A stretch of 64,000 nucleotides of DNA. Origin: Mesorhizobium sp. SARCC-RB16n. Lineage in GTDB: Bacteria; Pseudomonadota; Alphaproteobacteria; Rhizobiales; Rhizobiaceae. The stretch lies in assembly GCF_008520305.1 (NCBI RefSeq), contig NZ_ML703270.1, forward strand, positions 135,644-199,643, read 5' to 3'. The position numbers and the translations under genes are program-made. The notes beneath the pieces were generated by a model that saw only the letters and a list, made by a program, of their open reading frames with translations, searched no databases and was not told the DNA's origin. Positions 1-64,000 of the stretch are shown piece after piece (position 1 is the first letter of the stretch; the number at the start of each line of letters is the position of its first letter).

Positions 1-265
1 CATGCAGGATGGCGACGAGATTGACGACATGGTCGGCGCCTTGCACGGCGCGGTCGACCGACCAGCGCACGCGCACATTGGCCTGCACCGGCTGGATCTG
101 ACCGACATTGCCGAGCGGCTGCAAATGGCCGGCAAGATCGGGCCGCCGGCAGGCGACCCTGATGCGATAGCCGCGCTTGGCGAGCGCCCGCACGACATGA
201 CGGCCGACAAAGCCTGACCCGCCAAAGACGACGACGAGCTTCGGGGTCTGCAGGATTTCGGTCAT
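1..265 (-). CDS. NAD(P)-binding Rossmann protein, complex I NDUFA9-like (5' part only)
   Basis: Reads from ATG at 265 leftwards off the window edge, so only about the first 88 residues are present. The N-terminus MTEILQTPKLVVVFGGSGFVG carries a classical nucleotide-binding GxSGFVGRHVVRALAKRG turn at about residues 15-30, followed by VACRRPDL, where atypical extended SDRs bind the cofactor. The pattern fits the NDUFA9/39-kDa-like NAD-dependent epimerase family, in bacteria usually annotated as complex I NDUFA9 subunit family protein. No catalytic Tyr-Lys part is visible because the rest lies outside. It reads in the same direction as the cluster upstream of it but is separated from it by a strong hairpin, so it is probably a separate unit. 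Confidence 0.7.
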   Translation of the reverse strand, partial: MTEILQTPKLVVVFGGSGFVGRHVVRALAKRGYRIRVACRRPDLAGHLQPLGNVGQIQPVQANVRVRWSVDRAVQGADHVVNLVAILH

Positions 266-671
266 GACGGGCTCCGGCGCGCGTTCCAGATGGCTTGGTT
301 GAGCCGTTTCATAGTCCGTTTTGCACCAAAGGCAAAGGGTGGCGCGTCGTCGCGTCACCCTTCTTTCGGGTGTGTCAGCACGCTTTGCAGATGCCGGCGT
401 CGACCCAATGCCGGTTGCTGCCGCGAATGACGAAGAACGCAGGAAACCCCGCCGAAGCGGGGTTTCCCGGGTGAAGCTCATGTCGAAACCAAGGTCCAGC
501 GAGGCGGCCTGACCTGAGACGGTATCAGCGTGGCGTGAAGCAAGTACGCCCGCCTCCGGCCCTGGACGCATCCGACAGAAGACACCGACCGGGCAAACCC
601 GACCCGGACAGCCATTGGTCGTCGGGACGCGCGGGAAGGTTCACCGCGCGCGGAAAATTTCGTTCAGCTCT
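266..671. other. Intergenic region without a supported gene
   Basis: About 400 bases between the NDUFA9-like gene and the Ldh_2 reductase. It contains one strong hairpin (442-467). Short open frames here have no recognisable family or ribosome-binding site. Confidence 0.6.
442..467 (-). terminator. Hairpin terminator candidate downstream of the amino-acid cluster
   Basis: A perfect 11-bp stem GGAAACCCCGC / GCGGGGTTTCC closes a CGAA tetraloop. The structure is palindromic; there is no long T-run on either side, only TTTCC inside the stem. It lies about 205 bases downstream of the Ldh_2 stop in the direction of transcription and before the next start codon at 265, which suits an operon end. 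Confidence 0.5.
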
Positions 672-1673
672 TCAGGCCGAATAGCGCTCGGCGAATTCGG
701 AGATGCGCTGGATCACCGCCTTGGGCGCGGTGATGCCGCGCGCTTGCGCCTTCTCGACCGCTTCGGCCCGGGCGCGGCCGGGCACATGCACGCCATAACG
801 CCGGCGCAGCCGGTCGAGTTGGTCTTTCATGCGCTGTTCGAAATCCGGATCGAGCAGCTTGGGCTCGACCGCAAGCACGAACAGGCCGGTTCCCGGACTG
901 TCCGGGCCGCCGCTGAACCATGGCGCGTCGAGCGACCAGTTGGCGCCTGACAGGCCGGCCGCCAGCACCTCGACCATCAGCGCGATGTTGGCGCCGCGCT
1001 GGCCGCCAAAGGCAAGCATCGCGCCCTTCATGGCGGCGGCCGGGTCGGTCGTCGAATTGCCGCTGGCGTCCAGCGCCCAGCCTTCGGGGATCTTCTTGCC
1101 GTCTTCCGCCGCCTTGCGGATATTGACGAAGGCGGTGGCGCTCGACGACTGGTCGATGACCAGCGGCGCGCCGTCGGCGGCGGGCGCGGCGAACGACATC
1201 GGATTGGTGCAATAGACCGGCTTCACCGAGCCCGAGCCGGCCAGGACGGCCGGTCCGTTGGTGGCGGCGAAGGACACCAGTCCCTGCGCGGCCAGCCGGC
1301 CGGTGAAATAACCCAGCGCCCCGCAGGTATAGGCGTTTTTCTGCGAGAAGATGGCGACGCCGAACAGTCTTGCCGCCTTGGCGAGGTCGTCGATGGTGCG
1401 GTCGAAGCCAGTATGCGCCAGCCCACCGCGTGCGTCCGAGAGATAGATGGCCAGCGCCGGCCGGGTGATCACCGGATCGGCATTCCCGTCGATACGCCCG
1501 GCCTCGAGCGCTTCGAGGTAGTCGATGAAATGCGACAGCCCGACGGCTGCAAGTCCCTCCGCCTCGGCGGCGATGATAGAGGCGGTGAGCGACTGCGCCG
1601 CTTCCTCATTGGCGCCGGCGCCAAGTGCCGCCATCCGGCACAGTCCTCTTGCCTGGTCGAGACTGAGTTGCAT
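672..1673 (-). CDS. Ldh_2 family (malate/L-lactate dehydrogenase-like) NAD(P)-dependent reductase
   Basis: 333 residues, full length for the Ldh_2 superfamily. Visible family features are the AEAEGLAAVGLSH segment near residues 35-48 (the catalytic His region of the family) and the NPMSFAAPAADGAPLVIDQSSS block near 155-175, matching the conserved TNP-x-x-AxPx-PxxxD-S signature. The family includes malate, ureidoglycolate and sulfolactate dehydrogenases and the delta1-piperideine/pyrroline-2-carboxylate reductases that act in D-amino-acid and hydroxyproline breakdown. Its position immediately downstream of a polar amino-acid importer, and near a 2-ketoarginine-decarboxylase-like gene, favours a cyclic-imine reductase of an amino-acid pathway (inference). 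The substrate cannot be fixed from sequence alone. ATG at 1673 is the natural start. Confidence 0.8.
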   Translation of the reverse strand: MQLSLDQARGLCRMAALGAGANEEAAQSLTASIIAAEAEGLAAVGLSHFIDYLEALEAGRIDGNADPVITRPALAIYLSDARGGLAHTGFDRTIDDLAKAARLFGVAIFSQKNAYTCGALGYFTGRLAAQGLVSFAATNGPAVLAGSGSVKPVYCTNPMSFAAPAADGAPLVIDQSSSATAFVNIRKAAEDGKKIPEGWALDASGNSTTDPAAAMKGAMLAFGGQRGANIALMVEVLAAGLSGANWSLDAPWFSGGPDSPGTGLFVLAVEPKLLDPDFEQRMKDQLDRLRRRYGVHVPGRARAEAVEKAQARGITAPKAVIQRISEFAERYSA

Positions 1674-1686
1674 CAGGGCTGCTCCT

Positions 1687-1756
1687 GAGTGAGTAGGAAG
1701 TAGGGAGTAGTCAGTAGGGTAAAATCGGCAAGCAGCCCACTACTTCCTATTCACTA
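1687..1756. repeat. Imperfect inverted repeat in intercistronic spacer
   Basis: The arm GAGTGAGTAGGAAGTAG (1687-1703) matches the reverse complement of CTACTTCCTATTCACTA (1740-1756) at 15 of 17 positions. Between them is further AGTAG-rich sequence. Such GAGTAG-type repeats recur in rhizobial intergenic DNA. It lies between the permease stop and the Ldh_2 start and could act as a processing or attenuation hairpin. Confidence 0.6.
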
Positions 1757-1761
1757 GTCGC

Positions 1762-2571
1762 TTACCCGATCTTGACCGGAATCCGCGCCTCGATCCGGCT
1801 GAAGGCGAAGACCAGAATCCCGGTGATCGCCATATAGATCAACGCCAGGAGCAGCAAGGGCTCGTAGGTGAGGTAGGTGTCCTGCCGCACCTTGGAAGAG
1901 ACGGCGAAGATGTCGATCACGCTGATGGTCGCCACCAGCGGCGTCGATTTCAGTTGCAGCACGGTCTCGCCGGTCAGCGTCGGCAGCGCCCGGTAGAAGG
2001 CCTGGGGCAGCCAGATGCGCCGGAAGATCTTCCAGCGGCTCATGCCGAAGGCGCGGGCGGCTTCCAACTGCCCCTTGGGCACGCCGGCAAAGGCGCCGCG
2101 CATCACTTCGCCCTCGTAGCCGGCGAAGGACAAGGTCAGCGCCAGCACGCCGTACGGCCAAGCCTGCCTGAGATAGGGCCACATCCACGATTCGCGGATC
2201 CATGGATATTGCGGGAACAGCGAACCCAGCCCGTAATAGAGCAGCCATAGCTGCAGAAGCAGCGGCGTGCCGCGGATGATGGTGCAGAAGACTTTCGCCG
2301 GTGCCGCGACCCAGATCGAGCCGGCCGCCTGCGCCAGCCCGACCGGCACGGCGATCATGAAGCCGAGCGTGCAGGTGACGGCCAGGATCCACAGGGCACG
2401 CCAGATGCCCACCAGGCCCATTTTCCAATATTGCGGCAGCCAGTCCCAGCGCATGAAGTAGGCCGCCGACGCCACCAACCCGAACGCGATGAGGATCAGC
2501 ACGATGCGATGCGGCTGCAGCCAGAGCGAAGCCCGCGCCGCCGTGTTGATGATGGCTGCTTCATTGGCCAT
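1762..2571 (-). CDS. Polar amino-acid ABC transporter permease (HisM/OccM-like)
   Basis: 269 residues if started at the ATG at 2571, whose first base overlaps the stop of the upstream permease (TGATG), so the two are translationally coupled. The upstream extension of the open frame is a shadow of the other permease gene. About five to six hydrophobic segments are present. The cytoplasmic EAA loop GYEGEVMRGAFAGVPKGQLE followed by AARAFGMSRWKIFRRIWLPQ (about residues 160-200) docks the ATPase. It is the second inner-membrane subunit of a HisQMP-J type importer for arginine/lysine/opine-like substrates encoded in the same run. Confidence 0.9.
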   Translation of the reverse strand: MANEAAIINTAARASLWLQPHRIVLILIAFGLVASAAYFMRWDWLPQYWKMGLVGIWRALWILAVTCTLGFMIAVPVGLAQAAGSIWVAAPAKVFCTIIRGTPLLLQLWLLYYGLGSLFPQYPWIRESWMWPYLRQAWPYGVLALTLSFAGYEGEVMRGAFAGVPKGQLEAARAFGMSRWKIFRRIWLPQAFYRALPTLTGETVLQLKSTPLVATISVIDIFAVSSKVRQDTYLTYEPLLLLALIYMAITGILVFAFSRIEARIPVKIG

Positions 2572-3236
2572 CAGCGTGCCTCCTTGATCGAAGGCATGCC
2601 GCGCCGCGCCCATTTCTCGGCGCGGCCAAGCAGGAAGTTCGAAATCAGCGTCACGCAGAGATAGAGCACGCCGGCGGCGAGGAAGAAAACCAGATAGGCC
2701 TTGGTGACGCCCGCCGCTTGCCGTGTCGCCAGCGTCAGTTCGAAGAAGCCGACGACGGCCAGCAGCGCGGTGTCCTTGGTGGCGATCAGCCACAGATTGG
2801 CGAGGCCTGGAATGGCGAAGGGCAGCATCGCCGGCAGCGTGATGCGCCGCAACAGAAGGCCGGGAGACATGCCGAAGGCACGGGCGGCTTCGATCTGGCC
2901 CTGCGGAATGGCTAGGATCGCGCCGCGGATGACTTCCGTCGAATAGGCCCCCTGGACGAAGCCGAGCACGGCAATGCCGGCCACCAGCCCGCTAATATCG
3001 ACACGCTGGTAACCCATCGCGGCCAGCACCTGGTTTATCAGATCGGTGCCGGCATAGTAGAGCAGCAGGATCAGCACCAGTTCCGGCACGGCGCGCACCA
3101 CGGTGGTGTAGACCGCGAACAGGTCGCGCACCACGGGTCCGCCGTAAAGCTTGCTATAGGCACCCCAGGTTCCAATCAGCAGGCCGAGGATCGTGGCGCC
3201 GACGGCAATCTCGAGCGAATGCAGGAGTCCAAGCAA
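2571..3236 (-). CDS. Polar amino-acid ABC transporter permease (HisQ/OccQ-like), start uncertain
   Basis: 221 residues from the TTG at 3236. The EAA loop YSTEVIRGAILAIPQGQIE plus AARAFGMSPGLLLRRITLP is intact. The frame stays open upstream to a stop at 3410-3408, and the translation just upstream (ELLSPAPVGWGGTLLLG) matches the conserved N-terminus of HisQ-type permeases, where a GWG motif precedes the first helix. No ATG, GTG or TTG occurs in frame there; a CTG at 3320 (reading LIDTLLPASAAG) is a possible non-canonical start. The true protein is therefore probably about 249 residues. It pairs with the HisM-like subunit. Confidence 0.85.
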   Translation of the reverse strand: MLGLLHSLEIAVGATILGLLIGTWGAYSKLYGGPVVRDLFAVYTTVVRAVPELVLILLLYYAGTDLINQVLAAMGYQRVDISGLVAGIAVLGFVQGAYSTEVIRGAILAIPQGQIEAARAFGMSPGLLLRRITLPAMLPFAIPGLANLWLIATKDTALLAVVGFFELTLATRQAAGVTKAYLVFFLAAGVLYLCVTLISNFLLGRAEKWARRGMPSIKEAR

Positions 3237-3391
3237 AAGCGTCCCACCCCAGCCGACGGGCGCCGGCGAGAGAAGTTCGATAATGCCGGCCGCCGAGGCC
3301 GGAAGTAAGGTGTCGATCAGCTTCGGCCCCGATGTGCTGGCTCTATCCGCCGGCGTCAGCGGCCGGCGGCAAGCATGCGTGGGAAGGGTAA

Positions 3392-3427
3392 GCTGAAGGA
3401 CAGAGCGTCAGCGCCCTGTCCTTCAGC
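3392..3427 (-). promoter_or_regulatory. Intercistronic hairpin after the binding-protein gene
   Basis: Perfect 12-bp stem GCTGAAGGACAG / CTGTCCTTCAGC with a 12-base loop, starting 15 bases beyond the binding-protein stop. There is no T-run, so it is more likely a 3'-end stabiliser that raises binding-protein mRNA over permease mRNA, a common arrangement in ABC import operons, than a full terminator. Confidence 0.55.
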
Positions 3428-3441
3428 CCATGCGAGGGTCG

Positions 3442-4239
3442 TCAGTTCGACTGCGGGGCGCCGCCGTAAATGTCGAAATCGAAGTATTTCTTCGAGATCT
3501 CGTCATATTTGCCGTTGGCGCGGATCGCCTTGATTCCGGCGTTGATCTTCTCTTTCAGAGCGGTGTCTTCCTTGCGCACGCCAGCGCCGACGCCCGGTCC
3601 AAGCACTTCGTCGTCAGGGGCCACCATGCCCTTGAGATCGCAGCAGGCCTTGCCCTGGTCCGTCTTGAGGAACTCCTTGAGCGCGATGGAATCGGCCTGA
3701 ACCGCGTCGAGGCGGCCGGCGGCGAGGTCGTTGTTGGCTTCGTCCTGCGTCTGGTATTCCTTGATCTCGGATGCCGTGGGCCCGAAGTGCTTCTTGGCGT
3801 AGACGGCATGCACGGTCGACACCTGGACGCCGACGACCTTGCCCTTGAGGTCCTCCGGCGTGGCGCCGAACTTCTGGTCCTTCGGTCCGATGATCGCGGT
3901 CGGCGTGTTGTAGTACTTGTCAGAGAAGTCGATGGTCTTCTTGCGTTCGTCGGTGATCGACATCGACGAGACGATGAGGTCGATCTTCTTGGTGGTCAGC
4001 GCCGGGATGATGCCATCCCAGGCGACAGGGGTGATGACGCAGTCGAGCTTTTCCTCGGCGCACACGGCGTCGATGAAGTCGATCTCCCAGCCGACCCATT
4101 TGCCCGAAGCGTCGGGCGAGGTGAAGGGTGCGTAGGGTTCGGCGGCAACGCCGATCTTGACCGGATCGGCCTTGGCCACGCCCATGGCGGCGACACCGAG
4201 CAGCAGCGCAGCGGCGAATGTCTTCAGAACAGTCTTCAT
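3442..4239 (-). CDS. Periplasmic polar amino-acid binding protein (HisJ/ArgT/OccT-like)
   Basis: 265 residues with a Sec signal peptide (MKTVLKTFAAALLLGVAAMGVAKA, cleavage about residue 24). Family 3 solute-binding signatures follow: EPYAPFTSPDASGKWVGWEIDF, the segment LTTKKIDLIVSSMSITDERKKTIDFS (binding-cleft residues around S-S-M-S and R), and DEANNDLAAGRLDAVQADS. Two adjacent cysteines (KACCDLKG) lie in the lobe typical of lysine/arginine/ornithine-binding proteins. It delivers a basic or guanidino amino acid to the permease pair encoded downstream; the ATPase gene lies just upstream. Confidence 0.9.
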   Translation of the reverse strand: MKTVLKTFAAALLLGVAAMGVAKADPVKIGVAAEPYAPFTSPDASGKWVGWEIDFIDAVCAEEKLDCVITPVAWDGIIPALTTKKIDLIVSSMSITDERKKTIDFSDKYYNTPTAIIGPKDQKFGATPEDLKGKVVGVQVSTVHAVYAKKHFGPTASEIKEYQTQDEANNDLAAGRLDAVQADSIALKEFLKTDQGKACCDLKGMVAPDDEVLGPGVGAGVRKEDTALKEKINAGIKAIRANGKYDEISKKYFDFDIYGGAPQSN

Positions 4240-4295
4240 TTTCAGAACTCCCAGTTTGTTGTTGGTTCCCGGTTTTCGTCCGTCCCGGCCTGTCC

Positions 4296-5111
4296 CTAGC
4301 CGATGTTGCGGATGAACTGCTTGAGCCTTTCAGATTTGGGCGCGCCGAAGATTTGCTCCGGTGGGCCCTCCTCCTCGACCAGCCCGTTGCAGAGGTAGAC
4401 GACGTGGGTCGCGACCTCGCGGGCGAATTTCATTTCGTGGGTCACCAGCACCATGGTGCGGCCTTCGCGTGCCAGATCGCCGATCACTTTCAGCACTTCG
4501 CCGACCAGTTCGGGATCGAGGGCCGAGGTCGGTTCGTCGAACAGCATGACGCGCGGATTGATGGCGAGCGCGCGAGCGATCGCGGCGCGCTGCTGCTGCC
4601 CACCGGAGAGATAGGCCGGATAGACATCGCGCTTCTCGGCGAGCCCGACGCGCGCCAGCAGCTTTTCGGCCTGGGCGACAGCCTCGTCGCGCTTGACGCC
4701 CAGCACGTGCACGGGAACCTCGATGACGTTTTCGATCAGCGTCATATGGCTCCACAGGTTGAAGTTCTGGAACACCATGCCGAGCTTGGAGCGGATGCGT
4801 TCGATCTGCCTGCGATCGGCCGGAATGGTGTGGCCGTGGCTGTCCGCCTTGAGCTTGATCTCCTCGCCATTGACCCGGATGATGCCGCTGGTCGGGTTTT
4901 CCAGGCAGTTGATGCAGCGCAGCAGCGTTGATTTGCCCGAGCCCGAGCCGCCGATGATGGCGATGACCTCGCCGTCGCGCGCCGACAGCGATACGCCCTT
5001 CAGCACATGCAGTTGACCGAATTTCTTGTGCAGGTTCTCGACATGGATGGCTTCTGCGGCGCCGTCCTGCGCCTCGCCGGATGGGACTTTGGCAGCTACC
5101 ACAGCGCTCAC
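4296..5111 (-). CDS. Polar amino-acid ABC transporter ATP-binding protein (HisP-like)
   Basis: 271 residues from GTG at 5111, preferred over TTG at 5114 because GGAGG lies 7 bases upstream. Walker A GGSGSGKST (about residue 55), Q-loop VFQNFNLWSHMT, signature LSGGQQQR, Walker B VMLFDEPTSALDPE and the switch His in LVTHEM are all intact. The C-terminus EEGPPEQIFGAPKSERLKQFI is typical of HisP/GlnQ ATPases. It is the first gene of the minus-strand run ATPase, binding protein, two permeases, reductase. A divergent DDAH-like gene starts about 210 bases away, so the shared spacer probably holds both promoters. Confidence 0.93.
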   Translation of the reverse strand: MSAVVAAKVPSGEAQDGAAEAIHVENLHKKFGQLHVLKGVSLSARDGEVIAIIGGSGSGKSTLLRCINCLENPTSGIIRVNGEEIKLKADSHGHTIPADRRQIERIRSKLGMVFQNFNLWSHMTLIENVIEVPVHVLGVKRDEAVAQAEKLLARVGLAEKRDVYPAYLSGGQQQRAAIARALAINPRVMLFDEPTSALDPELVGEVLKVIGDLAREGRTMVLVTHEMKFAREVATHVVYLCNGLVEEEGPPEQIFGAPKSERLKQFIRNIG

Positions 5112-5323
5112 CAAATGACCTCCATAGGACCGACGGCAGTTCGTCGAACGTCTATCCGGCTAATCAACATACGGTGCACTGCCCCGCTCCAGACTTCAAG
5201 CATGGACCCAACAGAGCGAGCCCGTCAATCCCGCTCATTACGGCACTTGCGGCCTTGTTGTGCAAGTGTATAAATAGCCTCTCATGAAATTTTCTCGATT
5301 TTTTTCAGCTTAAAAGGGCATTG

Positions 5324-6196
5324 ATGAGCGCTTTCGGATCACAGTCCATGGCGGCGCCGCTGCGGCGCGTGCTGATGCGGTCGGCGGCCAACGCCATGCG
5401 CGACGCCGACAGGCTTGCCTGGCACTATGGCCCGGGATTCGACCCGGCGAAAGCTGCCTTGCAGCACGCGGCCCTTGCCGAACTGGTGGCGGCTTCCGGC
5501 GCTGAGATCGAATGGATCGAGGACAAGGCCGACGGACTTTCGGATTCGGTGTTCACCCACGACCCCTCGCTGATGACCGATCGCGGCGCGCTGATCCTAT
5601 CCATGGGTAAGCCGTTGCGCGCCGGGGAGCCTTCGCTGCATGAGGAAACCTACAGAAGGCTGGGCATTCCGATCCTTGGCCGCGTAGAGGCTCCTGGCCA
5701 GGTCGAAGGTGGTGACTGTGTGTGGGTGGATGCCCGCACGCTGGCGATCGGGCGCGGTGTCCGCTCCAACCAGGAAGGCATCCAGCAGGTTTCAAACCTG
5801 CTGACGCCGCTCGGCATTTCCGTCTACGGCTTTGATCTGCCTCTGTGGCAAGGTGAAGAGGCGTGCCTGCATCTGATGTCGGTGATCAGCCCGCTGGCCG
5901 ACGACGTGGCGCTGGTCTATTCGCCGCTTTTACCGGCGCCGTTCTATCAGACGCTGAAGGCGCGCGGCATCCGGCTGGTCGAAGGCGACGCCGAAGAGTT
6001 CGCCGCTTCCAACGGCCTCAGCCTGAACGTGCTGCCGACCAGCCCGCTCAAGGTCATTGCCGTCGCGGGCTTTCCCAGGACCAAGGCCGCGATGGAAGCC
6101 GCCGGCTGCACGGTTGAAATCTTCGAGGCGGATGCGCTCTGCATCGCCTGCGAAGGCGGGCCGACATGCCTGACGCGACCGATCCTGCGCCAATGA
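5324..6196 (+). CDS. DDAH/arginine-deiminase-type amidinohydrolase
   Basis: 290 residues from ATG at 5324 (AAAAGGG upstream). The pentein fold of dimethylarginine dimethylaminohydrolases is recognisable: Asp80 in VFTHDPSL, the VEGGDCVWV segment (about 127-135), catalytic His183 in ACLHLMSV, and catalytic Cys282 in CEGGPTCLTRP near the C-terminus. Such enzymes cleave N-methylated arginines to citrulline plus methylamines, or related guanidino compounds. It overlaps the next gene by ATGA (translational coupling) and is divergent from an arginine-type importer, suggesting it works on the imported compound (inference). Confidence 0.87.
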   Translation: MSAFGSQSMAAPLRRVLMRSAANAMRDADRLAWHYGPGFDPAKAALQHAALAELVAASGAEIEWIEDKADGLSDSVFTHDPSLMTDRGALILSMGKPLRAGEPSLHEETYRRLGIPILGRVEAPGQVEGGDCVWVDARTLAIGRGVRSNQEGIQQVSNLLTPLGISVYGFDLPLWQGEEACLHLMSVISPLADDVALVYSPLLPAPFYQTLKARGIRLVEGDAEEFAASNGLSLNVLPTSPLKVIAVAGFPRTKAAMEAAGCTVEIFEADALCIACEGGPTCLTRPILRQ

Positions 6197-6837
6197 ATGC
6201 GCGCCGCAAGTTCCGTCGCGAGGGCGAGGGGCGGCGGCGGCAGGACCTGATCGAGGCGACGCTGGACAGCGTCGCGGAACATGGCCTGCAAGGCGCTAGT
6301 CTGCGCACCATCGCATTGCGTGCCGGCGTCACCGCCGGGCTCATCCGGCATTATTTCCCGGGCAAGGAAGAATTGCTGCAGGAAGCCTATACGGCGCTGG
6401 TCGGCCGCATGACCGAGCAGGCGAAAGCGGCATTGGTCATGGATGACGCCTCGCCGCGCCAGCGCCTTGCGGCTTTCGTCACCGCCAATCTCAACGCGCC
6501 GATCATCGACGCGCGGGTGTTTTCGCTCTGGGCAACCTTCATCGGCCGCGCCAGTGCGGATCCTGCCCTGGCCCGTGCCCACCGCGAAGGCTACCTTGGC
6601 TTTCGCAACGAGGTGGAAGCGGTTGTGGCCGAAGTGCTCGCCGCCGAACAGCACAAGCCCGACGCAGGCGCGCTGCGCCACCATGCCATCGCGATCAATG
6701 CGATCATCGACGGGCTCTGGGTCGAAGGCTGCCTGGCCGGCGAGATGTTCTCGTCCGGCGAATTGGCGGCGATTGGCATCAAGGCTGTCGAGGCCGAGCT
6801 CGGCCTCGCGCCGCTAGAGCAATTCCAGGAAAAGTGA
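6193..6837 (+). CDS. TetR family transcriptional regulator (BetI-like)
   Basis: 214 residues from the ATG at 6193, which overlaps the hydrolase stop. The N-terminal helix-turn-helix ASLRTIALRAGVTAGLIRHYFPGKEELL (about residues 35-62) is a clear TetR DNA-binding domain; the remainder is the helical ligand domain resembling BetI-type regulators. It is likely the local regulator of the hydrolase/decarboxylase genes and possibly the divergent importer. Its last residues (LEQFQEK, stop) are encoded by a RIME-like repeat that begins at 6814, so the native C-terminus may have been replaced. Confidence 0.88.
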   Translation: MNARRKFRREGEGRRRQDLIEATLDSVAEHGLQGASLRTIALRAGVTAGLIRHYFPGKEELLQEAYTALVGRMTEQAKAALVMDDASPRQRLAAFVTANLNAPIIDARVFSLWATFIGRASADPALARAHREGYLGFRNEVEAVVAEVLAAEQHKPDAGALRHHAIAINAIIDGLWVEGCLAGEMFSSGELAAIGIKAVEAELGLAPLEQFQEK

Positions 6838-6889
6838 GAAGCGGTTTTCCCGGGAAAAGCGCGTAGCGCTTTCCCTTGGGAATTGCGTA
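6814..6889 (+). repeat. RIME-like palindromic intergenic element
   Basis: The sequence starting CTAGAGCAATTCCAGGAAAAG and ending GGAATTGCG is a large imperfect palindrome: CAATTCC at the left arm pairs with GGAATTG at the right, with an inner palindrome around TTTTCCCGGGAAAA and GCGCGTAGCGC. A related copy is at 45940-45992. The element overlaps the 3' end of the TetR gene. Confidence 0.7.
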
Positions 6890-6919
6890 AGAAACAAAGA
6901 GATAGAGGGGAGAAAACCA

Positions 6920-8500
6920 ATGACCACCATCGGCGAAGCGTTGATTTCGCTACTCGAGGCCCACGGCGTCGACACCGTCTTCGGCATACCCGGCGTCCAC
7001 ACGGTCGAGCTCTATCGCGGCCTGGCGAGGTCGAAGATCCGCCATGTCACGCCGCGCCACGAACAGGGCGCAGGGTTCATGGCCGACGGCTATGCCCGCG
7101 CCAGCGGCAGGCCGGGCGTCGCCTTCGTCATCACCGGGCCGGGGCTGACCAACACCATCACCGCCATGGGCCAGGCGCGCGCCGATTCAGTGCCGATGCT
7201 GGTGATTTCTGGCGTCAACGCCACCGACACGCTCGGCAAGGGGCTCGGCTTCCTGCATGAGTTACCCGATCAGCGCGGCATGATGGAGAAAGTGGCGCTG
7301 TTGTCCTTGCGGGTGACCGGAGCCAGCGAATTGCCCGGTGCGCTGGCGCAGGCTTTCGCCCTGTTTTCCTCTTCGCGGCCCGGCCCGGTGCATATCGAGA
7401 TCCCGACCGATGTCATGGTCAAGCCGGCGGACGGTATCGCCGCCCTGCTCAGCAATGCGGGGCCTCCGGTGCCGGATGGTGCCGCAATTGCGAGCGCGGC
7501 CAAGCTCATCGCCGCCGCGCGCCGTCCGTTGATCCTTGCCGGTGGCGGCGCCAGGAAGGCCGAAGCCCCGCTGCGGCGCCTCGCCGAAAGGCTCGGCGCG
7601 CCGGTCGTCGAGACGACCAATGCACGCGGCCTGCTGCATCGCCATCCGCTTTGCGTACCGGCAAGCCCGAGCCTGAAGGCGGTTCGCGCGCTGATGGCCG
7701 AGGCTGATCTGGTGATCGCCGCCGGCACCGAATTCGGCCCGACCGACTATGACGGCTATGGCGATGGCGGCTTTGTGCTGCCTTCGAACCTGATCCGTAT
7801 CGACATCGGCGCCGACCAGCTTGCACGGCGCCCGGTGACGGTCGCCATCCAGGCCGATTGCGCCGAGGCGATCGAAGCCCTGCTTGCGGCGATCGATCCT
7901 GTCCACAGCGCCGGTGAAGACGGCCCCGGCCGCGCCGCAGCAGGGCGAAAGGCCGCCTTTGCCGAGTTGAGCCCCGCCTATACGTCACAGGTGCATGCGG
8001 TGGAAATGATCCGCGATGCTTTGCCCGGAGCCATCATCGTCGGTGACTCGACCCAGCCGATCTACGCCGCCAACCTCTATTACGACCACGACCGGCCTGG
8101 CGGCTGGTTCAACGCAGCGACCGGCTTCGGCGCGCTGGGCTACGGCCCTCCGGCGGCGATCGGCGCGGCACTCGCCATGCCCGATGCGCCGGTTATCTGC
8201 CTGACCGGCGACGGCGGCTTCCAGTTCACCTTGCCGGAGATAGCTGTAGCGCTGGATTCGGACGCGCCTGTCATCTTCGTCGTCTGGAACAACAGGGGCT
8301 ATCGCGAGATCGAGACCTCGATGCTCGATGTCGGCGTGGAACCTGTCGGCGTGTCGCCGGCGCCGCCGGATTTCTGCAAGCTGGCCGAAGCCTATGGCAT
8401 TGGCGCCGAAAGGTTGCCTGACATCGACGCCTTGCCGCAGGCGCTGAAGCGCGCCCGGGCAACGGGACTGCCGCGCGTCATCGAAATCACCGTCGTTTGA
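6920..8500 (+). CDS. Thiamin-diphosphate enzyme, 5-guanidino-2-oxopentanoate decarboxylase-like
   Basis: 526 residues, standard for the acetolactate-synthase superfamily. The N-terminal pyrimidine-binding domain has the catalytic Glu48 in PRHEQGAGFMADGYAR; the C-terminal domain has the ThDP/Mg motif GDGGFQFT...VVWNNRGY (about residues 433-467). The FGIPGVHTVELYRGL opening and the surrounding pattern resemble AruI-type 2-ketoarginine decarboxylases rather than IlvB, which needs a regulatory partner absent here. It would make 4-guanidinobutanal from 2-ketoarginine. The companion aminotransferase or arginine dehydrogenase is not in the window. Neighbours (amidinohydrolase, arginine-type importer) support a guanidino role; assignment to exact substrate is inference. 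Confidence 0.8.
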   Translation: MTTIGEALISLLEAHGVDTVFGIPGVHTVELYRGLARSKIRHVTPRHEQGAGFMADGYARASGRPGVAFVITGPGLTNTITAMGQARADSVPMLVISGVNATDTLGKGLGFLHELPDQRGMMEKVALLSLRVTGASELPGALAQAFALFSSSRPGPVHIEIPTDVMVKPADGIAALLSNAGPPVPDGAAIASAAKLIAAARRPLILAGGGARKAEAPLRRLAERLGAPVVETTNARGLLHRHPLCVPASPSLKAVRALMAEADLVIAAGTEFGPTDYDGYGDGGFVLPSNLIRIDIGADQLARRPVTVAIQADCAEAIEALLAAIDPVHSAGEDGPGRAAAGRKAAFAELSPAYTSQVHAVEMIRDALPGAIIVGDSTQPIYAANLYYDHDRPGGWFNAATGFGALGYGPPAAIGAALAMPDAPVICLTGDGGFQFTLPEIAVALDSDAPVIFVVWNNRGYREIETSMLDVGVEPVGVSPAPPDFCKLAEAYGIGAERLPDIDALPQALKRARATGLPRVIEITVV

Positions 8501-8742
8501 ACCATCCAGGCCTGCCTTGGTTTCCAAATCGGAAGTGGATCATTCCGTTCGCCGGCTTGATTCTTGCAAGGCATGAGCCGCTTCCGGGCGGCTTCGCCAT
8601 TCGACGGTGTCCTGACGCATGCAAAGACGTGACGGCTGCCATGTCGAGATATCGGTTGAGTGAACGACTGAAAGGCGCGACGCTTCGCGTCGGCGCGGCA
8701 AACAAACGACAAAAGTCATAAAAATGACAGGAGCGGTCCAGG

Positions 8743-9450
8743 ATGACGGAAGCACTTGAAGGCAGGCATATCGTTGTGACCGGTGGAACCGGCGCGCTCG
8801 GTGGGGCGGTGGTCGGCAGACTGCTGGAGCAGGGCGCGATCTGCCATGTGCCGAACGCGCACGCCGCGACACCTCAGCACTTTCCCTTCACCACGCACGA
8901 CAATGTCAAGCTGGCGCACAATGTCGACCTGTCGGACTCGGCCAAGGTCGAAGCCTTCTATTCCCAGGTTCCTGCCTTGTGGGGATCGATCCATCTGGCG
9001 GGCGGCTTTGCCATGGCACCGGTTGAAAAGATCGAATCGGCATCCTTTGCCGAGATGATGGACACCAACGCCCGCACCACCTTCCTGTGCAGCCGTGCGG
9101 CTATCCGCTCGATGCTGACGACAGGCACCGCCGGCCGTATCGTCAATGTCACCGCGCGCGCCGGGCTCGACCCCAGGCGCGGCGCCGGCATGGTCGCCTA
9201 CACCGCCAGCAAGGCGGCGGTCGCGGCCATGACGGTGGCAATGGCGGAAGAGCTCAAGGCCAATGGAATCCTGGTCAACGCCGTGGCCCCCTCGACGCTC
9301 GACACGCCGGCAAACCGCGCCGACATGCCGGATGCCGACTTCACCAAATGGGTCAGCCTTGAAGCCGCGGCCGAAGCAATTGCTTATCTGGCCTCGCCCG
9401 CCAACCAGGCGATGAGCGGAACCCTGGTGCCGCTTTACGGCCGGGCCTGA
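8743..9450 (+). CDS. Short-chain dehydrogenase/reductase
   Basis: 235 residues. The cofactor motif VTGGTGALGGAVVGRLLEQG is at residues 11-30, and the YTASKAAVAAM catalytic Tyr-Lys is near 155-165. The usual catalytic Ser is not obvious: the segment reads NVTARAGLDPRRGAG, with Ala or Thr in its place, as in a dihydropteridine-reductase-like SDR subgroup. The substrate is unknown. It follows the decarboxylase after a 240-base spacer and ends at a strong terminator shared with the convergent rpsA gene. A role in reducing an aldehyde from the upstream pathway is possible but unproven. Confidence 0.82.
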   Translation: MTEALEGRHIVVTGGTGALGGAVVGRLLEQGAICHVPNAHAATPQHFPFTTHDNVKLAHNVDLSDSAKVEAFYSQVPALWGSIHLAGGFAMAPVEKIESASFAEMMDTNARTTFLCSRAAIRSMLTTGTAGRIVNVTARAGLDPRRGAGMVAYTASKAAVAAMTVAMAEELKANGILVNAVAPSTLDTPANRADMPDADFTKWVSLEAAAEAIAYLASPANQAMSGTLVPLYGRA

Positions 9451-9474
9451 ACTTTCAAGAGCATTCGCCAAACG

Positions 9475-9507
9475 AAAAACCCCGCCGGAGCGATCCGGCG
9501 GGGTTTT
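9475..9507. terminator. Bidirectional rho-independent terminator
   Basis: AAAAACCCCGCCGGA, loop GCGA, TCCGGCGGGGTTTT: a GC-rich stem flanked by A-run and T-run, so it can stop transcription from both the SDR gene (plus) and rpsA (minus), which converge here. Confidence 0.9.
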
Positions 9508-9528
9508 GTTTTGAGCTGTCCGAGGGGC

Positions 9529-11226
9529 TTAGTTGCCCTGCTTCTTCAGCGCGGCACCCAGGATGTCGCCCAGCGAAGCGCCGGAGTCGGTCGAGCCGTA
9601 CTGGGCGACCGCTTCCTTCTCCTCGGCGATTTCCAGCGCCTTGATCGAGACCTGCAGCTTGCGGGTCTTCTTGTCGAAGGCGATGACGCGGGCGTCGACC
9701 TTCTGGCCGACGGTGAAGCGCTCGGGGCGCTGCTCGTCGCGATCACGGCTGAGGTCGGAACGCTTGATGAAGGTCTCGATACCGCTGTCGACCAGCCGCA
9801 CTTCCAGACCGCCATCCTTGACGCCGATGACTTCGCAGGTGACGACCGCGTTCTTGCGCAGTTCGCCCGAAGTCGCGGCTTCGCCGACCGTGTCCTTGGC
9901 CAGCTGCTTGATGCCGAGCGAGATGCGCTCCTTGTCGATGTCGACGTCGAGCACCTGCGCCTTGACCATGTCGCCGCGATTGTACTCTTCGATGACTTGC
10001 TCGCCCGGACGGGTCCAGTCGAGGTCGGACAGGTGGACCATGCCGTCCACGTCGCCTTCGAGGCCGATGAACAGGCCGAACTCGGTCTTGTTCTTGACCT
10101 CGCCCTCGACCTGGCTGCCGACCGGATGGCTCGAGGCGAAAGCCTGCCACGGATTCTCGAGCGTCTGCTTGAGGCCGAGCGAGATGCGGCGCTTGGCCGG
10201 ATCGACCTCGAGCACCACCACGTCGACTTCCTGCGTCGTCGACAGGATCTTGCCGGGGTGCACGTTCTTCTTCGTCCACGACATTTCCGAAACGTGAATG
10301 AGACCCTCGATGCCCGGCTCCAGCTCGACGAACGCGCCGTAGTCGGTAATGTTGGTGACGGTGCCCTTGATCTTCTTGCCGATCGGGAACTTGGTGCCGA
10401 TCTCGGACCACGGATCGCTCTCGAGCTGCTTCATGCCGAGCGAGATGCGGTGGGTTTCCTGGTTGATGCGGATGATCTGCACCTTGACCGTCTGACCGAT
10501 GTTGAGGATTTCGGTCGGATGGTTGACGCGGCGCCATGCCATGTCGGTGACATGCAGCAGGCCGTCGATGCCGCCGAGGTCGACGAACGCACCATAATCG
10601 GTGATGTTCTTGACGACGCCCTCGACCACCTGGCCTTCTTCGAGGTTCTGCACGATTTCCGAACGCTGTTCGGCGCGGCTCTCTTCGAGCACGGTGCGGC
10701 GCGACACCACGATGTTGCCGCGGCGGCGATCCATCTTGAGGATCTCGAAGGGCTGCGGGTTGTGCATCAGCGGGGAAACGTCGCGGATCGGGCGGATATC
10801 GACCTGGCTGCGCGGCAGGAAGGCCACGGCGCCGTCGAGGTCGACGGTGAAGCCGCCCTTGACCTGGTTGAAGATGACGCCTTCGACGCGCTCACCCTTG
10901 GTGAACTTCTCTTCGAGACGGACCCAGCTCTCTTCGCGGCGGGCCTTCTCACGGGAAAGCATCGCTTCGCCAAGCGCGTTCTCGATGCGCTCGACATAGA
11001 CTTCGACGGTGTCACCGACTTTGAGGGTGGTGTCCTTGCCCTTGACGCCGAATTCCTTCAGCGGCACGCGGCCTTCGACCTTGAGGCCGACGTCGATGAT
11101 GGCCATGTCCTTTTCGATGGCGGTGATCGTGCCCTTGACGACCTGACCTTCGCCGGAGTGGCCGGTGGTGAATGATTCTTCGAGCAGGCTCGCGAAATCA
11201 TCGCGAGTGGGATTTGCAGCTGACAT
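9529..11226 (-). CDS. rpsA: 30S ribosomal protein S1
   Basis: 565 residues from ATG at 11226 (MSAANPTRDDFASLLEESF), preceded by GGAGAAACA. Six S1/OB-fold repeats are visible; the repeats recur as GxVxxITDYGAFVDLGGIDGLLHVTDMAW, GAFVELEPGIEGLIHVSEMSW and FGLFIGLEGDVDGMVHLSDLDW. S1 binds mRNA leaders and helps the 30S subunit load structured messages. The downstream end lies at the shared terminator. cmk lies upstream in the same direction, the usual cmk-rpsA order of alphaproteobacteria. The long opposite-strand frame is a shadow. Confidence 0.98.
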   Translation of the reverse strand: MSAANPTRDDFASLLEESFTTGHSGEGQVVKGTITAIEKDMAIIDVGLKVEGRVPLKEFGVKGKDTTLKVGDTVEVYVERIENALGEAMLSREKARREESWVRLEEKFTKGERVEGVIFNQVKGGFTVDLDGAVAFLPRSQVDIRPIRDVSPLMHNPQPFEILKMDRRRGNIVVSRRTVLEESRAEQRSEIVQNLEEGQVVEGVVKNITDYGAFVDLGGIDGLLHVTDMAWRRVNHPTEILNIGQTVKVQIIRINQETHRISLGMKQLESDPWSEIGTKFPIGKKIKGTVTNITDYGAFVELEPGIEGLIHVSEMSWTKKNVHPGKILSTTQEVDVVVLEVDPAKRRISLGLKQTLENPWQAFASSHPVGSQVEGEVKNKTEFGLFIGLEGDVDGMVHLSDLDWTRPGEQVIEEYNRGDMVKAQVLDVDIDKERISLGIKQLAKDTVGEAATSGELRKNAVVTCEVIGVKDGGLEVRLVDSGIETFIKRSDLSRDRDEQRPERFTVGQKVDARVIAFDKKTRKLQVSIKALEIAEEKEAVAQYGSTDSGASLGDILGAALKKQGN

Positions 11227-11432
11227 TGTTTCTCCTGGAGTGCCCCGCATTTCGAGCGGGACGGGCGCCGTGGGTTAGCGTTGCGTTGGCCTGCCGGCGT
11301 TCCGGGCTAAAAAGCCCTGGGCCGCTTTTTGGGCGGCAATTCCGGCGCATGAAGAATGCTGGCAGGCTGGTTCGTGCCCGATATGGGTATTTTCTTCGCC
11401 TCCGGCAATCGGAAGCAGCATGAAAACCCGGA

Positions 11433-12083
11433 TCAGGCCTTGTTTTTCTTGGCCAGCACGTCGTCGATAACAGACATGGCCGCGAGAAACGCGGCTTCTA
11501 TAGCCATTTCGCTGGTATCAAGCAAGTGCGCGTCGGCGGCCGGCTTCAGCGGCGAGTCGGCCCGGCCCATGTCGCGCTCGTCCCGGCGTTGGATATCGGC
11601 AAGGATTTCGGCGAAATTGGCGGTGCCGCCGATGCTTTCGATCTCGGCCAGCCGGCGCTTCGCGCGCACCTCGGCGCTCGCGGTCACATAGAGTTTTATG
11701 TCGGCGTCGGGGCAGACGACGGTGCCGATGTCGCGCCCGTCAAGCACCGCGCCCGGCGGCGTCCTGGCGAAATCGCGCTGCTTTTCGACCAATATGCGCC
11801 GCACGGTCGGGAAAACCGCGACCTTGGAGGCCGCTTCCCCAACCGCATGCGCCGACAGCACCGCGCGGTCGAGCTTTGCCAGGTCAACCTGGCGCGCCGC
11901 GGTTTCGGCCGCCGAGACGTTGTCGAGCGGCAAGCCAAGCCGCAGCAATGCATGCGCCACTGCGCGATAGGTGAGGCCGGTGTCGAGCAGGTTCAGCCGG
12001 TAGTGATCGGCGAGCCGGCGGGCGAGGGTGCCCTTGCCGGCACCGGCGGGTCCGTCGATGGCGATGGTGAAGACGTGCGTCAT
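11433..12083 (-). CDS. cmk: Cytidylate kinase
   Basis: 216 residues from ATG at 12083 ([22 protein letters not shown]). The P-loop GPAGAGKGT lies at residues 10-18. The CMP-binding segments [10 protein letters not shown] and [31 protein letters not shown] are characteristic. It phosphorylates CMP and dCMP for nucleotide pools. It is followed by rpsA and preceded by aroA in the same direction (aroA-cmk-rpsA). The spacer toward aroA carries a pair of inverted repeat elements. The open frame continues upstream through the repeat, but the conserved start is at 12083. Confidence 0.96.
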
Positions 12084-12128
12084 TGGGGGGCCGCCAAGTG
12101 CAATGATCCAGACAGGCGTAGCGATCTG

Positions 12129-12300
12129 TCGCGCCCCCCTCTGTCCTGCCGGACATCTCCCCCACAAGGGGGGAGATTGGCAGTCTCGGCGCTGGCGCCT
12201 CTTCTTTGACGTTTAAGATTGGCGAAAGCCGTCGTGACATCCGATCTCCCCCCTCGTGGGGGAGATGCCCGGCAGGGCAGAGGGGGGCGCTGTCCCGCCA
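12129..12300. repeat. Pair of ~50-bp repeats in inverted orientation (aroA-cmk spacer)
   Basis: Copy 1 at about 12131-12180 and copy 2, reversed, at about 12243-12290 differ at only a few positions. Each reads, in copy-1 sense, GCGCCCCCCTCTGTCCTGCC and then a hairpin CTCCCCC-ACA-GGGGGGAG. Copy 2 has TGCCCTGCCGGGCA and ACGAG variants. The ~60-base spacer between them is unique. Together they could form a long stem in the aroA-cmk transcript. This repeat type is dispersed in Mesorhizobium-like genomes (from memory). Confidence 0.8.
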
Positions 12301-12331
12301 GCATCTCAGTTTGGCTCCAACCCATCGGTTG

Positions 12332-13729
<1,398 letters not shown>

Positions 13730-13896
13730 TCATTTGTTGCGGCGGTCTCGTATCACGGCGAGGCGAAATGGTCATCCCCATGGTCGTCACTTGGCGCGAG
13801 GCCTTTCAATGCTTGGTTTTGTGACGCCGGCTTTTCGCTTTGACAGCGCTGCAAACTGTGGTTAAGGGGACCACTCTTTTATTGACGAGGCTTGCC

Positions 13897-14289
13897 GTGG
13901 CAAAAACCGAACTTGGCACAAAACGCATCGACCCTGAAACGGGCCGGAAATTCTACGACCTGAACAAGGACCCGATCGTCTCGCCCTATACCGGCAAGAG
14001 CTATCCGCGTTCCTATTTCGATGAAGGCAAGATCGCCGCCGTCGAGGAGGAAGAGGAAGTGGCCGAGAAGGAAGTGGACGCCGAGGACGAAGAGGGCGCC
14101 GAGGTCGTTTCGCTCGAAGAGGCCGATGACGAGGTCAAGGGCGGCGACGATCTTCCCGATCTCGGTGATGACGAGGATGATGTCGATCTTGGTGACGACG
14201 AGGACGACACGTTCCTCGCCGACGAAGAGGAAGAAGACGACGACGTTTCCGATATGATCGGCGTTGGCGACGACGACGACGAGGTCTGA
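13897..14289 (+). CDS. FYDLN-acid domain protein (TIGR02300 family)
   Basis: 130 residues from GTG at 13897 (reads MAKTELGTKRIDPETGRKFYDLNKDPIVSPYTGKSYP in two blocks). The signature KFYDLN plus VSPYTG at residues 5-30 is that of the alphaproteobacterial TIGR02300 family. The rest is extremely acidic, with runs of Glu and Asp (EEEEEVAEKE, DDEDDVDLGDDEDD), ending GDDDDEV. Function is unknown; the family is almost always next to aroA and tRNA-Ala in rhizobia, as here. It is divergent from aroA. Confidence 0.9.
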   Translation: MAKTELGTKRIDPETGRKFYDLNKDPIVSPYTGKSYPRSYFDEGKIAAVEEEEEVAEKEVDAEDEEGAEVVSLEEADDEVKGGDDLPDLGDDEDDVDLGDDEDDTFLADEEEEDDDVSDMIGVGDDDDEV

Positions 14290-14461
14290 CAAGGTCTCGA
14301 ACGCAAGCGTTTGCCGGCTTTCGCGGCCTGTGAAGAAAAAGCCGTCGATGAAGGCTTGATATCTGGGAAAGGCGGGGTTAGAAGCCGCCTGCACTAACGG
14401 CGCGGTCTTCCAACCCGCGCCGATCTATCGCCGGAAACGGCGCCGGCTGACTGCCGGGAGT

Positions 14462-14537
<76 letters not shown>

Positions 14538-14941
14538 AACCGGACTTTTCTTCCGGAATTGCAGCTAAAGCCTTGAAAGGCAAGCTGGTTTCAGCGGTTT
14601 GAAACTCCTGATTTCGACGATAAGCCAGCTTGCCCGCAAATGCCAGGCGAAGCACCCAACCTCTTGTCGTCCAAATCTTCAGAAACCCAAAGATTGCAAG
14701 GGCTTGCGAAGAACGACATCGCGGTTCGAATTGTTTCGTCAAAGCTGGCCATCGGCTACCGGGATGCGGCTACCTGTGCGCTAATCTCAGTTTCATACGC
14801 GAGGGTAAGCGCAATGCTGTCCGAAACGGCCATTCGCGCCATTAGCTGTCCGATCTTGCGCTCGATGAGGCCAACTTGAGTCTCACCCTCGGCGGTCGCA
14901 TGGCAAGCCAACGCTCTTTTTCTGAGATACATGTCGGACGC
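14538..14941. other. Non-coding stretch behind tRNA-Ala
   Basis: About 400 bases with no frame that looks coding. Short overlapping frames exist on both strands but lack ribosome-binding sites and family features. Sequence composition is less GC-rich than the surrounding core genes. Confidence 0.5.
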
Positions 14942-15151
14942 TTAAGCAGAATTCTTTCGCCGGGCGATAGTGTAGGCGAATTCTTGCCCGCCAACCTCGT
15001 CGGTCACCCGGATCCAATCCTTCGCCCAGCTTTTAAAGACAGTCTTGCAGGCATTCATTTCCGATGCGGCCGAAGCAGGACTATTCGCTTGGACTACCTT
15101 AGACCGAATGACGCGATCATAGTGCATTTCCGCAACAACATAGACAGGCAT
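14942..15151 (-). CDS. Small hypothetical protein
   Basis: 69 residues from ATG at 15151 (MPVYVVAEMHYDRVIRSKVV), ending in ARRKNSA. The first 20 residues read as a beta-strand-rich start with balanced composition; the middle has NACKTVFKSWAKDWIRVTDEVG. No family is recognised. A GTG two codons further upstream of MPVY is an alternative start. It sits alone in the accessory stretch behind the tRNA gene. Support rests on plausible composition only. Confidence 0.45.
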   Translation of the reverse strand: MPVYVVAEMHYDRVIRSKVVQANSPASAASEMNACKTVFKSWAKDWIRVTDEVGGQEFAYTIARRKNSA

Positions 15152-15332
15152 GCGACCCACCCAACAATGCTATATTTCCCCAAGATGTAGTATTGCGCAG
15201 CGCATGGTCGACCGCAAGTGGTAGGCCGCGTTGGAGCCATATCGCGGAATGTGTTATGGTTCTCTTCGTGGGCAAAAGGTCGGCTTCCACTCGCGGTTGC
15301 GCGCCTTCTGCTGCCAAGTGTAACGTAACGAC

Positions 15333-16073
15333 TCAGCGCGACATCCCTGAGCACATCTCACAGATCTCAGTTTCAACGCGAAATACAGCTTCCCGGAGAC
15401 TGGGTACATCAGACATTTCGACGGTCAGTACAGATCGCCCTTTGCTGAGAAGGAGGCTTTTGACCAGGTTGATGATCGGCGTCGATTGCAGGTTCGTATT
15501 GGAATCAGCCTCGAACATGCGCTCCATATAGCTTTGACGAGAGAGCCGCTCCCTTAGACGCTCGGACAATAAGGGTTCAGCGGCATCCACATTTATCGCA
15601 ATATCCGAACGGGGTATCAGAGCCAGAGCGGCTTCCAACGAAGAAGTGTCCGCAGTTCGGCAGAACAAGCCAAGGGAGCAAACAGCCTGAATGAAACCCT
15701 GGTCGAAGATAACGATTTGCCCGGTGCCGAGCGATCGACGCCATGCCACTGATAGATGCAGGATATACTGGCTGAACCTCATCAACCAAATCGGATTTCT
15801 CGGAGTTAATGTCCGGATCAGCCTGGCTGTTAGCCTGAATCCACTAGCGTTGTTCATGGGGCGATGGGCAAAGGCGGCCGTTCGTATCGTCGCCATGCCG
15901 ATCCGCTGGAGCGCGTACCAAAACCCTCCAGGATCTAACGGTGAGGGGTCAACGCCGGGTTCATAAGAAAGTACCACCTTCGCAGCATAGCCCCTAGCTT
16001 GCAGATGATGAGCAAGCGCATGTGCGAAAGTTGTTTTACCCGAGCCGGCAGGGCCAAATAGCTCGATAATCAC
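15333..16073 (-). CDS. P-loop nucleotide-binding protein (AAA/thymidylate-kinase-like)
   Basis: 246 residues from GTG at 16073. The N-terminus MIIELFGPAGSGKTTFAHALA has a perfect Walker A (GPAGSGKTT, residues 7-15). VIFDQGFIQAVCSL around residue 120-133 looks like a Walker B/substrate strand of deoxynucleoside or thymidylate kinase-like proteins. RERLSRQSYMERMFEADSNTN could be the lid. Codon use is less GC-biased than the core genes around it, consistent with acquisition. Similar small kinase-like ATPases occur in polysaccharide loci of rhizobia, but no partner is adjacent here. Substrate unknown. Confidence 0.7.
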   Translation of the reverse strand: MIIELFGPAGSGKTTFAHALAHHLQARGYAAKVVLSYEPGVDPSPLDPGGFWYALQRIGMATIRTAAFAHRPMNNASGFRLTARLIRTLTPRNPIWLMRFSQYILHLSVAWRRSLGTGQIVIFDQGFIQAVCSLGLFCRTADTSSLEAALALIPRSDIAINVDAAEPLLSERLRERLSRQSYMERMFEADSNTNLQSTPIINLVKSLLLSKGRSVLTVEMSDVPSLREAVFRVETEICEMCSGMSR

Positions 16074-16329
16074 TTAACTAGCTCCGATGACCGTTCCAGA
16101 CCAAGCCACCTTGCCCCACCCCTCTCCAACGGGGTCGGCATCAACGGCGCGACGAACTTTGATCGTATGCATGGACGCGTGAGACCGCGATTCAATTAGC
16201 GTACGCTAAAATGGTTCCGGAAAATATTGAACGAATTGAAGCTATCCGACCTTGAGAGCGGAACGATCAGCTCGATCGTCTACGCAACCAAATGCTTCTA
16301 GCTGAGTTTGGGGGTGAAGGATAAGGCCA

Positions 16330-16527
16330 ATGCCCCTATCAGACGACATGCGGGATGTAGATCTCAAATTCGAGTGCCCCAATTGCTCTCATCCAATCGT
16401 TCGGAAGGGCTCTTGGTTCATAGTTATCGCCAGCTACATATGCGTCAAATGTCGCGCGAACGTGCGGATCGGCTATCCAGAGAAGCTTGTCGTTTTTGAA
16501 CGGCACAGGAAGCTTCGCAGTCAATGA
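16330..16527 (+). CDS. Small zinc-ribbon-like protein
   Basis: 65 residues. Two CxxC knuckles, C16-P-N-C19 and C38-V-K-C41, separated by 18 residues, form a plausible zinc ribbon. The rest is a short basic protein (KLVVFERHRKLRSQ at the C-terminus). It begins MPLSDDMRDVDLKFECPNC. Function unknown; such miniproteins may bind nucleic acid or serve as structural adapters. It stands alone about 250 bases from the P-loop gene and divergent from it. Confidence 0.6.
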   Translation: MPLSDDMRDVDLKFECPNCSHPIVRKGSWFIVIASYICVKCRANVRIGYPEKLVVFERHRKLRSQ

Positions 16528-16655
16528 CACGTCCTTCATTTGCATGCTTCGGGCGTATTAGCGTGCGAGCATATAATCGCCAGCCGGCGGCCGCCCCGCG
16601 AAGCCCCGCCGGTTAGGCCCGGCCCCACTGCCCCCAACCGGTGTGCCGGGCCGCC

Positions 16656-16760
16656 TAATGCATGTCGCCCGGAAGTGTCCTCGGTTCCGGGATAACGACA
16701 TGCATAAAATCAGAAGTTTACAGCAGGTCAGGCGAATCCTATTCGCCTGACCTGCTGTAA
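16656..16760 (+). repeat. ~105-bp dispersed repeat, copy A
   Basis: Begins TAATGCATGTCGCCCGGAAG and contains GCATGTCG...CGACATGC as an inverted repeat, followed by TAAAATCAGAAG and then CAGCAGGTCAGGCGAAT-CCT-ATTCGCCTGACCTGCTG, a perfect 17-bp palindrome. Copies B, C and D at 18730, 45994 and 63901 have the same first 90 bases but end ATTCGCCGCGACATGCTGTAG. Copy A therefore has a converted right end. The remaining DNA from 16528 to 16994 has no supported gene. Confidence 0.92.
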
Positions 16761-16994
16761 GTGCTCCGGCCTCACTCAGGTCCCCGGGGGACGGTTTCTG
16801 ACTGAGCAACCGATGTGCACATTTTCGGCGATGAATGGTCCGATCCTTTAGGACAGGTATGCGGAGATGCGAGCGTCGTTCAACTGGTGGATCATCGAGG
16901 GTGGCGGTCATCGTGTCATTCCTCCCGAAAATCCTGCAAGTGCTTCACACGGCCGACAATGCCCGGCTTAACCCATTGTGTCGCCGGCCGCTTC

Positions 16995-17174
16995 ATGCCC
17001 TTCGGCGCCGGCCCGGCATGCTCCTGGACGCGCGCCCGGTCTGGCGGTCAGCCTGAGCCGATCGAGGAGCCCGAGCCCGACAGGCTGCCGGACGAAACTC
17101 CGCTGCCCAATCCTGACGAGAATGACGAGCCTCCAATCCACGCCACGGAACTGACATCTGGCCGCAAACGGTGA
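16995..17174 (+). CDS. Small Pro/Glu/Asp-rich hypothetical protein
   Basis: 59 residues from ATG at 16995. The C-terminal half is strikingly patterned: GGQPEPIEEPEPDRLPDETP, then LPNPDENDEPPIHA. Small proteins of this type, often with this PEPDRLPDETP string, are recalled from rhizobia, without assigned function. No ribosome-binding site is obvious. A longer reading frame upstream lacks coding character. Kept because the acidic repeat pattern is unlikely to arise by chance. Confidence 0.4.
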   Translation: MPFGAGPACSWTRARSGGQPEPIEEPEPDRLPDETPLPNPDENDEPPIHATELTSGRKR

Positions 17175-17342
17175 TGGCAAGTTGCAGCAATCGGACAATT
17201 GACGACAACCGCATCGCACGCAGCGCCAAGCATCAGCCCGAAAGCATGACGTCTCCGGCTCGCGGTGACGTCGATCGGCTTCGGTTGCGCGTCCGGGATG
17301 CAACCCTCAATCAACAGATGGAGGACGCCCGAGTTCCTACGA

Positions 17343-17606
17343 TCACGGAACGTGCGCGTCGAATTCTATAGCAAATCCCGCATCGATCGCGCTTCGCGCT
17401 ATGTGGTCGCCAAGTTCCCAATCCGTGAGTTCGCAAAGCGGAAACATTCTTCTCACGGCGCGGATAACCTCGGACAGCGAAACGCTGGGGCTGTCGACAT
17501 TGTCGATCAGGTAGCGGACAATCGCCTGGCGAACGTCCGTGGGGGCAGTCCTCTGCGCAAGCGCTGGCATCTCCGGCCTATGAATGGAGCCGCGATGCAG
17601 AGCCAT
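17343..17606 (-). CDS. Small hypothetical protein, paralogue of the upstream neighbour
   Basis: 87 residues from ATG at 17606. The stretch SLSEVIRAVRRMFPLCELTDWELGDHIARSAIDAGFAIEFDA aligns, in two blocks, with the neighbour's SIAQAIRAIRTLMPACNATD...ELEEMLAAACIAHMVPVAFDA, so the two arose by tandem duplication. Shared core: S-x4-IRA-x-R-x3-P-x-C-x2-TD-x-EL-x4-A-x3-I-x7-FDA. No known domain was recognised. It overlaps the preceding gene's 3' end by 29 bases and is likely co-transcribed with it behind the Crp/Fnr gene. Confidence 0.6.
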   Translation of the reverse strand: MALHRGSIHRPEMPALAQRTAPTDVRQAIVRYLIDNVDSPSVSLSEVIRAVRRMFPLCELTDWELGDHIARSAIDAGFAIEFDAHVP

Positions 17607-17823
17607 CCGGCCTTGCCGCGTCGAAGGCGACGGGCACCATGTGAGCAATGCAGGCCGCCGCCAGCATCTCCTCCAATTCGTGGTCGGTGGCGTTGCATGC
17701 CGGCATAAGTGTTCGGATGGCGCGGATTGCTTGTGCAATGGAGAGAAAGCGGGCCTTGCCCCTGGAAAGGACATAGGCTTCAGCCGCTCCTTCCACCGTG
17801 ATGGTGTGAAACGTATTGGTCAT
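17578..17823 (-). CDS. Small hypothetical protein, tandem paralogue
   Basis: 81 residues from ATG at 17823, with GGGAGG eight bases upstream. It reads MTNTFHTITVEGAAEAYVLS, then SRGKARFLSIAQAIRAIRTL and a TDHELEEMLAAACIAH helix. It is paralogous to the protein encoded just downstream. It starts 85 bases after the Crp/Fnr stop on the same strand, so the three probably form one transcript. Function unknown; the size and the shared helical core suggest a small regulatory or adapter protein, which is speculation. Confidence 0.65.
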   Translation of the reverse strand: MTNTFHTITVEGAAEAYVLSRGKARFLSIAQAIRAIRTLMPACNATDHELEEMLAAACIAHMVPVAFDAARPDGSASRLHS

Positions 17824-17907
17824 CAAGAATGCCTCCCTGAAAGCCAAGCCAATACGACTTTCGACCAACATGCGGCGGTCTTCAAGGCTATGTCCGATTC
17901 CGGACAT

Positions 17908-18609
17908 TCAGCCGGAGGCGATGCCGAAGTGACGCTGCTCCTCCTCGCCATATGCGCCGTGCGTGAGTTTTATCATTCCGGTGCGGTCGACAATGGTGAT
18001 CTCGCCGCGCCTGGCGTGGACCAGCCCCCGGTATTCAAGCATTTGGAGAGCCGTGGTAACGCCGGGACGTCGGGAACCGAGCATGGTCGCCAGAAATTCA
18101 TGCGTCAGATAGATCATGTTTCCACCAGCGCGGTCGTTGACCATCAGCAACCAGCGGGCCAGCCGTTCCTCGATTTTCGAATGGCCATTGACCAGCGCCG
18201 TCCGCGACGACTGGATCAGGAATGCGTGAGCGTAGCGAAGCAGTGACTCGTGAAGGGTCTGGCTCCCGGCAATCGCAATGCGAAGACGGTCAACCGGCAG
18301 GCACCAGCCGTTGCTGGCGACCTGGATATAGGTTTCGTTAGGAGATCTGTCCTGGCCGAGAACGACCGCAACGCCCGTCATGCCGTCATAGCCGATCAGG
18401 CCGACTTCGCTTTGCCGTCCTCCGGTCATGGCGGCGACCACTGACGCGATACCCGTCTCGGGAAAATAGACGTGCTCGATCGGCTGATATGCGATCTCCA
18501 GCTGGGCCTTGATGGCCAGTTCGACATGATGCATTGATGGCCGTAAACGCGCGAAATCCTCGGGCGTGAGGGTTTTCAAAACGTGGTTGCGAAGGGTGGA
18601 TTGAGGCAT
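17908..18609 (-). CDS. Crp/Fnr family transcriptional regulator
   Basis: 233 residues from ATG at 18609 (MPQSTLRNHVLKTLTPEDFA). The cNMP-like beta-barrel spans about residues 15-130 (YFPETGIASVVAAMTGG, EVGLIGYDGMTGV), and the C-terminal winged helix-turn-helix has LTHEFLATMLGSRRPGVTTALQML (about 170-193). There is no Fnr-type N-terminal cysteine set, so oxygen sensing by Fe-S is unlikely. The reading frame runs on upstream into repeat copy B, which is not coding. It may control the two small genes downstream. Confidence 0.88.
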   Translation of the reverse strand: MPQSTLRNHVLKTLTPEDFARLRPSMHHVELAIKAQLEIAYQPIEHVYFPETGIASVVAAMTGGRQSEVGLIGYDGMTGVAVVLGQDRSPNETYIQVASNGWCLPVDRLRIAIAGSQTLHESLLRYAHAFLIQSSRTALVNGHSKIEERLARWLLMVNDRAGGNMIYLTHEFLATMLGSRRPGVTTALQMLEYRGLVHARRGEITIVDRTGMIKLTHGAYGEEEQRHFGIASG

Positions 18610-18729
18610 GGCTCTTCTCCCTATCGGGCAAGAGCACGTACCTCTCACTGTCGGCTGCATCCGGATAAACGGCGGCCGATGGCTGAGTTTACGCCCCATA
18701 GGCGGGCTTGGCAAACGATTGCGCCCGCG

Positions 18730-18836
18730 GATAATGCATGTCGCCCGGAAGTGTCCTCGGTTCCGGGACAACGACATGCTTAAAATCAAAAGCTTACAGC
18801 AGGTTGGGCGAATCCTATTCGCTGCGACATGCTGTA
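18730..18836 (+). repeat. ~105-bp dispersed repeat, copy B
   Basis: TAATGCATGTCGCCCGGAAG...CGACATGC, then TTACAGCAGGTTGGGCGAATCC and a right end ATTCGCTGCGACATGCTGTAG. It differs from copies A, C and D by a few substitutions. It lies directly upstream of the Crp/Fnr gene and abuts the left end of the 21-bp inverted-repeat segment. Confidence 0.92.
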
Positions 18837-19541
18837 GTGTCTCAGTTTGAAATTTTGCGAGGCGAATTACTTCCGCGTGATCCAGGCCAGCAAGGCGGGG
18901 TGTTCATCCGATGGGACGGGGACAGGGCCTAGTGAAGTAGGTCTATGCGTGCCTGTCAGTGTGGCGGAGCCGACAAACGCCCCGTTTCAACCTCAAAAAG
19001 AATACTGGCTCGAAAAACCAAATCTCCGCCGCCATCTCTGACCACGATCACCAGCTTGTGGTCATCGCCATCCGGAAGCGCGTTTCTCGTCATCTCTGCA
19101 AGGAAACTGATTGCTTCATACCTGACAGCGGCAACGTCTTGGCACTCTGTGCCACCATCGTCAGGAAATCTCGTTCCGTTGTTGTCGAGGTGGAAATAAT
19201 AGAGCGCCATCGCGGAACTCCCGGAGAATAGTCCGGCCCGCTCATCGAGTGACACAGGAGTTCGCAGGCCGGACCATGTGCCGGCTTTTGAGGGACTGGC
19301 CGGTGACTGTTAGAACGTGCGCCTTGGCGGGCCTGTGCGCAATGGCATGTCCGAATGCGTACATCGGCGTGCGGAGAGCCCGTCGGGCGCATTAAGAAAC
19401 AGACAGGGAAGTCCACTTGGGCGGGCTCTTGTAAGTCCCCCGCTTTCCAGGCCTGGGGCCACAGCGTCCATCTTTCCCCACGCTTTCCGCTGGCCCGCGA
19501 CGACGGCTTTTTGCGCCGTCAAATTTCAAACTGAGACACTA
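18835..19541. mobile_element. Putative small mobile element bounded by perfect 21-bp inverted repeats
   Basis: TAGTGTCTCAGTTTGAAATTT at 18835-18855 and its exact reverse complement at 19521-19541 enclose about 665 bases. Both ends carry TA outermost, as expected for TA-target elements of the IS630/Tc1 type with 19-bp terminal repeats. No transposase is recognisable inside; the only supported gene is the DUF6894-like protein. The left end sits at the TA of the GCTGTA terminus of repeat copy B, as though inserted there. 19211-19520 shows no supported gene. It may be a non-autonomous (MITE-like) or decayed insertion sequence. Confidence 0.6.
18956..19210 (-). CDS. DUF6894-like small protein
   Basis: 84 residues from ATG at 19210. 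The start MALYYFHLDNNGTRFPDDGG and the AVRYEAISFLAEMTR helix with LVIVVRDGGGDLVFRASI are the pattern of the DUF6894 family of rhizobial small proteins (YFH near the N-terminus, D-x-x-G/E, a central Ala-rich helix, and V-R-D-x-x-G strand). Function is unknown. It lies inside the 21-bp inverted-repeat segment and could be its cargo. A longer frame upstream is less likely because the family starts at this Met. Confidence 0.7.
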   Translation of the reverse strand: MALYYFHLDNNGTRFPDDGGTECQDVAAVRYEAISFLAEMTRNALPDGDDHKLVIVVRDGGGDLVFRASILFEVETGRLSAPPH

Positions 19542-19625
19542 CCCACTACCCGCCGGCGTCGGGCGACGCCACTCGAAGGCAATTCTTCTTTCGACGGACG
19601 GACGAACGGCTTTTGGCCCGTCCCA

Positions 19626-20774
19626 TCACCACTCGGCGAAGGAGCCGTCCTTGTGGCGCCAGATCGGGTTGCGCCAGCGGTGACCTTCCTTGGCCCGCTC
19701 CTTGACATAGTCCTCGTCGATCTCGACGCCGAGCCCCGGGCCGTCGGGGATGGTGACATAGCCGTCCTCGTAGCGGAAGACATCCTTGTTGGCGGCGTAG
19801 TCGAGCAGGTCGTTGCCGGCGTTGTAGTGAATGCCGAGGCTCTGCTCTTGGATGAAGCAATTGTAGCTGACCGCGTCGAGCTGCAGGCAGGCAGCAAGTG
19901 CGATGGGCCCGAGCGGGCAGTGCGGCGCCACCGCCACGTCATAGGCTTCCGCCATCGCCGCGATCTTGCGGCACTCGGTGATGCCGCCGGCATGCGACAG
20001 GTCGGGCTGGATGATGTCGACGACGCCTTCCTCGAACACGGACTTGAAGTCCCAGCGGCTGTAGAGCCGCTCGCCCAGCGCGATCGGTGTCGAGCCTAGG
20101 GCGGCGATCTCCTTCAGCGCTTCGCGGTTTTCACTAAGCACCGGCTCCTCGATGAACATCAGCCGGTAGGGTTCCAGCTCCTTGACCAGGATGCGCGCCA
20201 TTGGCCGGTGCACGCGGCCATGGAAATCGACGGCGATGCCGATATTGGGCCCGACGGCCTCGCGCACCATCGCGACGCGCTCGACGGCTGCATCTATTCT
20301 GTCGTGGCTGTCGACGATCTGCAGTTCCTCGGTGCCGTTCATCTTAAGTGCCAGGAAGCCGCGCGCCACCACTTCCCTGGCGCCCGCCGCCACCTCCGCC
20401 GGCCGGTCGCCGCCGATCCAGGAATAGACCTTGATGGTGTCGCGCAGTCTGCCGCCGAGCAGTTCATGCACTGGTACGCCGAGCGCCTTGCCCTTGATGT
20501 CCCACAGCGCCTGGTCGATGCCGGCAATGGCGCTCATCAGGATCGGCCCGCCGCGGTAGAAGCCGCCGCGATGCATCACCGTCCAGTGATCCTCGATCAG
20601 ACGAGGATCCTTGCCGATGAGATAATCGCCAAGCTCCTTGACCGCCGCTTCGACCGTCAGCGCGCGGCCTTCGACCACGGGCTCTCCCCAGCCGGTGACG
20701 CCGGCATCGGTCTCGATCTTCAGGAACAGCCAGCGCGGCGGAACGATGTAGGTGGTGAGCGAGATGATTTTCAT
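19626..20774 (-). CDS. dgoD: Mandelate racemase/muconate lactonising family dehydratase, galactonate dehydratase-like
   Basis: 382 residues, the size of D-galactonate dehydratase. The N-terminal cap has [20 protein letters not shown]. The barrel shows acid ligands in [22 protein letters not shown] and [12 protein letters not shown], and the catalytic His region is [19 protein letters not shown]. DgoD dehydrates D-galactonate to 2-keto-3-deoxygalactonate; related sugar acids (arabinonate, fuconate) are alternatives. It shares an operon with the GntR regulator 9 bases upstream and faces an AraFGH-like importer, so an acid from an imported pentose or galactose is the likely substrate. Confidence 0.85.
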
Positions 20775-20782
20775 GCGCGGTC

Positions 20783-21529
20783 TCAGTTGTTCTTGAGTTT
20801 CTTGGCGCTGACGAGGTCGCGCGCCGCAAGGTCGAGGATCCGGTTGGCCGCCCCACGCGCCGCCTCCGCGTCGCGCATGCGCAGTGCCTCCACCACCTCG
20901 CGGTGTGCCGACACCGCCTCCATGCGCCTTTCAAGCGAGATTGTCGCCGAGGCTTCCAGCGAGAACTTCAGCCCCGTGTCGATCAGATTGCCGATCTGGC
21001 GAAAGATCGGATTGTGGCTCGCGGCATAGACGATCTGGTGGAAGGCGATATCGCTGCGCGAGAAGGCGGCGAGATCCTCGCCGGCACCGGCCATGCCGCG
21101 CCATGCGACTTCCAGATCGGCGATCTCCTGCAGTGTCGCACGCGTGGCGGCAAGCTCGGCGACCAGCGGCTCGATGGCGCGGCGTGTCTCCAGGATGGCG
21201 TCGAACAGCTTGTCGTCCAGCGCATGCGGCGCGTGCCAGGCCAGCACCTGCGGGTCGATGATGTTCCAGTCGTCCTCGTTGCAGACGACCGTGCCGACGC
21301 GGGGCCGCGACAGCACCAGCCCTTTGGCGGCAAGAACCTTCAAGGCTTCGCGGATCACGGTGCGGCTGACGCCATACTCGACGCCGAGTTCGTTTTCGGT
21401 GGGCAGCGAAGAGCCGGCCGGATAGCGTCCTGAAAAGATGTCGGAGGCAATGGCCCTCGTCACATCGGGCATGACGCGCGGGCGGCGCGTGGCCGTGTCG
21501 GCTGAAGCCTTCTTAGACGTTTCGGTCAC
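20783..21529 (-). CDS. GntR/FadR family transcriptional regulator (DgoR-like)
   Basis: 248 residues. The N-terminal winged helix is [20 protein letters not shown] then [29 protein letters not shown] (about residues 24-72). The C-terminal FCD ligand domain has metal/ligand positions [30 protein letters not shown] and [15 protein letters not shown]. FadR-type regulators in this position (divergent from an importer, upstream of a dehydratase) usually repress and are released by the sugar acid or its keto product. An inverted repeat at 21639-21671 in the divergent promoter region is a candidate operator. Confidence 0.9.
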
Positions 21530-21638
21530 CTCAGCCCTCCTCCAAGGCGGCGAACCCGCTGATTTCGCACAACCGGCCCGGCCTTACCGGATGCGGATGA
21601 TTTGCGCCAGCGATCCTTGGTCAGAGCATGTATCTTAA

Positions 21639-21671
21639 TTATCATACCAGATCAATTGACGAGTATGATAA
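21639..21671. promoter_or_regulatory. Candidate GntR operator (9-bp inverted repeat)
   Basis: TTATCATAC and GTATGATAA are exact reverse complements separated by 15 bases, in the divergent spacer between the regulator and the binding-protein gene, about 60-90 bases before the latter's start. Position and symmetry suit an autoregulated dimeric repressor. Binding itself is an inference. Confidence 0.5.
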
Positions 21672-21730
21672 AAGCGAATACAGACTCCAGCACCCGGGCC
21701 GAGCGCCCGGCCTATCGCTGGGAGGTAATC

Positions 21731-22720
21731 ATGCGACTTTTGAAGACCGCGCTCGTCGCGGGCGCGCTTGCCGTGCTGTCCGTCACGACCATCGCTGCAT
21801 ATGCTCAGGACACCAAGATCGGCTTCATCGTCAAACAGCCCGAGGAGCCGTGGTTCCAGGACGAATGGAAGTTCGCCGACCAGGCCGCCAAGGAAAAGGG
21901 TTTTACCCTCGTCAAGATCGGCGCCGAGGACGGTGAGAAGCTGATGTCGGCGATCGACAATCTCGGCGCGCAGGGCGCGCAGGGCTTCATCGTCTGCACA
22001 CCCGACGTGAAGCTTGGCCCCGGCATCGTCGCCAAGGCCGCTGCCAACAATCTCAAGCTGATGACCGTCGACGACCGCCTGGTCGGCGCCGACGGCAAGG
22101 CGCTCGAAGACGTGCCGCATATGGGCATCTCGGCCACCAAGATCGGCGAGGCCGTCGGCCAGGCGATCGTCGACGAAATGAAGGCACGGGGCTGGAAGGC
22201 CGACGAGGTCGGCGCGATCCGCGTTTCCTATGACCAGTTGCCGACCGCCGTCGACCGCGTCGAAGGCGCCATCTCGGTGCTGAAGGCGAACGGCTTCAAG
22301 GCCGGGAACATCTTTGACGCTCCCCAGGCCAAGACCGATACCGAAGCAGCGCTCAATGCGGCGACGGTGGTGCTCAACGCCCATGCCGACATCAAGAAGT
22401 GGGTCTCCTTCGGCCTCAACGACGAGGCCGTGCTCGGAGCCGTGCGCGCTTCCGAAAGCGTCGGCATCCCGGCCGATGGCATGATCGGCGTCGGCATCGG
22501 CGGCGCGGATTCGGCGATCAACGAGTTCAAGAAGCCGACCGCCACCGGCTTTGTCGGCACGGTGATCATCTCGCCGAAGCGGCACGGCTACGAGACGGCG
22601 CTCAACATGTATGACTGGGTCGCCAACAACAAGGAACCGGAGAAGCTGATCCTGACCTCCGGCGCGCTCGCCAAGCGCGACGACTACCAGAAGGTCCGCC
22701 AGGGCCTCGGCATCGAATAA
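21731..22720 (+). CDS. Periplasmic sugar-binding protein (AraF-like)
   Basis: 329 residues from ATG at 21731 (GGGAGG 6 bases upstream, MRLLKTALVAGALAVLSVTT signal peptide, cleavage near AYA-QDT). The fold is the periplasmic-binding-protein I type: TKIGFIVKQPEEPWFQDEWKFADQAAKEKGF, GAQGFIVCTPDVKLG, TVDDRLV, and ISPKRHGYETALNMYDW. These strings resemble AraF, the L-arabinose-binding protein, more than ribose or galactose homologues. It feeds the ATPase and permease encoded immediately downstream and is separated from them by a stabilising hairpin. Confidence 0.88.
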   Translation: MRLLKTALVAGALAVLSVTTIAAYAQDTKIGFIVKQPEEPWFQDEWKFADQAAKEKGFTLVKIGAEDGEKLMSAIDNLGAQGAQGFIVCTPDVKLGPGIVAKAAANNLKLMTVDDRLVGADGKALEDVPHMGISATKIGEAVGQAIVDEMKARGWKADEVGAIRVSYDQLPTAVDRVEGAISVLKANGFKAGNIFDAPQAKTDTEAALNAATVVLNAHADIKKWVSFGLNDEAVLGAVRASESVGIPADGMIGVGIGGADSAINEFKKPTATGFVGTVIISPKRHGYETALNMYDWVANNKEPEKLILTSGALAKRDDYQKVRQGLGIE

Positions 22721-22731
22721 TTCCCCCTGTA

Positions 22732-22766
22732 CAAACAGGCGGCGGGCTCGTCCCGCCGCCTGTTTG
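22732..22766 (+). promoter_or_regulatory. 15-bp intercistronic hairpin after the binding-protein gene
   Basis: CAAACAGGCGGCGGG and CCCGCCGCCTGTTTG form a perfect 15-bp stem around CTCGT. It has no following T-run beyond the arm. It starts 12 bases after the binding-protein stop and ends 22 bases before the ATPase start, the typical place for an mRNA stabiliser/partial terminator that keeps binding protein in excess. Confidence 0.75.
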
Positions 22767-22788
22767 CTGTGGTACAAAAGGAACGCCC

Positions 22789-24300
22789 GTGTCCTTTCTC
22801 GACTTCTCGCACATCACCAAGACCTATCCGGGTGTCAAGGCGCTGTCGGATGTGTCGTTCGGCGTCGACAAGGGCGCCGTGCATGGCCTGATGGGCGAAA
22901 ACGGCGCCGGCAAATCCACCCTGATCAAGATCCTTTCCGGCGACCAGCATGCCGATATTGGCGAGATACGCATCGACGGCAAGGTCCAGGCCTATGCCTC
23001 GACAGGGGATGCCTTCGACAATGGCGTCATCGTCATCCACCAGGAACTGCAACTCGTCCCGGAACTCACCGTCGCCGAAAATCTCAGCCTCGGCCGCTTT
23101 CCCGCCAATGCCGGCGTCATCGCGCGTGGCAAGATGCTGGAGGACGTCGGCGCCAAGCTGAAATCGGCCGGCATCGACATCGATATCAGCCGCAAGGTCA
23201 AGACCCTGTCCATCGGCGAGCGGCAGATGGTCGAGATCGCCAAGGCGATCATGCTCGACGCGCGCGTCATCGCGCTGGACGAGCCGACCTCGTCGCTGTC
23301 GTCACGCGAAAGCGAAATCCTGTTTGCCCTGATCGACCGCCTGCGCGGCGAGGGCAAGGTCATCATCTATGTCTCGCATCGGCTCGACGAGGTGTTCCGG
23401 CTTTGCGACAGCCTGACCGTGCTGCGCGATGGCAAGCTCGCGGCGCACCATACATCGCTGAAGGACGTCACCCGCGACCAGGTCGTCGCCGAAATGGTCG
23501 GCCGTGAAATCTCCGACATTTGGGGTTTTCGCCCACGCAAGGCAGGCGATGTCAGACTCAAGGTCGAGGCCCTTTCCGGAACAAAACTGAAGACGCCGGC
23601 CAGCTTCGAGGCACGCGCCGGCGAAATCGTCGGCTTCTTCGGCCTGATCGGCGCAGGGCGCTCGGAACTGATGCGGCTGGTCTTTGGCGCCGACCCACGG
23701 TCGAGCGGCGTCATCAGCGTCGACGGCAAGGTTGTTCATGCCACCGATCCCCATGACGCGATCCGCGCCGGCATCGTGCTGTGCTCGGAGGACCGCAAGC
23801 ATGACGGTATCATTCAGGGCCGTTCGATCGAGGAGAACATCAACATCTCGTCGCGGCGCCATCACGCGCGCTTCGGCATCTTGAACCGCGCCAGCGAGAT
23901 CGCCGCCGCCGAGACCTTCATCAAGAAGCTCAAGGTGCGCACACCCTCGCGCAAGCAGGACATCATCAACCTCTCCGGCGGCAACCAGCAGAAGGTCATC
24001 CTTGGCCGTTGGCTGTCGGAGCAGGGTGTACGGGTCCTCATCGTCGACGAGCCGACGCGCGGCATCGATGTCGGCGCCAAATCCGAAATCTACGAACTGC
24101 TCTACCAGCTTGCCGGGGACGGCATGGCCATCGTCGTCGTCTCGTCCGAGCTGCCGGAGGTGATGGGCATTTGCGACCGCATCCTGGTGATGTGCGGCGG
24201 GCGCATCAGCGCCGAGCTCACGCGGGAAAAATTCGCCGAGAAGGCGATCCTGGCCGCGGCACTTCCTGACACCAAAACCCCCGACGCGATCGCATCCTGA
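22789..24300 (+). CDS. Sugar ABC transporter ATPase with two nucleotide-binding domains (AraG-like)
   Basis: 503 residues from GTG at 22789. NBD1: Walker A GENGAGKST (about residues 36-44), signature LSIGERQMVEIAKA, Walker B VIALDEPTSSLS. NBD2: degenerate A site LIGAGRSELMR, signature LSGGNQQKVILGR, Walker B LIVDEPTRGIDVG. The Gly-Arg-Ser form of the second A site and the double arrangement are standard for AraG/RbsA/MglA. It powers uptake of the sugar bound by the AraF-like protein. Its stop is followed 9 bases later by the permease start. Confidence 0.93.
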   Translation: MSFLDFSHITKTYPGVKALSDVSFGVDKGAVHGLMGENGAGKSTLIKILSGDQHADIGEIRIDGKVQAYASTGDAFDNGVIVIHQELQLVPELTVAENLSLGRFPANAGVIARGKMLEDVGAKLKSAGIDIDISRKVKTLSIGERQMVEIAKAIMLDARVIALDEPTSSLSSRESEILFALIDRLRGEGKVIIYVSHRLDEVFRLCDSLTVLRDGKLAAHHTSLKDVTRDQVVAEMVGREISDIWGFRPRKAGDVRLKVEALSGTKLKTPASFEARAGEIVGFFGLIGAGRSELMRLVFGADPRSSGVISVDGKVVHATDPHDAIRAGIVLCSEDRKHDGIIQGRSIEENINISSRRHHARFGILNRASEIAAAETFIKKLKVRTPSRKQDIINLSGGNQQKVILGRWLSEQGVRVLIVDEPTRGIDVGAKSEIYELLYQLAGDGMAIVVVSSELPEVMGICDRILVMCGGRISAELTREKFAEKAILAAALPDTKTPDAIAS

Positions 24301-24309
24301 GGACCTGAC

Positions 24310-25260
24310 ATGACCTATCAGTTGAAGAAGATCCTGCTCGGCGAACAGGGGCTCGTCGTCATCTTTGTCGTTGCCTTCGCGCTGGTCTCGCTGCTGGTTC
24401 CCAATTTCCTCACCGACCGCAACATGCTTGGCCTGCTGCAGTCGGTGGTCACCGTCGGCATCGTCGCCTGCACCATGATGTTCTGCCTTGCGGCGCGCGA
24501 CTTCGACCTGTCAGTTGGCTCGATCGTCGCTTTCGCCGGCATGGTCGCGGTGATGGCGTCGAACTACACGGGCTCTATCCTGCTTGGCCTCTTGGCGGCA
24601 ATCGCCTGCGGCGCCTTCGTCGGCTTCATCAACGGCGTCGTCATCGCCAAATTCCGCATCAACGCGCTGATCACGACGCTGGCGACCATGCAGATCGTGC
24701 GTGGCCTGGCACTTATTGCATCCGACGGGCGCGCCGTCGGCATCAACAGCCCTGATTTCTATCAGCTCGCACTGTCGAAATTTTTGGGCATACCGACCCC
24801 AGTCTGGGTGCTGGTCGTCCTGTTCGGCATCTTTGGCTTCGTGCTCAACCGCACCGTCTTCGGCAAGAACACGCTGGCCATTGGCGGCAATCCTGAAGCG
24901 TCGCGGCTTGCCGGCGTCAATGTCGACCGCACGCGCATATGGATTTTTGCCCTGCAAGGCGTCGTCTGCGGTATCGCCGGTATCCTGCTGGCCTCGCGCA
25001 TCACCTCGGGCCAACCCAACGCGGCGGTTGGGCTTGAGCTCTCGGTCATCTCGGCCTGCGTGCTCGGCGGCGTGTCGCTTGCCGGCGGACGTGCCACAAT
25101 GTCGGGCGTCATCGTCGGCGTGCTGATCATGGGCATCGCCGAGAATGCCATGAACCTGCTCAACATTCCGGCCTTCTACCAGTACATCGTGCGCGGCGTG
25201 ATCCTGCTGCTCGCCGTGCTGCTCGACAATCTGCGCTCGTCGGCTTTGGGCCGGCGTTGA
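24310..25260 (+). CDS. Sugar ABC transporter permease (AraH-like)
   Basis: 316 residues with eight to ten hydrophobic segments. It has the family segment MMFCLAARDFDLSVGSIVAFAG (about residues 57-78), GVVIAKFRINALITTLATMQIVRGLALI, and the cytoplasmic loop GGNPEASRLAGVNVDR, all characteristic of BPD_transp_2 permeases such as AraH/RbsC. It completes the binding protein-ATPase-permease importer. A short-chain dehydrogenase follows after 24 bases, suggesting one operon. Confidence 0.92.
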   Translation: MTYQLKKILLGEQGLVVIFVVAFALVSLLVPNFLTDRNMLGLLQSVVTVGIVACTMMFCLAARDFDLSVGSIVAFAGMVAVMASNYTGSILLGLLAAIACGAFVGFINGVVIAKFRINALITTLATMQIVRGLALIASDGRAVGINSPDFYQLALSKFLGIPTPVWVLVVLFGIFGFVLNRTVFGKNTLAIGGNPEASRLAGVNVDRTRIWIFALQGVVCGIAGILLASRITSGQPNAAVGLELSVISACVLGGVSLAGGRATMSGVIVGVLIMGIAENAMNLLNIPAFYQYIVRGVILLLAVLLDNLRSSALGRR

Positions 25261-25284
25261 TCGTCTTCGACTGGAGTGACACCC

Positions 25285-26064
25285 ATGGCTGAGCGCCTGT
25301 CCGGCAAACGCATCTTTCTGACCGGTGCCGCGCAAGGCATCGGTCTTGCTATCGCCGAGGCCTGTCTTGCCGAGGGTGCGAAATTGTTCCTCGTCGACCA
25401 GGACGGCACGTTGCTGGACAAGACCGTCGCCAGCCTTGCGGCACCAAAGGGGCATGTCGGGCATGCGACAGCCGACATCAGCGACGGGGCGGTGATAACC
25501 GCTGCCGTTGCCCGCGCGACCGCCGAACTCGGCCCGATCAACGCGCTGATCAACAATGCTGGCATGAACGTCTTCTCGACACCGCTCGAAGCCACCGAGG
25601 AGGAGTGGAATCGCAATTTCGAGGTCAACGTCAAGGGCGCCTGGAATTGCAGCAAGGCGGTGCTGCCGGGCATACTCGCCCATGGCGGCGGGGCGATCCT
25701 CAACATCGCCTCGACCCACAGCTTCACCATCATTCCACACACATTCCCTTATCCCGTCGCCAAGCACGCCCTGCTTGGCCTGACCAAGTCGCTGGCGCTT
25801 GAATATGCCGGGCAAGGCGTGCGCGTGAACGCGCTCGCGCCGGGCTATGTCGAGACGCAGAAGGCCATCGACTACTGGAACGGTTTTCCCGATCCGGCGG
25901 TGGCGCGCGCCACCACCATGGCGCTGCATCCCGGCGGACGCATCGCCTCGGCGAGCGAGATCGCCCTTGCCGCCGTGTTCATGATTTCCGACGAGTGCCC
26001 GTTCATGAACGCGGCGACCCTCGTCGTCGATGGCGGGCTGAGCCAGCTTCAGCACCCCGCCTGA
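25285..26064 (+). CDS. Short-chain dehydrogenase, sugar dehydrogenase candidate
   Basis: 259 residues from ATG at 25285 (GGAG 8 bases upstream; the GTG at 25276 is inferior). It has LTGAAQGIGLAIAEACLAEG (cofactor), NNAGMNVF, catalytic Ser in NIASTHSF, YPVAKHALLGLTKSLALEY (Tyr/Lys) and VNALAPGYVETQ. Standing last in an AraFGH-like operon and near a galactonate dehydratase-like gene, it may oxidise the imported pentose or galactose to its lactone, as L-arabinose/L-fucose/galactose SDRs do (inference). Confidence 0.87.
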   Translation: MAERLSGKRIFLTGAAQGIGLAIAEACLAEGAKLFLVDQDGTLLDKTVASLAAPKGHVGHATADISDGAVITAAVARATAELGPINALINNAGMNVFSTPLEATEEEWNRNFEVNVKGAWNCSKAVLPGILAHGGGAILNIASTHSFTIIPHTFPYPVAKHALLGLTKSLALEYAGQGVRVNALAPGYVETQKAIDYWNGFPDPAVARATTMALHPGGRIASASEIALAAVFMISDECPFMNAATLVVDGGLSQLQHPA

Positions 26065-26156
26065 ATTCCGGAAAAAACCATGACCAACAGACGATCGCAG
26101 CATTGGTTCGGCAGCCACGCGCCGCAGCCGCGTCGCCCCATGTCCTGCCGGCGGAC

Positions 26157-26858
26157 CTAGAGTGCCGACCTCGGGCCAGGTTCGTCAGCCGAGAAGGTCG
26201 GCGGCGACTTTCGAGCGTGTTGCGGAACGACGTCTCGATATGATGTTCCATTGCTTGCCGCACCTTCGGCGTCACGACGCCTCAGTGCGTTGAGAATAGC
26301 TTCATGCTGCTCGATCGTCTGTTCGCCATAGCCAGGCTTGGGAATGGCGAGGTAGCGGCCGCGATTCATCTGCGCCTTGGAGATGTCGACGGCTCGCCAG
26401 ATTTTCGGTAGGCCGCAGATCTCGGCGATGGTGCGGTGGAAGACGTCGTCGAGCTGGATCGCGGTGGCATATCTGCCGCGCGCCATGGCGAGCCGGTGCG
26501 CCGCCATATTGTCCTCCAGAAGCTCGCCGGCTTCCGGGGTAAATTTGGCAGCCGCGCGCCTGGCACTCTCCATTTCCAGCGCCCGCCGGATGACATAGGC
26601 TTCTTCCAGATCGACGCGGTTGATTTGTGCGACATAGGTGCCGGTCTGCGCCAGGATCGTGACCAGGCCTTCGTCGCTTATGCGCTTGACCGCTTCGCGC
26701 ACCGGTGTGCGCGAGACGCCGAGGGCTTCCGCGATGGCCACCTCGTTGATGACCTCTCCCGGCTTCATTTGTCCGACCACGATCAGATTGCGGATCCTGT
26801 TATAGATTTGATCGCGCAGTGGCAGTGCCCGATTGAGCGTCGAAGGGTCCAGGTCCAT
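26157..26858 (-). CDS. GntR family transcriptional regulator with scrambled C-terminus
   Basis: 233 residues. The N-terminal winged helix reads DQIYNRIRNLIVVGQMKPGE then INEVAIAEALGVSRTPVREAVKRISDEGLV, followed by an FCD domain (YVIRRALEMESARRAAA, DDVFHRTIAEICG, IEQHEAILNALRRRDAEGA). After GA the frame leaves the family pattern. The +1 frame continues as VRQAMEHHIETSFRNTLE, and the third frame then reads VAADLLG with its own stop at 26187-26185, the normal FCD ending. Two indels (near 26261-26268 and 26207-26215) therefore replace about 20 C-terminal residues. DNA binding is probably retained. Ligand unknown. Confidence 0.82.
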   Translation of the reverse strand: MDLDPSTLNRALPLRDQIYNRIRNLIVVGQMKPGEVINEVAIAEALGVSRTPVREAVKRISDEGLVTILAQTGTYVAQINRVDLEEAYVIRRALEMESARRAAAKFTPEAGELLEDNMAAHRLAMARGRYATAIQLDDVFHRTIAEICGLPKIWRAVDISKAQMNRGRYLAIPKPGYGEQTIEQHEAILNALRRRDAEGAASNGTSYRDVVPQHARKSPPTFSADEPGPRSAL

Positions 26859-27059
26859 GAGAAATCCGTGTCTTCGTCCGCCAGAACGGTCAAGATATAT
26901 TAGGATGTCGACTGAAATGCACTCGATACAAGTGTGCGTGTGGCCGGGACGCGCGCAACCGTCGATCCGTCCGTCGACTATCCCAGGTGAAAGCTTACGC
27001 GCAATTTACGACCATCGGTTACATCAGTTCCTGTCTGATTCGCGCCCGACAGGAACATC

Positions 27060-27545
27060 ATGAGCAAAGCCCTGACGACCTTCGCACTCGTCGCCGTGCT
27101 GACCGGCTTGCTCATGGCGTTGAGCCTTACGGTAGCCAGGCACGGCTATCCCTATGGGGCGATCGGTGTAAGGCGGCTCGACGGCATCGCCGACGCCGGC
27201 ATGTTCATCCCGCTTGCCGCGGCCTATTTCTTCAGCGGGCTTTTGATGATGATCCTGCCGATCCGGGCGGCGAGCATTGTCCTGACGCACATCGCCGACG
27301 CTCTTTTCTGGACCACGGTCGTGCTGTTAGCGGCCATCATCGGCTGCCTCGTCGCCAGATGGGCCTTTGGTCAGTGGGACGTCTTGCGGGCGTTGCTGAA
27401 CTGGCGCTTCCTGTTTGCGGCCGCGATCATCGGCTGCCATTTCGTCATGAACGAGTTGCGCCGCAACGTGCTGCTGCGCAGCCTGTTCTTCGTGATCTTT
27501 GCCGCCGCGACGCTGGCTTGCCTGTTCTGGTCGTTTGCGCTCTGA
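27060..27545 (+). CDS. Small inner-membrane protein of unknown function
   Basis: 161 residues with about five hydrophobic segments: 5-26, 48-68, 72-100, 118-132 and 140-160. Between the first and second lies HGYPYGAIGVRRLDGIADAGM, probably periplasmic. No transporter or enzyme signature was recognised. The ATG at 27060 has only a weak upstream GACAGGAA. The gene lies between the GntR regulator (divergent) and the sarcosine oxidase operon (convergent), with no evident partner. Confidence 0.72.
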   Translation: MSKALTTFALVAVLTGLLMALSLTVARHGYPYGAIGVRRLDGIADAGMFIPLAAAYFFSGLLMMILPIRAASIVLTHIADALFWTTVVLLAAIIGCLVARWAFGQWDVLRALLNWRFLFAAAIIGCHFVMNELRRNVLLRSLFFVIFAAATLACLFWSFAL

Positions 27546-27561
27546 GTGCGATTGTGGCCGC

Positions 27562-28104
27562 TTAACTCCGGGATCCGGCGGCAACGTTGCCGGCAGCCAT
27601 TTCCATCCACGTCCAGAGATAGGCTGCAAGACCGCGATCGACATGGATGCGCAGCTTGCTCTCATGGCGATAGACGATGGCGCTGATGCCGGCGAAAGAA
27701 AGCGCCGCACTGGCACTTGGCTGCCTGGGATCGAGCGTCGTTCCACGCGCGATGAAAGCATCAAGTGCCGGGCCTTCGGCCTCGAATACCAGCAGCCCGG
27801 CGCCGATGGTCGTCACCGCGAAGCCTTCCGCGTGCCAACCTGCGGCAATGGCAAGCGGCGCGTTCGACACCACGAGCAGCCGGTCGCGCGCCAGCCGCGC
27901 CGCATAGCGCTCACCTTGCGCCGCGCCAAAGGCACCCACCACGCCTTCCGCCTTCACGCCGGATACAAGCGCCCAGGCGTCGAGGTCGCCGCTGACCAGC
28001 AACTGGTCGAGGCCAAGGACCGCGCGCACCACGAGGTCGGGTGCATCGATGGCTGCCGAGCGCCAATCCGGCGCGACAGACCATTTTTCCGCGAGGTCAC
28101 GCAT
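27562..28104 (-). CDS. soxG: Sarcosine oxidase gamma subunit
   Basis: 180 residues from ATG at 28104, overlapping the alpha-subunit stop by 8 bases. The frame upstream of this Met is a shadow of soxA. Weakly conserved family pattern: RDRLLVVSNAP, EGPALDAFIARGTTLDP, and the C-terminal VDRGLAAYLWTWMEMAA. SoxG is the small structural subunit of heterotetrameric sarcosine oxidase, which oxidises sarcosine to glycine, delivering the methyl as 5,10-methylene-THF and making H2O2. It is last in soxBDAG. The identification rests on gene order as much as on sequence. Confidence 0.88.
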   Translation of the reverse strand: MRDLAEKWSVAPDWRSAAIDAPDLVVRAVLGLDQLLVSGDLDAWALVSGVKAEGVVGAFGAAQGERYAARLARDRLLVVSNAPLAIAAGWHAEGFAVTTIGAGLLVFEAEGPALDAFIARGTTLDPRQPSASAALSFAGISAIVYRHESKLRIHVDRGLAAYLWTWMEMAAGNVAAGSRS

Positions 28105-30982
28105 TGAGCCGGTCTCCCGCCGGGTCGTAGGCGCAAGGGGCGGCGATCGTCGCCGTCCTGTGCTTGCCGAGATGTTGGATTTCGATCGTTTCGCCGTGCC
28201 GCGCTGCACCCCGTTCGATCAGGCCAAGCGCAATGGGCTGGCCAAGGGCGGGGCTCTCGTAGCTGGAGGTGACAAAACCGATGCTGTGCAGCTTGCCGCC
28301 GCGCCGCTCGACACCATGCGCGCCGGTGGCAAGTGCTGCTTCGCCCTGCGGCACCGTCAACCCGACCAACTGCATGCGGTCGGGCCGCGAAGCCTCCTCG
28401 GTGAACAGCGAGCGGCGGCCGACATATTCGGTTTGGCGTTTGGTGCGAGGCCCATCGCTGCCGAGATCATGTGGCAGCGTGGTGCCGTCAGTGTCCTTGC
28501 CGATGACGATGAACCCCTTCTCGGCACGCAGGATCATCAGCGCTTCCAGCCCGATGAGAACGGCGTCGAACGCCTGGCCGGCTTGGCGCAGATGCGCCCA
28601 TAAAGGTTCGGCGCGATCCGCGCGGATCGAGATTTCGTAGCTCCTGTCGCCGGTGAAACTGACACGGGCAATTCGAACCTCGTCCCCGGCGTAGCTGCCG
28701 TGACCGATCGCCATATGCGGAAGGGCGGCATCGGCAAGTGAAAGGCCGAACCCCACCGTTTCGAGCAGCGTGCGGGCGTTCGGCCCGGAGACGGTCAGCG
28801 TCGCCATCTCCGATGTCGCGTTGTGGATGTAGACGGCGCCGCGCCCGAACCGATCCTGGCGCCACTCTTCCAGCCGGGCATGCACGGCGGCGACATGCGA
28901 GGACGAGCACGACACGACGAAGCGGTGTTCGTCCAGCCGCACCAGCACGCCGTCATCGAAGACCACGCCGTTCTCCGACAGCATGAAGCCATAGCGGCAG
29001 CGGCCCGGCCTCAGCGCCGACATGGTGTTGTAATAGAGGAAATCGACGAATTCGGCCGCCTTCGGTCCGATCACCTCGATCTTGCCGAGCGTCGAACCGT
29101 CGAACAGCGCGACCGATTGGCGCGCGCGAAAGGCCTCGTCCTGGATGGCGCGTACCGCGTCCGCGTTGCGACCCCCATAGTGAGCCGGCCGCAGCCAGCC
29201 GCCATATTCCTGGAAAACGGCACCGCCGGCGCGGTGGACGGTTTCCAGCGGCAGCCGGCGGACCGGCGCCATCAACTCGCCAACGCGCGCCCCGGCAAAG
29301 CTCGCCAACGGCACCGGCGTGAAGGGCGGGCGATAGGTGGTGGTGCCGACCTCCGGCACCGTGCGGCCGGTGATGCCGGCCATCAGTGCGAGGCCCGGCA
29401 GGTTGGAGGTCTTGCCTTGGTCGGTCGCCATGCCGAGCGTGGTGTAGCGCTTCAGGTGCTCGACCGAGACGAAGTTTTCGCGGGCCGCCAGTTCCACGTC
29501 CTTCACGGTGACGTCGTTCTGATAGTCGATCCAGATGCGTCCTTTCGAGCCAGGCATCGGCCAGGCGGCTACGATACCGGCTGTCGCTTCCGGCCCAGTG
29601 CTGCGCGGGATCGCCGCCTTCGTCTGGCCGAGCGATGCGGCGGCTTTCTCCGCGCTGGCGAACACTTCCGACAAGGAGACTGCGCCGGCGGCAGCCCCTG
29701 CAACGGCAATGCCGTCGACGGGATTGCCCGGCAGGAAGGCGGCACGGGCCTCGCTCCAGGCAAGCTTGCCCCTGGCCTGGCCAAAGAGATGAATGGTCGG
29801 CGTCCAGCCGCCTGAGACCAGCACGCAATCAGCATCGAGCCTGGTGCCGTCGTCCAGCGTCACGCCTTCGACGCGCAGCCTGCCGGCGGCGGAGGCAAGC
29901 GTCCGCCCCTTGAACTGCCGTACCTTGGCTGGCGCGACGGGCATGCCGTCACGCCTGATGTCGACAAGCGCGACATCGGCTCCGGCCTCGGCGATCGCCT
30001 CCGCAACCTCATAGGCGCTGTCATTGTTGGTGGCGATGACGACGCGCTTGCCGACCAGCACCGCATGGCGCCTGAGATAGGCGAGCGCGGCATCGGCCGA
30101 CATGATGCCAGGTAGATCGTTGTTGGCGAAAGGTAGCGGCCGCTCGATGGCGCCGGCCGCCAGCACGATCCGGCGCGGCCGGACCCGCCACAGCGTATCA
30201 GGCCGGCCATCGAATTGGCGCTGGTTCAGCCCAACCAGATTGTGGTCGTAGATGCCGAAGGCGGTGGTCGAGGGCAGGATCAGATGCCCCCCGCCGGCGA
30301 GCCCAGCGATCGTTGCTTCGACCCACTCGGCAGCCGGCCCGCCGTCGATATCGCCGGCGCGGTGGCCGAGCGACCCGCCCGGCTTCCGCTGGTCGTCGAC
30401 CAGCGTCACGGAGAGGTCCGCGTCGGCCGCCAGCTTGGCCGCCGCCAACCCGGCTGGCCCCGCGCCAACCACCAGCACGTCGCAATGATGGTTGACCTGG
30501 TCCGATGTGCCCGGCGATGTCCAGTCCGTATCGACCTTGCCAAGACCGGCCATGGCGCGGATGCGCGGTTCGAACATGTGCCAGTCCGGCCACATGAAGG
30601 TCTTGTAGTAGAACGCCGCCGGAATGAAGCGCGAGAAGCGGTCGAGGAAGGCGTTGCGGTCGGCCAGCGCATTGGGCGTCGCGTTGACGCTTTTCGCCAC
30701 CAGCCCCTCGCGCGCCGGCTCGGTCGTGGCGCGTGCGTTCGGCGTCGCCCGTGGGCCGCCGATATCGATCAGCGCGTTCGGCTCCTCGACGCCGGCACCC
30801 CAGATGCCGCGCGGCCGGTGGTATTTGAAACTGCGGCCGACGACCGCGACATCGTTGGCAAGCAGGGCGGAGGCAATGGTGTCGCCGACAAAACCGTCCA
30901 CGCTTGTGCCGTCGAAGCTGAAGCGGATCGGGCGCGAACGGTCGATGGCGCTGCCGCCAGTGGCGAGACGCGAGGCGGTCAT
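28097..30982 (-). CDS. soxA: Sarcosine oxidase alpha subunit
   Basis: 961 residues, the usual length. The N-terminus has a 2Fe-2S-ferredoxin-like fold without cluster (RFSFDGTSVDGFVGDTIASALLANDV). The central NAD-binding part carries VLVVGAGPAGLAAAKLAADAD (about residue 170-190) and IVLAAGAIERPLPF. The C-terminal third is a T-protein/GcvT-like folate-binding domain (EYGGWLRPAHYGG, LFDGSTLGKIEVIGP, GLEALMILRAEKGFIVIGKDTDG). The alpha subunit binds NAD and tetrahydrofolate and receives the methylene group. It overlaps soxD by 4 bases at 30979-30982 (coupling). Confidence 0.95.
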   Translation of the reverse strand: MTASRLATGGSAIDRSRPIRFSFDGTSVDGFVGDTIASALLANDVAVVGRSFKYHRPRGIWGAGVEEPNALIDIGGPRATPNARATTEPAREGLVAKSVNATPNALADRNAFLDRFSRFIPAAFYYKTFMWPDWHMFEPRIRAMAGLGKVDTDWTSPGTSDQVNHHCDVLVVGAGPAGLAAAKLAADADLSVTLVDDQRKPGGSLGHRAGDIDGGPAAEWVEATIAGLAGGGHLILPSTTAFGIYDHNLVGLNQRQFDGRPDTLWRVRPRRIVLAAGAIERPLPFANNDLPGIMSADAALAYLRRHAVLVGKRVVIATNNDSAYEVAEAIAEAGADVALVDIRRDGMPVAPAKVRQFKGRTLASAAGRLRVEGVTLDDGTRLDADCVLVSGGWTPTIHLFGQARGKLAWSEARAAFLPGNPVDGIAVAGAAAGAVSLSEVFASAEKAAASLGQTKAAIPRSTGPEATAGIVAAWPMPGSKGRIWIDYQNDVTVKDVELAARENFVSVEHLKRYTTLGMATDQGKTSNLPGLALMAGITGRTVPEVGTTTYRPPFTPVPLASFAGARVGELMAPVRRLPLETVHRAGGAVFQEYGGWLRPAHYGGRNADAVRAIQDEAFRARQSVALFDGSTLGKIEVIGPKAAEFVDFLYYNTMSALRPGRCRYGFMLSENGVVFDDGVLVRLDEHRFVVSCSSSHVAAVHARLEEWRQDRFGRGAVYIHNATSEMATLTVSGPNARTLLETVGFGLSLADAALPHMAIGHGSYAGDEVRIARVSFTGDRSYEISIRADRAEPLWAHLRQAGQAFDAVLIGLEALMILRAEKGFIVIGKDTDGTTLPHDLGSDGPRTKRQTEYVGRRSLFTEEASRPDRMQLVGLTVPQGEAALATGAHGVERRGGKLHSIGFVTSSYESPALGQPIALGLIERGAARHGETIEIQHLGKHRTATIAAPCAYDPAGDRLNA

Positions 30983-31245
30983 GCCGTATGCTCCTCGCCC
31001 AGCGCGGTCGAAGACAGCACCTCATGGGTGAGCGTGTCGCGCTCCATGACGAAGAACTCGCCGCAGTTCATATGCACCCAGATTTCGCGCGCCGCGCCTT
31101 TCGGATTGGAGCGCAGGTAGAGATAGTTGGCCCAGCGATCGATCGGCACATCGCCGCCATCCGGCCTGGCATTGCCGGCATCGCCGCCATAGTGGAATTC
31201 GGTTTCGTCGCGCGGACCGCAGAACGGGCAAGGAAAGAGCTGCAT
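30979..31245 (-). CDS. soxD: Sarcosine oxidase delta subunit
   Basis: 88 residues from ATG at 31245. It starts MQLFPCPFCGPRDETEFHYGG and later has NPKGAAREIWVHMNCGEFF; cysteines in CPFC and MNC with the nearby His form the zinc site of the SoxD family. It is the smallest subunit of heterotetrameric sarcosine oxidase. It lies 14 bases downstream of soxB and overlaps soxA by 4 bases. The longer frame upstream is a shadow of soxB. Confidence 0.93.
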   Translation of the reverse strand: MQLFPCPFCGPRDETEFHYGGDAGNARPDGGDVPIDRWANYLYLRSNPKGAAREIWVHMNCGEFFVMERDTLTHEVLSSTALGEEHTA

Positions 31246-31259
31246 GATTGCCCCTTGTC

Positions 31260-32513
31260 TCAGTGCGCGATGCCGGAGCCGGCCGCTTCGTCGATCAGCC
31301 GCCCTGTGGCGAAGCGGTCGAGATCGAAGGGCCGGCTGATCTCGTTGTGCTTGCCGGTCGCTAGCAGGTTCGCCAGCAGCGTGCCGCCGGCGGGGATCGC
31401 CTTGAAACCACCGGTGCCCCAACCGCAATTGAGGAACAGATTGGGCAGCGGCGATTCTCCGATGATCGGCGAGGAGTCAGGCACGACGTCGACAATACCA
31501 GCCCATTGCCGCATCAGCTTCAGTTGCCCGAAGATAGGGAACATCTCCAGCACCCCTGCGATCACCGTCTCCAGCGTCGGCAAATTGCCGCGCTGCGCAT
31601 AGGAAGGGATGCGGTCGAGCCCGCCGCCGATGACGATCTCGCCCTTGTCCGACTGGCTGACATAGACGCCGGTGCCGGGCGACAGCACCACCGTGTCGAG
31701 GATCGGCTTGACCGGCTCGGAAACGCAGGCCTGCAGCGCGTAGGAATTGATCGGCAGACGGAAGCCGGCTTTCCCCGCCAGCACTGAGGAATGCCCGGCC
31801 ACCGCCATCCCGATGCGCTCGCCGCGAATGGCGCCGCGCGTCGTCTGCACGCCGCGGCAGCGCCCGCCCCCGATGATGAAATCGGTGATCTCGCAGTTCT
31901 GGATGATGTCGACGCCGAGCCGGCTCGCCGCCCGCGCATAGCCCCACGCGACCGCGTCATGGCGCGCCGTGCCGGCGCGGCCCTGCCAGATCCCGCCAAA
32001 CACCGGAAAGCGCGCATAGGGAGAGAAATTGTAGATCGGCGCCACCCGGCGTACGTCCTCGGGCGAAAACAACTCCGCATCGATGCCGCTGATCTGCATG
32101 GCGTTGACGGTGCGCGCGCCGACTTCCATTTCGGCCGTCGAGTGGCACAGATTGACCATGCCGCGCTGCGACAGCATGACGTTGTAGTTCAGGTCCTTCG
32201 ACAGGCCTTCGTAGAGCCGGTGCGCCAGCCCGTAGAGCTCGACGCTTTGCGGGTAATAATAGTTGGAACGCACCACCGTGGTGTTGCGGCCGGTGTTGCC
32301 GCCGCCGATCCAGCCCTTTTCCAGCACGGCCACGCGGGCGATGTTGTGGTTCCTGGCCAGGTAATAGGCCGTCGCCAGCCCATGGCCACCGCCGCCGATG
32401 ACTATCGCGTCGTAGGACGGCTTCGGCTCGGGCGAGCGCCAGGCCTGTTTCCAGCCGGTCTGGCCGGCAAGCCCCTCCTTGAACAGCGACAAAGCGGAAT
32501 AGCGTCTGGTCAT
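31260..32513 (-). CDS. soxB: Sarcosine oxidase beta subunit
   Basis: 417 residues from ATG at 32513 (MTRRYSALSLFKEGLAGQTG). The FAD-binding GxGxxG is AIVIGGGGHGLATAYYLARNH (about residues 36-56). The subunit binds FAD and covalent FMN in known enzymes; the C-terminal NCGWGTGGFKAIPAGG is the typical active-site region. It is the first gene of soxBDAG, which uses sarcosine (from glycine betaine or creatinine breakdown). No glyA, folD or purU gene follows within the window. Confidence 0.95.
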   Translation of the reverse strand: MTRRYSALSLFKEGLAGQTGWKQAWRSPEPKPSYDAIVIGGGGHGLATAYYLARNHNIARVAVLEKGWIGGGNTGRNTTVVRSNYYYPQSVELYGLAHRLYEGLSKDLNYNVMLSQRGMVNLCHSTAEMEVGARTVNAMQISGIDAELFSPEDVRRVAPIYNFSPYARFPVFGGIWQGRAGTARHDAVAWGYARAASRLGVDIIQNCEITDFIIGGGRCRGVQTTRGAIRGERIGMAVAGHSSVLAGKAGFRLPINSYALQACVSEPVKPILDTVVLSPGTGVYVSQSDKGEIVIGGGLDRIPSYAQRGNLPTLETVIAGVLEMFPIFGQLKLMRQWAGIVDVVPDSSPIIGESPLPNLFLNCGWGTGGFKAIPAGGTLLANLLATGKHNEISRPFDLDRFATGRLIDEAAGSGIAH

Positions 32514-32845
32514 GGCGTGGCGGACAAGCCTGTTTCTAGGGAAAAAGCGGAGGTCATTGCGTGGTCTTTTCGCGCCGACGGCACGGTCATGCCCGCATCG
32601 TCTTGCCCTCTGGATCGTAAGGCGACGAAGCGATGACGCGCACACCTCTTTCGACGCCGACGATATGGGTTGTCAACTGCGTATCGACATCGGCCATCCT
32701 GTAGCACTCCACCCAGTCATCGGGCGTAATCTACCGGCGTTGTACATTAGTGTCTAGATCGGCGCGGCGGTTGCGTGCGCCGTTGACGACGATGCGAGCG
32801 AGAGCGCTTCTTGCGCTTCCTGGTCCAGGGGGGCTGTCGGGATGG
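32514..32845. other. Intergenic region upstream of soxB
   Basis: About 330 bases between soxB and the TetR gene, both read leftwards. No family-like frame is present. It presumably holds the sox promoter and the 3' end of the TetR transcript. No clear inverted repeat was noticed. Confidence 0.5.
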
Positions 32846-33505
32846 CTACCGGCTGCGGGGAACGGTTCTCTCGACGTAGCGCGAAAAATCCTCGACATCC
32901 TGCGCCGAAGGTTCCTGACCGGTGAAGCTGCGCAGATACGCGGCAACGTGAGGCAGACGGCTGCTCATCGGCTCGTTGAGTTCGAGCGAGTAGTAGCCGA
33001 TCTGCATGAAATAGAGCACGCGGGCGCGCACGAACGCGTCCTCTTCTTCATAGCCATGACGCATGAACATGCCGCGTATGGCCTTGACTCGCTCTTCATC
33101 GGCCTCGTCCAGCGCGCGCCTTGTCGCGGGGGAGCGGCGGGCCCAGGCCCTGATCGCGAAATCCAGCCGGGGATCGAACAGCTTTTCGTCCACCCAGCAT
33201 TCGAAAATGTTCATCACCCCGCGTATCACCGTCGCGGAAGGACGTTCGGCGCGCTCTACGATGAATCGGGTATTGGTCTGCCGCCAATGGTCGAGCAACT
33301 GGTCGAGCAGGTCCTGGCGGCTCTTGAAATACCAGTAGAAGCTCGAGCGCGAGACGTCGAGCTGCTGGCCTAGTGTCAGCACGCGGACGCGTTCGACGCC
33401 GTCCGAGATCAGGGTTTCAAGCGCGAGCTTCAGCCAGTCTTCGCGAGTGGCCTTGATGTTGCCGGTGGCGCCGGCACGCTGGATCGTCGTCTCGAGTGCT
33501 GCCAT
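32846..33505 (-). CDS. TetR family transcriptional regulator
   Basis: 219 residues from ATG at 33505; an ATG six codons upstream is also possible. The DNA-binding region is KLALETLISDGVERVRVLTL then GQQLDVSRSSFYWYFKSRQDLLDQLLDHW, with the typical YWYF turn. The ligand domain is helical, with RALDEADEERVKAIRGMFMRHG. It is read in the same direction as, and upstream of, soxBDAG and divergent from the aldehyde dehydrogenase gene, so it could control either. Regulators of this TetR subgroup (C-terminal domain rich in Tyr/Arg) are common near amine catabolic genes in rhizobia. Confidence 0.85.
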   Translation of the reverse strand: MAALETTIQRAGATGNIKATREDWLKLALETLISDGVERVRVLTLGQQLDVSRSSFYWYFKSRQDLLDQLLDHWRQTNTRFIVERAERPSATVIRGVMNIFECWVDEKLFDPRLDFAIRAWARRSPATRRALDEADEERVKAIRGMFMRHGYEEEDAFVRARVLYFMQIGYYSLELNEPMSSRLPHVAAYLRSFTGQEPSAQDVEDFSRYVERTVPRSR

Positions 33506-33781
33506 CAGCACGACGCATGACACGCCGCATCAGGCAAATCAAGGATATGGACATCTCTGTACAGAGCAATTCGGCCTTGACCCGGAGGCCTATCCACCGA
33601 TGTTAGGCGGATTGGTGCTCTACGCGGCGCTGTCTCCGCCGCATCGAAGGCATGAGCGCAGGCACGGGGACTTTTGTCGCGGCCTTCGAGCCCAGAGCAT
33701 GCTTTCCCGCAAGGCAATTGTCTGGCAAATACCACTCAGACAGATGCCGCCACGCGGCCAGCAGCCAGGGAAGGCAAGGAC

Positions 33782-35221
33782 ATGACAGCGTTTCGCAAGA
33801 ACCTCATCGATGGCGAATGGGTCGGCGATGCCGGATCCCGCAACATCAACCCCTCGGATACCGGCGATGTCGTCGGCGAATATGCCTCGGCGGGGGTCGA
33901 ACAGGCAGGCCAGGCGATAGCGGCGGCCAAGGCGGCGTTTCCGGCATGGTCCCGCTCCGGTCCGCTGGCACGCCATGCGGTGCTGAAAAAGACGGCCGAC
34001 GAGATCATGGCGCGCAAGGACGAACTTGGCCGCAATCTGGCGAGAGAGGAAGGCAAGACGTTGGCCGAGGGCATCGGCGAGACCATCCGCGCCGCCCAGA
34101 TATTCGATTTCTTTGCCGGCGAAACATTGCGCCTGTCGGGAGAGTTGGTGCCAAGCGTGCGGCCGGGCGTCGGCGTCGAGATCACGCGCGAAGCGGTTGG
34201 CGTTGTCGGCATCATCACGCCATGGAATTTCCCCATCGCCATTCCCGCCTGGAAGATCGCTCCGGCGCTGGCCCACGGCAACACGGTCGTCTTCAAGCCG
34301 GCCGAACTCGTTCCCGAGAGCGCCTGGTCCATCGTCGACATCCTGCATCGCGCCGGCCTGCCCAAGGGCGTGCTCAATCTCGTCATGGGCAAGGGCTCGG
34401 TGGTCGGCCAGGCAATGCTCGACAGCCCCGATGTCAACGCCATCTCCTTCACCGGCTCGGTGGGAACCGGCAAGCGCGTCGCCGCGGCAAGTGTCGAGCA
34501 CATGCGCAAGTTCCAGCTCGAGATGGGCGGCAAGAATCCGCTCGTCGTGCTCGACGATGCCGATCTTGCGGTCGCTGTCGACTGCGCGCTGAACGGCGCG
34601 TTCTTCTCGACCGGCCAGCGCTGCACGGCCTCGTCGCGTTTGATCGTCACCAACGGCATCCACGACCGTTTCGTCGACGCTCTCAAGGAGCGCATGGAAA
34701 AGCTGGTGATCGGCGATGCGCTCGATGCGCAGACCCAGATCGGTCCGGTGGTCGACGCGACCCAGCTCAAGCAGGACGAAGACTATATCGCCATCGGTGT
34801 CCGGGAAGGCGCCACGCTCGCCTTCGGCGGCGAACGGCTCGACCGCAAGACGCCGGGTTTCTATCTCAAGCCGGCGCTGCTGACCGAGGCCACCAACGCC
34901 ATGCGCAGTTCGCGCGAGGAGATTTTCGGGCCCGTCGCCAGCGTCATCCGCGTCAACGACTATGACGAGGCGCTTGCCGTCGCCAACGACACGCCGTTCG
35001 GCCTGACCTCGGGCATCTGCACCACCAGCCTCAAGCACGCCACGCATTTCAAGCGCAACTCCGAAGCCGGCATGGTGATGGTCAATCTGCCGACCGCGGG
35101 TGTGGACTTCCATGTTCCCTTTGGCGGGCGCAAGGGTTCGAGCTTCGGCCCGCGCGAACAGGGCCGCTATGCCATGGAGTTCTACACCACGGTAAAGACC
35201 GCCTATACGTTCGCGGGATGA
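33782..35221 (+). CDS. Aldehyde dehydrogenase, alpha-ketoglutarate-semialdehyde dehydrogenase-like
   Basis: 479 residues from ATG at 33782; the upstream extension of the frame is not conserved. It has ITPWNFPIAIPAWKIAPALA (NAD), catalytic Glu in LEMGGKNPLVV and Cys in FFSTGQRCTASSR, and EEIFGPVASVI. The pattern resembles class III alpha-ketoglutaric-semialdehyde dehydrogenases of non-phosphorylating pentose/glucarate pathways, which would suit the arabinose-type genes at 20-26 kb, but it may instead belong to amine catabolism next to soxBDAG. A DUF1349 gene follows after 60 bases. Confidence 0.85.
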   Translation: MTAFRKNLIDGEWVGDAGSRNINPSDTGDVVGEYASAGVEQAGQAIAAAKAAFPAWSRSGPLARHAVLKKTADEIMARKDELGRNLAREEGKTLAEGIGETIRAAQIFDFFAGETLRLSGELVPSVRPGVGVEITREAVGVVGIITPWNFPIAIPAWKIAPALAHGNTVVFKPAELVPESAWSIVDILHRAGLPKGVLNLVMGKGSVVGQAMLDSPDVNAISFTGSVGTGKRVAAASVEHMRKFQLEMGGKNPLVVLDDADLAVAVDCALNGAFFSTGQRCTASSRLIVTNGIHDRFVDALKERMEKLVIGDALDAQTQIGPVVDATQLKQDEDYIAIGVREGATLAFGGERLDRKTPGFYLKPALLTEATNAMRSSREEIFGPVASVIRVNDYDEALAVANDTPFGLTSGICTTSLKHATHFKRNSEAGMVMVNLPTAGVDFHVPFGGRKGSSFGPREQGRYAMEFYTTVKTAYTFAG

Positions 35222-35280
35222 TCCGGCGCGCCGGCTGACCGGCCGGCGAGCCGTCATCCCTCGAGAAACGGACCGGTGCG

Positions 35281-35856
35281 ATGACACTGCAGGACCTGAC
35301 CTGGCTCAACCAGCCGCCGCACCATGCCATCGAAGGTGATGCCGTGCGCGTGCGCACCGGCAAGGAGACCGATTTCTGGCGCGAGACCTTCTATGGTTTC
35401 TGGCGCGACAGCGGCCACTTCCTGTATCGGCAGGTCGAGGGCGACTTCACCGCCGAGGTTACCGTCAAGGGCGACTACAAGGTGCTTTACGACCAGGCCG
35501 GGCTGATGGTCCGGCTGAGCGAAACGCACTGGATCAAGGCCGGCATCGAATACACCGACGGCCTTGCCTATGTTTCCGTCGTCGTCACCAACGACACGTC
35601 GGATTGGTCGCTGGTTGCCATTGCCGCCGGCCCGGACGGCGTCAGGATCCGCCTGACCCGCCACGGCGAAGCCATCCGCGTCCAGTATCTCGACGCTTCC
35701 GACGGTCATTGGAAGCCGGTTCGGCTCGCCTATTTCCCGATCTCGAAGATGGTCGATGTCGGCATGATGTGCTGTTCGCCGCAGCGTGAGGGTTTCGAGG
35801 TCACGTTCTCCGGATTTTCGGTCGGCCCGCCGATTGCGCGGGATCTGCACGACTGA
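35281..35856 (+). CDS. DUF1349 domain protein
   Basis: 191 residues from ATG at 35281. It is a beta-sandwich protein in which FWRETFYGFWRDSGHFLYRQ and KVLYDQAGLMVRLSETHWIK, GIEY, and SVVVTNDTSDWSL match the DUF1349 family (regulation of enolase 1-like, concanavalin-like fold). It may bind or modify a carbohydrate; no catalytic role is established. It follows the aldehyde dehydrogenase by 59 bases and is probably co-transcribed. The next gene is convergent. Confidence 0.85.
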   Translation: MTLQDLTWLNQPPHHAIEGDAVRVRTGKETDFWRETFYGFWRDSGHFLYRQVEGDFTAEVTVKGDYKVLYDQAGLMVRLSETHWIKAGIEYTDGLAYVSVVVTNDTSDWSLVAIAAGPDGVRIRLTRHGEAIRVQYLDASDGHWKPVRLAYFPISKMVDVGMMCCSPQREGFEVTFSGFSVGPPIARDLHD

Positions 35857-35910
35857 CGCCCGCAAACCTGGCTGGTGCCTTTGCGCGAGGAGCTTCGGCG
35901 GGCGGTCGCC

Positions 35911-37476
35911 TCACCACGGGACGTGTAGGATTTCCAGCTTGGGGAGGCCGACCGGCCGGATGCCGAGGTCGTTGGCAAGGAGACCAAAAGCTTCTGTCTC
36001 GATCAGATCGCGGTAGGGAATTTCGGGAAAACCAAGACCGCCGCGATGCAGGGCGGCATCGACCAGCAGCATGGTTCCGCCGACCGCATCGAGGCCCACG
36101 ATATCGAGATGCCTGACATCGCTTAGATGATACCGGCTTGGTGTTTGCGCGGGAGGCTGGTGAAGCCCGCCACGTATCTCCCGGTAATAGCGATAGTCCT
36201 TGGCCTGCCGCCTGATGGCAAAGCTGTTGAGGTCGAAACTGGCGCCACCGGCGACCTTCACGCAATTGGGCACCGCGATGCGATGCCCAGCGGCGATCAG
36301 GCGGTTCAGCACATCGCCGGGAAAGCGCCAGACGTCGATGTCGATCCACAGTGCCCAGTCATCATCCTCGTTCAACCCGTGATCGATCAGGTAGTTGCGC
36401 ACCTTGGCGATCGCGCCCCGCCTGACGCGCTGCATCCTGGGTTTGGCCCGTTTTGCCCTGTCGAGGCGGGTGCCGACCTGTCTTCGCAGCAGGACGATGT
36501 CACGATATTTGCCGGCTAATCCAGCCGTAGCGGCCTCTAATCGCTCCCAGCTTCCATCCAGACTGTCGCCTTCGCAGAAGACCAGCTTGATCCTGTCCTT
36601 TGGGTAGTCGAGCCCGTCCAGTGCATCGAGAAAAGGCTGGATAAGGTCGGCGGCGTCGCGAAGCGGCACCAGGATGGCGACGTTTTGGCCTAAAGGCAGC
36701 GGCGCCGCCAGAACCGCCTTGTCGACGCTTGCTCTCGCCATCGCTTCATCCAGATACGCGCCGCGCGTCAGGCGATACCGGAGCCGGTAGGCCCGGTTGC
36801 GAAGCTTGGTCAGCCATTTCGGCGGCGGCTCCGGAGTCCACCATGTGCCGGCCCAGTGATGGATCGAAAGCGTTGCCGTATCGTCGCCGACCTCGCGTTC
36901 CCCGCCCATCACCGGCGCGAACAAGCCGGAAGGATGAATGGCGAAGGCTGCCTGGTCGCTGTACCCGCGCTGCGCGGAGGTAAGCAGGCAGGGACCGGTC
37001 GCGTCGAGCACGTCCTTGGCGGCGGCGAGCCCGGGCATCATCGACAGGAGATGCGTCCAGAATGGATGACGGGGCGGGCTCGCTATCGTTCCGTTGAACA
37101 GGAGGTAGGGTAGGCCCCGGAAATCCGCCTGGACGACCGCATGCGAAGCTGGCTCCTTGCACAGCACGATCCGGGTCTCGCTCATGATCGCATCGAAGGG
37201 GGCGGCGCATTCGCAGTCGATGTCGGCATAGACCCCGCCAAAGTGATGCAGAAGCATATAGCGAGCCGCGTCCGACCGCTGTATGCCGTAGGTGTAACCG
37301 CAAAACATCGGCAGGTAAGCGGGGTAGTGCTCGGCCACGAATTCGAGCAGCATCCGGTCGCTCCAGAGCATGACTGTCCAGTGTGGATTATGCCGCTTCC
37401 AGCTGTCGGCATAGGCCTGGAAGCGTGCGGGAAAGCTGTCGGTCTTCCACGTCTGGTGCAGGATCGGGGGGATCAT
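35911..37476 (-). CDS. Two-domain glycosyltransferase, GT32-like plus GT62-like (Anp1) fusion
   Basis: 521 residues from ATG at 37476, eight bases after the preceding stop. Domain 1 (about 1-215) is the DXD sugar-binding fold of OCH1/GT32 capsular transferases: MIPPILHQTWKTDSFP, SDAARYMLLHHFGGVYADID (DXD at 85-87) and GPCLLTSA. Domain 2 (about 264-521) matches the Anp1/MNN9 GT62 fold: VAILVPLRDAADLIQPFLDA, FCEGDSLDGSWE, the DxD-like WIDIDVWRFPGD (379-381), and GLDAVGGTMLLVDAALHRGG. Both domains act on nucleotide sugars, so it may make a disaccharide step. Last gene of the run. Confidence 0.78.
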   Translation of the reverse strand: MIPPILHQTWKTDSFPARFQAYADSWKRHNPHWTVMLWSDRMLLEFVAEHYPAYLPMFCGYTYGIQRSDAARYMLLHHFGGVYADIDCECAAPFDAIMSETRIVLCKEPASHAVVQADFRGLPYLLFNGTIASPPRHPFWTHLLSMMPGLAAAKDVLDATGPCLLTSAQRGYSDQAAFAIHPSGLFAPVMGGEREVGDDTATLSIHHWAGTWWTPEPPPKWLTKLRNRAYRLRYRLTRGAYLDEAMARASVDKAVLAAPLPLGQNVAILVPLRDAADLIQPFLDALDGLDYPKDRIKLVFCEGDSLDGSWERLEAATAGLAGKYRDIVLLRRQVGTRLDRAKRAKPRMQRVRRGAIAKVRNYLIDHGLNEDDDWALWIDIDVWRFPGDVLNRLIAAGHRIAVPNCVKVAGGASFDLNSFAIRRQAKDYRYYREIRGGLHQPPAQTPSRYHLSDVRHLDIVGLDAVGGTMLLVDAALHRGGLGFPEIPYRDLIETEAFGLLANDLGIRPVGLPKLEILHVPW

Positions 37477-37483
37477 ATGCGGC

Positions 37484-39649
37484 TCATGGGATGATGGGAG
37501 GTGGCTGGTCGTCGTCATTGCCGTCATTGTCCAGCGCAAGCCCGGCGCGGACAGCATCGCGGATGGCTTGCGGGCCAAACCTTGCCCATACGGCCTGATG
37601 CGCGCGAAAGCGCTGCCGTGCCCGGCGTTCGGCGTCGAGAGAAAGTTCGACTGCCATGGCGGCCAGTCCTTCGTCGCTGGCCGACAGCAGCACCTGGTCA
37701 TTCTCGACCAGGCCCAGGCCCTCGGCCGCGAGCGGTGTCGCGATCACCGGCACCCCCCAGGCCATCGCTTCCAGGATCTTGATGCGCGTGCCCCCGCCCG
37801 CCCTGAGCGGGATGATGCTGAGATGCGCGCGGGACAGGAGCTGCCCCACGCCTTCGGGATTTTCGATGAGTTCCACACCAGGCAATCCGGCCAGCGCCCG
37901 CACGGTCGCCTTTGGACTGCGCCCGGCGAGAATGAGTTTGGCGTCAGGCAAGGTCTGCCGGATACGAGGCAATATGGCATGGGCCAATCGTTCGACGGCG
38001 TCGACGTTTGGCGGATAGCCGAGATGCCCGATGAACAGGATCGTCGGATAGCCGCCGTCGGTCGCGGCTTCGGCGGACAGCACCTGCGGAATGTCCTCGA
38101 CGTTGGGAATTCCGTTGGGAACGACATTGATCGGCACCTTGCGCCCGGCAAGGGCCATCAGTCTCTCTCTGTCCTCGTTGGAGCAAACCCAGACCCTGTC
38201 GACAAGGGATTGCGCTTTTCTCTCCAACCGCCGGATGCCAAGGATCGCCGGGGATCGCGCTGGACGGACATGCCGCAGCTGTGCCGCCAGGTCGGATTCG
38301 ACATTGTGCATGTCGAGGATGAGCTGTTTCGTCAGGGGGCGCAAAGGTCGCAGCAGCTTGAACAGGCCGATACCCTCGACGACGATCGTATCGGGTTTGA
38401 AGGTTTGCACCAAGCTCCGCAGCCGCACCAGTGCGGTGCGGGGAATACGGTTCTCCCCCGCGATCCTCCACCAGCCGAGCGAGGCCGCACGCGGTTCTCC
38501 ATCGATCGTCAGGCCAGCCGCAATGATGCGCGTGTCGGACGGTTTTGATTGACCGCTTAGCGGCCTTACCGAGACAAGCCGGACCGGGCCGTACTCGGCC
38601 GCAAGGCTGGCATTGTTGAAATTTCTCAGGTCCGCTCCGGAAACCGGCGGAAATGCTGGGTCGAAGGACACGATCAGCGTGCGCCTTTCCGTGTCCGCGC
38701 CAGCGCGCGACGGGTAGTCAGGCCGTTTCATCATGGCTCCGATGCGAATTCGAATGCGATATTGCGACGCCTTCCAGCTCCGCCCCAGGCTCTTGTGGGC
38801 GCGAACGGCACGCATCATGCTCATCGCATGGCTGTATCGGTTGTGCTTGATAAGTTGCCTTGTAATCCGCAGAGCTATCCAGGCCTTCCTCCATTGCAGG
38901 ATTTCCCTGGCAACGCCTGCATCGGCAAGCCTGTCCAGCTCACGAGCTATCGCGAGGAAGGTGGCGCGCGGGGCCTGGACGAACCGCCGCGCCATCCTTT
39001 CTTCGTCATGATGGTAGAGAAGCACCGGAGAGGAGATTGTTGTCACGTCGACATGGGCGAGCAGGGCCGCCCAATAGCACGTGTCCTCATCCAGGCTGGT
39101 GGTTTCGGGAAAGCGAACGGTGGCCGTTGCCGAGGCTGCGACCAATGCGCTGCCCATGGCGATCGGCCATGCCTCGTTGAGGAGATACCGGCGGGCGTTC
39201 GATGCCCGGTCGCTCGTGTACCCATGTGGAACCTTAAGCTTGTCCGGCCGCCCCTTAGTACGGCGAATGCTGGCGCCGATCGACAGGCCGGCCTCGGGAT
39301 TGCGCAGGAGCGCGTCGTGTAACAGCCGCAACCCTCCCGCCATCACCTCGTCGTCGGCATCGAGGAAGAATATGAACTTGCCCTTCGCCCGCTTAATTCC
39401 GGCGTTGCGGGCAGCACCCGCGCTGCCCAGCCGCACGGCGAGGATCTCCAGCGGCAATCCATACCGTAGGGCGCTTTGCATCGAGATCGCCGCGGTCTGA
39501 TCGATGGAGCCATCCTCGACCAGAAGAATCTCACCAATCAGGCCCCTCTCCGGCAAAAGGCTTCGCAGCGTGGCGTCGATCGTCGCGGCGGCATTTCTTG
39601 CTGGGATGACGATGCTGATGTCGGGCCATGCATGCCCCGAAATGCTCAT
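37484..39649 (-). CDS. Two-domain glycosyltransferase, GT2 plus GT4 fusion
   Basis: 721 residues. N-terminal GT2 domain (about 10-240): DISIVIPARNAAATIDATLR, LVEDGSIDQTAAI, and DADDEVMAGG carrying the DxD. From about 320 a GT4/GT-B half follows: LIVSFDPAFPPVSGADLRNF, LDMHNVESDLAAQL, VVPNGIPN, the donor-binding LFIGHLGYPPNVDAVERLAH, and GGGTRIKILEAMAWGVPVIATPLAAEGL. The start overlaps the stop of the Prim-Pol gene by ATGA, so it is translationally coupled. It would transfer two different sugars to a growing chain, on the cytoplasmic side. Confidence 0.85.
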   Translation of the reverse strand: MSISGHAWPDISIVIPARNAAATIDATLRSLLPERGLIGEILLVEDGSIDQTAAISMQSALRYGLPLEILAVRLGSAGAARNAGIKRAKGKFIFFLDADDEVMAGGLRLLHDALLRNPEAGLSIGASIRRTKGRPDKLKVPHGYTSDRASNARRYLLNEAWPIAMGSALVAASATATVRFPETTSLDEDTCYWAALLAHVDVTTISSPVLLYHHDEERMARRFVQAPRATFLAIARELDRLADAGVAREILQWRKAWIALRITRQLIKHNRYSHAMSMMRAVRAHKSLGRSWKASQYRIRIRIGAMMKRPDYPSRAGADTERRTLIVSFDPAFPPVSGADLRNFNNASLAAEYGPVRLVSVRPLSGQSKPSDTRIIAAGLTIDGEPRAASLGWWRIAGENRIPRTALVRLRSLVQTFKPDTIVVEGIGLFKLLRPLRPLTKQLILDMHNVESDLAAQLRHVRPARSPAILGIRRLERKAQSLVDRVWVCSNEDRERLMALAGRKVPINVVPNGIPNVEDIPQVLSAEAATDGGYPTILFIGHLGYPPNVDAVERLAHAILPRIRQTLPDAKLILAGRSPKATVRALAGLPGVELIENPEGVGQLLSRAHLSIIPLRAGGGTRIKILEAMAWGVPVIATPLAAEGLGLVENDQVLLSASDEGLAAMAVELSLDAERRARQRFRAHQAVWARFGPQAIRDAVRAGLALDNDGNDDDQPPPIIP

Positions 39650-40323
39650 TGCGGCACGAAAAAGCCGCGGTTCAGGAAGCGGTCATAGTAATGTTTGAAC
39701 GGTGAGACCCCGCGAAGGGAAAGACTGGCGAGGCTCTCGACCGGCTGTGGGTCGACGTCGAACGGCGACTGGTCCTTCAACCAGCTATAGGAGCATCCGT
39801 CGTTCAGCGCGGAAGGGCTTCCAACAACATAACCGCCAAGCGCCTTCACGTGGCCGACCCGCCGCATGCCGAAATACAGGCTGGACGAAACCGCCGGTTC
39901 ACGCGTCCTGAGATAGATGTGGAATCCATTCGGCGATTTCGCGACCGGCGTGCAACTTGAAAGGTGCGCGTGCTTGCCAGACCAAGCCCGATAGTCTGCT
40001 GAATCATCGAAATCCAGGATGAGAAGGTTGCAGTATCCTCCGATGATCCCGACATTTCCCGCAAAATCCCGAAACCAGCGCCGGGTTTCCTCACGTGTTG
40101 GTGGCTTCTGCGACAGCTGAAAGGCTATCGACCGGAACGCCAATTCTTTCAGGTCCTTTCGACGGGCCTTCAAATGTAGCGGCTGATATTCCATCGCCTG
40201 AAGATCGAGATGCTTGCCACCAGCACGCAGCGGTACACAGATATAACCCTTGGCCAAGAGCTCGATCGCGTATTCCGTTTCGACTAGAGGCTGCATCCAC
40301 GAGCGTTCCGCGGCCGAAGACAT
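39646..40323 (-). CDS. Prim-Pol (AEP) domain-like protein in a glycosyltransferase operon
   Basis: 225 residues from ATG at 40323. The core resembles the bifunctional primase-polymerase fold: VGIIGGYCNLLILDFDD (acidic motif, D104 and D106), AKSPNGFHIYLRT (the sxH motif, His135), and GGYVVGSPSALNDGCSYSW, corresponding to GGYVVAPPS...Y.W of Prim-Pol proteins. The third metal Asp usually lies in vDxRGxGGYVV; here the segment reads GHVKALGGYVV, so it is absent. No helicase or replication partner is nearby. The ATGA overlap with the GT2-GT4 gene shows coupling. A role in nucleotide or nucleotide-sugar binding is conceivable; not established. Confidence 0.68.
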   Translation of the reverse strand: MSSAAERSWMQPLVETEYAIELLAKGYICVPLRAGGKHLDLQAMEYQPLHLKARRKDLKELAFRSIAFQLSQKPPTREETRRWFRDFAGNVGIIGGYCNLLILDFDDSADYRAWSGKHAHLSSCTPVAKSPNGFHIYLRTREPAVSSSLYFGMRRVGHVKALGGYVVGSPSALNDGCSYSWLKDQSPFDVDPQPVESLASLSLRGVSPFKHYYDRFLNRGFFVPQ

Positions 40324-40421
40324 GATCTCAGTTTCATTAGCCTCGCAGGGTTCAGTCAAGCGCCGCCGCGCACTTGGTTGCGTATTTGTGAGCATTTCGG
40401 CATATATCGTGGCTCTTGGTG

Positions 40422-41951
40422 TTATCGCCTCGACCATGCCAGCCAGCGCGCCGCCAGGCGCCTTCGCAAGGAGGTGAACCGCGTTCGCCTGTAGGCGTCG
40501 CCCGCCATCTTGATGCCTTGCGCCTGTGTAGGAAAGGGATGGATGACGTCGGCCAGCGCATGCAATCCCATACCCGATCGGATGGCGAGGGTCACCGTGT
40601 TGATCATCTCGCCGGCATGGCTGGCGACGACCGTCGCCCCCAGGATGCGGTCGGACCCCTCCCTGACATGGATCTTGACGAACCCTTCCTCCTCGCCGTC
40701 CATCACGGCGCGGGCGACATCGTGCATCAGCACGGTGTAGGTCTTGACCGGAATGCCGTCGCGGCGCGCCTCCAGTGGATAGAGACCGACATGGGCGATC
40801 TCCGGATCGGTATAGGTGCACCAGGGAACGACAAGTTCACTGAGCCTTTCGCGGCCGCGAAACAAGGCATTGCGCACGACAATGCGCGCGGTTGCCTCGG
40901 CGGTGTGGGTGAATTTGTATTCGAGGCAGACGTCGCCCGCCGCGTAGACGTCCGGGTTGCTGGTTCGCAGGTAATCATCCACCTTGATGCCGTTGGCGTC
41001 ATACGCCACGTCAGCCCCTTCGAGCCCGAGACCATCGACATTGGGTGAACGGCCGACGCCTGTGATGATCTCGTCCACCGAAATCGTCGTCGTGTCGCCA
41101 TCGCGTATCAGGTCGGCGAACTTGTTTGCGCCGTCCCTGCGCACCGCCACCACTGCGGTGTTCAGGCGCACCTCCACCCCCTCGCGCGCCAGCGCATCCG
41201 AAAGGATCTGCGCGGCGTCGCGCTCCTCGCCGGGCAGGAACATCGGATCGCTCTGCGCCAGGATGACCTTCGCGCCGAGCAGGCAGAAGGCTTGCGCCGT
41301 CTCGCAGCCAAGCGGCCCGCCGCCGATGACGAGGAGCCGCGGCGGGCATTCCGTAAGGTCGAACATCGTCTCGTTACTGAGATAACCGGCTTCGACCAGC
41401 CCCGGAATGGCAGGGAAGGCCGGACGTGCGCCTGTTGCAATCAGCGCCTTCTTGAAATGCAGCGTCTTGTCCGCGACCGTGACCGTGTCGCGTCCGGAAA
41501 ATCGCGCCTCGCCGAAATAGAGATCGATCCCTTCCGAAACCAGGCTCGCGGCAGAATCGGCACGGCTGATCCGCTGCCGGATCTGCCGCATCCGAGTCAT
41601 TGCCCGTTGAAAGTCCACACGAAGATGGTCCGGCGGGTCGCCGCCGAAACTCTCGGCATCGCGCATGTCGGCATAGAGTCTGGCCGTGCGGATGATCGAC
41701 TTCGATGGAATGCCGCCGACATTGATACACGCACCCCCGATCAGCCCACGCTCGATCAGCGCGACCTTCGCGCCAAGGCTCGCCGCGTCACGCGCGGCGG
41801 TCAACCCTGCCGGCCCGGCACCGATGACGACGAGATTGTAGGGGCCGCTCGGCGTCGGGTTCTTCCAGTGTGGGGGATGCGCGCCCCTGATCAGTTCGAC
41901 GTCGTTGCGGTCGACGGGAAAGGCCGCGGCTCTCGTCGGTTCACGCGACAT
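40422..41951 (-). CDS. FAD-dependent pyridine nucleotide-disulfide oxidoreductase family protein lacking the second redox Cys
   Basis: 509 residues. It has the FAD motif VVIGAGPAGLTAARDAASLG (about 41-60), the active-site segment GGACINVGGIPSKSI (73-87), the NADPH region LLVIGGGPLGCETAQAF, and VYAAGDVCLEYKFTHTAEA for the FAD. It resembles rhizobial mercuric reductase-like enzymes, with a C-terminal HPFPTQAQGIKMAGDAYRRTRF. In disulfide reductases the loop is CxxxxC; here C75 is kept but residue 80 is Gly. A disulfide mechanism is thus unlikely, as in soluble transhydrogenase, which also lacks the pair. It overlaps the upstream gene by 11 bases. Confidence 0.85.
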   Translation of the reverse strand: MSREPTRAAAFPVDRNDVELIRGAHPPHWKNPTPSGPYNLVVIGAGPAGLTAARDAASLGAKVALIERGLIGGACINVGGIPSKSIIRTARLYADMRDAESFGGDPPDHLRVDFQRAMTRMRQIRQRISRADSAASLVSEGIDLYFGEARFSGRDTVTVADKTLHFKKALIATGARPAFPAIPGLVEAGYLSNETMFDLTECPPRLLVIGGGPLGCETAQAFCLLGAKVILAQSDPMFLPGEERDAAQILSDALAREGVEVRLNTAVVAVRRDGANKFADLIRDGDTTTISVDEIITGVGRSPNVDGLGLEGADVAYDANGIKVDDYLRTSNPDVYAAGDVCLEYKFTHTAEATARIVVRNALFRGRERLSELVVPWCTYTDPEIAHVGLYPLEARRDGIPVKTYTVLMHDVARAVMDGEEEGFVKIHVREGSDRILGATVVASHAGEMINTVTLAIRSGMGLHALADVIHPFPTQAQGIKMAGDAYRRTRFTSLRRRLAARWLAWSRR

Positions 41952-43368
41952 CGCGTCCCCCGGGTGCCGGACTTGCCGGCCGCGACAGCCATCCGCCGGT
42001 GAAGCCGGCCTTGCCCAGGCCGCGGCGGATATGGGGATTGGAACGCATGAGTTCCCAGATCATGCCGGAACGGTGGTTTTCGATCATCATCACCGCAATC
42101 CCCTGGTCCAGTCCGTAATGGCCTTCCGACACCCAGCCGTTGCGGCCGAATTTTCGCCGGTTGGCCAATGTCGGGTTGAAACCGCTAGGCAGCCGGAAGT
42201 TGTCGATCACCTCCGGGTAGCGATCGACGAGGTGGCGCAGCGCCGCCAGGCAGATGTCCGGCGCGAAAGGCAGCGACGCCGGATAGGACCATGGCGCGAT
42301 CGTGCCGTCATCCGGACCGAATGGCGCGCCGCGTGCCGCATAACCGGAGAACCGGTGGCGCCGCCGCTCCACGCTGGCGCGGAAGCCGCCCGGTCCGTCC
42401 CCTGCCGAAAGGCCCCACAGGTTCTCGCCATAGCCGTCGAAGCCGTAAGGGTTGTGCCGGGCGTAGTCGCGGTGAAGATATGTCGAGCGGCGGCTGTTTT
42501 CGAAATAGTCCGAATTCTTCTCGCGCATGAAAGCGTCGCGGATGCCGGCGAAATCGATCCAGGCATGCGAGAACTGGTGCATGAACAGCGGCCCGCCATA
42601 GAGCACGTCATGGCCGTAGATGTTTTCCCACTGGTAGGTCGCGGTCCAGGCCTCGTAGCTGTCGTCGGAACTCGGTCGATCCGGTGAGGCCAAAGAGAGC
42701 ACATAGAGGATCGTCGCCTCGTTGTAGCCTTCCCAGCCATAGTGCAGAAAGCCGCTCCTCGGTTTCCAGCCCTGGCGCAAGGTGGGACTGCTACCTTGCG
42801 CCCATCGCCAGTCGACGCGCTTGTAGAGCGTCTCGGCCAGTTGGCGGATTTCGGCCTCATCGTCATTGTCACCGGAAAAATAGGCGCCCGCCACCAGCAT
42901 GCCGGCGATCAGCAAGGCGGTATCCACCATCGACAGCTCGCAGCGCCAGACGCGCAAACCGGTCCGCATGTCGAGGAAGTGGTAGTAAAAACCCTTGTGG
43001 CCGGTAACGTCGTGGCCGCCGCCTTGCGTGCTGGTCTGGAAAAAGCGTAGCGCCGCAAGGGTCAGCCTGGCAGCCGCGTCGCGCGCGATCCAGCCACGTT
43101 CGACGCCGATCGGGTAGCAGGACAGTGCGAAACCGACGACGGCGATGCTGCACGGTGAATTCGGCCGCGACGTGTCGGCGACCAGCCCGTTGTCGGGGTT
43201 CACATTCTCCAGGAAATAGCCGAAGGCAGCGCGCTGACAGCGGTCCAGAAGCTCTTCATCGGCCAGCGCCGCGGGATCTGCTCTAAGCAAACGACGCAAA
43301 CTCCAACATGATGGTCGCGGCTCCCGTCGATCGCACGCCGCCGACACGGTGGCCTGGGGGCATCGCAC
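41941..43368 (-). CDS. GH144-like glucoamylase-family protein (beta-1,2-glucan endoglucanase candidate)
   Basis: 475 residues from GTG at 43368; a later start is possible because conserved sequence begins near ADEELLDRCQRAAFGYFLEN. The PF10091-type core is clear: GHKGFYYHFLDMRTGLR, CELSMVDTALLIAGMLVAGA, DDEAEIRQLAETLYKRVDW, FLHYGWEGYNEA, GGPLFMHQFSHAWIDF, and a C-terminal YGLDQGIAVMMIENHRSG. The family includes endo-beta-1,2-glucanases (GH144), relevant because rhizobia make cyclic beta-1,2-glucans. No signal peptide is obvious with this start. It heads the minus-strand glycosyltransferase run. Confidence 0.82.
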   Translation of the reverse strand: MRCPQATVSAACDRREPRPSCWSLRRLLRADPAALADEELLDRCQRAAFGYFLENVNPDNGLVADTSRPNSPCSIAVVGFALSCYPIGVERGWIARDAAARLTLAALRFFQTSTQGGGHDVTGHKGFYYHFLDMRTGLRVWRCELSMVDTALLIAGMLVAGAYFSGDNDDEAEIRQLAETLYKRVDWRWAQGSSPTLRQGWKPRSGFLHYGWEGYNEATILYVLSLASPDRPSSDDSYEAWTATYQWENIYGHDVLYGGPLFMHQFSHAWIDFAGIRDAFMREKNSDYFENSRRSTYLHRDYARHNPYGFDGYGENLWGLSAGDGPGGFRASVERRRHRFSGYAARGAPFGPDDGTIAPWSYPASLPFAPDICLAALRHLVDRYPEVIDNFRLPSGFNPTLANRRKFGRNGWVSEGHYGLDQGIAVMMIENHRSGMIWELMRSNPHIRRGLGKAGFTGGWLSRPASPAPGGRDVA

Positions 43369-43519
43369 CTGCCGGCCTCTCTCGTCGTGTCATGGCTTTC
43401 CCCTGTTATGGCACGCTCATTCAGACGTCAGCTACCATAAACCTGTCCAGCTCCAATCGTTGCCTCGTCACGCGGAATTGTAGTTGGCTCGGGCCAACTC
43501 GGAACTGCCTCGATCCGGC

Positions 43520-44272
43520 TCAATAAGTGGCGCGGCCCCCCGAAACGTCGAAGACGGCGGCCGTGGTGAACGAGCATTCCTCCGAGGCGATCCATGAGAT
43601 CAACGCCGCCACCTCTTCGACCTCGCCGAAGCGCGCCATCGGTATCTTGGAAAGCATGAAATCGATGTGCTCCCGGCTCATCTGCTTGAATATCGCGGTG
43701 CGCACCGCCGCCGGCGTCACGCAATTGACCGTCACCTTGGTCTTGGCGAGCTCCTTGCCGAGCGACTTGGTCAGGCCGATCACCGCCGCCTTCGAGGTGC
43801 TGTAGGCGGAAGCGTTGGGATTGCCTTCCTTGCCGGCGATCGAAGCAATGTTGACGATGCGGCCATAGTTGCGCTCGAGCATGTGCGGCACCAGCGCCTT
43901 GTTGCAGTAGAAGACGCCGTTGATGTTGATGTCGATGAGCCTTTGCCAGTCCTCGGCCGAATAGGACCAGGTCGTCATGTTCGGCCCGGTGATGGCCGCG
44001 CTGGTGACCAGTATGTCGACGCCGCCGAGGGCTTCGATCGTCGATTGTGCGGCGGCCTCCACACTTGCGGCATCCGCAACGTCCACCGTCATCCCATGCA
44101 GGGTGGGAACGACAGCTTTCGCCTGTTCGATCTGTGCGGTATCGCGGTCCCAGACGCTGACGCGCCCGCCTTCGTCGACGATTCTCTGCGCGACCGCGAG
44201 CCCGATGCCCGAGGCGCCGCCGGTAATCACCGCTGACCGGCCGGCGAATCGTCCCGCGAAGTTCATCGGCAT
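43520..44272 (-). CDS. Short-chain dehydrogenase/reductase (FabG-like)
   Basis: 250 residues. It has AVITGGASGIGLAVAQRIVDEG (residues 14-35), VTSAAITGPNM, the catalytic Ser in NIASIAGKEGN, YSTSKAAVIGLTKSLGKEL with Tyr/Lys, and VNCVTPAAVRTAIF. The C-terminal SFTTAAVFDVSGGRATY is the usual SDR end. Such enzymes oxidise sugars or polyols (e.g. 2-keto-3-deoxy-L-fuconate-type) or ketoacyl groups; no substrate is fixed. A 150-base spacer separates it from the GH144-like gene on the same strand. Confidence 0.88.
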   Translation of the reverse strand: MPMNFAGRFAGRSAVITGGASGIGLAVAQRIVDEGGRVSVWDRDTAQIEQAKAVVPTLHGMTVDVADAASVEAAAQSTIEALGGVDILVTSAAITGPNMTTWSYSAEDWQRLIDININGVFYCNKALVPHMLERNYGRIVNIASIAGKEGNPNASAYSTSKAAVIGLTKSLGKELAKTKVTVNCVTPAAVRTAIFKQMSREHIDFMLSKIPMARFGEVEEVAALISWIASEECSFTTAAVFDVSGGRATY

Positions 44273-44627
44273 GTCATTCCCCTGTCCATCCTGGCTGGAG
44301 CCGGTCTATGTGATGGCTCGTCGGGACTGTGAGGTTAGCGCGTGCCGAGTTCAAGCCGGCATGCGGCCGGACCGTCTGGGCCAACACCGTCAGGTTCCGT
44401 CTCGTCCCGTCTGCGACGCAGTCGGTGCGCATGTCCGATCGGGCAGGCGATCTCTCGGCGATCGCCGCGCTGTAAGACAAGGTGACAGGATTTGCCATTG
44501 AGCATGGGGTGCGATAGGCTATATTGCACTGCACAATGGAGACGCCGTTTCTTGTACGCCCCTGTTTGCGGATATGCCGGCTGGTTTGCGGCCTGCCGGT
44601 CCCGGGTCGTGTCGACGGGACCCTGAG
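44273..44627. other. Divergent spacer between SDR and exoQ
   Basis: About 350 bases without a convincing gene. It includes the exoQ leader with ACCCTGAGATG at the start; promoters for both directions probably lie here. No strong palindrome was noticed. Confidence 0.5.
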
Positions 44628-45926
44628 ATGAAAATCCCCAAATCCCTGCTGGTCGATCCCGAGAAGAACTCGGTCTATGGCAGCTTTGCAGTTGCCGTCT
44701 CGATCTGGGCGTTCTCCTATTCCGTCATTTTCGGCCAGGTGATGATCCTGGCCTACTATGCAGTCTGGCTTCCGCTCATCCTGGTCGACTACCGGCGGTT
44801 CCTGCGGCAACTGTCCAGTGCCTGGCTGCCGTTGCTGTTCGCGGCCTATGTCTGCTTCTCCGTGTTTTGGTCGCAGTCGCCCGGCATCACCGTCAGAACG
44901 GCGGTCCAGTACTTTTCCCATATCGCCTGCGCCTATGTCGCGGCACGCACCGTCAGTGTGCGCACCCTGACAATAGGCGCTCTGGTCGGCATATTCTTCG
45001 TCCTGCTCTACTCGTTAAGGGTGGGCGGCTATTCCGAGGACGTCCTCGACGGCACCTATAATTTCGTCGGCGCCTTCGCCTCCAAGAACCAGATCGGCTT
45101 CGTCGGCTCGCTCGGCATCTATTTCTCCGTCGTTTTCCTTGCTTTCCTTCGGCGTGGCCGGCTGAGCTTCATGCTGACCGTGCCGGTCGTGCTGTTGTCG
45201 GCCTATGTGCTGGTCCTCTCGCATTCCGCCACCTCGATGGCCTCGATACCGGCGGTTCTGGCGCTGGTGGCGCTTCTTGCGATGAGCAAGCTTTTGTCGC
45301 GGCGCTATCGCCGGGTGATCTTCCTGGTCGGCGCCGGCATGATCGTCGTGGTGGCCATTGTCGCCCTCAATCTCGGGCTGATGGACTTCGTGCTTGGCAT
45401 CTTCGGCAAGGATTCGACGCTCACCGGGCGGACCTATCTGTGGGAGCAGGGCTGGAACGCCGCGATGCGGTCGCCAATCCTCGGCGTCGGCTATGCCGCC
45501 TACTGGGTGCAGGGCTTTGCCGAGGCGGAGCGGCTGTGGAACGAATTCTACATCACCACCCGCACCGGCTTCCATTTCCACAACACCTATGTCGAAGCCC
45601 TCGTCGAACTCGGCTTCACCGGGGCGGTGCTGATATCGCTGATCATGCTGCGCACGCTCTTCGGCCACATCGCGGCGGTGGTCTTCAAGACATGGCAGGC
45701 TGAATCGGTGGTCCTCATCGGCGTGATGGTGCTGCTGCTCATCCGCTCCTTCGTCGAGGTCGAGATTCTCAACCCCTACATCATGGGCTCCTTCCTGATG
45801 TATTTCAGCTTCTTCAAACTGGCGCGGCTGCCGGTCACCCGCACGCGATGGTCGCCGGCCTTCGAGCCCGCGGACGCGAAGGGTGGAGAGGCGGCCTGGC
45901 CTCACCGTCCGGCGGCGGCTGAGTAA
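44628..45926 (+). CDS. exoQ: O-antigen ligase/Wzy-type polysaccharide polymerase (ExoQ-like)
   Basis: 432 residues from ATG at 44628 (MKIPKSLLVDPEKNSVYGSFAVA). About ten to twelve hydrophobic segments are present. The family signatures are VGAFASKNQIGFVGSLGIYFS, SHSATSMASIPAVLAL, and the periplasmic loop FGKDSTLTGRTYLWEQGW followed by RSPILGVGYAAYW, with FHFHNTYVEALVELGFTG, all typical of Wzy_C (PF04932) proteins such as ExoQ. It polymerises the succinoglycan-type subunit. The following exoF, exoY and exoX have the same order as in Sinorhizobium meliloti. Confidence 0.87.
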   Translation: MKIPKSLLVDPEKNSVYGSFAVAVSIWAFSYSVIFGQVMILAYYAVWLPLILVDYRRFLRQLSSAWLPLLFAAYVCFSVFWSQSPGITVRTAVQYFSHIACAYVAARTVSVRTLTIGALVGIFFVLLYSLRVGGYSEDVLDGTYNFVGAFASKNQIGFVGSLGIYFSVVFLAFLRRGRLSFMLTVPVVLLSAYVLVLSHSATSMASIPAVLALVALLAMSKLLSRRYRRVIFLVGAGMIVVVAIVALNLGLMDFVLGIFGKDSTLTGRTYLWEQGWNAAMRSPILGVGYAAYWVQGFAEAERLWNEFYITTRTGFHFHNTYVEALVELGFTGAVLISLIMLRTLFGHIAAVVFKTWQAESVVLIGVMVLLLIRSFVEVEILNPYIMGSFLMYFSFFKLARLPVTRTRWSPAFEPADAKGGEAAWPHRPAAAE

Positions 45927-45939
45927 TGATGAGGGTCCG

Positions 45940-45992
45940 CTAGAGCAAGCTCCTGGAAAAGAGCGTAGCGGTTTCCGTCCGGTGTTGCGTCA
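45940..45992 (+). repeat. RIME-like palindromic element (diverged copy)
   Basis: CTAGAGCAAGCTCCTGGAAA and GCGTAGCGGTTTCCGTCCGG match the type at 6814-6889, with GAGCA...TTGCG ends, but the arms are less symmetrical. It lies just before dispersed-repeat copy C. Confidence 0.6.
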
Positions 45993-45993
45993 A

Positions 45994-46099
45994 TAATGCA
46001 TGTCGCCCGGAAGTGTCCTCGGTTCTGGGATAGCGACATGCATAAAATCAGAAGTTACAGCAGGTCGAGCATATCCTATTCGCCGCGACAATGCTGTAG
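45994..46099 (+). repeat. ~105-bp dispersed repeat, copy C
   Basis: TAATGCATGTCGCCCGGAAG ... GGTTCTGGGATAGCGACATGC, then CAGCAGGTCGAGCATATCC and ATTCGCCGCGACAATGCTGTAG. It has a few substitutions and an inserted A relative to B and D. It lies between exoQ and exoF, in the same orientation as copies A, B and D. Confidence 0.9.
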
Positions 46100-46135
46100 C
46101 CGTTCTCGTTTCCGGTGCTTGGAAATCCTATCAAC

Positions 46136-46168
46136 AAAAACCTCCGCCCGGCAGGCCAGGCGGAGGTT
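46136..46168 (-). terminator. Rho-independent terminator of the exoF transcript
   Basis: Read on the minus strand: AACCTCCGCC-tggcctgccg-GGCGGAGGTTTTT, an 8-bp GC-rich stem followed by a T-run. It lies 60 bases downstream of the exoF stop. Confidence 0.85.
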
Positions 46169-46225
46169 CAAAGTCTTTTGCGTTATGGATCGAAAGCGGC
46201 CGGCGGGCCGCGCGATCTCCGCGTC

Positions 46226-47494
46226 CTACTGGCTGGCCAGCGGCGCCAGCTTGACCTTGATCACATCGCCCGGCAGCACCAGCGTGTCTTCCTTGGCGGT
46301 GACTTCGCTGGTCTTGCCGTCGACATTGCGCACCAGCGAATAGAGCAAGGTAGGTTGCTGGTCGTTGGTGATGGCGGCCGTCGTCGCCGGATCGGTGGCC
46401 TGGGCGATCAGGCCCCTCTGCATATTCACCTTCAGCGCGGCCTCGTTCAGGTCGGCTTCGGTCTGCTGCCGGGCGGCGGCGAGGCTCGAGCTCAAGGTGT
46501 TCTGGGCGTCGATGGCGTCCTGCGTCGCCTTGCTGATCGCCTGCTTGGCGGTGAGGATGGCTGTCTCATAGTCCAGGATCTTGCCCTGCAGGTCGGTCAC
46601 GGACTGCTGCGAATCCAGGAGTCTGGCATTGGCGACCAGGCCCTTCTGCGCCAGCGGACCGATGCTGGCCAGCTGTTGCTGCGCCAGGTCGACCTGCTTC
46701 TGCTGGTTGGCGATCTTCTTCTGCAGCGATTCGATTTCGGCCTGCAACACACCCTTGAGATCGTCGAGCGCCTCGAGCTTCAGCTTCAGCGCCTTCTGGT
46801 CGGCGGTCAGGATCGTCATCTCGTCGTTGACGATGGCCGGCAGCCGCGGATCGCCCTCGACCTCCTTCGGTACGTCGAAGCTCGTCTTGCCAGCCATATC
46901 GGCGTCGATGCGGGCGCGCTTGACGATCAGCCGCACGCGCAAGTCGTCGGAGATGTCGAAATTGCCCTTGGCGGTGACCAGGTCCTTGCCGAGCTGCGGG
47001 CCGTAGTCGGCGTTGCGCCTGATGCCGCCGGCGACGCTGATCGCCTTCAGCACCGTAAGGTCGGGCACATAGGGAAATTGGCCGGGATTCTGCACTTCGC
47101 CCGAAATGTAGAACGGCCGGAACTGCGCCATTTCGACCGAGGCTTCGGGCTTGTCCGACAAAGCGAGCTTGCGCTGGAGCGCCTCGCCGATCGCCGCGGC
47201 GACCTCCGCCGTGGTCTTGCCCGCCGCCGGCAACTCGCCGACGAAAGGCACCGACAGGGTGCCGGCCGGACCGACCGTGTATTGGCCATTGACCGACGAC
47301 CAGTCACGGAACGTGCTTTCGACGGTCTGCCATTCGGCGATGCGGATGGTGAGCTTGTCCTGGGAGCCTAGACGGTAATCGTCGGCGGCGGCCAGCTGGG
47401 GAAAAGCGAGCGACATTGCAAGGCAGGTCACCACGAGCCGCGAGCGGCCGGAAAACGGGCCGCTGCCGAAGACTTCGAACATGTCTGTTTTCAA
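46226..47494 (-). CDS. exoF: Polysaccharide export protein, ExoF-like outer-membrane/periplasmic factor
   Basis: 422 residues with an N-terminal hydrophobic segment (LVVTCLAMSLAFPQLAAADD). It has the PES domain DDYRLGSQDKLTIRIAEWQT, then GPAGTLSVPFVGELPAAGKT, and the SLBB-type region AQFRPFYISGEVQNPGQFPYVPDL. A long coiled coil spans about 225-340 (LTADQKALKLKLEALDDLKG, AEIESLQKKIANQQKQVDLAQ and similar). Known ExoF helps export succinoglycan and is needed for the first sugar step. The terminator at 46136-46168 lies just downstream; exoY lies upstream at a 73-base spacing on the same strand. Confidence 0.9.
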   Translation of the reverse strand: MKTDMFEVFGSGPFSGRSRLVVTCLAMSLAFPQLAAADDYRLGSQDKLTIRIAEWQTVESTFRDWSSVNGQYTVGPAGTLSVPFVGELPAAGKTTAEVAAAIGEALQRKLALSDKPEASVEMAQFRPFYISGEVQNPGQFPYVPDLTVLKAISVAGGIRRNADYGPQLGKDLVTAKGNFDISDDLRVRLIVKRARIDADMAGKTSFDVPKEVEGDPRLPAIVNDEMTILTADQKALKLKLEALDDLKGVLQAEIESLQKKIANQQKQVDLAQQQLASIGPLAQKGLVANARLLDSQQSVTDLQGKILDYETAILTAKQAISKATQDAIDAQNTLSSSLAAARQQTEADLNEAALKVNMQRGLIAQATDPATTAAITNDQQPTLLYSLVRNVDGKTSEVTAKEDTLVLPGDVIKVKLAPLASQ

Positions 47495-47567
47495 CTGAAC
47501 GTTCCGATCCGTTATAACCCCATCGCCCGATGAGCTTGCCGCCGGTTGCCTGAGTCAGGCTGGCCTA

Positions 47568-48245
47568 TCAGTAAGAGCCACGTGACATCCATACGGCCGG
47601 CACGGTCCTGATGATGATGCGAACGTCCTCGAACAGCGACCAGTTCTCGACATAGTGGCGATCGAACGCGACGCGACTGTCATAGGAAACGTCGTTGCGG
47701 CCGCTGACCTGCCACAGGCCGGTCAGGCCGGGCCGGGACTTCAGATAATAGACGGCCGCGCTGCCGTAGATTTCCAGTTCGTCACGGACCACCGGGCGAG
47801 GCCCGACAAGGCTCATGTCGCCCTGGAGGATGTTGATGATCTGCGGCAATTCATCGAGGCTGAGCTTGCGCAGGACCGCTCCGACGCGGGTGACGCGTGG
47901 ATCGTTCTTCAGCTTGCGGGTCGCCATCCATTCCGCATTGGCGTCTGGATTGGTCGCAAGATAGGCGGCCAGCACCTTGTCCCCGTTCGGAACCATGGTG
48001 CGGAACTTGAGGCAGGAGAACAGCCGTCCGCCGCGCCCGATTCGCCGGTGACCGTAGAAAATCGATCCACCATCGGAGAATTTGACGAGCAATGCTATCA
48101 TGATGAACAGCGGGCTTAGCGCGACCAGTCCGGCCAGCGAGCCGGCGATGTCGAAGCTCCGCTTGATGAGGCCGCCGATCGGCGGCGGAAAATCGGTGTC
48201 AGCCTGCGAAAAGTCCGCCGTGGCCGACTTGGCAATATCCCTCAT
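47568..48245 (-). CDS. exoY: Undecaprenyl-phosphate galactose phosphotransferase (ExoY-like)
   Basis: 225 residues with one N-terminal membrane segment ([20 protein letters not shown]). The bacterial sugar transferase core is clear: [20 protein letters not shown] (Lys-Phe-Arg-Thr-Met), [20 protein letters not shown] with [26 protein letters not shown]. It loads the first sugar phosphate onto the lipid carrier and so commits the cell to EPS synthesis. ExoX, encoded divergently, represses ExoY post-transcriptionally in Sinorhizobium. It shares an operon with exoF. Confidence 0.92.
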
Positions 48246-48845
48246 ACGGAAACTCCATGCGTTGAACGAATGGTTTACCGCACGATATCAAAAAAATGCT
48301 GCAGCGCAACACACAATTTCCCATACCATTGAAATAGCCGCGTCATGAATTGACTAAATAATAAGCTCGATCTGCACAAATTTCGAAATTTTTAGCACAT
48401 TTGTGACAATAAATGGGCAAGGATAAAAAAATGCGGACGTTTTTGCGGCGATTTTTGGGCACGGCGTTCTCGGCGACGAGGGTCGGAGCATATTAGTGCT
48501 TTAGAAAGATGCCATCTTCGAAACTATTCACCTAAAATACTACTTAATATTATAGCCTGTACTCAAAGTCCGCGATGGCTGCAAGTTGAGTGAAATGCGA
48601 CCGTGTGCGTTGCAGCATGGCAGAGTCGAACGCGGAAACTCAATCAAAAATATGTGCGGTTGCCCTTGCCGCCTTCTGCCCGCCTTAATAGAATTGCAAA
48701 TTATACCTGTCATGGTCGCGACAGGTTGAAAGGCCGGAAGCAACCGGTCGGCAGCGGGTGACTTAACAAGCCCGCATAACAAGGGACGGCGCTCGGGTGG
48801 GGCTATCGTTGGATATAACCCGAGCCGGTTTATGGGCTGTTGGGT
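48246..48845. other. AT-rich exoY-exoX divergent control region
   Basis: About 600 bases, much less GC-rich than the window average between about 48290 and 48560 (runs such as AAATTTCGAAATTTTTAG). It is the divergent spacer for exoY (minus) and exoX (plus). AT-rich spacers of this kind are targets of MucR/Ros-type regulators in rhizobial exo loci (known for the system; not shown here). No gene is supported. Confidence 0.6.
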
Positions 48846-49121
48846 ATGTCGCTTCCAAAATTCGTCGTTGGGATGCTTTTCGCGCTTGCGATCGTCGTTG
48901 CCTGGTCCTGGCTCGGCGAGGCTTCGCTTGGCACGACGCTGATGCGCGTCATCATCTGCGCCGTGGTCATTCAGGCCGGTTATTTCGCGGTTGTCTACGC
49001 CATGATCGTCAGGAGCGCGCCGACGCCAGCTGACAGGCTGCGCGAAGCCGGAAGACAGCAGAACTCCACCGAAGTGCCCGAGGGCGAGAAGCTCGGCAGC
49101 GCCCGGCGGGGTTTGCGTTAG
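48846..49121 (+). CDS. exoX: Exopolysaccharide production repressor (ExoX/PsiA-like)
   Basis: 91 residues from ATG at 48846. The hydrophobic pattern MSLPKFVVGMLFALAIVVAW and GTTLMRVIICAVVIQAGYF with FAVVYAMIV gives two membrane segments, as in ExoX. A charged tail follows (ADRLREAGRQQNSTEVPEGE). ExoX reduces ExoY action, lowering EPS production when its copy number is high. It is divergent from exoY, as in Sinorhizobium, and is the last exo gene before the lasso-peptide cluster, whose first neighbouring gene is convergent. Confidence 0.85.
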   Translation: MSLPKFVVGMLFALAIVVAWSWLGEASLGTTLMRVIICAVVIQAGYFAVVYAMIVRSAPTPADRLREAGRQQNSTEVPEGEKLGSARRGLR

Positions 49122-49144
49122 ACCCCACGGGGACGTCACCGTCC

Positions 49145-50989
49145 TCAGGCCACATCGGCAGGTTCAGTCTCCGACTGCTCTCCCGATAGCATCCTGGACA
49201 GCCGGCTCCCCGGCTTCGCCTTCAACCGCTGATATTGCCCGACTTCAACGACACGACCGTCTTCCATCGCCACCACCCAGTCGGCGAAGGCGATCATCGA
49301 CGGCCGGTGCGCGATGGTCAGGATCGTCATTGTGCCGCGAAGGCCGTCGATCGACCTGGCGATAAGCGACTGGTTCTGCCAGTCGAGCGCGCTTGTTGCC
49401 TCATCCAGGATGAGCAGTGAGGGTTTCCGCAGTAGTGCGCGTGCCAGCGCGATGCGTTGACGCTCGCCGCCCGAAAGGCGCACGCCGCGGTCGCCGACCA
49501 CCGTCTCCAGCCCCAGGTCGAGCCGTTCGACGAATTCAGCGGCATGCGCGGCGCGCAGTGCCGTCCACAATTCGTCGTTGCTGGCTTGGCGCGCGGCAAG
49601 CCGTAGGTTCGCCGCGATCGTGTCATGCAGCAGGAACACGTCCTGCGGCACATAGGCCACCTGATCGCGCCAGCGGCGGCGATTGCCGGCATCGACCTCT
49701 ACGCCATCGACGAGGATCTTGCCGGCGGTCGGTTCGAGCAGCCCGAGCAGCATGTCGGCGATCGTGCTCTTGCCTGATCCGGACGGACCGATCAGGGCGG
49801 TGACCTTGCCGGCTGGGAGGCCGAAGGTGATGTCGCTCACCACCGCCTTGCCGGCTCCGTCGTCATAGGCGAAGGAGACGTCACGAATGTTCAGCCCCGT
49901 ATCGAGGGTCAGCTTGCGGGCATCCCTGGATTCGACATGGCCAGGCTCCCGCTCGGCGTCGAAACGTGCCTGCAGGCTGCGCATTGCCGTATAGGCGGGC
50001 AGGTTGATCAGCACCTGCTGGGCCTGCGTCTGCATGTCCATGAAGCGCGGCGCGATCCGCATGAAGACCAGGAGCAGGACGACGATCTCGGCCAGCGACA
50101 GGTTGAAGCGAACCAGCGCCACATAGATGAAGACGCTCAAACCCACGACGCTCGCCACCTGGAACACGGCGGTGCCGATCGAGCTGTTCCGCACATAAGC
50201 GATGTTGTCGGCCTTCATCTTTTCGAGCGTGGCCTGCAGCTGCGCGAAATAGCTGGCCTCGACATTCAGGCTCTTGGCCACCTTGATGCCGCCGAGAAAT
50301 TCCGAGACCGTGCGGTACTGGTCCTGGCGATTGGTCGTCAGGATCCGGCCGAAGGCGGTGGCCCGCGAGCGAAACGGCTGCAGCGCTATGAACATCACGA
50401 TGCCGATGACGACGGCAAACGCCGTCATGACCGGCGAGATGAACATGGAAATCACGAGATAGCCCGCCAGCAGCACGGCAATCTGCACCAGCATTAACAG
50501 GGAAAAGGCTGCCCCCTGGACGCGGTCGATGTCGCCGGTCAAAGCATGGTCGAGATCGGAGCCGCGCATGCGCGTGAACACGCCCCACCGCGCCTTGCCG
50601 ATGCTCTCGAACAGGTTCATGCGCAAGCGGTTGATGAAATCGAAGAGCAGCCTTGCCATATAGACTGACTTGAAGCGGTTGAAGGCTGCCTGCACGGCAA
50701 CAAGCCCGACCAGCAGGCAAAGCACCGTGGTCAGCTGCAGCGTTCCGCCGGGCACCAGCCAGCGGACGAAATCAATGTTCGGCAGCCTGACAGCGAAATC
50801 CTGGTCTGCGCGCCCGACCAGATGCAGCAGCGGAACCAGCAGCAAGATCGAGATGCCTTCCGTCAGGCTGCCGAGGATCAGGAACAGCAGCGCAGTCCAG
50901 GTTCGCCGCCCGCCGATCTGGGCAATGACGGCGCCGAACGCCGCTACATCGCGAAACAGCGACAGGCTGAAGACCGATGACCTAGGCAT
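49145..50989 (-). CDS. Lasso peptide ABC exporter (D protein)
   Basis: 614 residues with an N-terminal six-segment exporter domain (FLILGSLTEGISILLLVPLL to about 320) and a C-terminal ATPase. Walker A GPSGSGKST, Q-loop AYVPQDVFLLHDTIAANLRL, signature LSGGERQRIALARALL, Walker B LLILDEATSALDW and the switch in TILTIAHRPSMI are all intact. There is no peptidase C39 domain. Its start overlaps the kinase stop by 8 bases, and it ends the run A-B1-B2-C-K-D, so it very probably exports the mature lasso peptide and gives immunity to the producer. Confidence 0.85.
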   Translation of the reverse strand: MPRSSVFSLSLFRDVAAFGAVIAQIGGRRTWTALLFLILGSLTEGISILLLVPLLHLVGRADQDFAVRLPNIDFVRWLVPGGTLQLTTVLCLLVGLVAVQAAFNRFKSVYMARLLFDFINRLRMNLFESIGKARWGVFTRMRGSDLDHALTGDIDRVQGAAFSLLMLVQIAVLLAGYLVISMFISPVMTAFAVVIGIVMFIALQPFRSRATAFGRILTTNRQDQYRTVSEFLGGIKVAKSLNVEASYFAQLQATLEKMKADNIAYVRNSSIGTAVFQVASVVGLSVFIYVALVRFNLSLAEIVVLLLVFMRIAPRFMDMQTQAQQVLINLPAYTAMRSLQARFDAEREPGHVESRDARKLTLDTGLNIRDVSFAYDDGAGKAVVSDITFGLPAGKVTALIGPSGSGKSTIADMLLGLLEPTAGKILVDGVEVDAGNRRRWRDQVAYVPQDVFLLHDTIAANLRLAARQASNDELWTALRAAHAAEFVERLDLGLETVVGDRGVRLSGGERQRIALARALLRKPSLLILDEATSALDWQNQSLIARSIDGLRGTMTILTIAHRPSMIAFADWVVAMEDGRVVEVGQYQRLKAKPGSRLSRMLSGEQSETEPADVA

Positions 50990-51959
50990 CTCCAGCCAGT
51001 TCCTTTTCGATCAGCGCCACAGCCTCGCCGATCCTGTCGATGCCCGTCGGAACGTCCAGCCGGCACACGCCGACATGGTTAGCGATCGCTGAACAGTGGC
51101 GAAGATGCATCGCCGCGAAATCGCCGGAGAGCGCCGCGCGGCCGAACCGCGTCACGTAGGAGAATTTGATGATGGCCGGCAAGGCGGCAATGTGAGGCAA
51201 GGGGGTAATCCCGGCCCTTTCGCCACGCTCGAGGATATAGATCCTGGCCGCCGGCACCCTGTTGCTGGAAAAGGCGCCGTGCAGGCGATGCTGCATCTTC
51301 TCGATCGCCGGATGCACTTGCGGCCGCACTTGCGCCTGCCCGAGCGGGATCGCCGCCGCGGCATCGGCGGCAAGCTTGATCTGCGGAAACCCCGGAACGA
51401 TCATCGGCCGGTTCGGGTCTGCCAGGTCGAGCGCCACGACGTCGTCGGTAAGCAGATCGTGTCCGGCCCGGATCGCCGCGCTTGCCGTCGTCGATTTGCC
51501 GGCGCCCTTGTCGCCCATGAAGATGACGCCCCTGCCGGTCACGGCTATGGCGCTGGCATGCAGAACCAGCAGGCCGCGCTGGTGCAAAAGCAGCGCCAGC
51601 ACCGGCCCCAGCAACGGGAAGGCAAGCAAGGCGTCGTCGACGCTGGGTGCCGGCTGGACATCGATGCGGCGGGCATCACTGATCAGGAATGCGCCGACAG
51701 CGTCCCAGGCCAGATACTGCCGGTCAGGCTCGAAGCGGAAGGTGGTCCCGGCCTCCGCCGAAGGCTTGGGTATATCGATCGGGCCGATGGCGATCTCGAT
51801 GTCGGCCGCCGCCGGCTCTGCCGGCTCCAGTTCGGGCAGTGATACTTCGGACGCGATGATCAGGCCGTAGGCGCGGTAGTAACGTCGTTCTCCCGCGATC
51901 CTGGCGCGCTGGGGAAGATGGTCGAGATCGCCGGCGAACGGCTCATGGCGGGACATCAT
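50982..51959 (-). CDS. HprK-like serine kinase tailoring the lasso peptide (K protein)
   Basis: 325 residues from ATG at 51959, overlapping the cyclase stop (ATGA). The HPr-kinase-type C-terminal domain shows HASAIAV (134-140), P-loop GDKGAGKSTTAS (149-160) and LLTDDVVALD (169-178) with the acidic pair D172-D173. It lacks the N-terminal HPr-kinase regulatory domain. HprK-like enzymes in lasso clusters (paeninodin type) phosphorylate the C-terminal Ser of the precursor. The precursor here does end in Ser, which supports that role. Confidence 0.85.
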   Translation of the reverse strand: MMSRHEPFAGDLDHLPQRARIAGERRYYRAYGLIIASEVSLPELEPAEPAAADIEIAIGPIDIPKPSAEAGTTFRFEPDRQYLAWDAVGAFLISDARRIDVQPAPSVDDALLAFPLLGPVLALLLHQRGLLVLHASAIAVTGRGVIFMGDKGAGKSTTASAAIRAGHDLLTDDVVALDLADPNRPMIVPGFPQIKLAADAAAAIPLGQAQVRPQVHPAIEKMQHRLHGAFSSNRVPAARIYILERGERAGITPLPHIAALPAIIKFSYVTRFGRAALSGDFAAMHLRHCSAIANHVGVCRLDVPTGIDRIGEAVALIEKELAGDA

Positions 51960-53875
51960 ACGGGGCTCCCGCCATGCTGGACTTGCCGCAGCCACAGCGA
52001 CAGTGACGCCGAGCGCCAGACATACTGGACATCGAGCGGCGCCGCTTGATCCGGCTGGCGCAGCAGCCGCGCATAGGCGGCGTTTACTTCCGGCAGGTTG
52101 ACATAGGGCGCGATGCGACCCGCATCGCCAACCAGCAACTGCTCCAGCAGGTCGCGATGGTTGCGCACCATGCCGTTGACGAGATTGGCGGTGAAATCGA
52201 TCTTGTCGCGCCGCCACTGGACCGCAGCCGGCAGGATGCCCTCCATGGCCCGGCGCAACACGTAGCGGCCAAAGCCGTGACTGAGCTTCTGCTCGCCCGG
52301 CAGCCCCAGGCAGAATTCGACCAGCGGCTTGTCCCAGAACGGATAACGCGGCTCGACGCCGAAATTGGCGGCGGCCTTGTCCAGAACCTCGAAAGAGTGC
52401 GGCACATAGCCGTTGGACAGGATCCAGCGGTGGCTGAGCGCGTCGCTGGCCTGGACGCCGGGCGGCATATAGCCGGCTCGGTGGAACCGGTCGATGAGCT
52501 CGGTTCGCCTGGCAAGGTCCGGATTGATCAGGTCGCGCCAACTCCGGCCACGCCGCGATTGGGCAGGCCTGCGTATTCTGTTCAGGACGCGGTTCCCTAG
52601 CTGTCTCAGCCTGGCGATGCGCCAGGCCGGCCCGTAAATAGTGAGGAACTGGAAATAGAGGCCGAGCGTGCTGTCGTCATAGGTGTCGGAGGCGCTGCGG
52701 ACCTCGCGCCAGAGGTCCAGCCATCTGCCGCCATTTGCAAGCTCGTGCAGATGGCCATGTCCCTGTGAAACGACCTCGTCGCCGCCATGGCCGTCGAGCA
52801 GCACCTTGATGCCCTTGGCGCCCGCGGTCCGGTAGATGCTGCGGGTCAGCGTCAGGCCCGGCGCCAGGAAGGTGCCTTCCTGCTCCTCCAGCACCCGGTC
52901 GAATTCAGCGAAGGGTGCATAATTGCCGACGGGGATCAGCGTCGGGTCGGCCTTATGCTGATCCAGCACTGCATCGATGAAGGAGCGCTCGTCCATCGAC
53001 GAACCCTTCTCGAAAACCAGCGAGAAGGTCGGCAGCTTCGGCTTGCGCCCGGCCGCATTTTGCAACCCGGCCACGCAGGCGATCGACGAGGAATCGAGGC
53101 CGCCGCTCAGCATCGCGCCGACCGACGGACTTCCCCGCATGCGATTGCGGACCGATTGCGAGAACAGATGGGCGAATTCTTCCGCGGCATCGGACCGCGG
53201 TGCCCGCTGCAATGGCTCGATCTGCCAATACCGGCGCAGCACCAGACGTTGCGCGGTGACGGTGAGGCTGTGACGCGCCGGCAGGGCAAAGATGTCGCAG
53301 TAGGGCGTGGATTGCGGGTCATCGGGCAGGCCGGCCAGGAATCCGGAAATCCGGTGCTCGCTGAGGCGCGCATCGACCCCGTCGAGGCCGAGCATTGGCC
53401 CGATCTCGGAAGCAAAGGCAAAGCGTCGTTCCGCCGCGTGGTAGTAGAATGGCTTGACGCCGAAATGGTCTCGCGCGCAGAACAAAAGCTGCCGTTCGGC
53501 ATCCCAGACAGCAAAGGCGAAATCGCCTTGCAGATGCACGGGGCAGGCTTCACCCCAGCGCAGATAGGCCCGCATCAGCAATGTCGCGTCGGCGACTGAG
53601 CTGTCCCTGATGCCGAGCCTGGCGAGCAGTTCGTCGCGGTTGTCGAGCCGGCAGTCGGCGGTGATGGCCAGCTTGCCGCCGGCCATGGTCAGCGGGCCGG
53701 GGCCGGCTTCGTCGGTCGTGTTGAGCCAGGCGTGGCCAAGCGCGATGCCGCCGTCCAGCCACCACGAGCTTCCGTCGGGACCACGATGGCGCATGCGCGC
53801 CAGCATCTGCTGGATGCTGCTCACCGCCTCAGGCGCGGGGTCCTGTCGCAGCAGGATTCCGGCCACGCCGCTCAT
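51956..53875 (-). CDS. Lasso peptide cyclase, asparagine synthetase-like (C protein)
   Basis: 639 residues from ATG at 53875 (MSGVAGILLRQDPAPEAV), overlapping the B2 stop (ATGA). It has the glutaminase-like N-terminal domain (RHRGPDG, LARLGIRD, GDFAFAVWDAERQLLFCARDHFG), but residue 2 is Ser where glutamine-using enzymes have Cys, so it cannot use glutamine that way. The synthetase half has the ATP pyrophosphatase loop SGGLDSS (257-263) and LLDGHGGDEVVSQGHGH. In lasso biosynthesis this protein adenylates the Asp side chain and closes the ring on the core N-terminus. Confidence 0.92.
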   Translation of the reverse strand: MSGVAGILLRQDPAPEAVSSIQQMLARMRHRGPDGSSWWLDGGIALGHAWLNTTDEAGPGPLTMAGGKLAITADCRLDNRDELLARLGIRDSSVADATLLMRAYLRWGEACPVHLQGDFAFAVWDAERQLLFCARDHFGVKPFYYHAAERRFAFASEIGPMLGLDGVDARLSEHRISGFLAGLPDDPQSTPYCDIFALPARHSLTVTAQRLVLRRYWQIEPLQRAPRSDAAEEFAHLFSQSVRNRMRGSPSVGAMLSGGLDSSSIACVAGLQNAAGRKPKLPTFSLVFEKGSSMDERSFIDAVLDQHKADPTLIPVGNYAPFAEFDRVLEEQEGTFLAPGLTLTRSIYRTAGAKGIKVLLDGHGGDEVVSQGHGHLHELANGGRWLDLWREVRSASDTYDDSTLGLYFQFLTIYGPAWRIARLRQLGNRVLNRIRRPAQSRRGRSWRDLINPDLARRTELIDRFHRAGYMPPGVQASDALSHRWILSNGYVPHSFEVLDKAAANFGVEPRYPFWDKPLVEFCLGLPGEQKLSHGFGRYVLRRAMEGILPAAVQWRRDKIDFTANLVNGMVRNHRDLLEQLLVGDAGRIAPYVNLPEVNAAYARLLRQPDQAAPLDVQYVWRSASLSLWLRQVQHGGSPV

Positions 53876-54390
53876 CGGCTGCCGTGGTCGACCAGGTGGG
53901 CGAAACCATCGACGGATCCGCCGAGCACGATGTGGTTGTCGCTGACAAGCCAGGCATGCGCCTTCAATTGCTCGCCCGTGCCGCGCTCGATGCCGATGCG
54001 GATATTCGACGCATTGCCCTTGCGCGCCAGGAGGTATTGGCCCGAAAGCGCCTGGGTCAGGCATGTGGCACCCGGCACGAACCGTGCGGCCGCTGCAACC
54101 CCCCAGGCGACAAGCCGCAACTCGCCCATGCTGGCACATTGGCGCGCGTTGAGCCGGGTCACCATCGCGCGGACGCGGTTGTAGGAGAACACTGTCAGCC
54201 CGAGCCGGACGGTCGCGACCACCAGCAGGCAGCGGCACAGGAAAAGCGTTTCGGAGCCGCTCAAGGACAAAATCCTGGTCAGACTCCGGCTGCCACGCCG
54301 CTGCTTCATCGGCGTGGGGGTTCTCTGCGTCACAGGTCTTTGCCGCGCAACCATGGCCTTCTGCCACACCTGCCTAGACGAGTGCCTCAT
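53872..54390 (-). CDS. Lasso peptide leader protease, transglutaminase-like (B2 protein)
   Basis: 172 residues from ATG at 54390, which overlaps B1; starts at 54354 or 54309 would give 160 or 145 residues and are also possible. Catalytic Cys110 lies in VPGATCLTQALSGQYLL and His145 in LKAHAWLVSDNHIVLGG, the pattern of the lasso-peptide B2 family, with an acidic residue likely nearby. It removes the leader when the RRE protein B1 presents it. Its stop overlaps the cyclase start (ATGA). Confidence 0.88.
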   Translation of the reverse strand: MRHSSRQVWQKAMVARQRPVTQRTPTPMKQRRGSRSLTRILSLSGSETLFLCRCLLVVATVRLGLTVFSYNRVRAMVTRLNARQCASMGELRLVAWGVAAAARFVPGATCLTQALSGQYLLARKGNASNIRIGIERGTGEQLKAHAWLVSDNHIVLGGSVDGFAHLVDHGSR

Positions 54391-54673
54391 GCTCAAGCCT
54401 CGCAAGCCCGGTTTCCGCCAAGCCTTTCAGCAATGCGTCGACGTCGGCCTTGCAGCGCTCGGCGTCGACATTGTAGCGCGCGAGAACGGCGCTGCGGATA
54501 TCGGCGATCGGCTTGGGCTCCTGGATCAGTTCCCAGATGAAAGCGCCGACACCGTTGAGGCTGTAGTAAATATTGGATCTCAGGTTGAGAAGCGCGAGGC
54601 CTTCGCCGAATTCGCAGGCCACGGCATCCTTGGTCGCGCTTATGCAATCGTGCTCAGATGGGTTCCAGTTCAT
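54374..54673 (-). CDS. Lasso peptide leader-binding RRE protein, PqqD-like (B1 protein)
   Basis: 99 residues from ATG at 54673. PqqD/RRE features: AVACEFGEGLALLNLRSNIY near residues 18-37 (three-strand sheet), SLNGVGAFIWELIQEPKPIADI (helix of the winged fold) and DVDALLKGLAETGLARL at the end. RRE proteins of lasso clusters bind the leader's YxxPxLxxxGxxxxxT segment. The precursor gene lies 133 bases upstream; the protease gene overlaps. Confidence 0.9.
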   Translation of the reverse strand: MNWNPSEHDCISATKDAVACEFGEGLALLNLRSNIYYSLNGVGAFIWELIQEPKPIADIRSAVLARYNVDAERCKADVDALLKGLAETGLARLEHEALV

Positions 54674-54723
54674 CCTAAAACCTCTTTTGCAAAACGTTGC
54701 CCACGCATCGGCAGGCTAGAGAA

Positions 54724-54745
54724 GTCGGGGATTTTCACCCCCGGC
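54724..54745 (-). promoter_or_regulatory. Hairpin between precursor and B1 gene
   Basis: On the minus strand GCCGGGG/TCCCCGAC can form a stem of about seven pairs with one G-T wobble, loop GTGAAAAT. There is no T-run. Partial termination after the precursor would raise its level over the enzymes; in lasso clusters such a hairpin is common. Confidence 0.35.
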
Positions 54746-54806
54746 TCCTACTTATCGTTCTTGGATCCTGGAGGTTCCAACGTCATTCTCCGGGATCAGG
54801 ATAGGC

Positions 54807-54959
54807 TTAAGAGAACGTGAGGTCGCCAATTGGCGTATGTGCGGGGAACGACGCATCGAGCGCCGTGTTGCCGCCGCCGCCCTGGGTGATGGTCTCGATC
54901 GAACCATGCACGGTCAGGCTTGGCGTTTCGTACTCCTGCTTTTCAACATTCTGTTCCAT
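54807..54959 (-). CDS. Lasso peptide precursor (A peptide)
   Basis: 50 residues from ATG at 54959, with AGGAGAG five bases upstream. The leader (residues 1-26) is MEQNVEKQEYETPSLTVHGS, then IETITQ, containing the recognition motif YxxPxLxxxGxxxxxT (Y10 to T25). T25 is at position -2. The predicted core (27-50, 24 residues) begins GGGGNTALD and continues ASFPAHTPIGDLTFS. Asp9 of the core fits a Gly1-Asp9 isopeptide ring of nine residues. The C-terminal residue is Ser, the target of the K kinase. It was missed by simple size filters because it is short. Confidence 0.93.
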   Translation of the reverse strand: MEQNVEKQEYETPSLTVHGSIETITQGGGGNTALDASFPAHTPIGDLTFS

Positions 54960-55467
54960 TTTACTCTCCTATCAAGCACTGGAAACGGCCTGTCGATTGC
55001 CGTCAGCACTTTCATGCTGCATTGCAATAGCTGCACGGCAATATTTATGAGTCAAGTCTCATTTACCCAGCGTTAATCAATTATGGGTTGCGAACGTCAC
55101 TCCCGTGTAAGAGATCCGCCTTTTGTGAGGTCAAAGCCGCGTGAAATCGCCGCTTGGTGCCGACAATAATGTAAGTATTTGATTTTGCTAGATGAAATGA
55201 AAATCACGCAGACGATTGATTTTAGATAACGCTAAACTATATCCGACTATCAGCCAACCACCGCTGATACCTCGGCTGACGCGCCGCTACGGGGTTGGAA
55301 TTCAGTCATGCACCTCGTCACTTTCGAGGGAAGCGGCAAACGCTATGGTTGCAAAATCTTGCACTGCGAAAGGAAAGGCTTTACGGCGCCGCGGTTTTTA
55401 AGGATGCTTTGCTTCGCACTTGCAGCATACGCGACGCGCAAACCGTTTTTTGGAGACTGTGCGCTCA
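54960..55467. other. Divergent control region of the lasso cluster
   Basis: About 510 bases between the precursor and the nucleotidyltransferase gene. Much of it, up to about 55250, is AT-rich, for instance AATATTTATGAGTCAAG and TGATTTTGCTAGATGAAATG. It probably holds promoters for both directions. A second precursor was not recognised, although it was not read exhaustively in all frames. Confidence 0.5.
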
Positions 55468-56598
55468 ATGGCCTTGCCGGAAAGCTCTTATGAACAACTG
55501 CGCGCAACCGACTGCGCCGATGAGATCGCCTATGTGCAAGCCTGCTTACGGTTGTATTTCGCGGCGCCGGCCGCCTCAACCGGCGAGGTGACGCCGCCCG
55601 GCCTTTCCGTCGCTGTCGTCACCGATATCGCCAGGCTGAACAAGGTCGGTACGTTCATTCTGAAGGCGCTGTCGCGTGCGCCGGCGCATGAGAGGCCGGC
55701 CGAGCTCTTCCCGTGGCTCGAAACCTATCGCAGAAGGACGGTTTCGATGAACGCCGCCTGCCTGATGGATTCGATGGCCATCAACGAGGCGCTGCTCGAC
55801 AGGCGGATTGATTTCGTCTTCCTGAAAGGGCCGTTCCAGCAGCATCTGCTTTACGACGATCACTTCATGAAGCCTTCGGGCGATGCCGACATCCTGGTCT
55901 CGCCGGCCGGGTTCTTGAGGGCACGCGAAGCGTTGCGCTCGATCGGCTACGAGGTGTCGGGCAAGTCACGTTCGGTCTGGTGGGTCCGATTCCTCGGCGA
56001 ACAGCACATGGTTCGCGGCAATGGGCCGAAATCATCTACGGTCGATCTTCATTACCGGCTCCAGCAGCCCGGCTCGCCCAGCCCGCGCGATGCAGACGGG
56101 TTTCTGCGGCGAAAACGGCTGGTCGAGATCACCGGCGCCGAAGTCCCCTTCACTTCGGCCGCCGACACTTTGATGCTGTCCTGCATCAGTGTCGCCAAGG
56201 CCCTGTTCAACCGGGAGCCCTGCGCCGGCTATGTCTGCGATATCAGGGCCAGCGCCAGCCGCCTCGACGAGGCCGATCAGCAGCGTGTGCTCGATGCCGC
56301 GGTGAGCCAGGGATTGGACGACACCTTGCTGCTCGGCCTGCGCGCCGCCGACGTGTTGCTGGGCGGCACCGGCACGCTTCTGTCGGAGCGGGCCAAGCCG
56401 ATCCTGTCGCGCATCGGCAATGAGGATCTGCTCAACATGGTCATCGCGCCATGGCTGTCGTCGCTGCGTTGGCCGCAGCGGCGGACCGTGTTGTGGGAAT
56501 TGTGCGGCAGGGCTCCCGTCCGCTATCTGGCCGAGGCTGGCTGGGCCGCGTCGGCAGACATCAGCCGCCGCATCTTCGAACGGCCGGCTAGCCCATGA
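55468..56598 (+). CDS. Nucleotidyltransferase family protein of the lasso cluster (PF14907-like)
   Basis: 376 residues from ATG at 55468; GGAG is about 11 bases upstream, and GTG at 55459 is an alternative. The nucleotidyltransferase core has FVFLKGPFQQHLLYDDHFMK and PSGDADILVSPAGF (metal Asp pair near 146-148), and VDLHYRLQQPG. Such proteins occur beside kinase-containing lasso clusters (for example the pseudomycoidin cluster, where sugar is added to the phosphorylated peptide, from memory). It is read divergently from the precursor. It may modify the phosphate placed by K. Confidence 0.8.
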   Translation: MALPESSYEQLRATDCADEIAYVQACLRLYFAAPAASTGEVTPPGLSVAVVTDIARLNKVGTFILKALSRAPAHERPAELFPWLETYRRRTVSMNAACLMDSMAINEALLDRRIDFVFLKGPFQQHLLYDDHFMKPSGDADILVSPAGFLRAREALRSIGYEVSGKSRSVWWVRFLGEQHMVRGNGPKSSTVDLHYRLQQPGSPSPRDADGFLRRKRLVEITGAEVPFTSAADTLMLSCISVAKALFNREPCAGYVCDIRASASRLDEADQQRVLDAAVSQGLDDTLLLGLRAADVLLGGTGTLLSERAKPILSRIGNEDLLNMVIAPWLSSLRWPQRRTVLWELCGRAPVRYLAEAGWAASADISRRIFERPASP

Positions 56599-56664
56599 GG
56601 GCGATGGATATCGAACGCGTACAGGGGCGAGGGCAGAACGAAACCTGTGCAAGAGGCTAATTCC

Positions 56665-57687
56665 ATGTCGATGACGAAATCCGAGGTTTGCGTGATCATC
56701 GCGGCCAAAAACGCGGCGCGCACGATCGCGGTTGCCATCGCATCCGCGCTGCGCGAACCGGAAGTGGTGGAGGTCGTCGTCGTCGACGATGGCTCTACAG
56801 ACGCTACGGCCGAGGTCGCCCGCTCCGCAAGCGATGGCAGCGGCCGGCTTACGGTCATGCGCCTCGACGTCAATCGCGGCCCATCCTTTGCCCGCAATGC
56901 CGCGATCGCCAGCTCACGGGCGCCGTTCGTCAGCATTCTGGACGCCGACGATTTCTTCCTCGAGGGCCGGTTTCGCAACCTGTTTGCCGGTGCCGATTGG
57001 GATTTCGCCGCTGACAACATCATGCTCATCAGGGATGACGCGACCGGCGACGCGACCAAAATCGTTGCCCCGAATTTTGCCGCCGATCCGGAATTCCTCG
57101 ATTTCGAACGGTTCGTGGAAGGCAACATCTCCAGGCGCCGCGTGCAAAGAGGCGAACTCGGCTTCCTGAAGCCCGTGATCAGCCGCGCCTTCCTCGACCG
57201 CCACGGATTGCGCTACGACGAAAGCCTGCGACTGGGTGAGGACTATGAGCTTTACGCGCGGGCGGTTGCCCACGGGGCAAGGTTCAAGGTCATCCGTTCC
57301 TGCGGCTACGGCGCCATCGTGCGCGCCGATTCGCTCAGCGGCCGCCACAAGACGCAGGACCTGAAACGGCTGGCCGACGCCGATCTGGCGCTGCTGGCCA
57401 TCGACAGCCTGCCGGAAGGGTCCAAGGCGGCACTGCGGCGGCACGAGCGGCATGTGCGCGACAAGTACCGGCTGCGCAATTTCCTGGACGTGAAGGCCGA
57501 GCGGGGCCTCGCTTCGGCAGCTGCCTACGCCTTCGCAAGCCAATCCAACCTCGTTCCCATCGTCCAGGGCGTGGCATCCGACAAGCTCGAGGCGTTGTTT
57601 CGCAGTGTCGGCCTCGTGTCCAGGAACAAGCGCGTGCCGCCGCTGCGTTTCCTGATGGCCGGAACCAGCGCGGGCAAGGGACGGTAA
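56665..57687 (+). CDS. GT2 family glycosyltransferase (exo-type)
   Basis: 340 residues from ATG at 56665 (AGAGG 8 bases upstream; GTG at 56647 is the longer alternative). GT-A features: VCVIIAAKNAARTIAVAIAS, VVVVDDGSTDATAEVARSA, DVNRGPSFARNAAIASSRA, and SILDADDFFLEGR with the DxD. It resembles ExoO/ExoU-type transferases, which add glucose residues to the succinoglycan subunit, but the exact member cannot be chosen. It is the first exo-type gene after the lasso cluster, where Sinorhizobium has exoU next to exoX. Confidence 0.82.
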   Translation: MSMTKSEVCVIIAAKNAARTIAVAIASALREPEVVEVVVVDDGSTDATAEVARSASDGSGRLTVMRLDVNRGPSFARNAAIASSRAPFVSILDADDFFLEGRFRNLFAGADWDFAADNIMLIRDDATGDATKIVAPNFAADPEFLDFERFVEGNISRRRVQRGELGFLKPVISRAFLDRHGLRYDESLRLGEDYELYARAVAHGARFKVIRSCGYGAIVRADSLSGRHKTQDLKRLADADLALLAIDSLPEGSKAALRRHERHVRDKYRLRNFLDVKAERGLASAAAYAFASQSNLVPIVQGVASDKLEALFRSVGLVSRNKRVPPLRFLMAGTSAGKGR

Positions 57688-57995
57688 GGCGCGGGAGCGT
57701 CCGGTGCTGCCTGGCGCGAGCCCACCACGCGACCGTTTCGATCGGATTTATGAGTTTACGAATTGGGTGGTTGCCTCGCGGCTCCGGGGATGGCAATCTA
57801 TGCTGCGGTGCAGCAAATTGAACGACCAGCCGAACTGGCCCCCGATCGGACTGGTCCGAAGTCTCTCTTCGTCAGAGGAGCGGACGATGCGGTACGAGTT
57901 TTCAGCCCCGGTTGCGGGGATCGGCCAGTGGCCCGGCCGGAAAGCCGGCCCAGAAAGCCGGCCCAGAAAACCGGCGATGACGGGAATTTAAGTTC
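57688..57995. other. Intergenic region with short GCCGGCCC repeats
   Basis: About 300 bases without a supported gene. Near the right end GGCCGGAAAGCCGGCCCAGA and AAGCCGGCCCAGAAAACCGG give a small tandem repeat just before the next start. Confidence 0.5.
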
Positions 57996-58397
57996 ATGGC
58001 CTCGATATTCGGCTTCAGATCAAGGGATCCGGCCCGCGACAGGCAGACAGACGTTGCGCGTCTCGACCGGCTGGCGAAGCTGTTCGAGCAGATCGCGGCC
58101 GAAATCGATGCCGAGAAAACCGGCTTGGAGAGCCGCTACCGCAAGGAGGCGACGAACGCGGCCTTCCTCGTCGAAGCCATGGAAAACGGTTCCGCCTCCG
58201 ACCGCCGCTCGTCCGAGGTCAGCGCGTTGACGCAGTCCATCTTGAACAGCGAGCGTCGTATCGCGGCACTGGCGCGCCAGGGCGGCATGATGCGCGAGCT
58301 CCGTCATGCGCTGGACGTGGTCTTCGACGAGAATGCGGCCGCCGATTCGCCGGCCACGGTCAAATCGGCCAGGCAGGCAGGAGCCGGCCGAGGGTGA
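57996..58397 (+). CDS. Hypothetical protein with helical core
   Basis: 133 residues from ATG at 57996. It starts MASIFGFRSRDPARDRQTDV and has amphipathic helices ARLDRLAKLFEQIAAEIDAE, YRKEATNAAFLVEAMENGS and SILNSERRIAALARQGGM. The pattern suggests a coiled-coil-like cytoplasmic protein. No family is recognised. It lies between a glycosyltransferase and the exoK-like gene, so a role in polysaccharide assembly is possible but unsupported. Confidence 0.6.
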   Translation: MASIFGFRSRDPARDRQTDVARLDRLAKLFEQIAAEIDAEKTGLESRYRKEATNAAFLVEAMENGSASDRRSSEVSALTQSILNSERRIAALARQGGMMRELRHALDVVFDENAAADSPATVKSARQAGAGRG

Positions 58398-58542
58398 AGG
58401 TGGCGGCGCGGGACCGTTGCGACGGAGGTGATGCAAGGCTGGAAGTCGGGAGGGCGATCGAAGAGGTCAAGGTTGGGCCCGTTTGGGAGCGGTTCAAACG
58501 TCGACTTTAGGTTAGGACGCCCAGCGCAAAGGTGAGTTTGTC

Positions 58543-59403
58543 ATGAATTCGGATCCAAAAATCACGTCCACGACAGCAATCGACGCCCCCCTGCATTTCG
58601 GCTGGCGGTCCGGCCTGGCGGTCGTTTTGCTGCTTGTCGCTTTTGGCAGTCTGCCGACAACCCCGTCTCATGCGCAGGATACCCAGTCCGCGCCCTCTTT
58701 CGTCGACGATTTCAAGAATTTCGACCGCGAGCGCTGGTACGTTTCAGACGGCTGGACAAACGGCAGCCATCAGAACTGCACCTGGTCGAAAGGCCAGATC
58801 GAGCTTTCCGATGGCGTTCTTTCGCTCGGTTTCGCGAAGCAGAAGACCAAGGATCGTGAGTTCGCCTGCGGCGAGATCCAGACCAAGCAGCGCTTCGGCT
58901 ATGGTACCTATGAGGCGCGGATGAAAACCGATACCGGACCCGGCCTCAACGCGGCTTTCTTCTCCTATATCGGCCCGGCCGACAAGCAGCCTTGGGACGA
59001 GATCGATTTCGAGATCCTCACCAAGGACACGTCCAAGGTGCAGGTCAACGCCTATATCGATGGCAAAGGCAAGAACGAGAAGCTGGTCGACGTGCCCGGC
59101 GGCACCGACAGTGGCTTCAACGACTACGCCTTCGTCTGGGAGAAGGATAGTCTGCGCTGGTACGTCAACGGTCAGTTGGTCAACACCATCACCGATCCTG
59201 CGAAGTTGCCCAGCCATGCGCAGAAGATTTTCTTCAGTTTTTGGGGCAGCGACACGATGAAGGGCTGGATGGGAGCGTTCGCCGATCCGGGCCGCAAGCT
59301 TTCGCTGCAGGTCGAGCGCGTCGCCTTCACCGCGATCGGCCAGCCCTGCCAGTTTCCGGAATCGCTGGTGTGCAGCGTAAAAGAGTTGGGAAAGACGAAT
59401 TGA
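58543..59403 (+). CDS. exoK: GH16 endo-beta-glycanase (ExoK-like)
   Basis: 286 residues with an N-terminal signal (LAVVLLLVAFGSLPTTPSHA, cleavage near residue 45). The GH16 active-site signature is WDEIDFEIL with E153, D155 and E157. Other family segments: CGEIQTKQRFGYGTYEARMK, NAAFFSYIGP, VQVNAYIDGKG, FVWEKDSLRWYVNGQLV. ExoK cleaves nascent succinoglycan and sets chain length. Neighbours are other polysaccharide genes. A pair of cysteines in PCQFPESLVCSV closes the C-terminus. Confidence 0.9.
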   Translation: MNSDPKITSTTAIDAPLHFGWRSGLAVVLLLVAFGSLPTTPSHAQDTQSAPSFVDDFKNFDRERWYVSDGWTNGSHQNCTWSKGQIELSDGVLSLGFAKQKTKDREFACGEIQTKQRFGYGTYEARMKTDTGPGLNAAFFSYIGPADKQPWDEIDFEILTKDTSKVQVNAYIDGKGKNEKLVDVPGGTDSGFNDYAFVWEKDSLRWYVNGQLVNTITDPAKLPSHAQKIFFSFWGSDTMKGWMGAFADPGRKLSLQVERVAFTAIGQPCQFPESLVCSVKELGKTN

Positions 59404-59452
59404 ACCGGTCGGGCCGAAAACGGCTCCAGGCCTTGGATGGGAATGAAACCGA

Positions 59453-60784
59453 ATGAACTTGACGGTGTTTGGAATTGGCTATGTCGGCCTCGTGCAGGCG
59501 GCGGTGCTTGCCGAGGTTGGCCACCAGGTTGTCTGCGTCGACATCGACGCAAGCAAGGTGGAGCGGCTCAACCAGGGCTTCGTCCCGATCTTCGAGCCAG
59601 GCCTTGAAAGCATCGTCAGGGAAAACCACGCCGCTGGCCGCATCAAGTTCACCACCGATGCGGCGGCTGCCGTCAGGCATGGCGAAATCCAGATGATCGC
59701 GGTCGGTACGCCTCCCGGCGAGGACGGTTCGGCCGACCTCAAATATGTGCTGGCGGTCGCCGAGACTATCGGCCGCGAGATGGACACCGCCAAGATCGTT
59801 GTCGGCAAGTCGACCGTGCCGGTCGGCACTTGCGAAAAGGTGAAGGCCAGGATTGCCGAAACGCTGAAGAAGCGGGGCCGCGAGGACCTCACCTTCGACG
59901 TCGCGTCCAATCCCGAATTCCTCAAGGAGGGCTCCGCCGTCGCCGACTGCATGAAGCCCGACCGCATCATCGTCGGCACCGACAGCGAGGATACTGAGGC
60001 CGTGATGCGCGAACTCTACGCGCCCTTCAATCGCAACCACGAGAAGATGATCGTGATGGACGTGCGCAGCGCCGAATTCACGAAATATGCCGCCAACTGC
60101 ATGCTGGCGACCAAGATCAGCTTCATGAACGAGATGGCGAACCTCGCCGAGCAGCTCGGCGCCGACATCGAGGAGGTGCGCAAGGGTATCGGCAGCGATC
60201 CGCGCATCGGCTACCATTTCATCTATCCGGGTCTCGGCTATGGCGGCTCGTGCTTTCCCAAGGATGTCCGCGCCCTGATCAAGACCGCCGAGGGCGTCAA
60301 ATTCGACGCCAAGCTGCTGCGCGCCGTCGAGGAACGCAACAACGACCAGAAATCCGTCCTGTTCGACAAGGTGCACCGCTACTTCAAGGGTAACCTCAAG
60401 GGCAAGACCTTCGCGCTGTGGGGCCTGGCCTTCAAGCCCAACACCGACGACATGCGCGAGGCGCCTGCCCGTGTCCTGATGGAAGCACTCTGGAACGCCG
60501 GCGCTACCGTGCAGGCCTATGACCCCGAGGCCATGCAGGAATGCCAGGCCATCTATGGGCTGCGCGACGACCTGATGCTGTGCGGCACCAAGGAGGCGGC
60601 ATTGCGCGGCGCCGATGCGCTGCTGATCGCCACCGAATGGAAGAGTTTCCGCGCACCGTCCTTCGATGCGCTGAAGGATGCACTGACCACGCCGGTCATC
60701 TTCGACGGCCGTAACCTCTACGACCCCAAGGTCGTGGCGCGCCACGGCATCGAATATCACTCGATCGGCAGAATGGCGGCATGA
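59453..60784 (+). CDS. UDP-glucose 6-dehydrogenase
   Basis: 443 residues. It starts [20 protein letters not shown] (NAD motif GxGYVG), has [60 protein letters not shown] and the nucleophile Cys267 in [14 protein letters not shown], followed by [19 protein letters not shown] for the C-terminal domain. It oxidises UDP-glucose to UDP-glucuronate for an acidic polysaccharide or LPS. It is followed 67 bases later by a GMC oxidoreductase. The exo cluster thus also encodes precursor supply, suggesting that the polymer contains uronate. Confidence 0.93.
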
Positions 60785-60851
60785 GATTGGGCGCGGAGAG
60801 CCGAAAGCAGAATTGGGCCAACTGGCCCGGCGCGGAAAGGAATTGTAGCTG

Positions 60852-62294
60852 ATGGTGCTGGACGTAAAGCCCGAGCAAGTCTCCAAAGATCATTTCGATG
60901 TTGTCGCGATCGGTTCCGGTTTCGGTTCGGCTTTCTTCCTGCATGAGTTCGCCAGGCGGCGTAAGGCGCGCATCCTGATTCTCGAGTGGGGCCGCCACAA
61001 CACGCATGAATGGCAGCTCGACCAGAACGTGAACACCGACATGGACGACGAGGCGACCTACAAGACCAATTCCGACAAGCCTTGGAATTACACGATCGGG
61101 CTGGGCGGTGGGACCAATTGCTGGTTCGCGCAGACGCCAAGGTTCCATCCCAATGATTTCAGGCTGAAGAGCACCTACGGCATCGGCAATGACTGGCCGA
61201 TCAGCTATGACGAAGTCGAGCCGTTCTATTGCGACGCCGAAGACATCATGTCGATTTCCGGCGACCCCGACATGGCGGCGATGCTGCCGCGCTCGAAGCC
61301 GTTTCCCCAGCCGCCGCATCGCATGTCGACGCCGGACAGGATGATGAAGGCGGCCCAGCCCGATCAGCACTTCGTCATGCCGACCGCGAGGGCTCGCGTG
61401 CCGACCGCGCAACGCACCTCGTGCTGCGCCAATCTGCGCTGCTGGCTGTGCCCGGTCGATGCGAAATTCACCGCCAATAACGGCCTGATGCATGTCTTCG
61501 AGAACCCCGATATATCGGTGTGCCTCGGCTCCGAAGTCCGGCGGCTCGACCATGTCGGTGGCGCGGTGCGTTCGGTCACCTTCGTCCACGACAGCAAGGA
61601 ATATCAGGTCAGCGGCGACCTTTTCATTCTCGGCGCCAATGCTATCCAGAGTGCGGCGATCATGCTGCGCTCCGGCCTCGGAGATGAATTCGTCGGGCGC
61701 GGCCTGCATGAATCCTATGGCTGGAATTTCGAGGTCTATCTCGACGGCGTCGACAATTTCGACGGCAGCACCATCACCACCGGCCTGAATTTCGGCCTTT
61801 ATGACGGCCCGCATCGGTCCGAGCACGCGGCGGCCCTGGTCTATTTCGAGAACCGCTGGCAGCACGGGATGCGTGCCGAGAAGGGGCGGCTGCGCCAGGC
61901 GCTGCCGCTGGTCGTGGTCACCGAAAACCTGCTCGATCACGAGAATTTCGTCACTCTCGACGAGGATGAAAATGCCTTCGTTTCCTTCAAGGCACCCTCG
62001 GACTACGCGATCAAGGGCATGGCCCGGGCGCTGGACAAATTGCCCGAGCTGCTTGCCCCGCTGCCCGTCGAACGGCTCTTCGACCGCGGTATCAGGCCAA
62101 CCGAATCGCATGTCCAGGGCACGTTGCGGATGGGCACCGGCCCGGCCGATTCGGTGATCGACAGCAACATGATCCATCACCGGTTGAGAAACCTGGTTGT
62201 CGTCGGCACCACCACCTATCCGAGCTGTTCCTGTGCCAATCCGAGCCTGACCGCGGCAGCGCTGTCCTTGCGGGCAGCGAGCCGGATGGCGTGA
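60852..62294 (+). CDS. GMC family FAD-dependent dehydrogenase with Cys-rich motif
   Basis: 480 residues. N-terminal FAD motif FDVVAIGSGFGSAFFLHEFA (residues 13-32), then LEWGRHNTHEW and GLGGGTNCWFAQTPRF. A cysteine cluster C191-C192-x4-C197-x2-C200 (RTSCCANLRCWLCPVDAKF) is like the 3Fe-4S-binding CCx4Cx3C of membrane-bound FAD-glucose/sorbitol/fructose dehydrogenases, with one residue less. The C-terminus HVQGTLRMGTGPADSVIDSN and VVGTTTYPSCSCANPSLTAAA is typical GMC. The next gene encodes a Tat-signal protein that could be its small subunit. A cytochrome gene is not in the window. Confidence 0.85.
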   Translation: MVLDVKPEQVSKDHFDVVAIGSGFGSAFFLHEFARRRKARILILEWGRHNTHEWQLDQNVNTDMDDEATYKTNSDKPWNYTIGLGGGTNCWFAQTPRFHPNDFRLKSTYGIGNDWPISYDEVEPFYCDAEDIMSISGDPDMAAMLPRSKPFPQPPHRMSTPDRMMKAAQPDQHFVMPTARARVPTAQRTSCCANLRCWLCPVDAKFTANNGLMHVFENPDISVCLGSEVRRLDHVGGAVRSVTFVHDSKEYQVSGDLFILGANAIQSAAIMLRSGLGDEFVGRGLHESYGWNFEVYLDGVDNFDGSTITTGLNFGLYDGPHRSEHAAALVYFENRWQHGMRAEKGRLRQALPLVVVTENLLDHENFVTLDEDENAFVSFKAPSDYAIKGMARALDKLPELLAPLPVERLFDRGIRPTESHVQGTLRMGTGPADSVIDSNMIHHRLRNLVVVGTTTYPSCSCANPSLTAAALSLRAASRMA

Positions 62295-62306
62295 GGGAGA
62301 TAACCG

Positions 62307-62756
62307 ATGATCGAAATCACGCGGCGTTCGGCACTGGCCATCATGGCTGGCGGAGTTGCGTCGACGGGCGTGGCCTACGCGGCCGTGTCCTCGTTTTCGG
62401 ACGAGGACCTGGTTCGCGTCACGCTCGAAAAATATTTCGGCAGGCTGAACATGCGCATCGAGCATCTGCAGCAGTTCGTGCTGGAGTTCCGCAAACGCAA
62501 TCCGTGGATTTTTCCCAGCGAAAAACTGGCCGACGCCGTCACCTTGCTCGAGAAGGCGAAGCTCGGTCAGGCGCGCCAGTTGCTGCCAAAACAGAAGCAG
62601 CGCGATCTCCGGCATTTCGACCGCTGGGTCGTCGCCGAATTCCATATGTTGACGGACTACGCCTGGCGCAGTTCGCCCAATGATCCCATTCGGTTCACCG
62701 GATGGCAGTCATGCACCAATCCGTTCGCGACGCTTGATCCGCCAAAGACTGCGTGA
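62307..62756 (+). CDS. Tat-exported small protein, gamma-subunit-like partner of the GMC dehydrogenase
   Basis: 149 residues from ATG at 62307. It starts MIEITRRSALAIMAGGVAST with a twin-arginine motif (TRRSALAIM). The rest is helical (VTLEKYFGRLNMRIEHLQQF, AVTLLEKAKLGQARQLLPKQ), ending PIRFTGWQSCTNPFATLDPP. The Cys-Asn/Thr-Pro-containing tail resembles the small subunit of FAD-glucose dehydrogenases, which carries the Tat signal and escorts the folded catalytic subunit (known for the family). It starts 12 bases after the GMC gene, so the pair is probably one enzyme. Confidence 0.65.
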   Translation: MIEITRRSALAIMAGGVASTGVAYAAVSSFSDEDLVRVTLEKYFGRLNMRIEHLQQFVLEFRKRNPWIFPSEKLADAVTLLEKAKLGQARQLLPKQKQRDLRHFDRWVVAEFHMLTDYAWRSSPNDPIRFTGWQSCTNPFATLDPPKTA

Positions 62757-62823
62757 GGCGGCCTTCGACGTGGGCCTTCATCGGGCCGAGGCATTGAAAC
62801 GCAATAGACGAGGAGCCAGGATC

Positions 62824-63903
62824 ATGAAAGTTCTCTTTGCAGGCGGCAATGGCTACCCACCCGAGTTCAGCGGCGGCGTTCAGTCGAGCACGCACCATCT
62901 GGCCGAACAGCTGATCGAAAATGGGCATGAGGCCGCCGTGCTTGCCGCCCTGTTCGGCGACGGCGTCTTCGGCCTCAAGGCGCGCGCCAAGATGAAGCTT
63001 TCGCGCCAGCCCGCGGTCGTCGACAGTTTTCCCGGCTACCCGGTGATCCGGGCATGGTTCCCGTGGGAAGCGGCCGCCTTCGCCGTCGACAGGGTGAAGC
63101 CGGATGTGGCGGTGGTCCAGTGTCACAAGTCGGTTCCGCTCGGCAAGGCGTTGCAGGCCAAGGGTGTGCCGCTGGTCGTCTATCTCCGCAATGTCGAGTT
63201 CCACGAGCTGGGGGGTGACCTGCGCGAGTTGCGCTCGGCGCTCTACATCGCCAATTCGGAGTTCACCGCGCGCACCTACAGCCGGGAGTTCGGCATCGAG
63301 GCAACGGTGATCCCGCCGACCATCAATCCGACGCATTACAGCACGCCGACGACGGGTGAGTTCGTCACCCTGATCAACCCGTATGAGGAAAAGGGTTTCG
63401 AGCTTGCGGTGCGCATCGCCGGCGCCTGCCCCGAAATCCCGTTCCTGTTCGTCGAGAGCTGGAAGCTGGAGGATGATCACCGGGCACGCATCGAGGAAAC
63501 GATCGCGCCGCTCGGCAATGTCACGCTGGAGAACCGCACCAGCGACATGAAGACGGTCTATGGCCGCACCAGGATCCTGCTGGCGCCCAGCAAATGGGAA
63601 GAGGCCTGGGGGCGGGTGGCGTCGGAAGCCCATTGCAGCGGCATTCCGGTCGTCGGCTCGCGTCGCGGCGGCCTGCCCGAAGCGATCGGCCCTGGCGGCG
63701 CGGTGCTCGACTATGATGCTCCGCTCGCCGACTGGGTCGCGGCCGTCAGGCTTTTGTGGAACGACAACAAGGAATATGAGCGGGTCTCGGCCCTCGCGCG
63801 CAGCTTCGCCGGCCGGCCGGAACTCGACCCCGACCGTCAGTTCGTCACCTTCTTCTCGATATTGGACAGGGCGGCGCAGCAGAGCGCACGCCAGGCCGCT
63901 TAG
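62824..63903 (+). CDS. GT4 family glycosyltransferase
   Basis: 359 residues from ATG at 62824 (MKVLFAGGNGYPPEFSGGVQ). GT-B features: NVEFHELGGDLRELRSALYI, the interdomain IPPTINPTHYSTPTT, the nucleotide-sugar site LLAPSKWEEAWGRVASEAHC with the E-x7-E arrangement (SGIPVVGSRRGGLPEAIGPG). A GT4 transferase of the exo cluster adding a sugar to a lipid-linked intermediate is the likely role. The frame upstream of this Met overlaps the previous gene and is not conserved. Its stop TAG is supplied by repeat copy D. Confidence 0.85.
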   Translation: MKVLFAGGNGYPPEFSGGVQSSTHHLAEQLIENGHEAAVLAALFGDGVFGLKARAKMKLSRQPAVVDSFPGYPVIRAWFPWEAAAFAVDRVKPDVAVVQCHKSVPLGKALQAKGVPLVVYLRNVEFHELGGDLRELRSALYIANSEFTARTYSREFGIEATVIPPTINPTHYSTPTTGEFVTLINPYEEKGFELAVRIAGACPEIPFLFVESWKLEDDHRARIEETIAPLGNVTLENRTSDMKTVYGRTRILLAPSKWEEAWGRVASEAHCSGIPVVGSRRGGLPEAIGPGGAVLDYDAPLADWVAAVRLLWNDNKEYERVSALARSFAGRPELDPDRQFVTFFSILDRAAQQSARQAA

Positions 63904-64000
63904 TGCATGTCGCCCGGAAGTAGTCCTCGGTTCCGGGATAACGACATGCATAAAATCAGAAGCTTACAGCAGGTCGGGCGAATCCTATTCGCCGCGACAT
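63901..64000 (+). repeat. ~105-bp dispersed repeat, copy D (truncated by window end)
   Basis: TAGTGCATGTCGCCCGGAAG ... GGTTCCGGGATAACGACATGC then TAAAATCAGAAGCTTACAGC and AGGTCGGGCGAATCC, ending ATTCGCCGCGACAT at the window edge. It has one extra base (AAGTAGTCC against AAGTGTCC) and the TAG at the start is the stop codon of the GT4 gene. Its orientation is the same as that of copies A, B and C. Confidence 0.92.

Follow-up and report, generated by a model that had tools for sequence, protein, structure and literature searches.

A 64,000-nucleotide stretch of Mesorhizobium sp. SARCC-RB16n (contig NZ_ML703270.1, positions 135,644 to 199,643; here called the window) carries, as judged from profile matches, a complete kinase-type lasso peptide set (A, B1, B2, C, K, and D) with a divergent PF14907 nucleotidyltransferase gene (N) in an exopolysaccharide (EPS) locus. 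We lean toward the reading that this block directs the production of one secreted phospho-lasso peptide that is made with, and acts in, the EPS system. Lasso biosynthesis by the cluster is securely predicted from homology and phosphorylation of the peptide is probable, while a role in the matrix is what we infer. The cluster type is already known (i.e., from paeninodin and pseudomycoidin), and its EPS setting is unexpected. That setting is genus-wide, recurs in distant relatives, and is backed by a shared operator-like element, rather than being a one-genome curiosity.

Gene content of the cluster

The precursor gene (A; 54807 to 54959, minus strand; 50 aa) is supported by a match to NF033528 (37.1 bits; cut-off, 33) and by 74 related loci. 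Its leader ends in ...YETPSLTVHGSIETITQ, and the predicted core is GGGGNTALDASFPAHTPIGDLTFS, with a ring predicted between G1 and D9 and a C-terminal Ser. For this core, the calculated mass of the lasso form is 2284.076, rising to 2364.042 upon addition of one phosphate and to 2526.095 if a hexose is also added. The arrangement TQ-G1...D9 presents the Thr at leader position -2, the small residue at core position 1, and the Asp/Glu at core positions 7 to 9 of lasso precursors. The other minus-strand genes encode a PqqD-like RRE protein (B1; 54374 to 54673; PF05402, 72 bits; NF033536, 53.5 bits, below the cut-off of 80), a transglutaminase-like leader peptidase (B2; 53872 to 54390; PF13471; NF033537, 64.3 bits; cut-off, 33), a lasso macrolactam cyclase (C; 51956 to 53875; NF033535, 790 bits; cut-off, 525; PF00733), an HprK-like precursor kinase (K; 50982 to 51959; PF07475, 35.5 bits; cut-off, 33.3), and a HepA/MsbA-like ABC exporter (D; 49145 to 50989; PF00005 and PF00664; NF045513, 328.7 bits, below the cut-off of 725). 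The nucleotidyltransferase gene (N; 55468 to 56598, plus strand; PF14907, 103 bits; cut-off, 31.2) is divergent from A. An ORF of 93 aa lies between D and the exoY-like gene (48840 to 49121, plus strand).

The first-pass annotation, made from the letters of the window, had proposed these seven genes, and all were located where it placed them, with family profile matches for each of the proposed identities. Profile searches for B1, B2, the cyclase, HprK, and PF14907, run over the genes, placed B2 and C in lasso families, and the above-cut-off matches to PF07475 and PF14907 bear out the proposed kinase/nucleotidyltransferase type; the C-terminal Ser and the Mesorhizobium-like genome were also read correctly. 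The combination of split B1 (RRE) and B2 (Cys protease) proteins with an asparagine synthetase-like cyclase (i.e., PF05402, NF033537, and NF033535) is that of a lasso cluster. The HprK-like kinase with its His-Lys-Asp-Asp residues and the C-terminal Ser of the precursor place the cluster, by sequence, among the C-terminally phosphorylated lasso types, and the nucleotidyltransferase makes it pseudomycoidin-like.

Several motif residues are retained in the related loci: Cys115 of B2 (counted from the TTG at 54405) in 74/74, the His-Lys-Asp-Asp residues of the kinase, a motif described for lasso kinases (PMC9266682), in 74/74, and GDxD of the nucleotidyltransferase in 73/73. In a search of solved structures, the kinase matched HPr kinases across the P-loop region, and no match was found with the nucleotidyltransferase. 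The ATG starts of the cyclase (53875), kinase (51959), and B2 (54390) genes were picked by eye; the cyclase and kinase genes each share 4 bases with the preceding gene. In 15 related loci, the codon immediately before the ATG at 55468 is a stop codon, and we therefore place the start of N at this ATG rather than at the listed TTG at 55420. In-frame stops in 17 genomes had raised the possibility of a broken nucleotidyltransferase gene, which was rejected, since the stop lies one codon before ATG 55468 in the 15 of 74 loci that show one. Five loci have a stop close to where the B2 match begins, and one locus has a stop close to where the D match ends; these, too, are terminal.

EPS setting and distribution

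The cluster is flanked on one side by minus-strand genes for an ExoF/Wza-like polysaccharide export protein (46226 to 47494; PF02563, 60 bits) and an ExoY-like undecaprenyl-phosphate sugar transferase (47568 to 48245; PF02397, 211 bits; TIGR03022, 310.6 bits, below the cut-off of 403). On the other side, the plus strand encodes a GT2 glycosyltransferase (56647 to 57687; PF00535), a GH16 glucanase that we take to be ExoK-like (58543 to 59403; homologs in 73 related loci), and a presumed UDP-glucose dehydrogenase-like protein (59453 to 60784; homologs in 72 related loci). The homolog of the GH16 gene on a Paracoccus plasmid carries the annotation "family 16 glycosylhydrolase." These flanks agree with the EPS setting given in the first-pass annotation. 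Gene order and strand, neighbors included, are identical in 74/74 related loci, of which 71 contain all 12 tested genes and 3 are interrupted by a contig end; this conservation is more than chance.

The precursor, cyclase, and nucleotidyltransferase genes co-occur in one set of 103 genomes, out of 146 for the genus, with the nucleotidyltransferase gene also present in one fragmented genome and the cyclase gene broken in 2 of the 103 (G052 and G079). The cluster is absent from the other 43 genomes. All 20 of these that were fetched retain EPS genes, including the GT2 gene, and are missing the whole block as a single unit; the nucleotidyltransferase gene is likewise gone, save for one 135-base remnant. 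The peptide is therefore not needed for EPS in general, and such species, which naturally lack the cluster but have an intact EPS locus, are ready control strains.

Polysaccharide markers adjoin the loci of the cyclase clade in 9 of 11 lineages, versus 2 of 29 other lasso loci. The EPS-linked clade extends to Gemmatimonadota and a haloarchaeon, and related clusters near polysaccharide genes were found in Paracoccus, Sulfitobacter, Antarctobacter, Caulobacter, a Gemmatimonadota bin, and a haloarchaeon, none of which is, to our knowledge, a legume symbiont. EPS neighbors recur beside distant cyclases (35 to 53% identical), with exoF/exoY-like genes on one side and a GT2 gene on the other at L104 and L134, exoF/exoY-like genes at L105, and GT2 and GH16 genes at L137. 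The generalization that every kinase-type lasso cluster is an EPS cluster was rejected: outside the clade, strict EPS markers occur within 12 kb in 2 of 21 kinase-bearing loci (looser markers in 4), and the sampled alphaproteobacterial lasso loci, with or without a kinase, are mostly not near strict markers. A Nostoc plasmid carries an LTFS-type precursor (L151); no cyclase was found in a search of this plasmid, which had no positive control there, and further plasmid searches returned no records beyond those already found.

A PhaR/AniA-like element shared with exoY

The precursor promoter contains a candidate PhaR/AniA-like operator (55012 to 55032, minus strand; core TTGCAATGCAGCA at 55015 to 55027), which a weaker copy overlaps (55026 to 55046). 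The same element lies upstream of the exoY-like gene (48294 to 48314, minus strand), and the candidate PhaR site of the two promoters is written TTGCnnTGCAGCA. The promoter alignment also contains a conserved CTTGAC (55051 to 55056, minus strand), presumably functioning as a -35-like hexamer. The element (at most one mismatch, plus strand, 40 to 110 nt upstream) was counted upstream of A in 74/74 loci, of exoY in 73/73, and of exoY in 20/20 cluster-less genomes. It was present upstream of exoF in 2/73 loci, of UGD in 1/72, and of the nucleotidyltransferase, GT2, and GH16 genes in 0/73 each; over eight other upstream regions (these five and those of D, K, and C), it occurred in 0 to 2 of 72 to 74. 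Since the 13-base element was derived from these same promoters, the counts are a measure of conservation only.

An independent test was made with a Sinorhizobium meliloti matrix of 17 sites from PhaR-bound promoters (training scores, 17.0 to 29.3). The A site scored 17.4 and the exoY site 16.6, slightly below the lowest training score (17.0); two stronger matches lie elsewhere in the window, and 1 of 12 window-length Markov controls contained a site of at least 16.6. PhaR is present in 10/10 genomes tested. Outside the genus, the exact element precedes A in 1 of 4 loci and exoY in none of 3. A second operator candidate, CGCAACC-N3-AATTGATTAA, is largely kept upstream of A, yet it occurs once in the window, so no regulon can be proposed for it.

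In S. meliloti, the exoY, exoL, and exoH promoters bound PhaR in EMSA, and the element in the window fits the PhaR motif of that species (PMC12542648). The operator motif and the exoY target are thus common to the PhaR/AniA regulon of S. meliloti and the present locus, whereas no lasso gene stands among the target-table entries examined (PMC12542648), and the Mesorhizobium elements are predicted from sequence. With an operator near the promoter, A would be a candidate member of the PhaR/AniA-controlled genes.

Selection on the precursor

Among the related loci, pN/pS of the precursor is 0.136 (leader, 0.030; core, 0.258), versus 0.23 to 0.35 for its own enzymes and 0.130 for exoY. The precursor is under purifying selection stronger than that on its own enzymes and similar to that on exoY. 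The 125 cores compared (124 loci of the genus set, in which many genomes are counted twice, and L104) include 33 distinct sequences, all of 24 residues, with G1, D9, F12, P13, T16, T22, F23, and S24 invariant. S24 is the sole invariant Ser, and Thr-Phe-Ser forms the C terminus of 125/125 cores; the precursor at locus L152 ends in TTP instead of Ser. The core at L032 is GGASGAVTDAAFPAGTPFQDITFS, while the lasso and nucleotidyltransferase proteins there are 83 to 96% like those of the window, so the core is able to vary against a nearly constant leader and enzyme set. In 3 of 103 genomes (G030, G116, and G126), the precursor is no more than 78% like that of the window. Beyond such changes, antibiotic-style diversification of the core was not seen. 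Distances between lasso enzymes correlate with those between EPS genes (r = 0.74 to 0.94), and the correlation is weaker for the precursor (r = 0.60).

Comparison with known systems

The enzyme set (A, B1, B2, C, K, N, and D) is that of the pseudomycoidin and Bsf clusters (Bsf, PMC10368454), and the C-terminal Ser is shared with pseudomycoidin, in which PsmK phosphorylates the Ser and PsmN is required for the hexoses on it (PMC9266682). The Mesorhizobium cluster differs from both in being genus-wide and EPS-embedded, with a near-fixed core and an N gene that reads away from A. Ring Ser3 is the phosphorylated residue of Bsf (PMC10368454), while the Mesorhizobium cores have no invariant Ser except S24. 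The HprK-like kinase and C-terminal Ser are also shared with the paeninodin subfamily of Bacillota, whose leaders contain WxxP (PMC13381572); the Mesorhizobium leader has YETP (i.e., YxxP), and by this rule the precursor lies outside that subfamily. According to the same 2026 paper, paeninodin-type clusters of Bacilli are often colocalized with capsule loci, in a patchy pattern with many gains and losses, in contrast to the one syntenic locus of Mesorhizobium. The linear polyphosphorylated peptide (LPP) clusters of Bacillota similarly combine an RRE protein, an HprK-like kinase, an NTP transferase, and an MsbA-like exporter near polysaccharide genes; they lack a cyclase and use a SipW-like peptidase (PMC13381572), whereas C and B2 are present here, which sets the Mesorhizobium cluster apart from LPP. 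Among the papers listed in the literature searched, we found none devoted to a Mesorhizobium lasso peptide, and the earlier suggestion that the product is undescribed stands within that scope.

Proposed role and alternatives

With strong support from homology, B1 would present the precursor, the HprK-like kinase would phosphorylate the core at its C-terminal Ser, B2 would cleave after ..TQ, C would join Gly1 to Asp9 and thread the tail, and D would export the lasso peptide; N may modify the phosphate, by glycosylation or nucleotidylation. The common PhaR/AniA-type operator would couple transcription of the precursor to that of exoY, so that the peptide would be made when EPS is made, and its production would probably shift with carbon status. 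The mature peptide may act in the matrix or on matrix assembly, either attached to the polysaccharide or in association with it. It would then be a physiological product of fixed sequence rather than a diversifying toxin. Its near-unchanging sequence and apparently shared on-off switch with slime production suggest that it works with the coat rather than as an antibiotic. It would be a genus-wide resident of symbionts that evolves like a physiological gene, with an operator apparently common to the precursor and the committing step of EPS synthesis, and, if the proposal is true, a peptide joins the components of a polysaccharide that helps determine whether a legume admits its bacteria. For paeninodins, Popov et al. 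describe the roles as unknown and a part in biofilm formation as tempting speculation (PMC13381572).

A bolder and quite improbable version makes the lasso peptide a covalent decoration of EPS. The phosphoserine made by the kinase would be handled in the manner of a sugar-1-phosphate or an alditol phosphate: after its nucleotide activation by the PF14907 enzyme, a transferase would attach the phosphopeptide to a polymer sugar, in analogy to the phosphodiester side groups supplied by CDP-ribitol and CDP-glycerol. The phosphate-borne hexoses of pseudomycoidin would represent a phosphodiester of this kind. If so, the kinase/nucleotidyltransferase lasso peptides across the EPS-linked clade (Mesorhizobium to haloarchaea) would be matrix parts (i.e., knotted, protease-proof slime appendages).

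Several lasso peptides kill close relatives, and the product could instead be a narrow-spectrum bacteriocin, located in the EPS locus by chance, with the phosphate and sugar tuning uptake or self-protection and exporter D as a possible immunity factor. The absence of the cluster from 43/146 genomes (as a unit in those inspected) and the strongly altered cores in a few (L032 and L220 to L222) fit this idea, and Popov et al. interpret the patchy distribution among Bacilli as one typical of biological conflict (PMC13381572). We nevertheless consider it unlikely, given a genus-wide cluster with a near-fixed core, lasso enzyme distances that track those of EPS genes, and an operator-like element common to A and exoY. 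A nodulating genus with the cluster among its EPS genes would suit a symbiotic signal that is secreted with EPS during infection and read by the legume. Infection by M. loti R7A is impaired in mid and late EPS mutants, and the plant possesses a receptor for EPS (PMC6144797). The related clusters of apparent nonsymbionts, from Paracoccus to the haloarchaeon, and the 43 genomes without the cluster make this very unlikely.

The link to EPS could also be passive, with EPS loci serving as cargo hot spots and the shared element being a general promoter feature. Glycosyltransferase-rich loci do gather cargo genes, and most of the other sampled alphaproteobacterial lasso loci are not near strict EPS markers. 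We give this explanation the least credence, since EPS neighbors recur by distant cyclases (L104, L134, L105, and L137) and the element is in every A and exoY promoter counted in the related loci (74/74 and 73/73) versus 0 to 2 of 72 to 74 in the eight other upstream regions.

The lasso gene cluster in its exopolysaccharide locus

The first-pass annotation had described six minus-strand lasso peptide genes and a nucleotidyltransferase inside an exopolysaccharide (EPS) locus. All seven genes were placed at 49145 to 56598 (i.e., precursor A, PqqD-like RRE protein B1, protease B2, cyclase C, HprK-like kinase K, ABC exporter D, and the PF14907 nucleotidyltransferase [NTase]); the six lasso ORFs overlap or come close to it, and the NTase lies on the plus strand. 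The profile searches proposed in that annotation assigned both the cyclase (NF033535, 790 bits; cut-off, 525) and B2 (above the NF033537 cut-off) to lasso families, and the 50-residue precursor scored 37.1 bits with NF033528 (cut-off, 33). The Thr at leader position −2 and the Asp at core position 9 lead to GGGGNTALDASFPAHTPIGDLTFS as its predicted core. The EPS setting was borne out: one flank carries ExoF/Wza-like (46226 to 47494) and ExoY-like (47568 to 48245) genes, and the opposite flank carries a GT2 gene (56647 to 57687) followed by what we take, from homologues, to be GH16 (58543 to 59403) and UDP-glucose dehydrogenase (UGD; 59453 to 60784) genes.

Homology shows these genes to constitute a lasso pathway with a precursor kinase. 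According to passages of a review (PMC9266682), such kinases target the C-terminal Ser of the precursor through a His-Lys-Asp-Asp catalytic motif, and hexoses on the phosphate of pseudomycoidin require an NTase homologue. All four kinase residues were present in 74 of 74 loci, and the NTase GDxD motif was present in 73 of 73.

Distribution of the cluster in Mesorhizobium

The genus sample was centered on G001, the genome closest to the window (21% of sampled words in common), and the label Mesorhizobium was taken over from named relatives. The cyclase occurred in 103 of the 146 genomes; strong precursor matches occurred in the same 103 (2 weak matches fell in further genomes), as did the NTase, which was also detected in one 79%-complete genome. 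Only 7 of 398 sampled genomes of the phylum, all of this genus, passed NF033535 at 1e-100, and only 4 genomes outside the genus, among 297 of the family, matched the precursor at 0.01. The best 80 of 171 relatives gave 78 loci, 74 of which formed the genus set (71 named Mesorhizobium; L060, L074, and L101 without a genus name). The other four were L104, L105 (named M. denitrificans, yet another genus by GTDB; 43% identical), L106, and L108. Cyclases of the genus set were 73 to 95% identical to that of the window, and gene order and strand matched in 74 of 74 loci (all 12 tested genes in 71; a contig end cuts 3).

An ExoF homologue was found (1e-50) in 37 of the 43 cyclase-less genomes. In all 20 of these examined around ExoF, the ExoF, ExoY, GT2, and GH16 genes were retained in order (with UGD in 19), and neither lasso genes nor a full NTase gene was found there. 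The NTase and lasso genes come and go together, the GT2 gene adjoining the NTase is retained, and the EPS genes persist without the block. Remnants of the NTase (135 bases; L197) and of the exporter (219 bases; L200) indicate that the block was lost from these two loci; loss and original absence are both compatible with the other 18. The cyclase was broken in 2 of the 103 genomes (G052 and G079). Their loci (L195 and L196) have a broken or split cyclase gene alongside the precursor, NTase, and other genes, which suggests recent decay.

Selection and core variation

Over the 74 loci, pN/pS was 0.136 for the precursor, 0.234 for D, 0.259 for C, 0.266 for the NTase, 0.279 for B1, 0.328 for K, and 0.349 for B2, with 0.130 and 0.109 for the EPS neighbors ExoY and UGD. 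Within the precursor, the ratio was 0.030 for the leader and 0.258 for the core (computed on 73 of the 74 precursors, since one contains an ambiguous base). Synonymous divergence resembles that of the neighbors (pS, 0.42), so the low ratio does not stem from a recent sweep. Distances computed pairwise for the NTase and the lasso enzymes tracked those of the EPS genes (r = 0.74 for B2 to 0.94 for the NTase), and those of the precursor did so more loosely (r = 0.60; 71 loci, with GT2, ExoY, and UGD as the EPS reference and B1 left out).

A set of 125 loci, made up of L104 and 124 from the genus (many genomes entering twice, through an unnamed and a named locus), contained 33 distinct cores, always of 24 residues, with G1, D9, F12, P13, T16, T22, F23, and S24 invariant. 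The C-terminal Ser reported in the first-pass annotation holds for all 33 cores, and S24 is the sole invariant serine, as expected if it bears the phosphate. Strongly altered cores occurred in a few genomes (loci L032, L220, L221, and L222).

An operator-like element upstream of the precursor and exoY

The precursor promoter contains a conserved CTTGAC followed downstream by the element TTGCnnTGCAGCA, which also lies upstream of exoY. Exact copies preceded A in 55 of 74 loci, exoY in 48 of 73, exoY of cluster-less genomes in 13 of 20, and each of eight other genes in 0 of 72 to 74. A relaxed search (≤1 mismatch, plus strand, 40 to 110 nt upstream) recovered it at A (74/74), exoY (73/73), and exoY of cluster-less genomes (20/20), compared with exoF (2/73), GT2 and GH16 (0/73 each), UGD (1/72), D, K, and C (0/74 each), the NTase (0/73; 3/73 anywhere within 250 nt), and shuffled upstream regions (0); because the element was derived from the promoters counted here, in genomes related to one another, the numbers document how conserved and specific it is and do not amount to its discovery. 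Beyond the genus, an exact copy preceded A in one of four loci (L105) and exoY in none of three. By eye, TTGCAAYGCACCA lies upstream of exoY in L105 and L134, and TTGCAGCGCAGCA upstream of A in L134.

The Sinorhizobium meliloti motif of the regulator PhaR (AniA) provided an independent test. Extracts of PMC12542648 give its core as YGCRNYGCR, PhaR binding to the exoY, exoL, and exoH promoters in EMSA, and increased exo gene products without PhaR. Our matrix was built from 17 sites in promoters described there as efficiently bound (training scores, 17.0 to 29.3), one of the four exoH sites being selected by us. In the 64-kb window, the site at A came third, with a score of 17.4, and that at exoY came fourth, with 16.6, just under the training range; a site scoring 16.6 or more occurred in one of 12 Markov controls. 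PhaR (TIGR01848) was present in 10 of 10 genomes tested. We infer that PhaR may bind the elements at A and exoY of this locus. The two best sites (57798 to 57818 and 44519 to 44539), both in or near the EPS locus and one of them between GT2 and the small ORF preceding GH16, outscore the sites at A and exoY and hint that further genes there may be PhaR controlled. Also upstream of the precursor is a block, CGCAACC-N3-AATTGATTAAC (55072 to 55092, minus strand), which is largely conserved across 21 aligned genus promoters and has no second copy in the window.

Relatives beyond the genus

In a cyclase tree (49 rows, quick method, support by SH-aLRT only), the window cyclase fell in a group of 18 rows (support, 99) with an alphaproteobacterial bin (L104), other family members (L105, L134, L136, and L137), Caulobacter (L106), a Gemmatimonadota bin (L108), and plasmids of Paracoccus (L153), Sulfitobacter (L152), Antarctobacter (L154), and the archaeon Halopiger (L155). 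Nine of 11 clade lineages, versus 2 of 29 other cyclase loci, had strict polysaccharide markers no more than 12 kb away (Fisher P = 1e-5), where the genus counts as one lineage, L136 (a 4.5-kb contig) is excluded, the lineages are not fully independent, and part of the queries came from clade members L152, L153, and L155. L152 and L153 also match the window ExoY, but L155 rests on the PLSDB word "flippase." Looser markers gave 11 of 11 versus 5 of 29 (6 of 29 if a Priestia plasmid is counted for galU and a polysaccharide gene annotated on it); L137 and L154 were positive by these only. Six of the 29 outside loci are under 15 kb, and 26 come from one alphaproteobacterial sample. Loci were retrieved through similarity to the cyclase or the precursor, or through a profile of B2 or of the precursor; EPS genes were never used to find them.

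The motif LD-x2-F-x3-TP-x3-LTFS of the core recurs in Paracoccus (GNSRGSALDNTFQAGTPVSQLTFS) and, from a Nostoc plasmid, in an orphan precursor (GLKDGSALDKDFPTGTPRGKLTFS). The Sulfitobacter core terminates in TTP instead of LTFS; in Caulobacter and the Gemmatimonadota bin, the candidate cores end in Ser and otherwise depart from the motif. The LTFS-motif precursor of Nostoc sp. UHCC 0302 lies at 10001 to 10138 of L151; a search of that plasmid found no cyclase. On the Priestia plasmid (Bacillota), GGSGEYTDAAFPTHTPKGDLTFES adjoins galU and SinI-family genes. The archaeal cluster (Halopiger xanaduensis plasmid pHALXA01) comprises B1, B2, a cyclase, a kinase-like ORF, and an NTase, and adjoins flippase, glycosyltransferase, and sulfatase genes.

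Proposed role in the EPS system

Comparative sequence analysis supports putative co-regulation of the precursor with exoY. The mature peptide would act in the matrix and, in the boldest version, would be attached to EPS via its phosphate. Taken as a whole, a lasso peptide made with and acting in the EPS system is the account toward which we lean, if modestly, and slightly less so in view of the exoY site falling just short of the training scores. Lasso clusters with a kinase and NTase are already known, and extracts of a 2026 report describe them as frequent in capsule loci of Bacilli, with an unknown role (PMC13381572). Relative to the literature matches listed and to passages of PMC9266682, PMC13381572, PMC10368454, and PMC13352647, the new features are that a lasso cluster in alphaproteobacterial EPS loci spans a genus and is under purifying selection, that it is present or absent as one block, and that A and exoY have an operator-like element in common.

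In G001, a second cassette, without a cyclase, lies roughly 29 kb away from the main one, at 7684 to 10452 of locus L188 (which spans C1 232600 to 252500). It encodes a PqqD-like B1 (by eye), a B2-like protein (NF033537, 65.9 bits), an HprK-like kinase (TIGR04352, 32 bits; cut-off, 200), and an NTase (PF14907). This cassette resembles linear polyphosphorylated peptide systems, reportedly restricted to Bacillota, but has B2 where those systems have a SipW-like peptidase.
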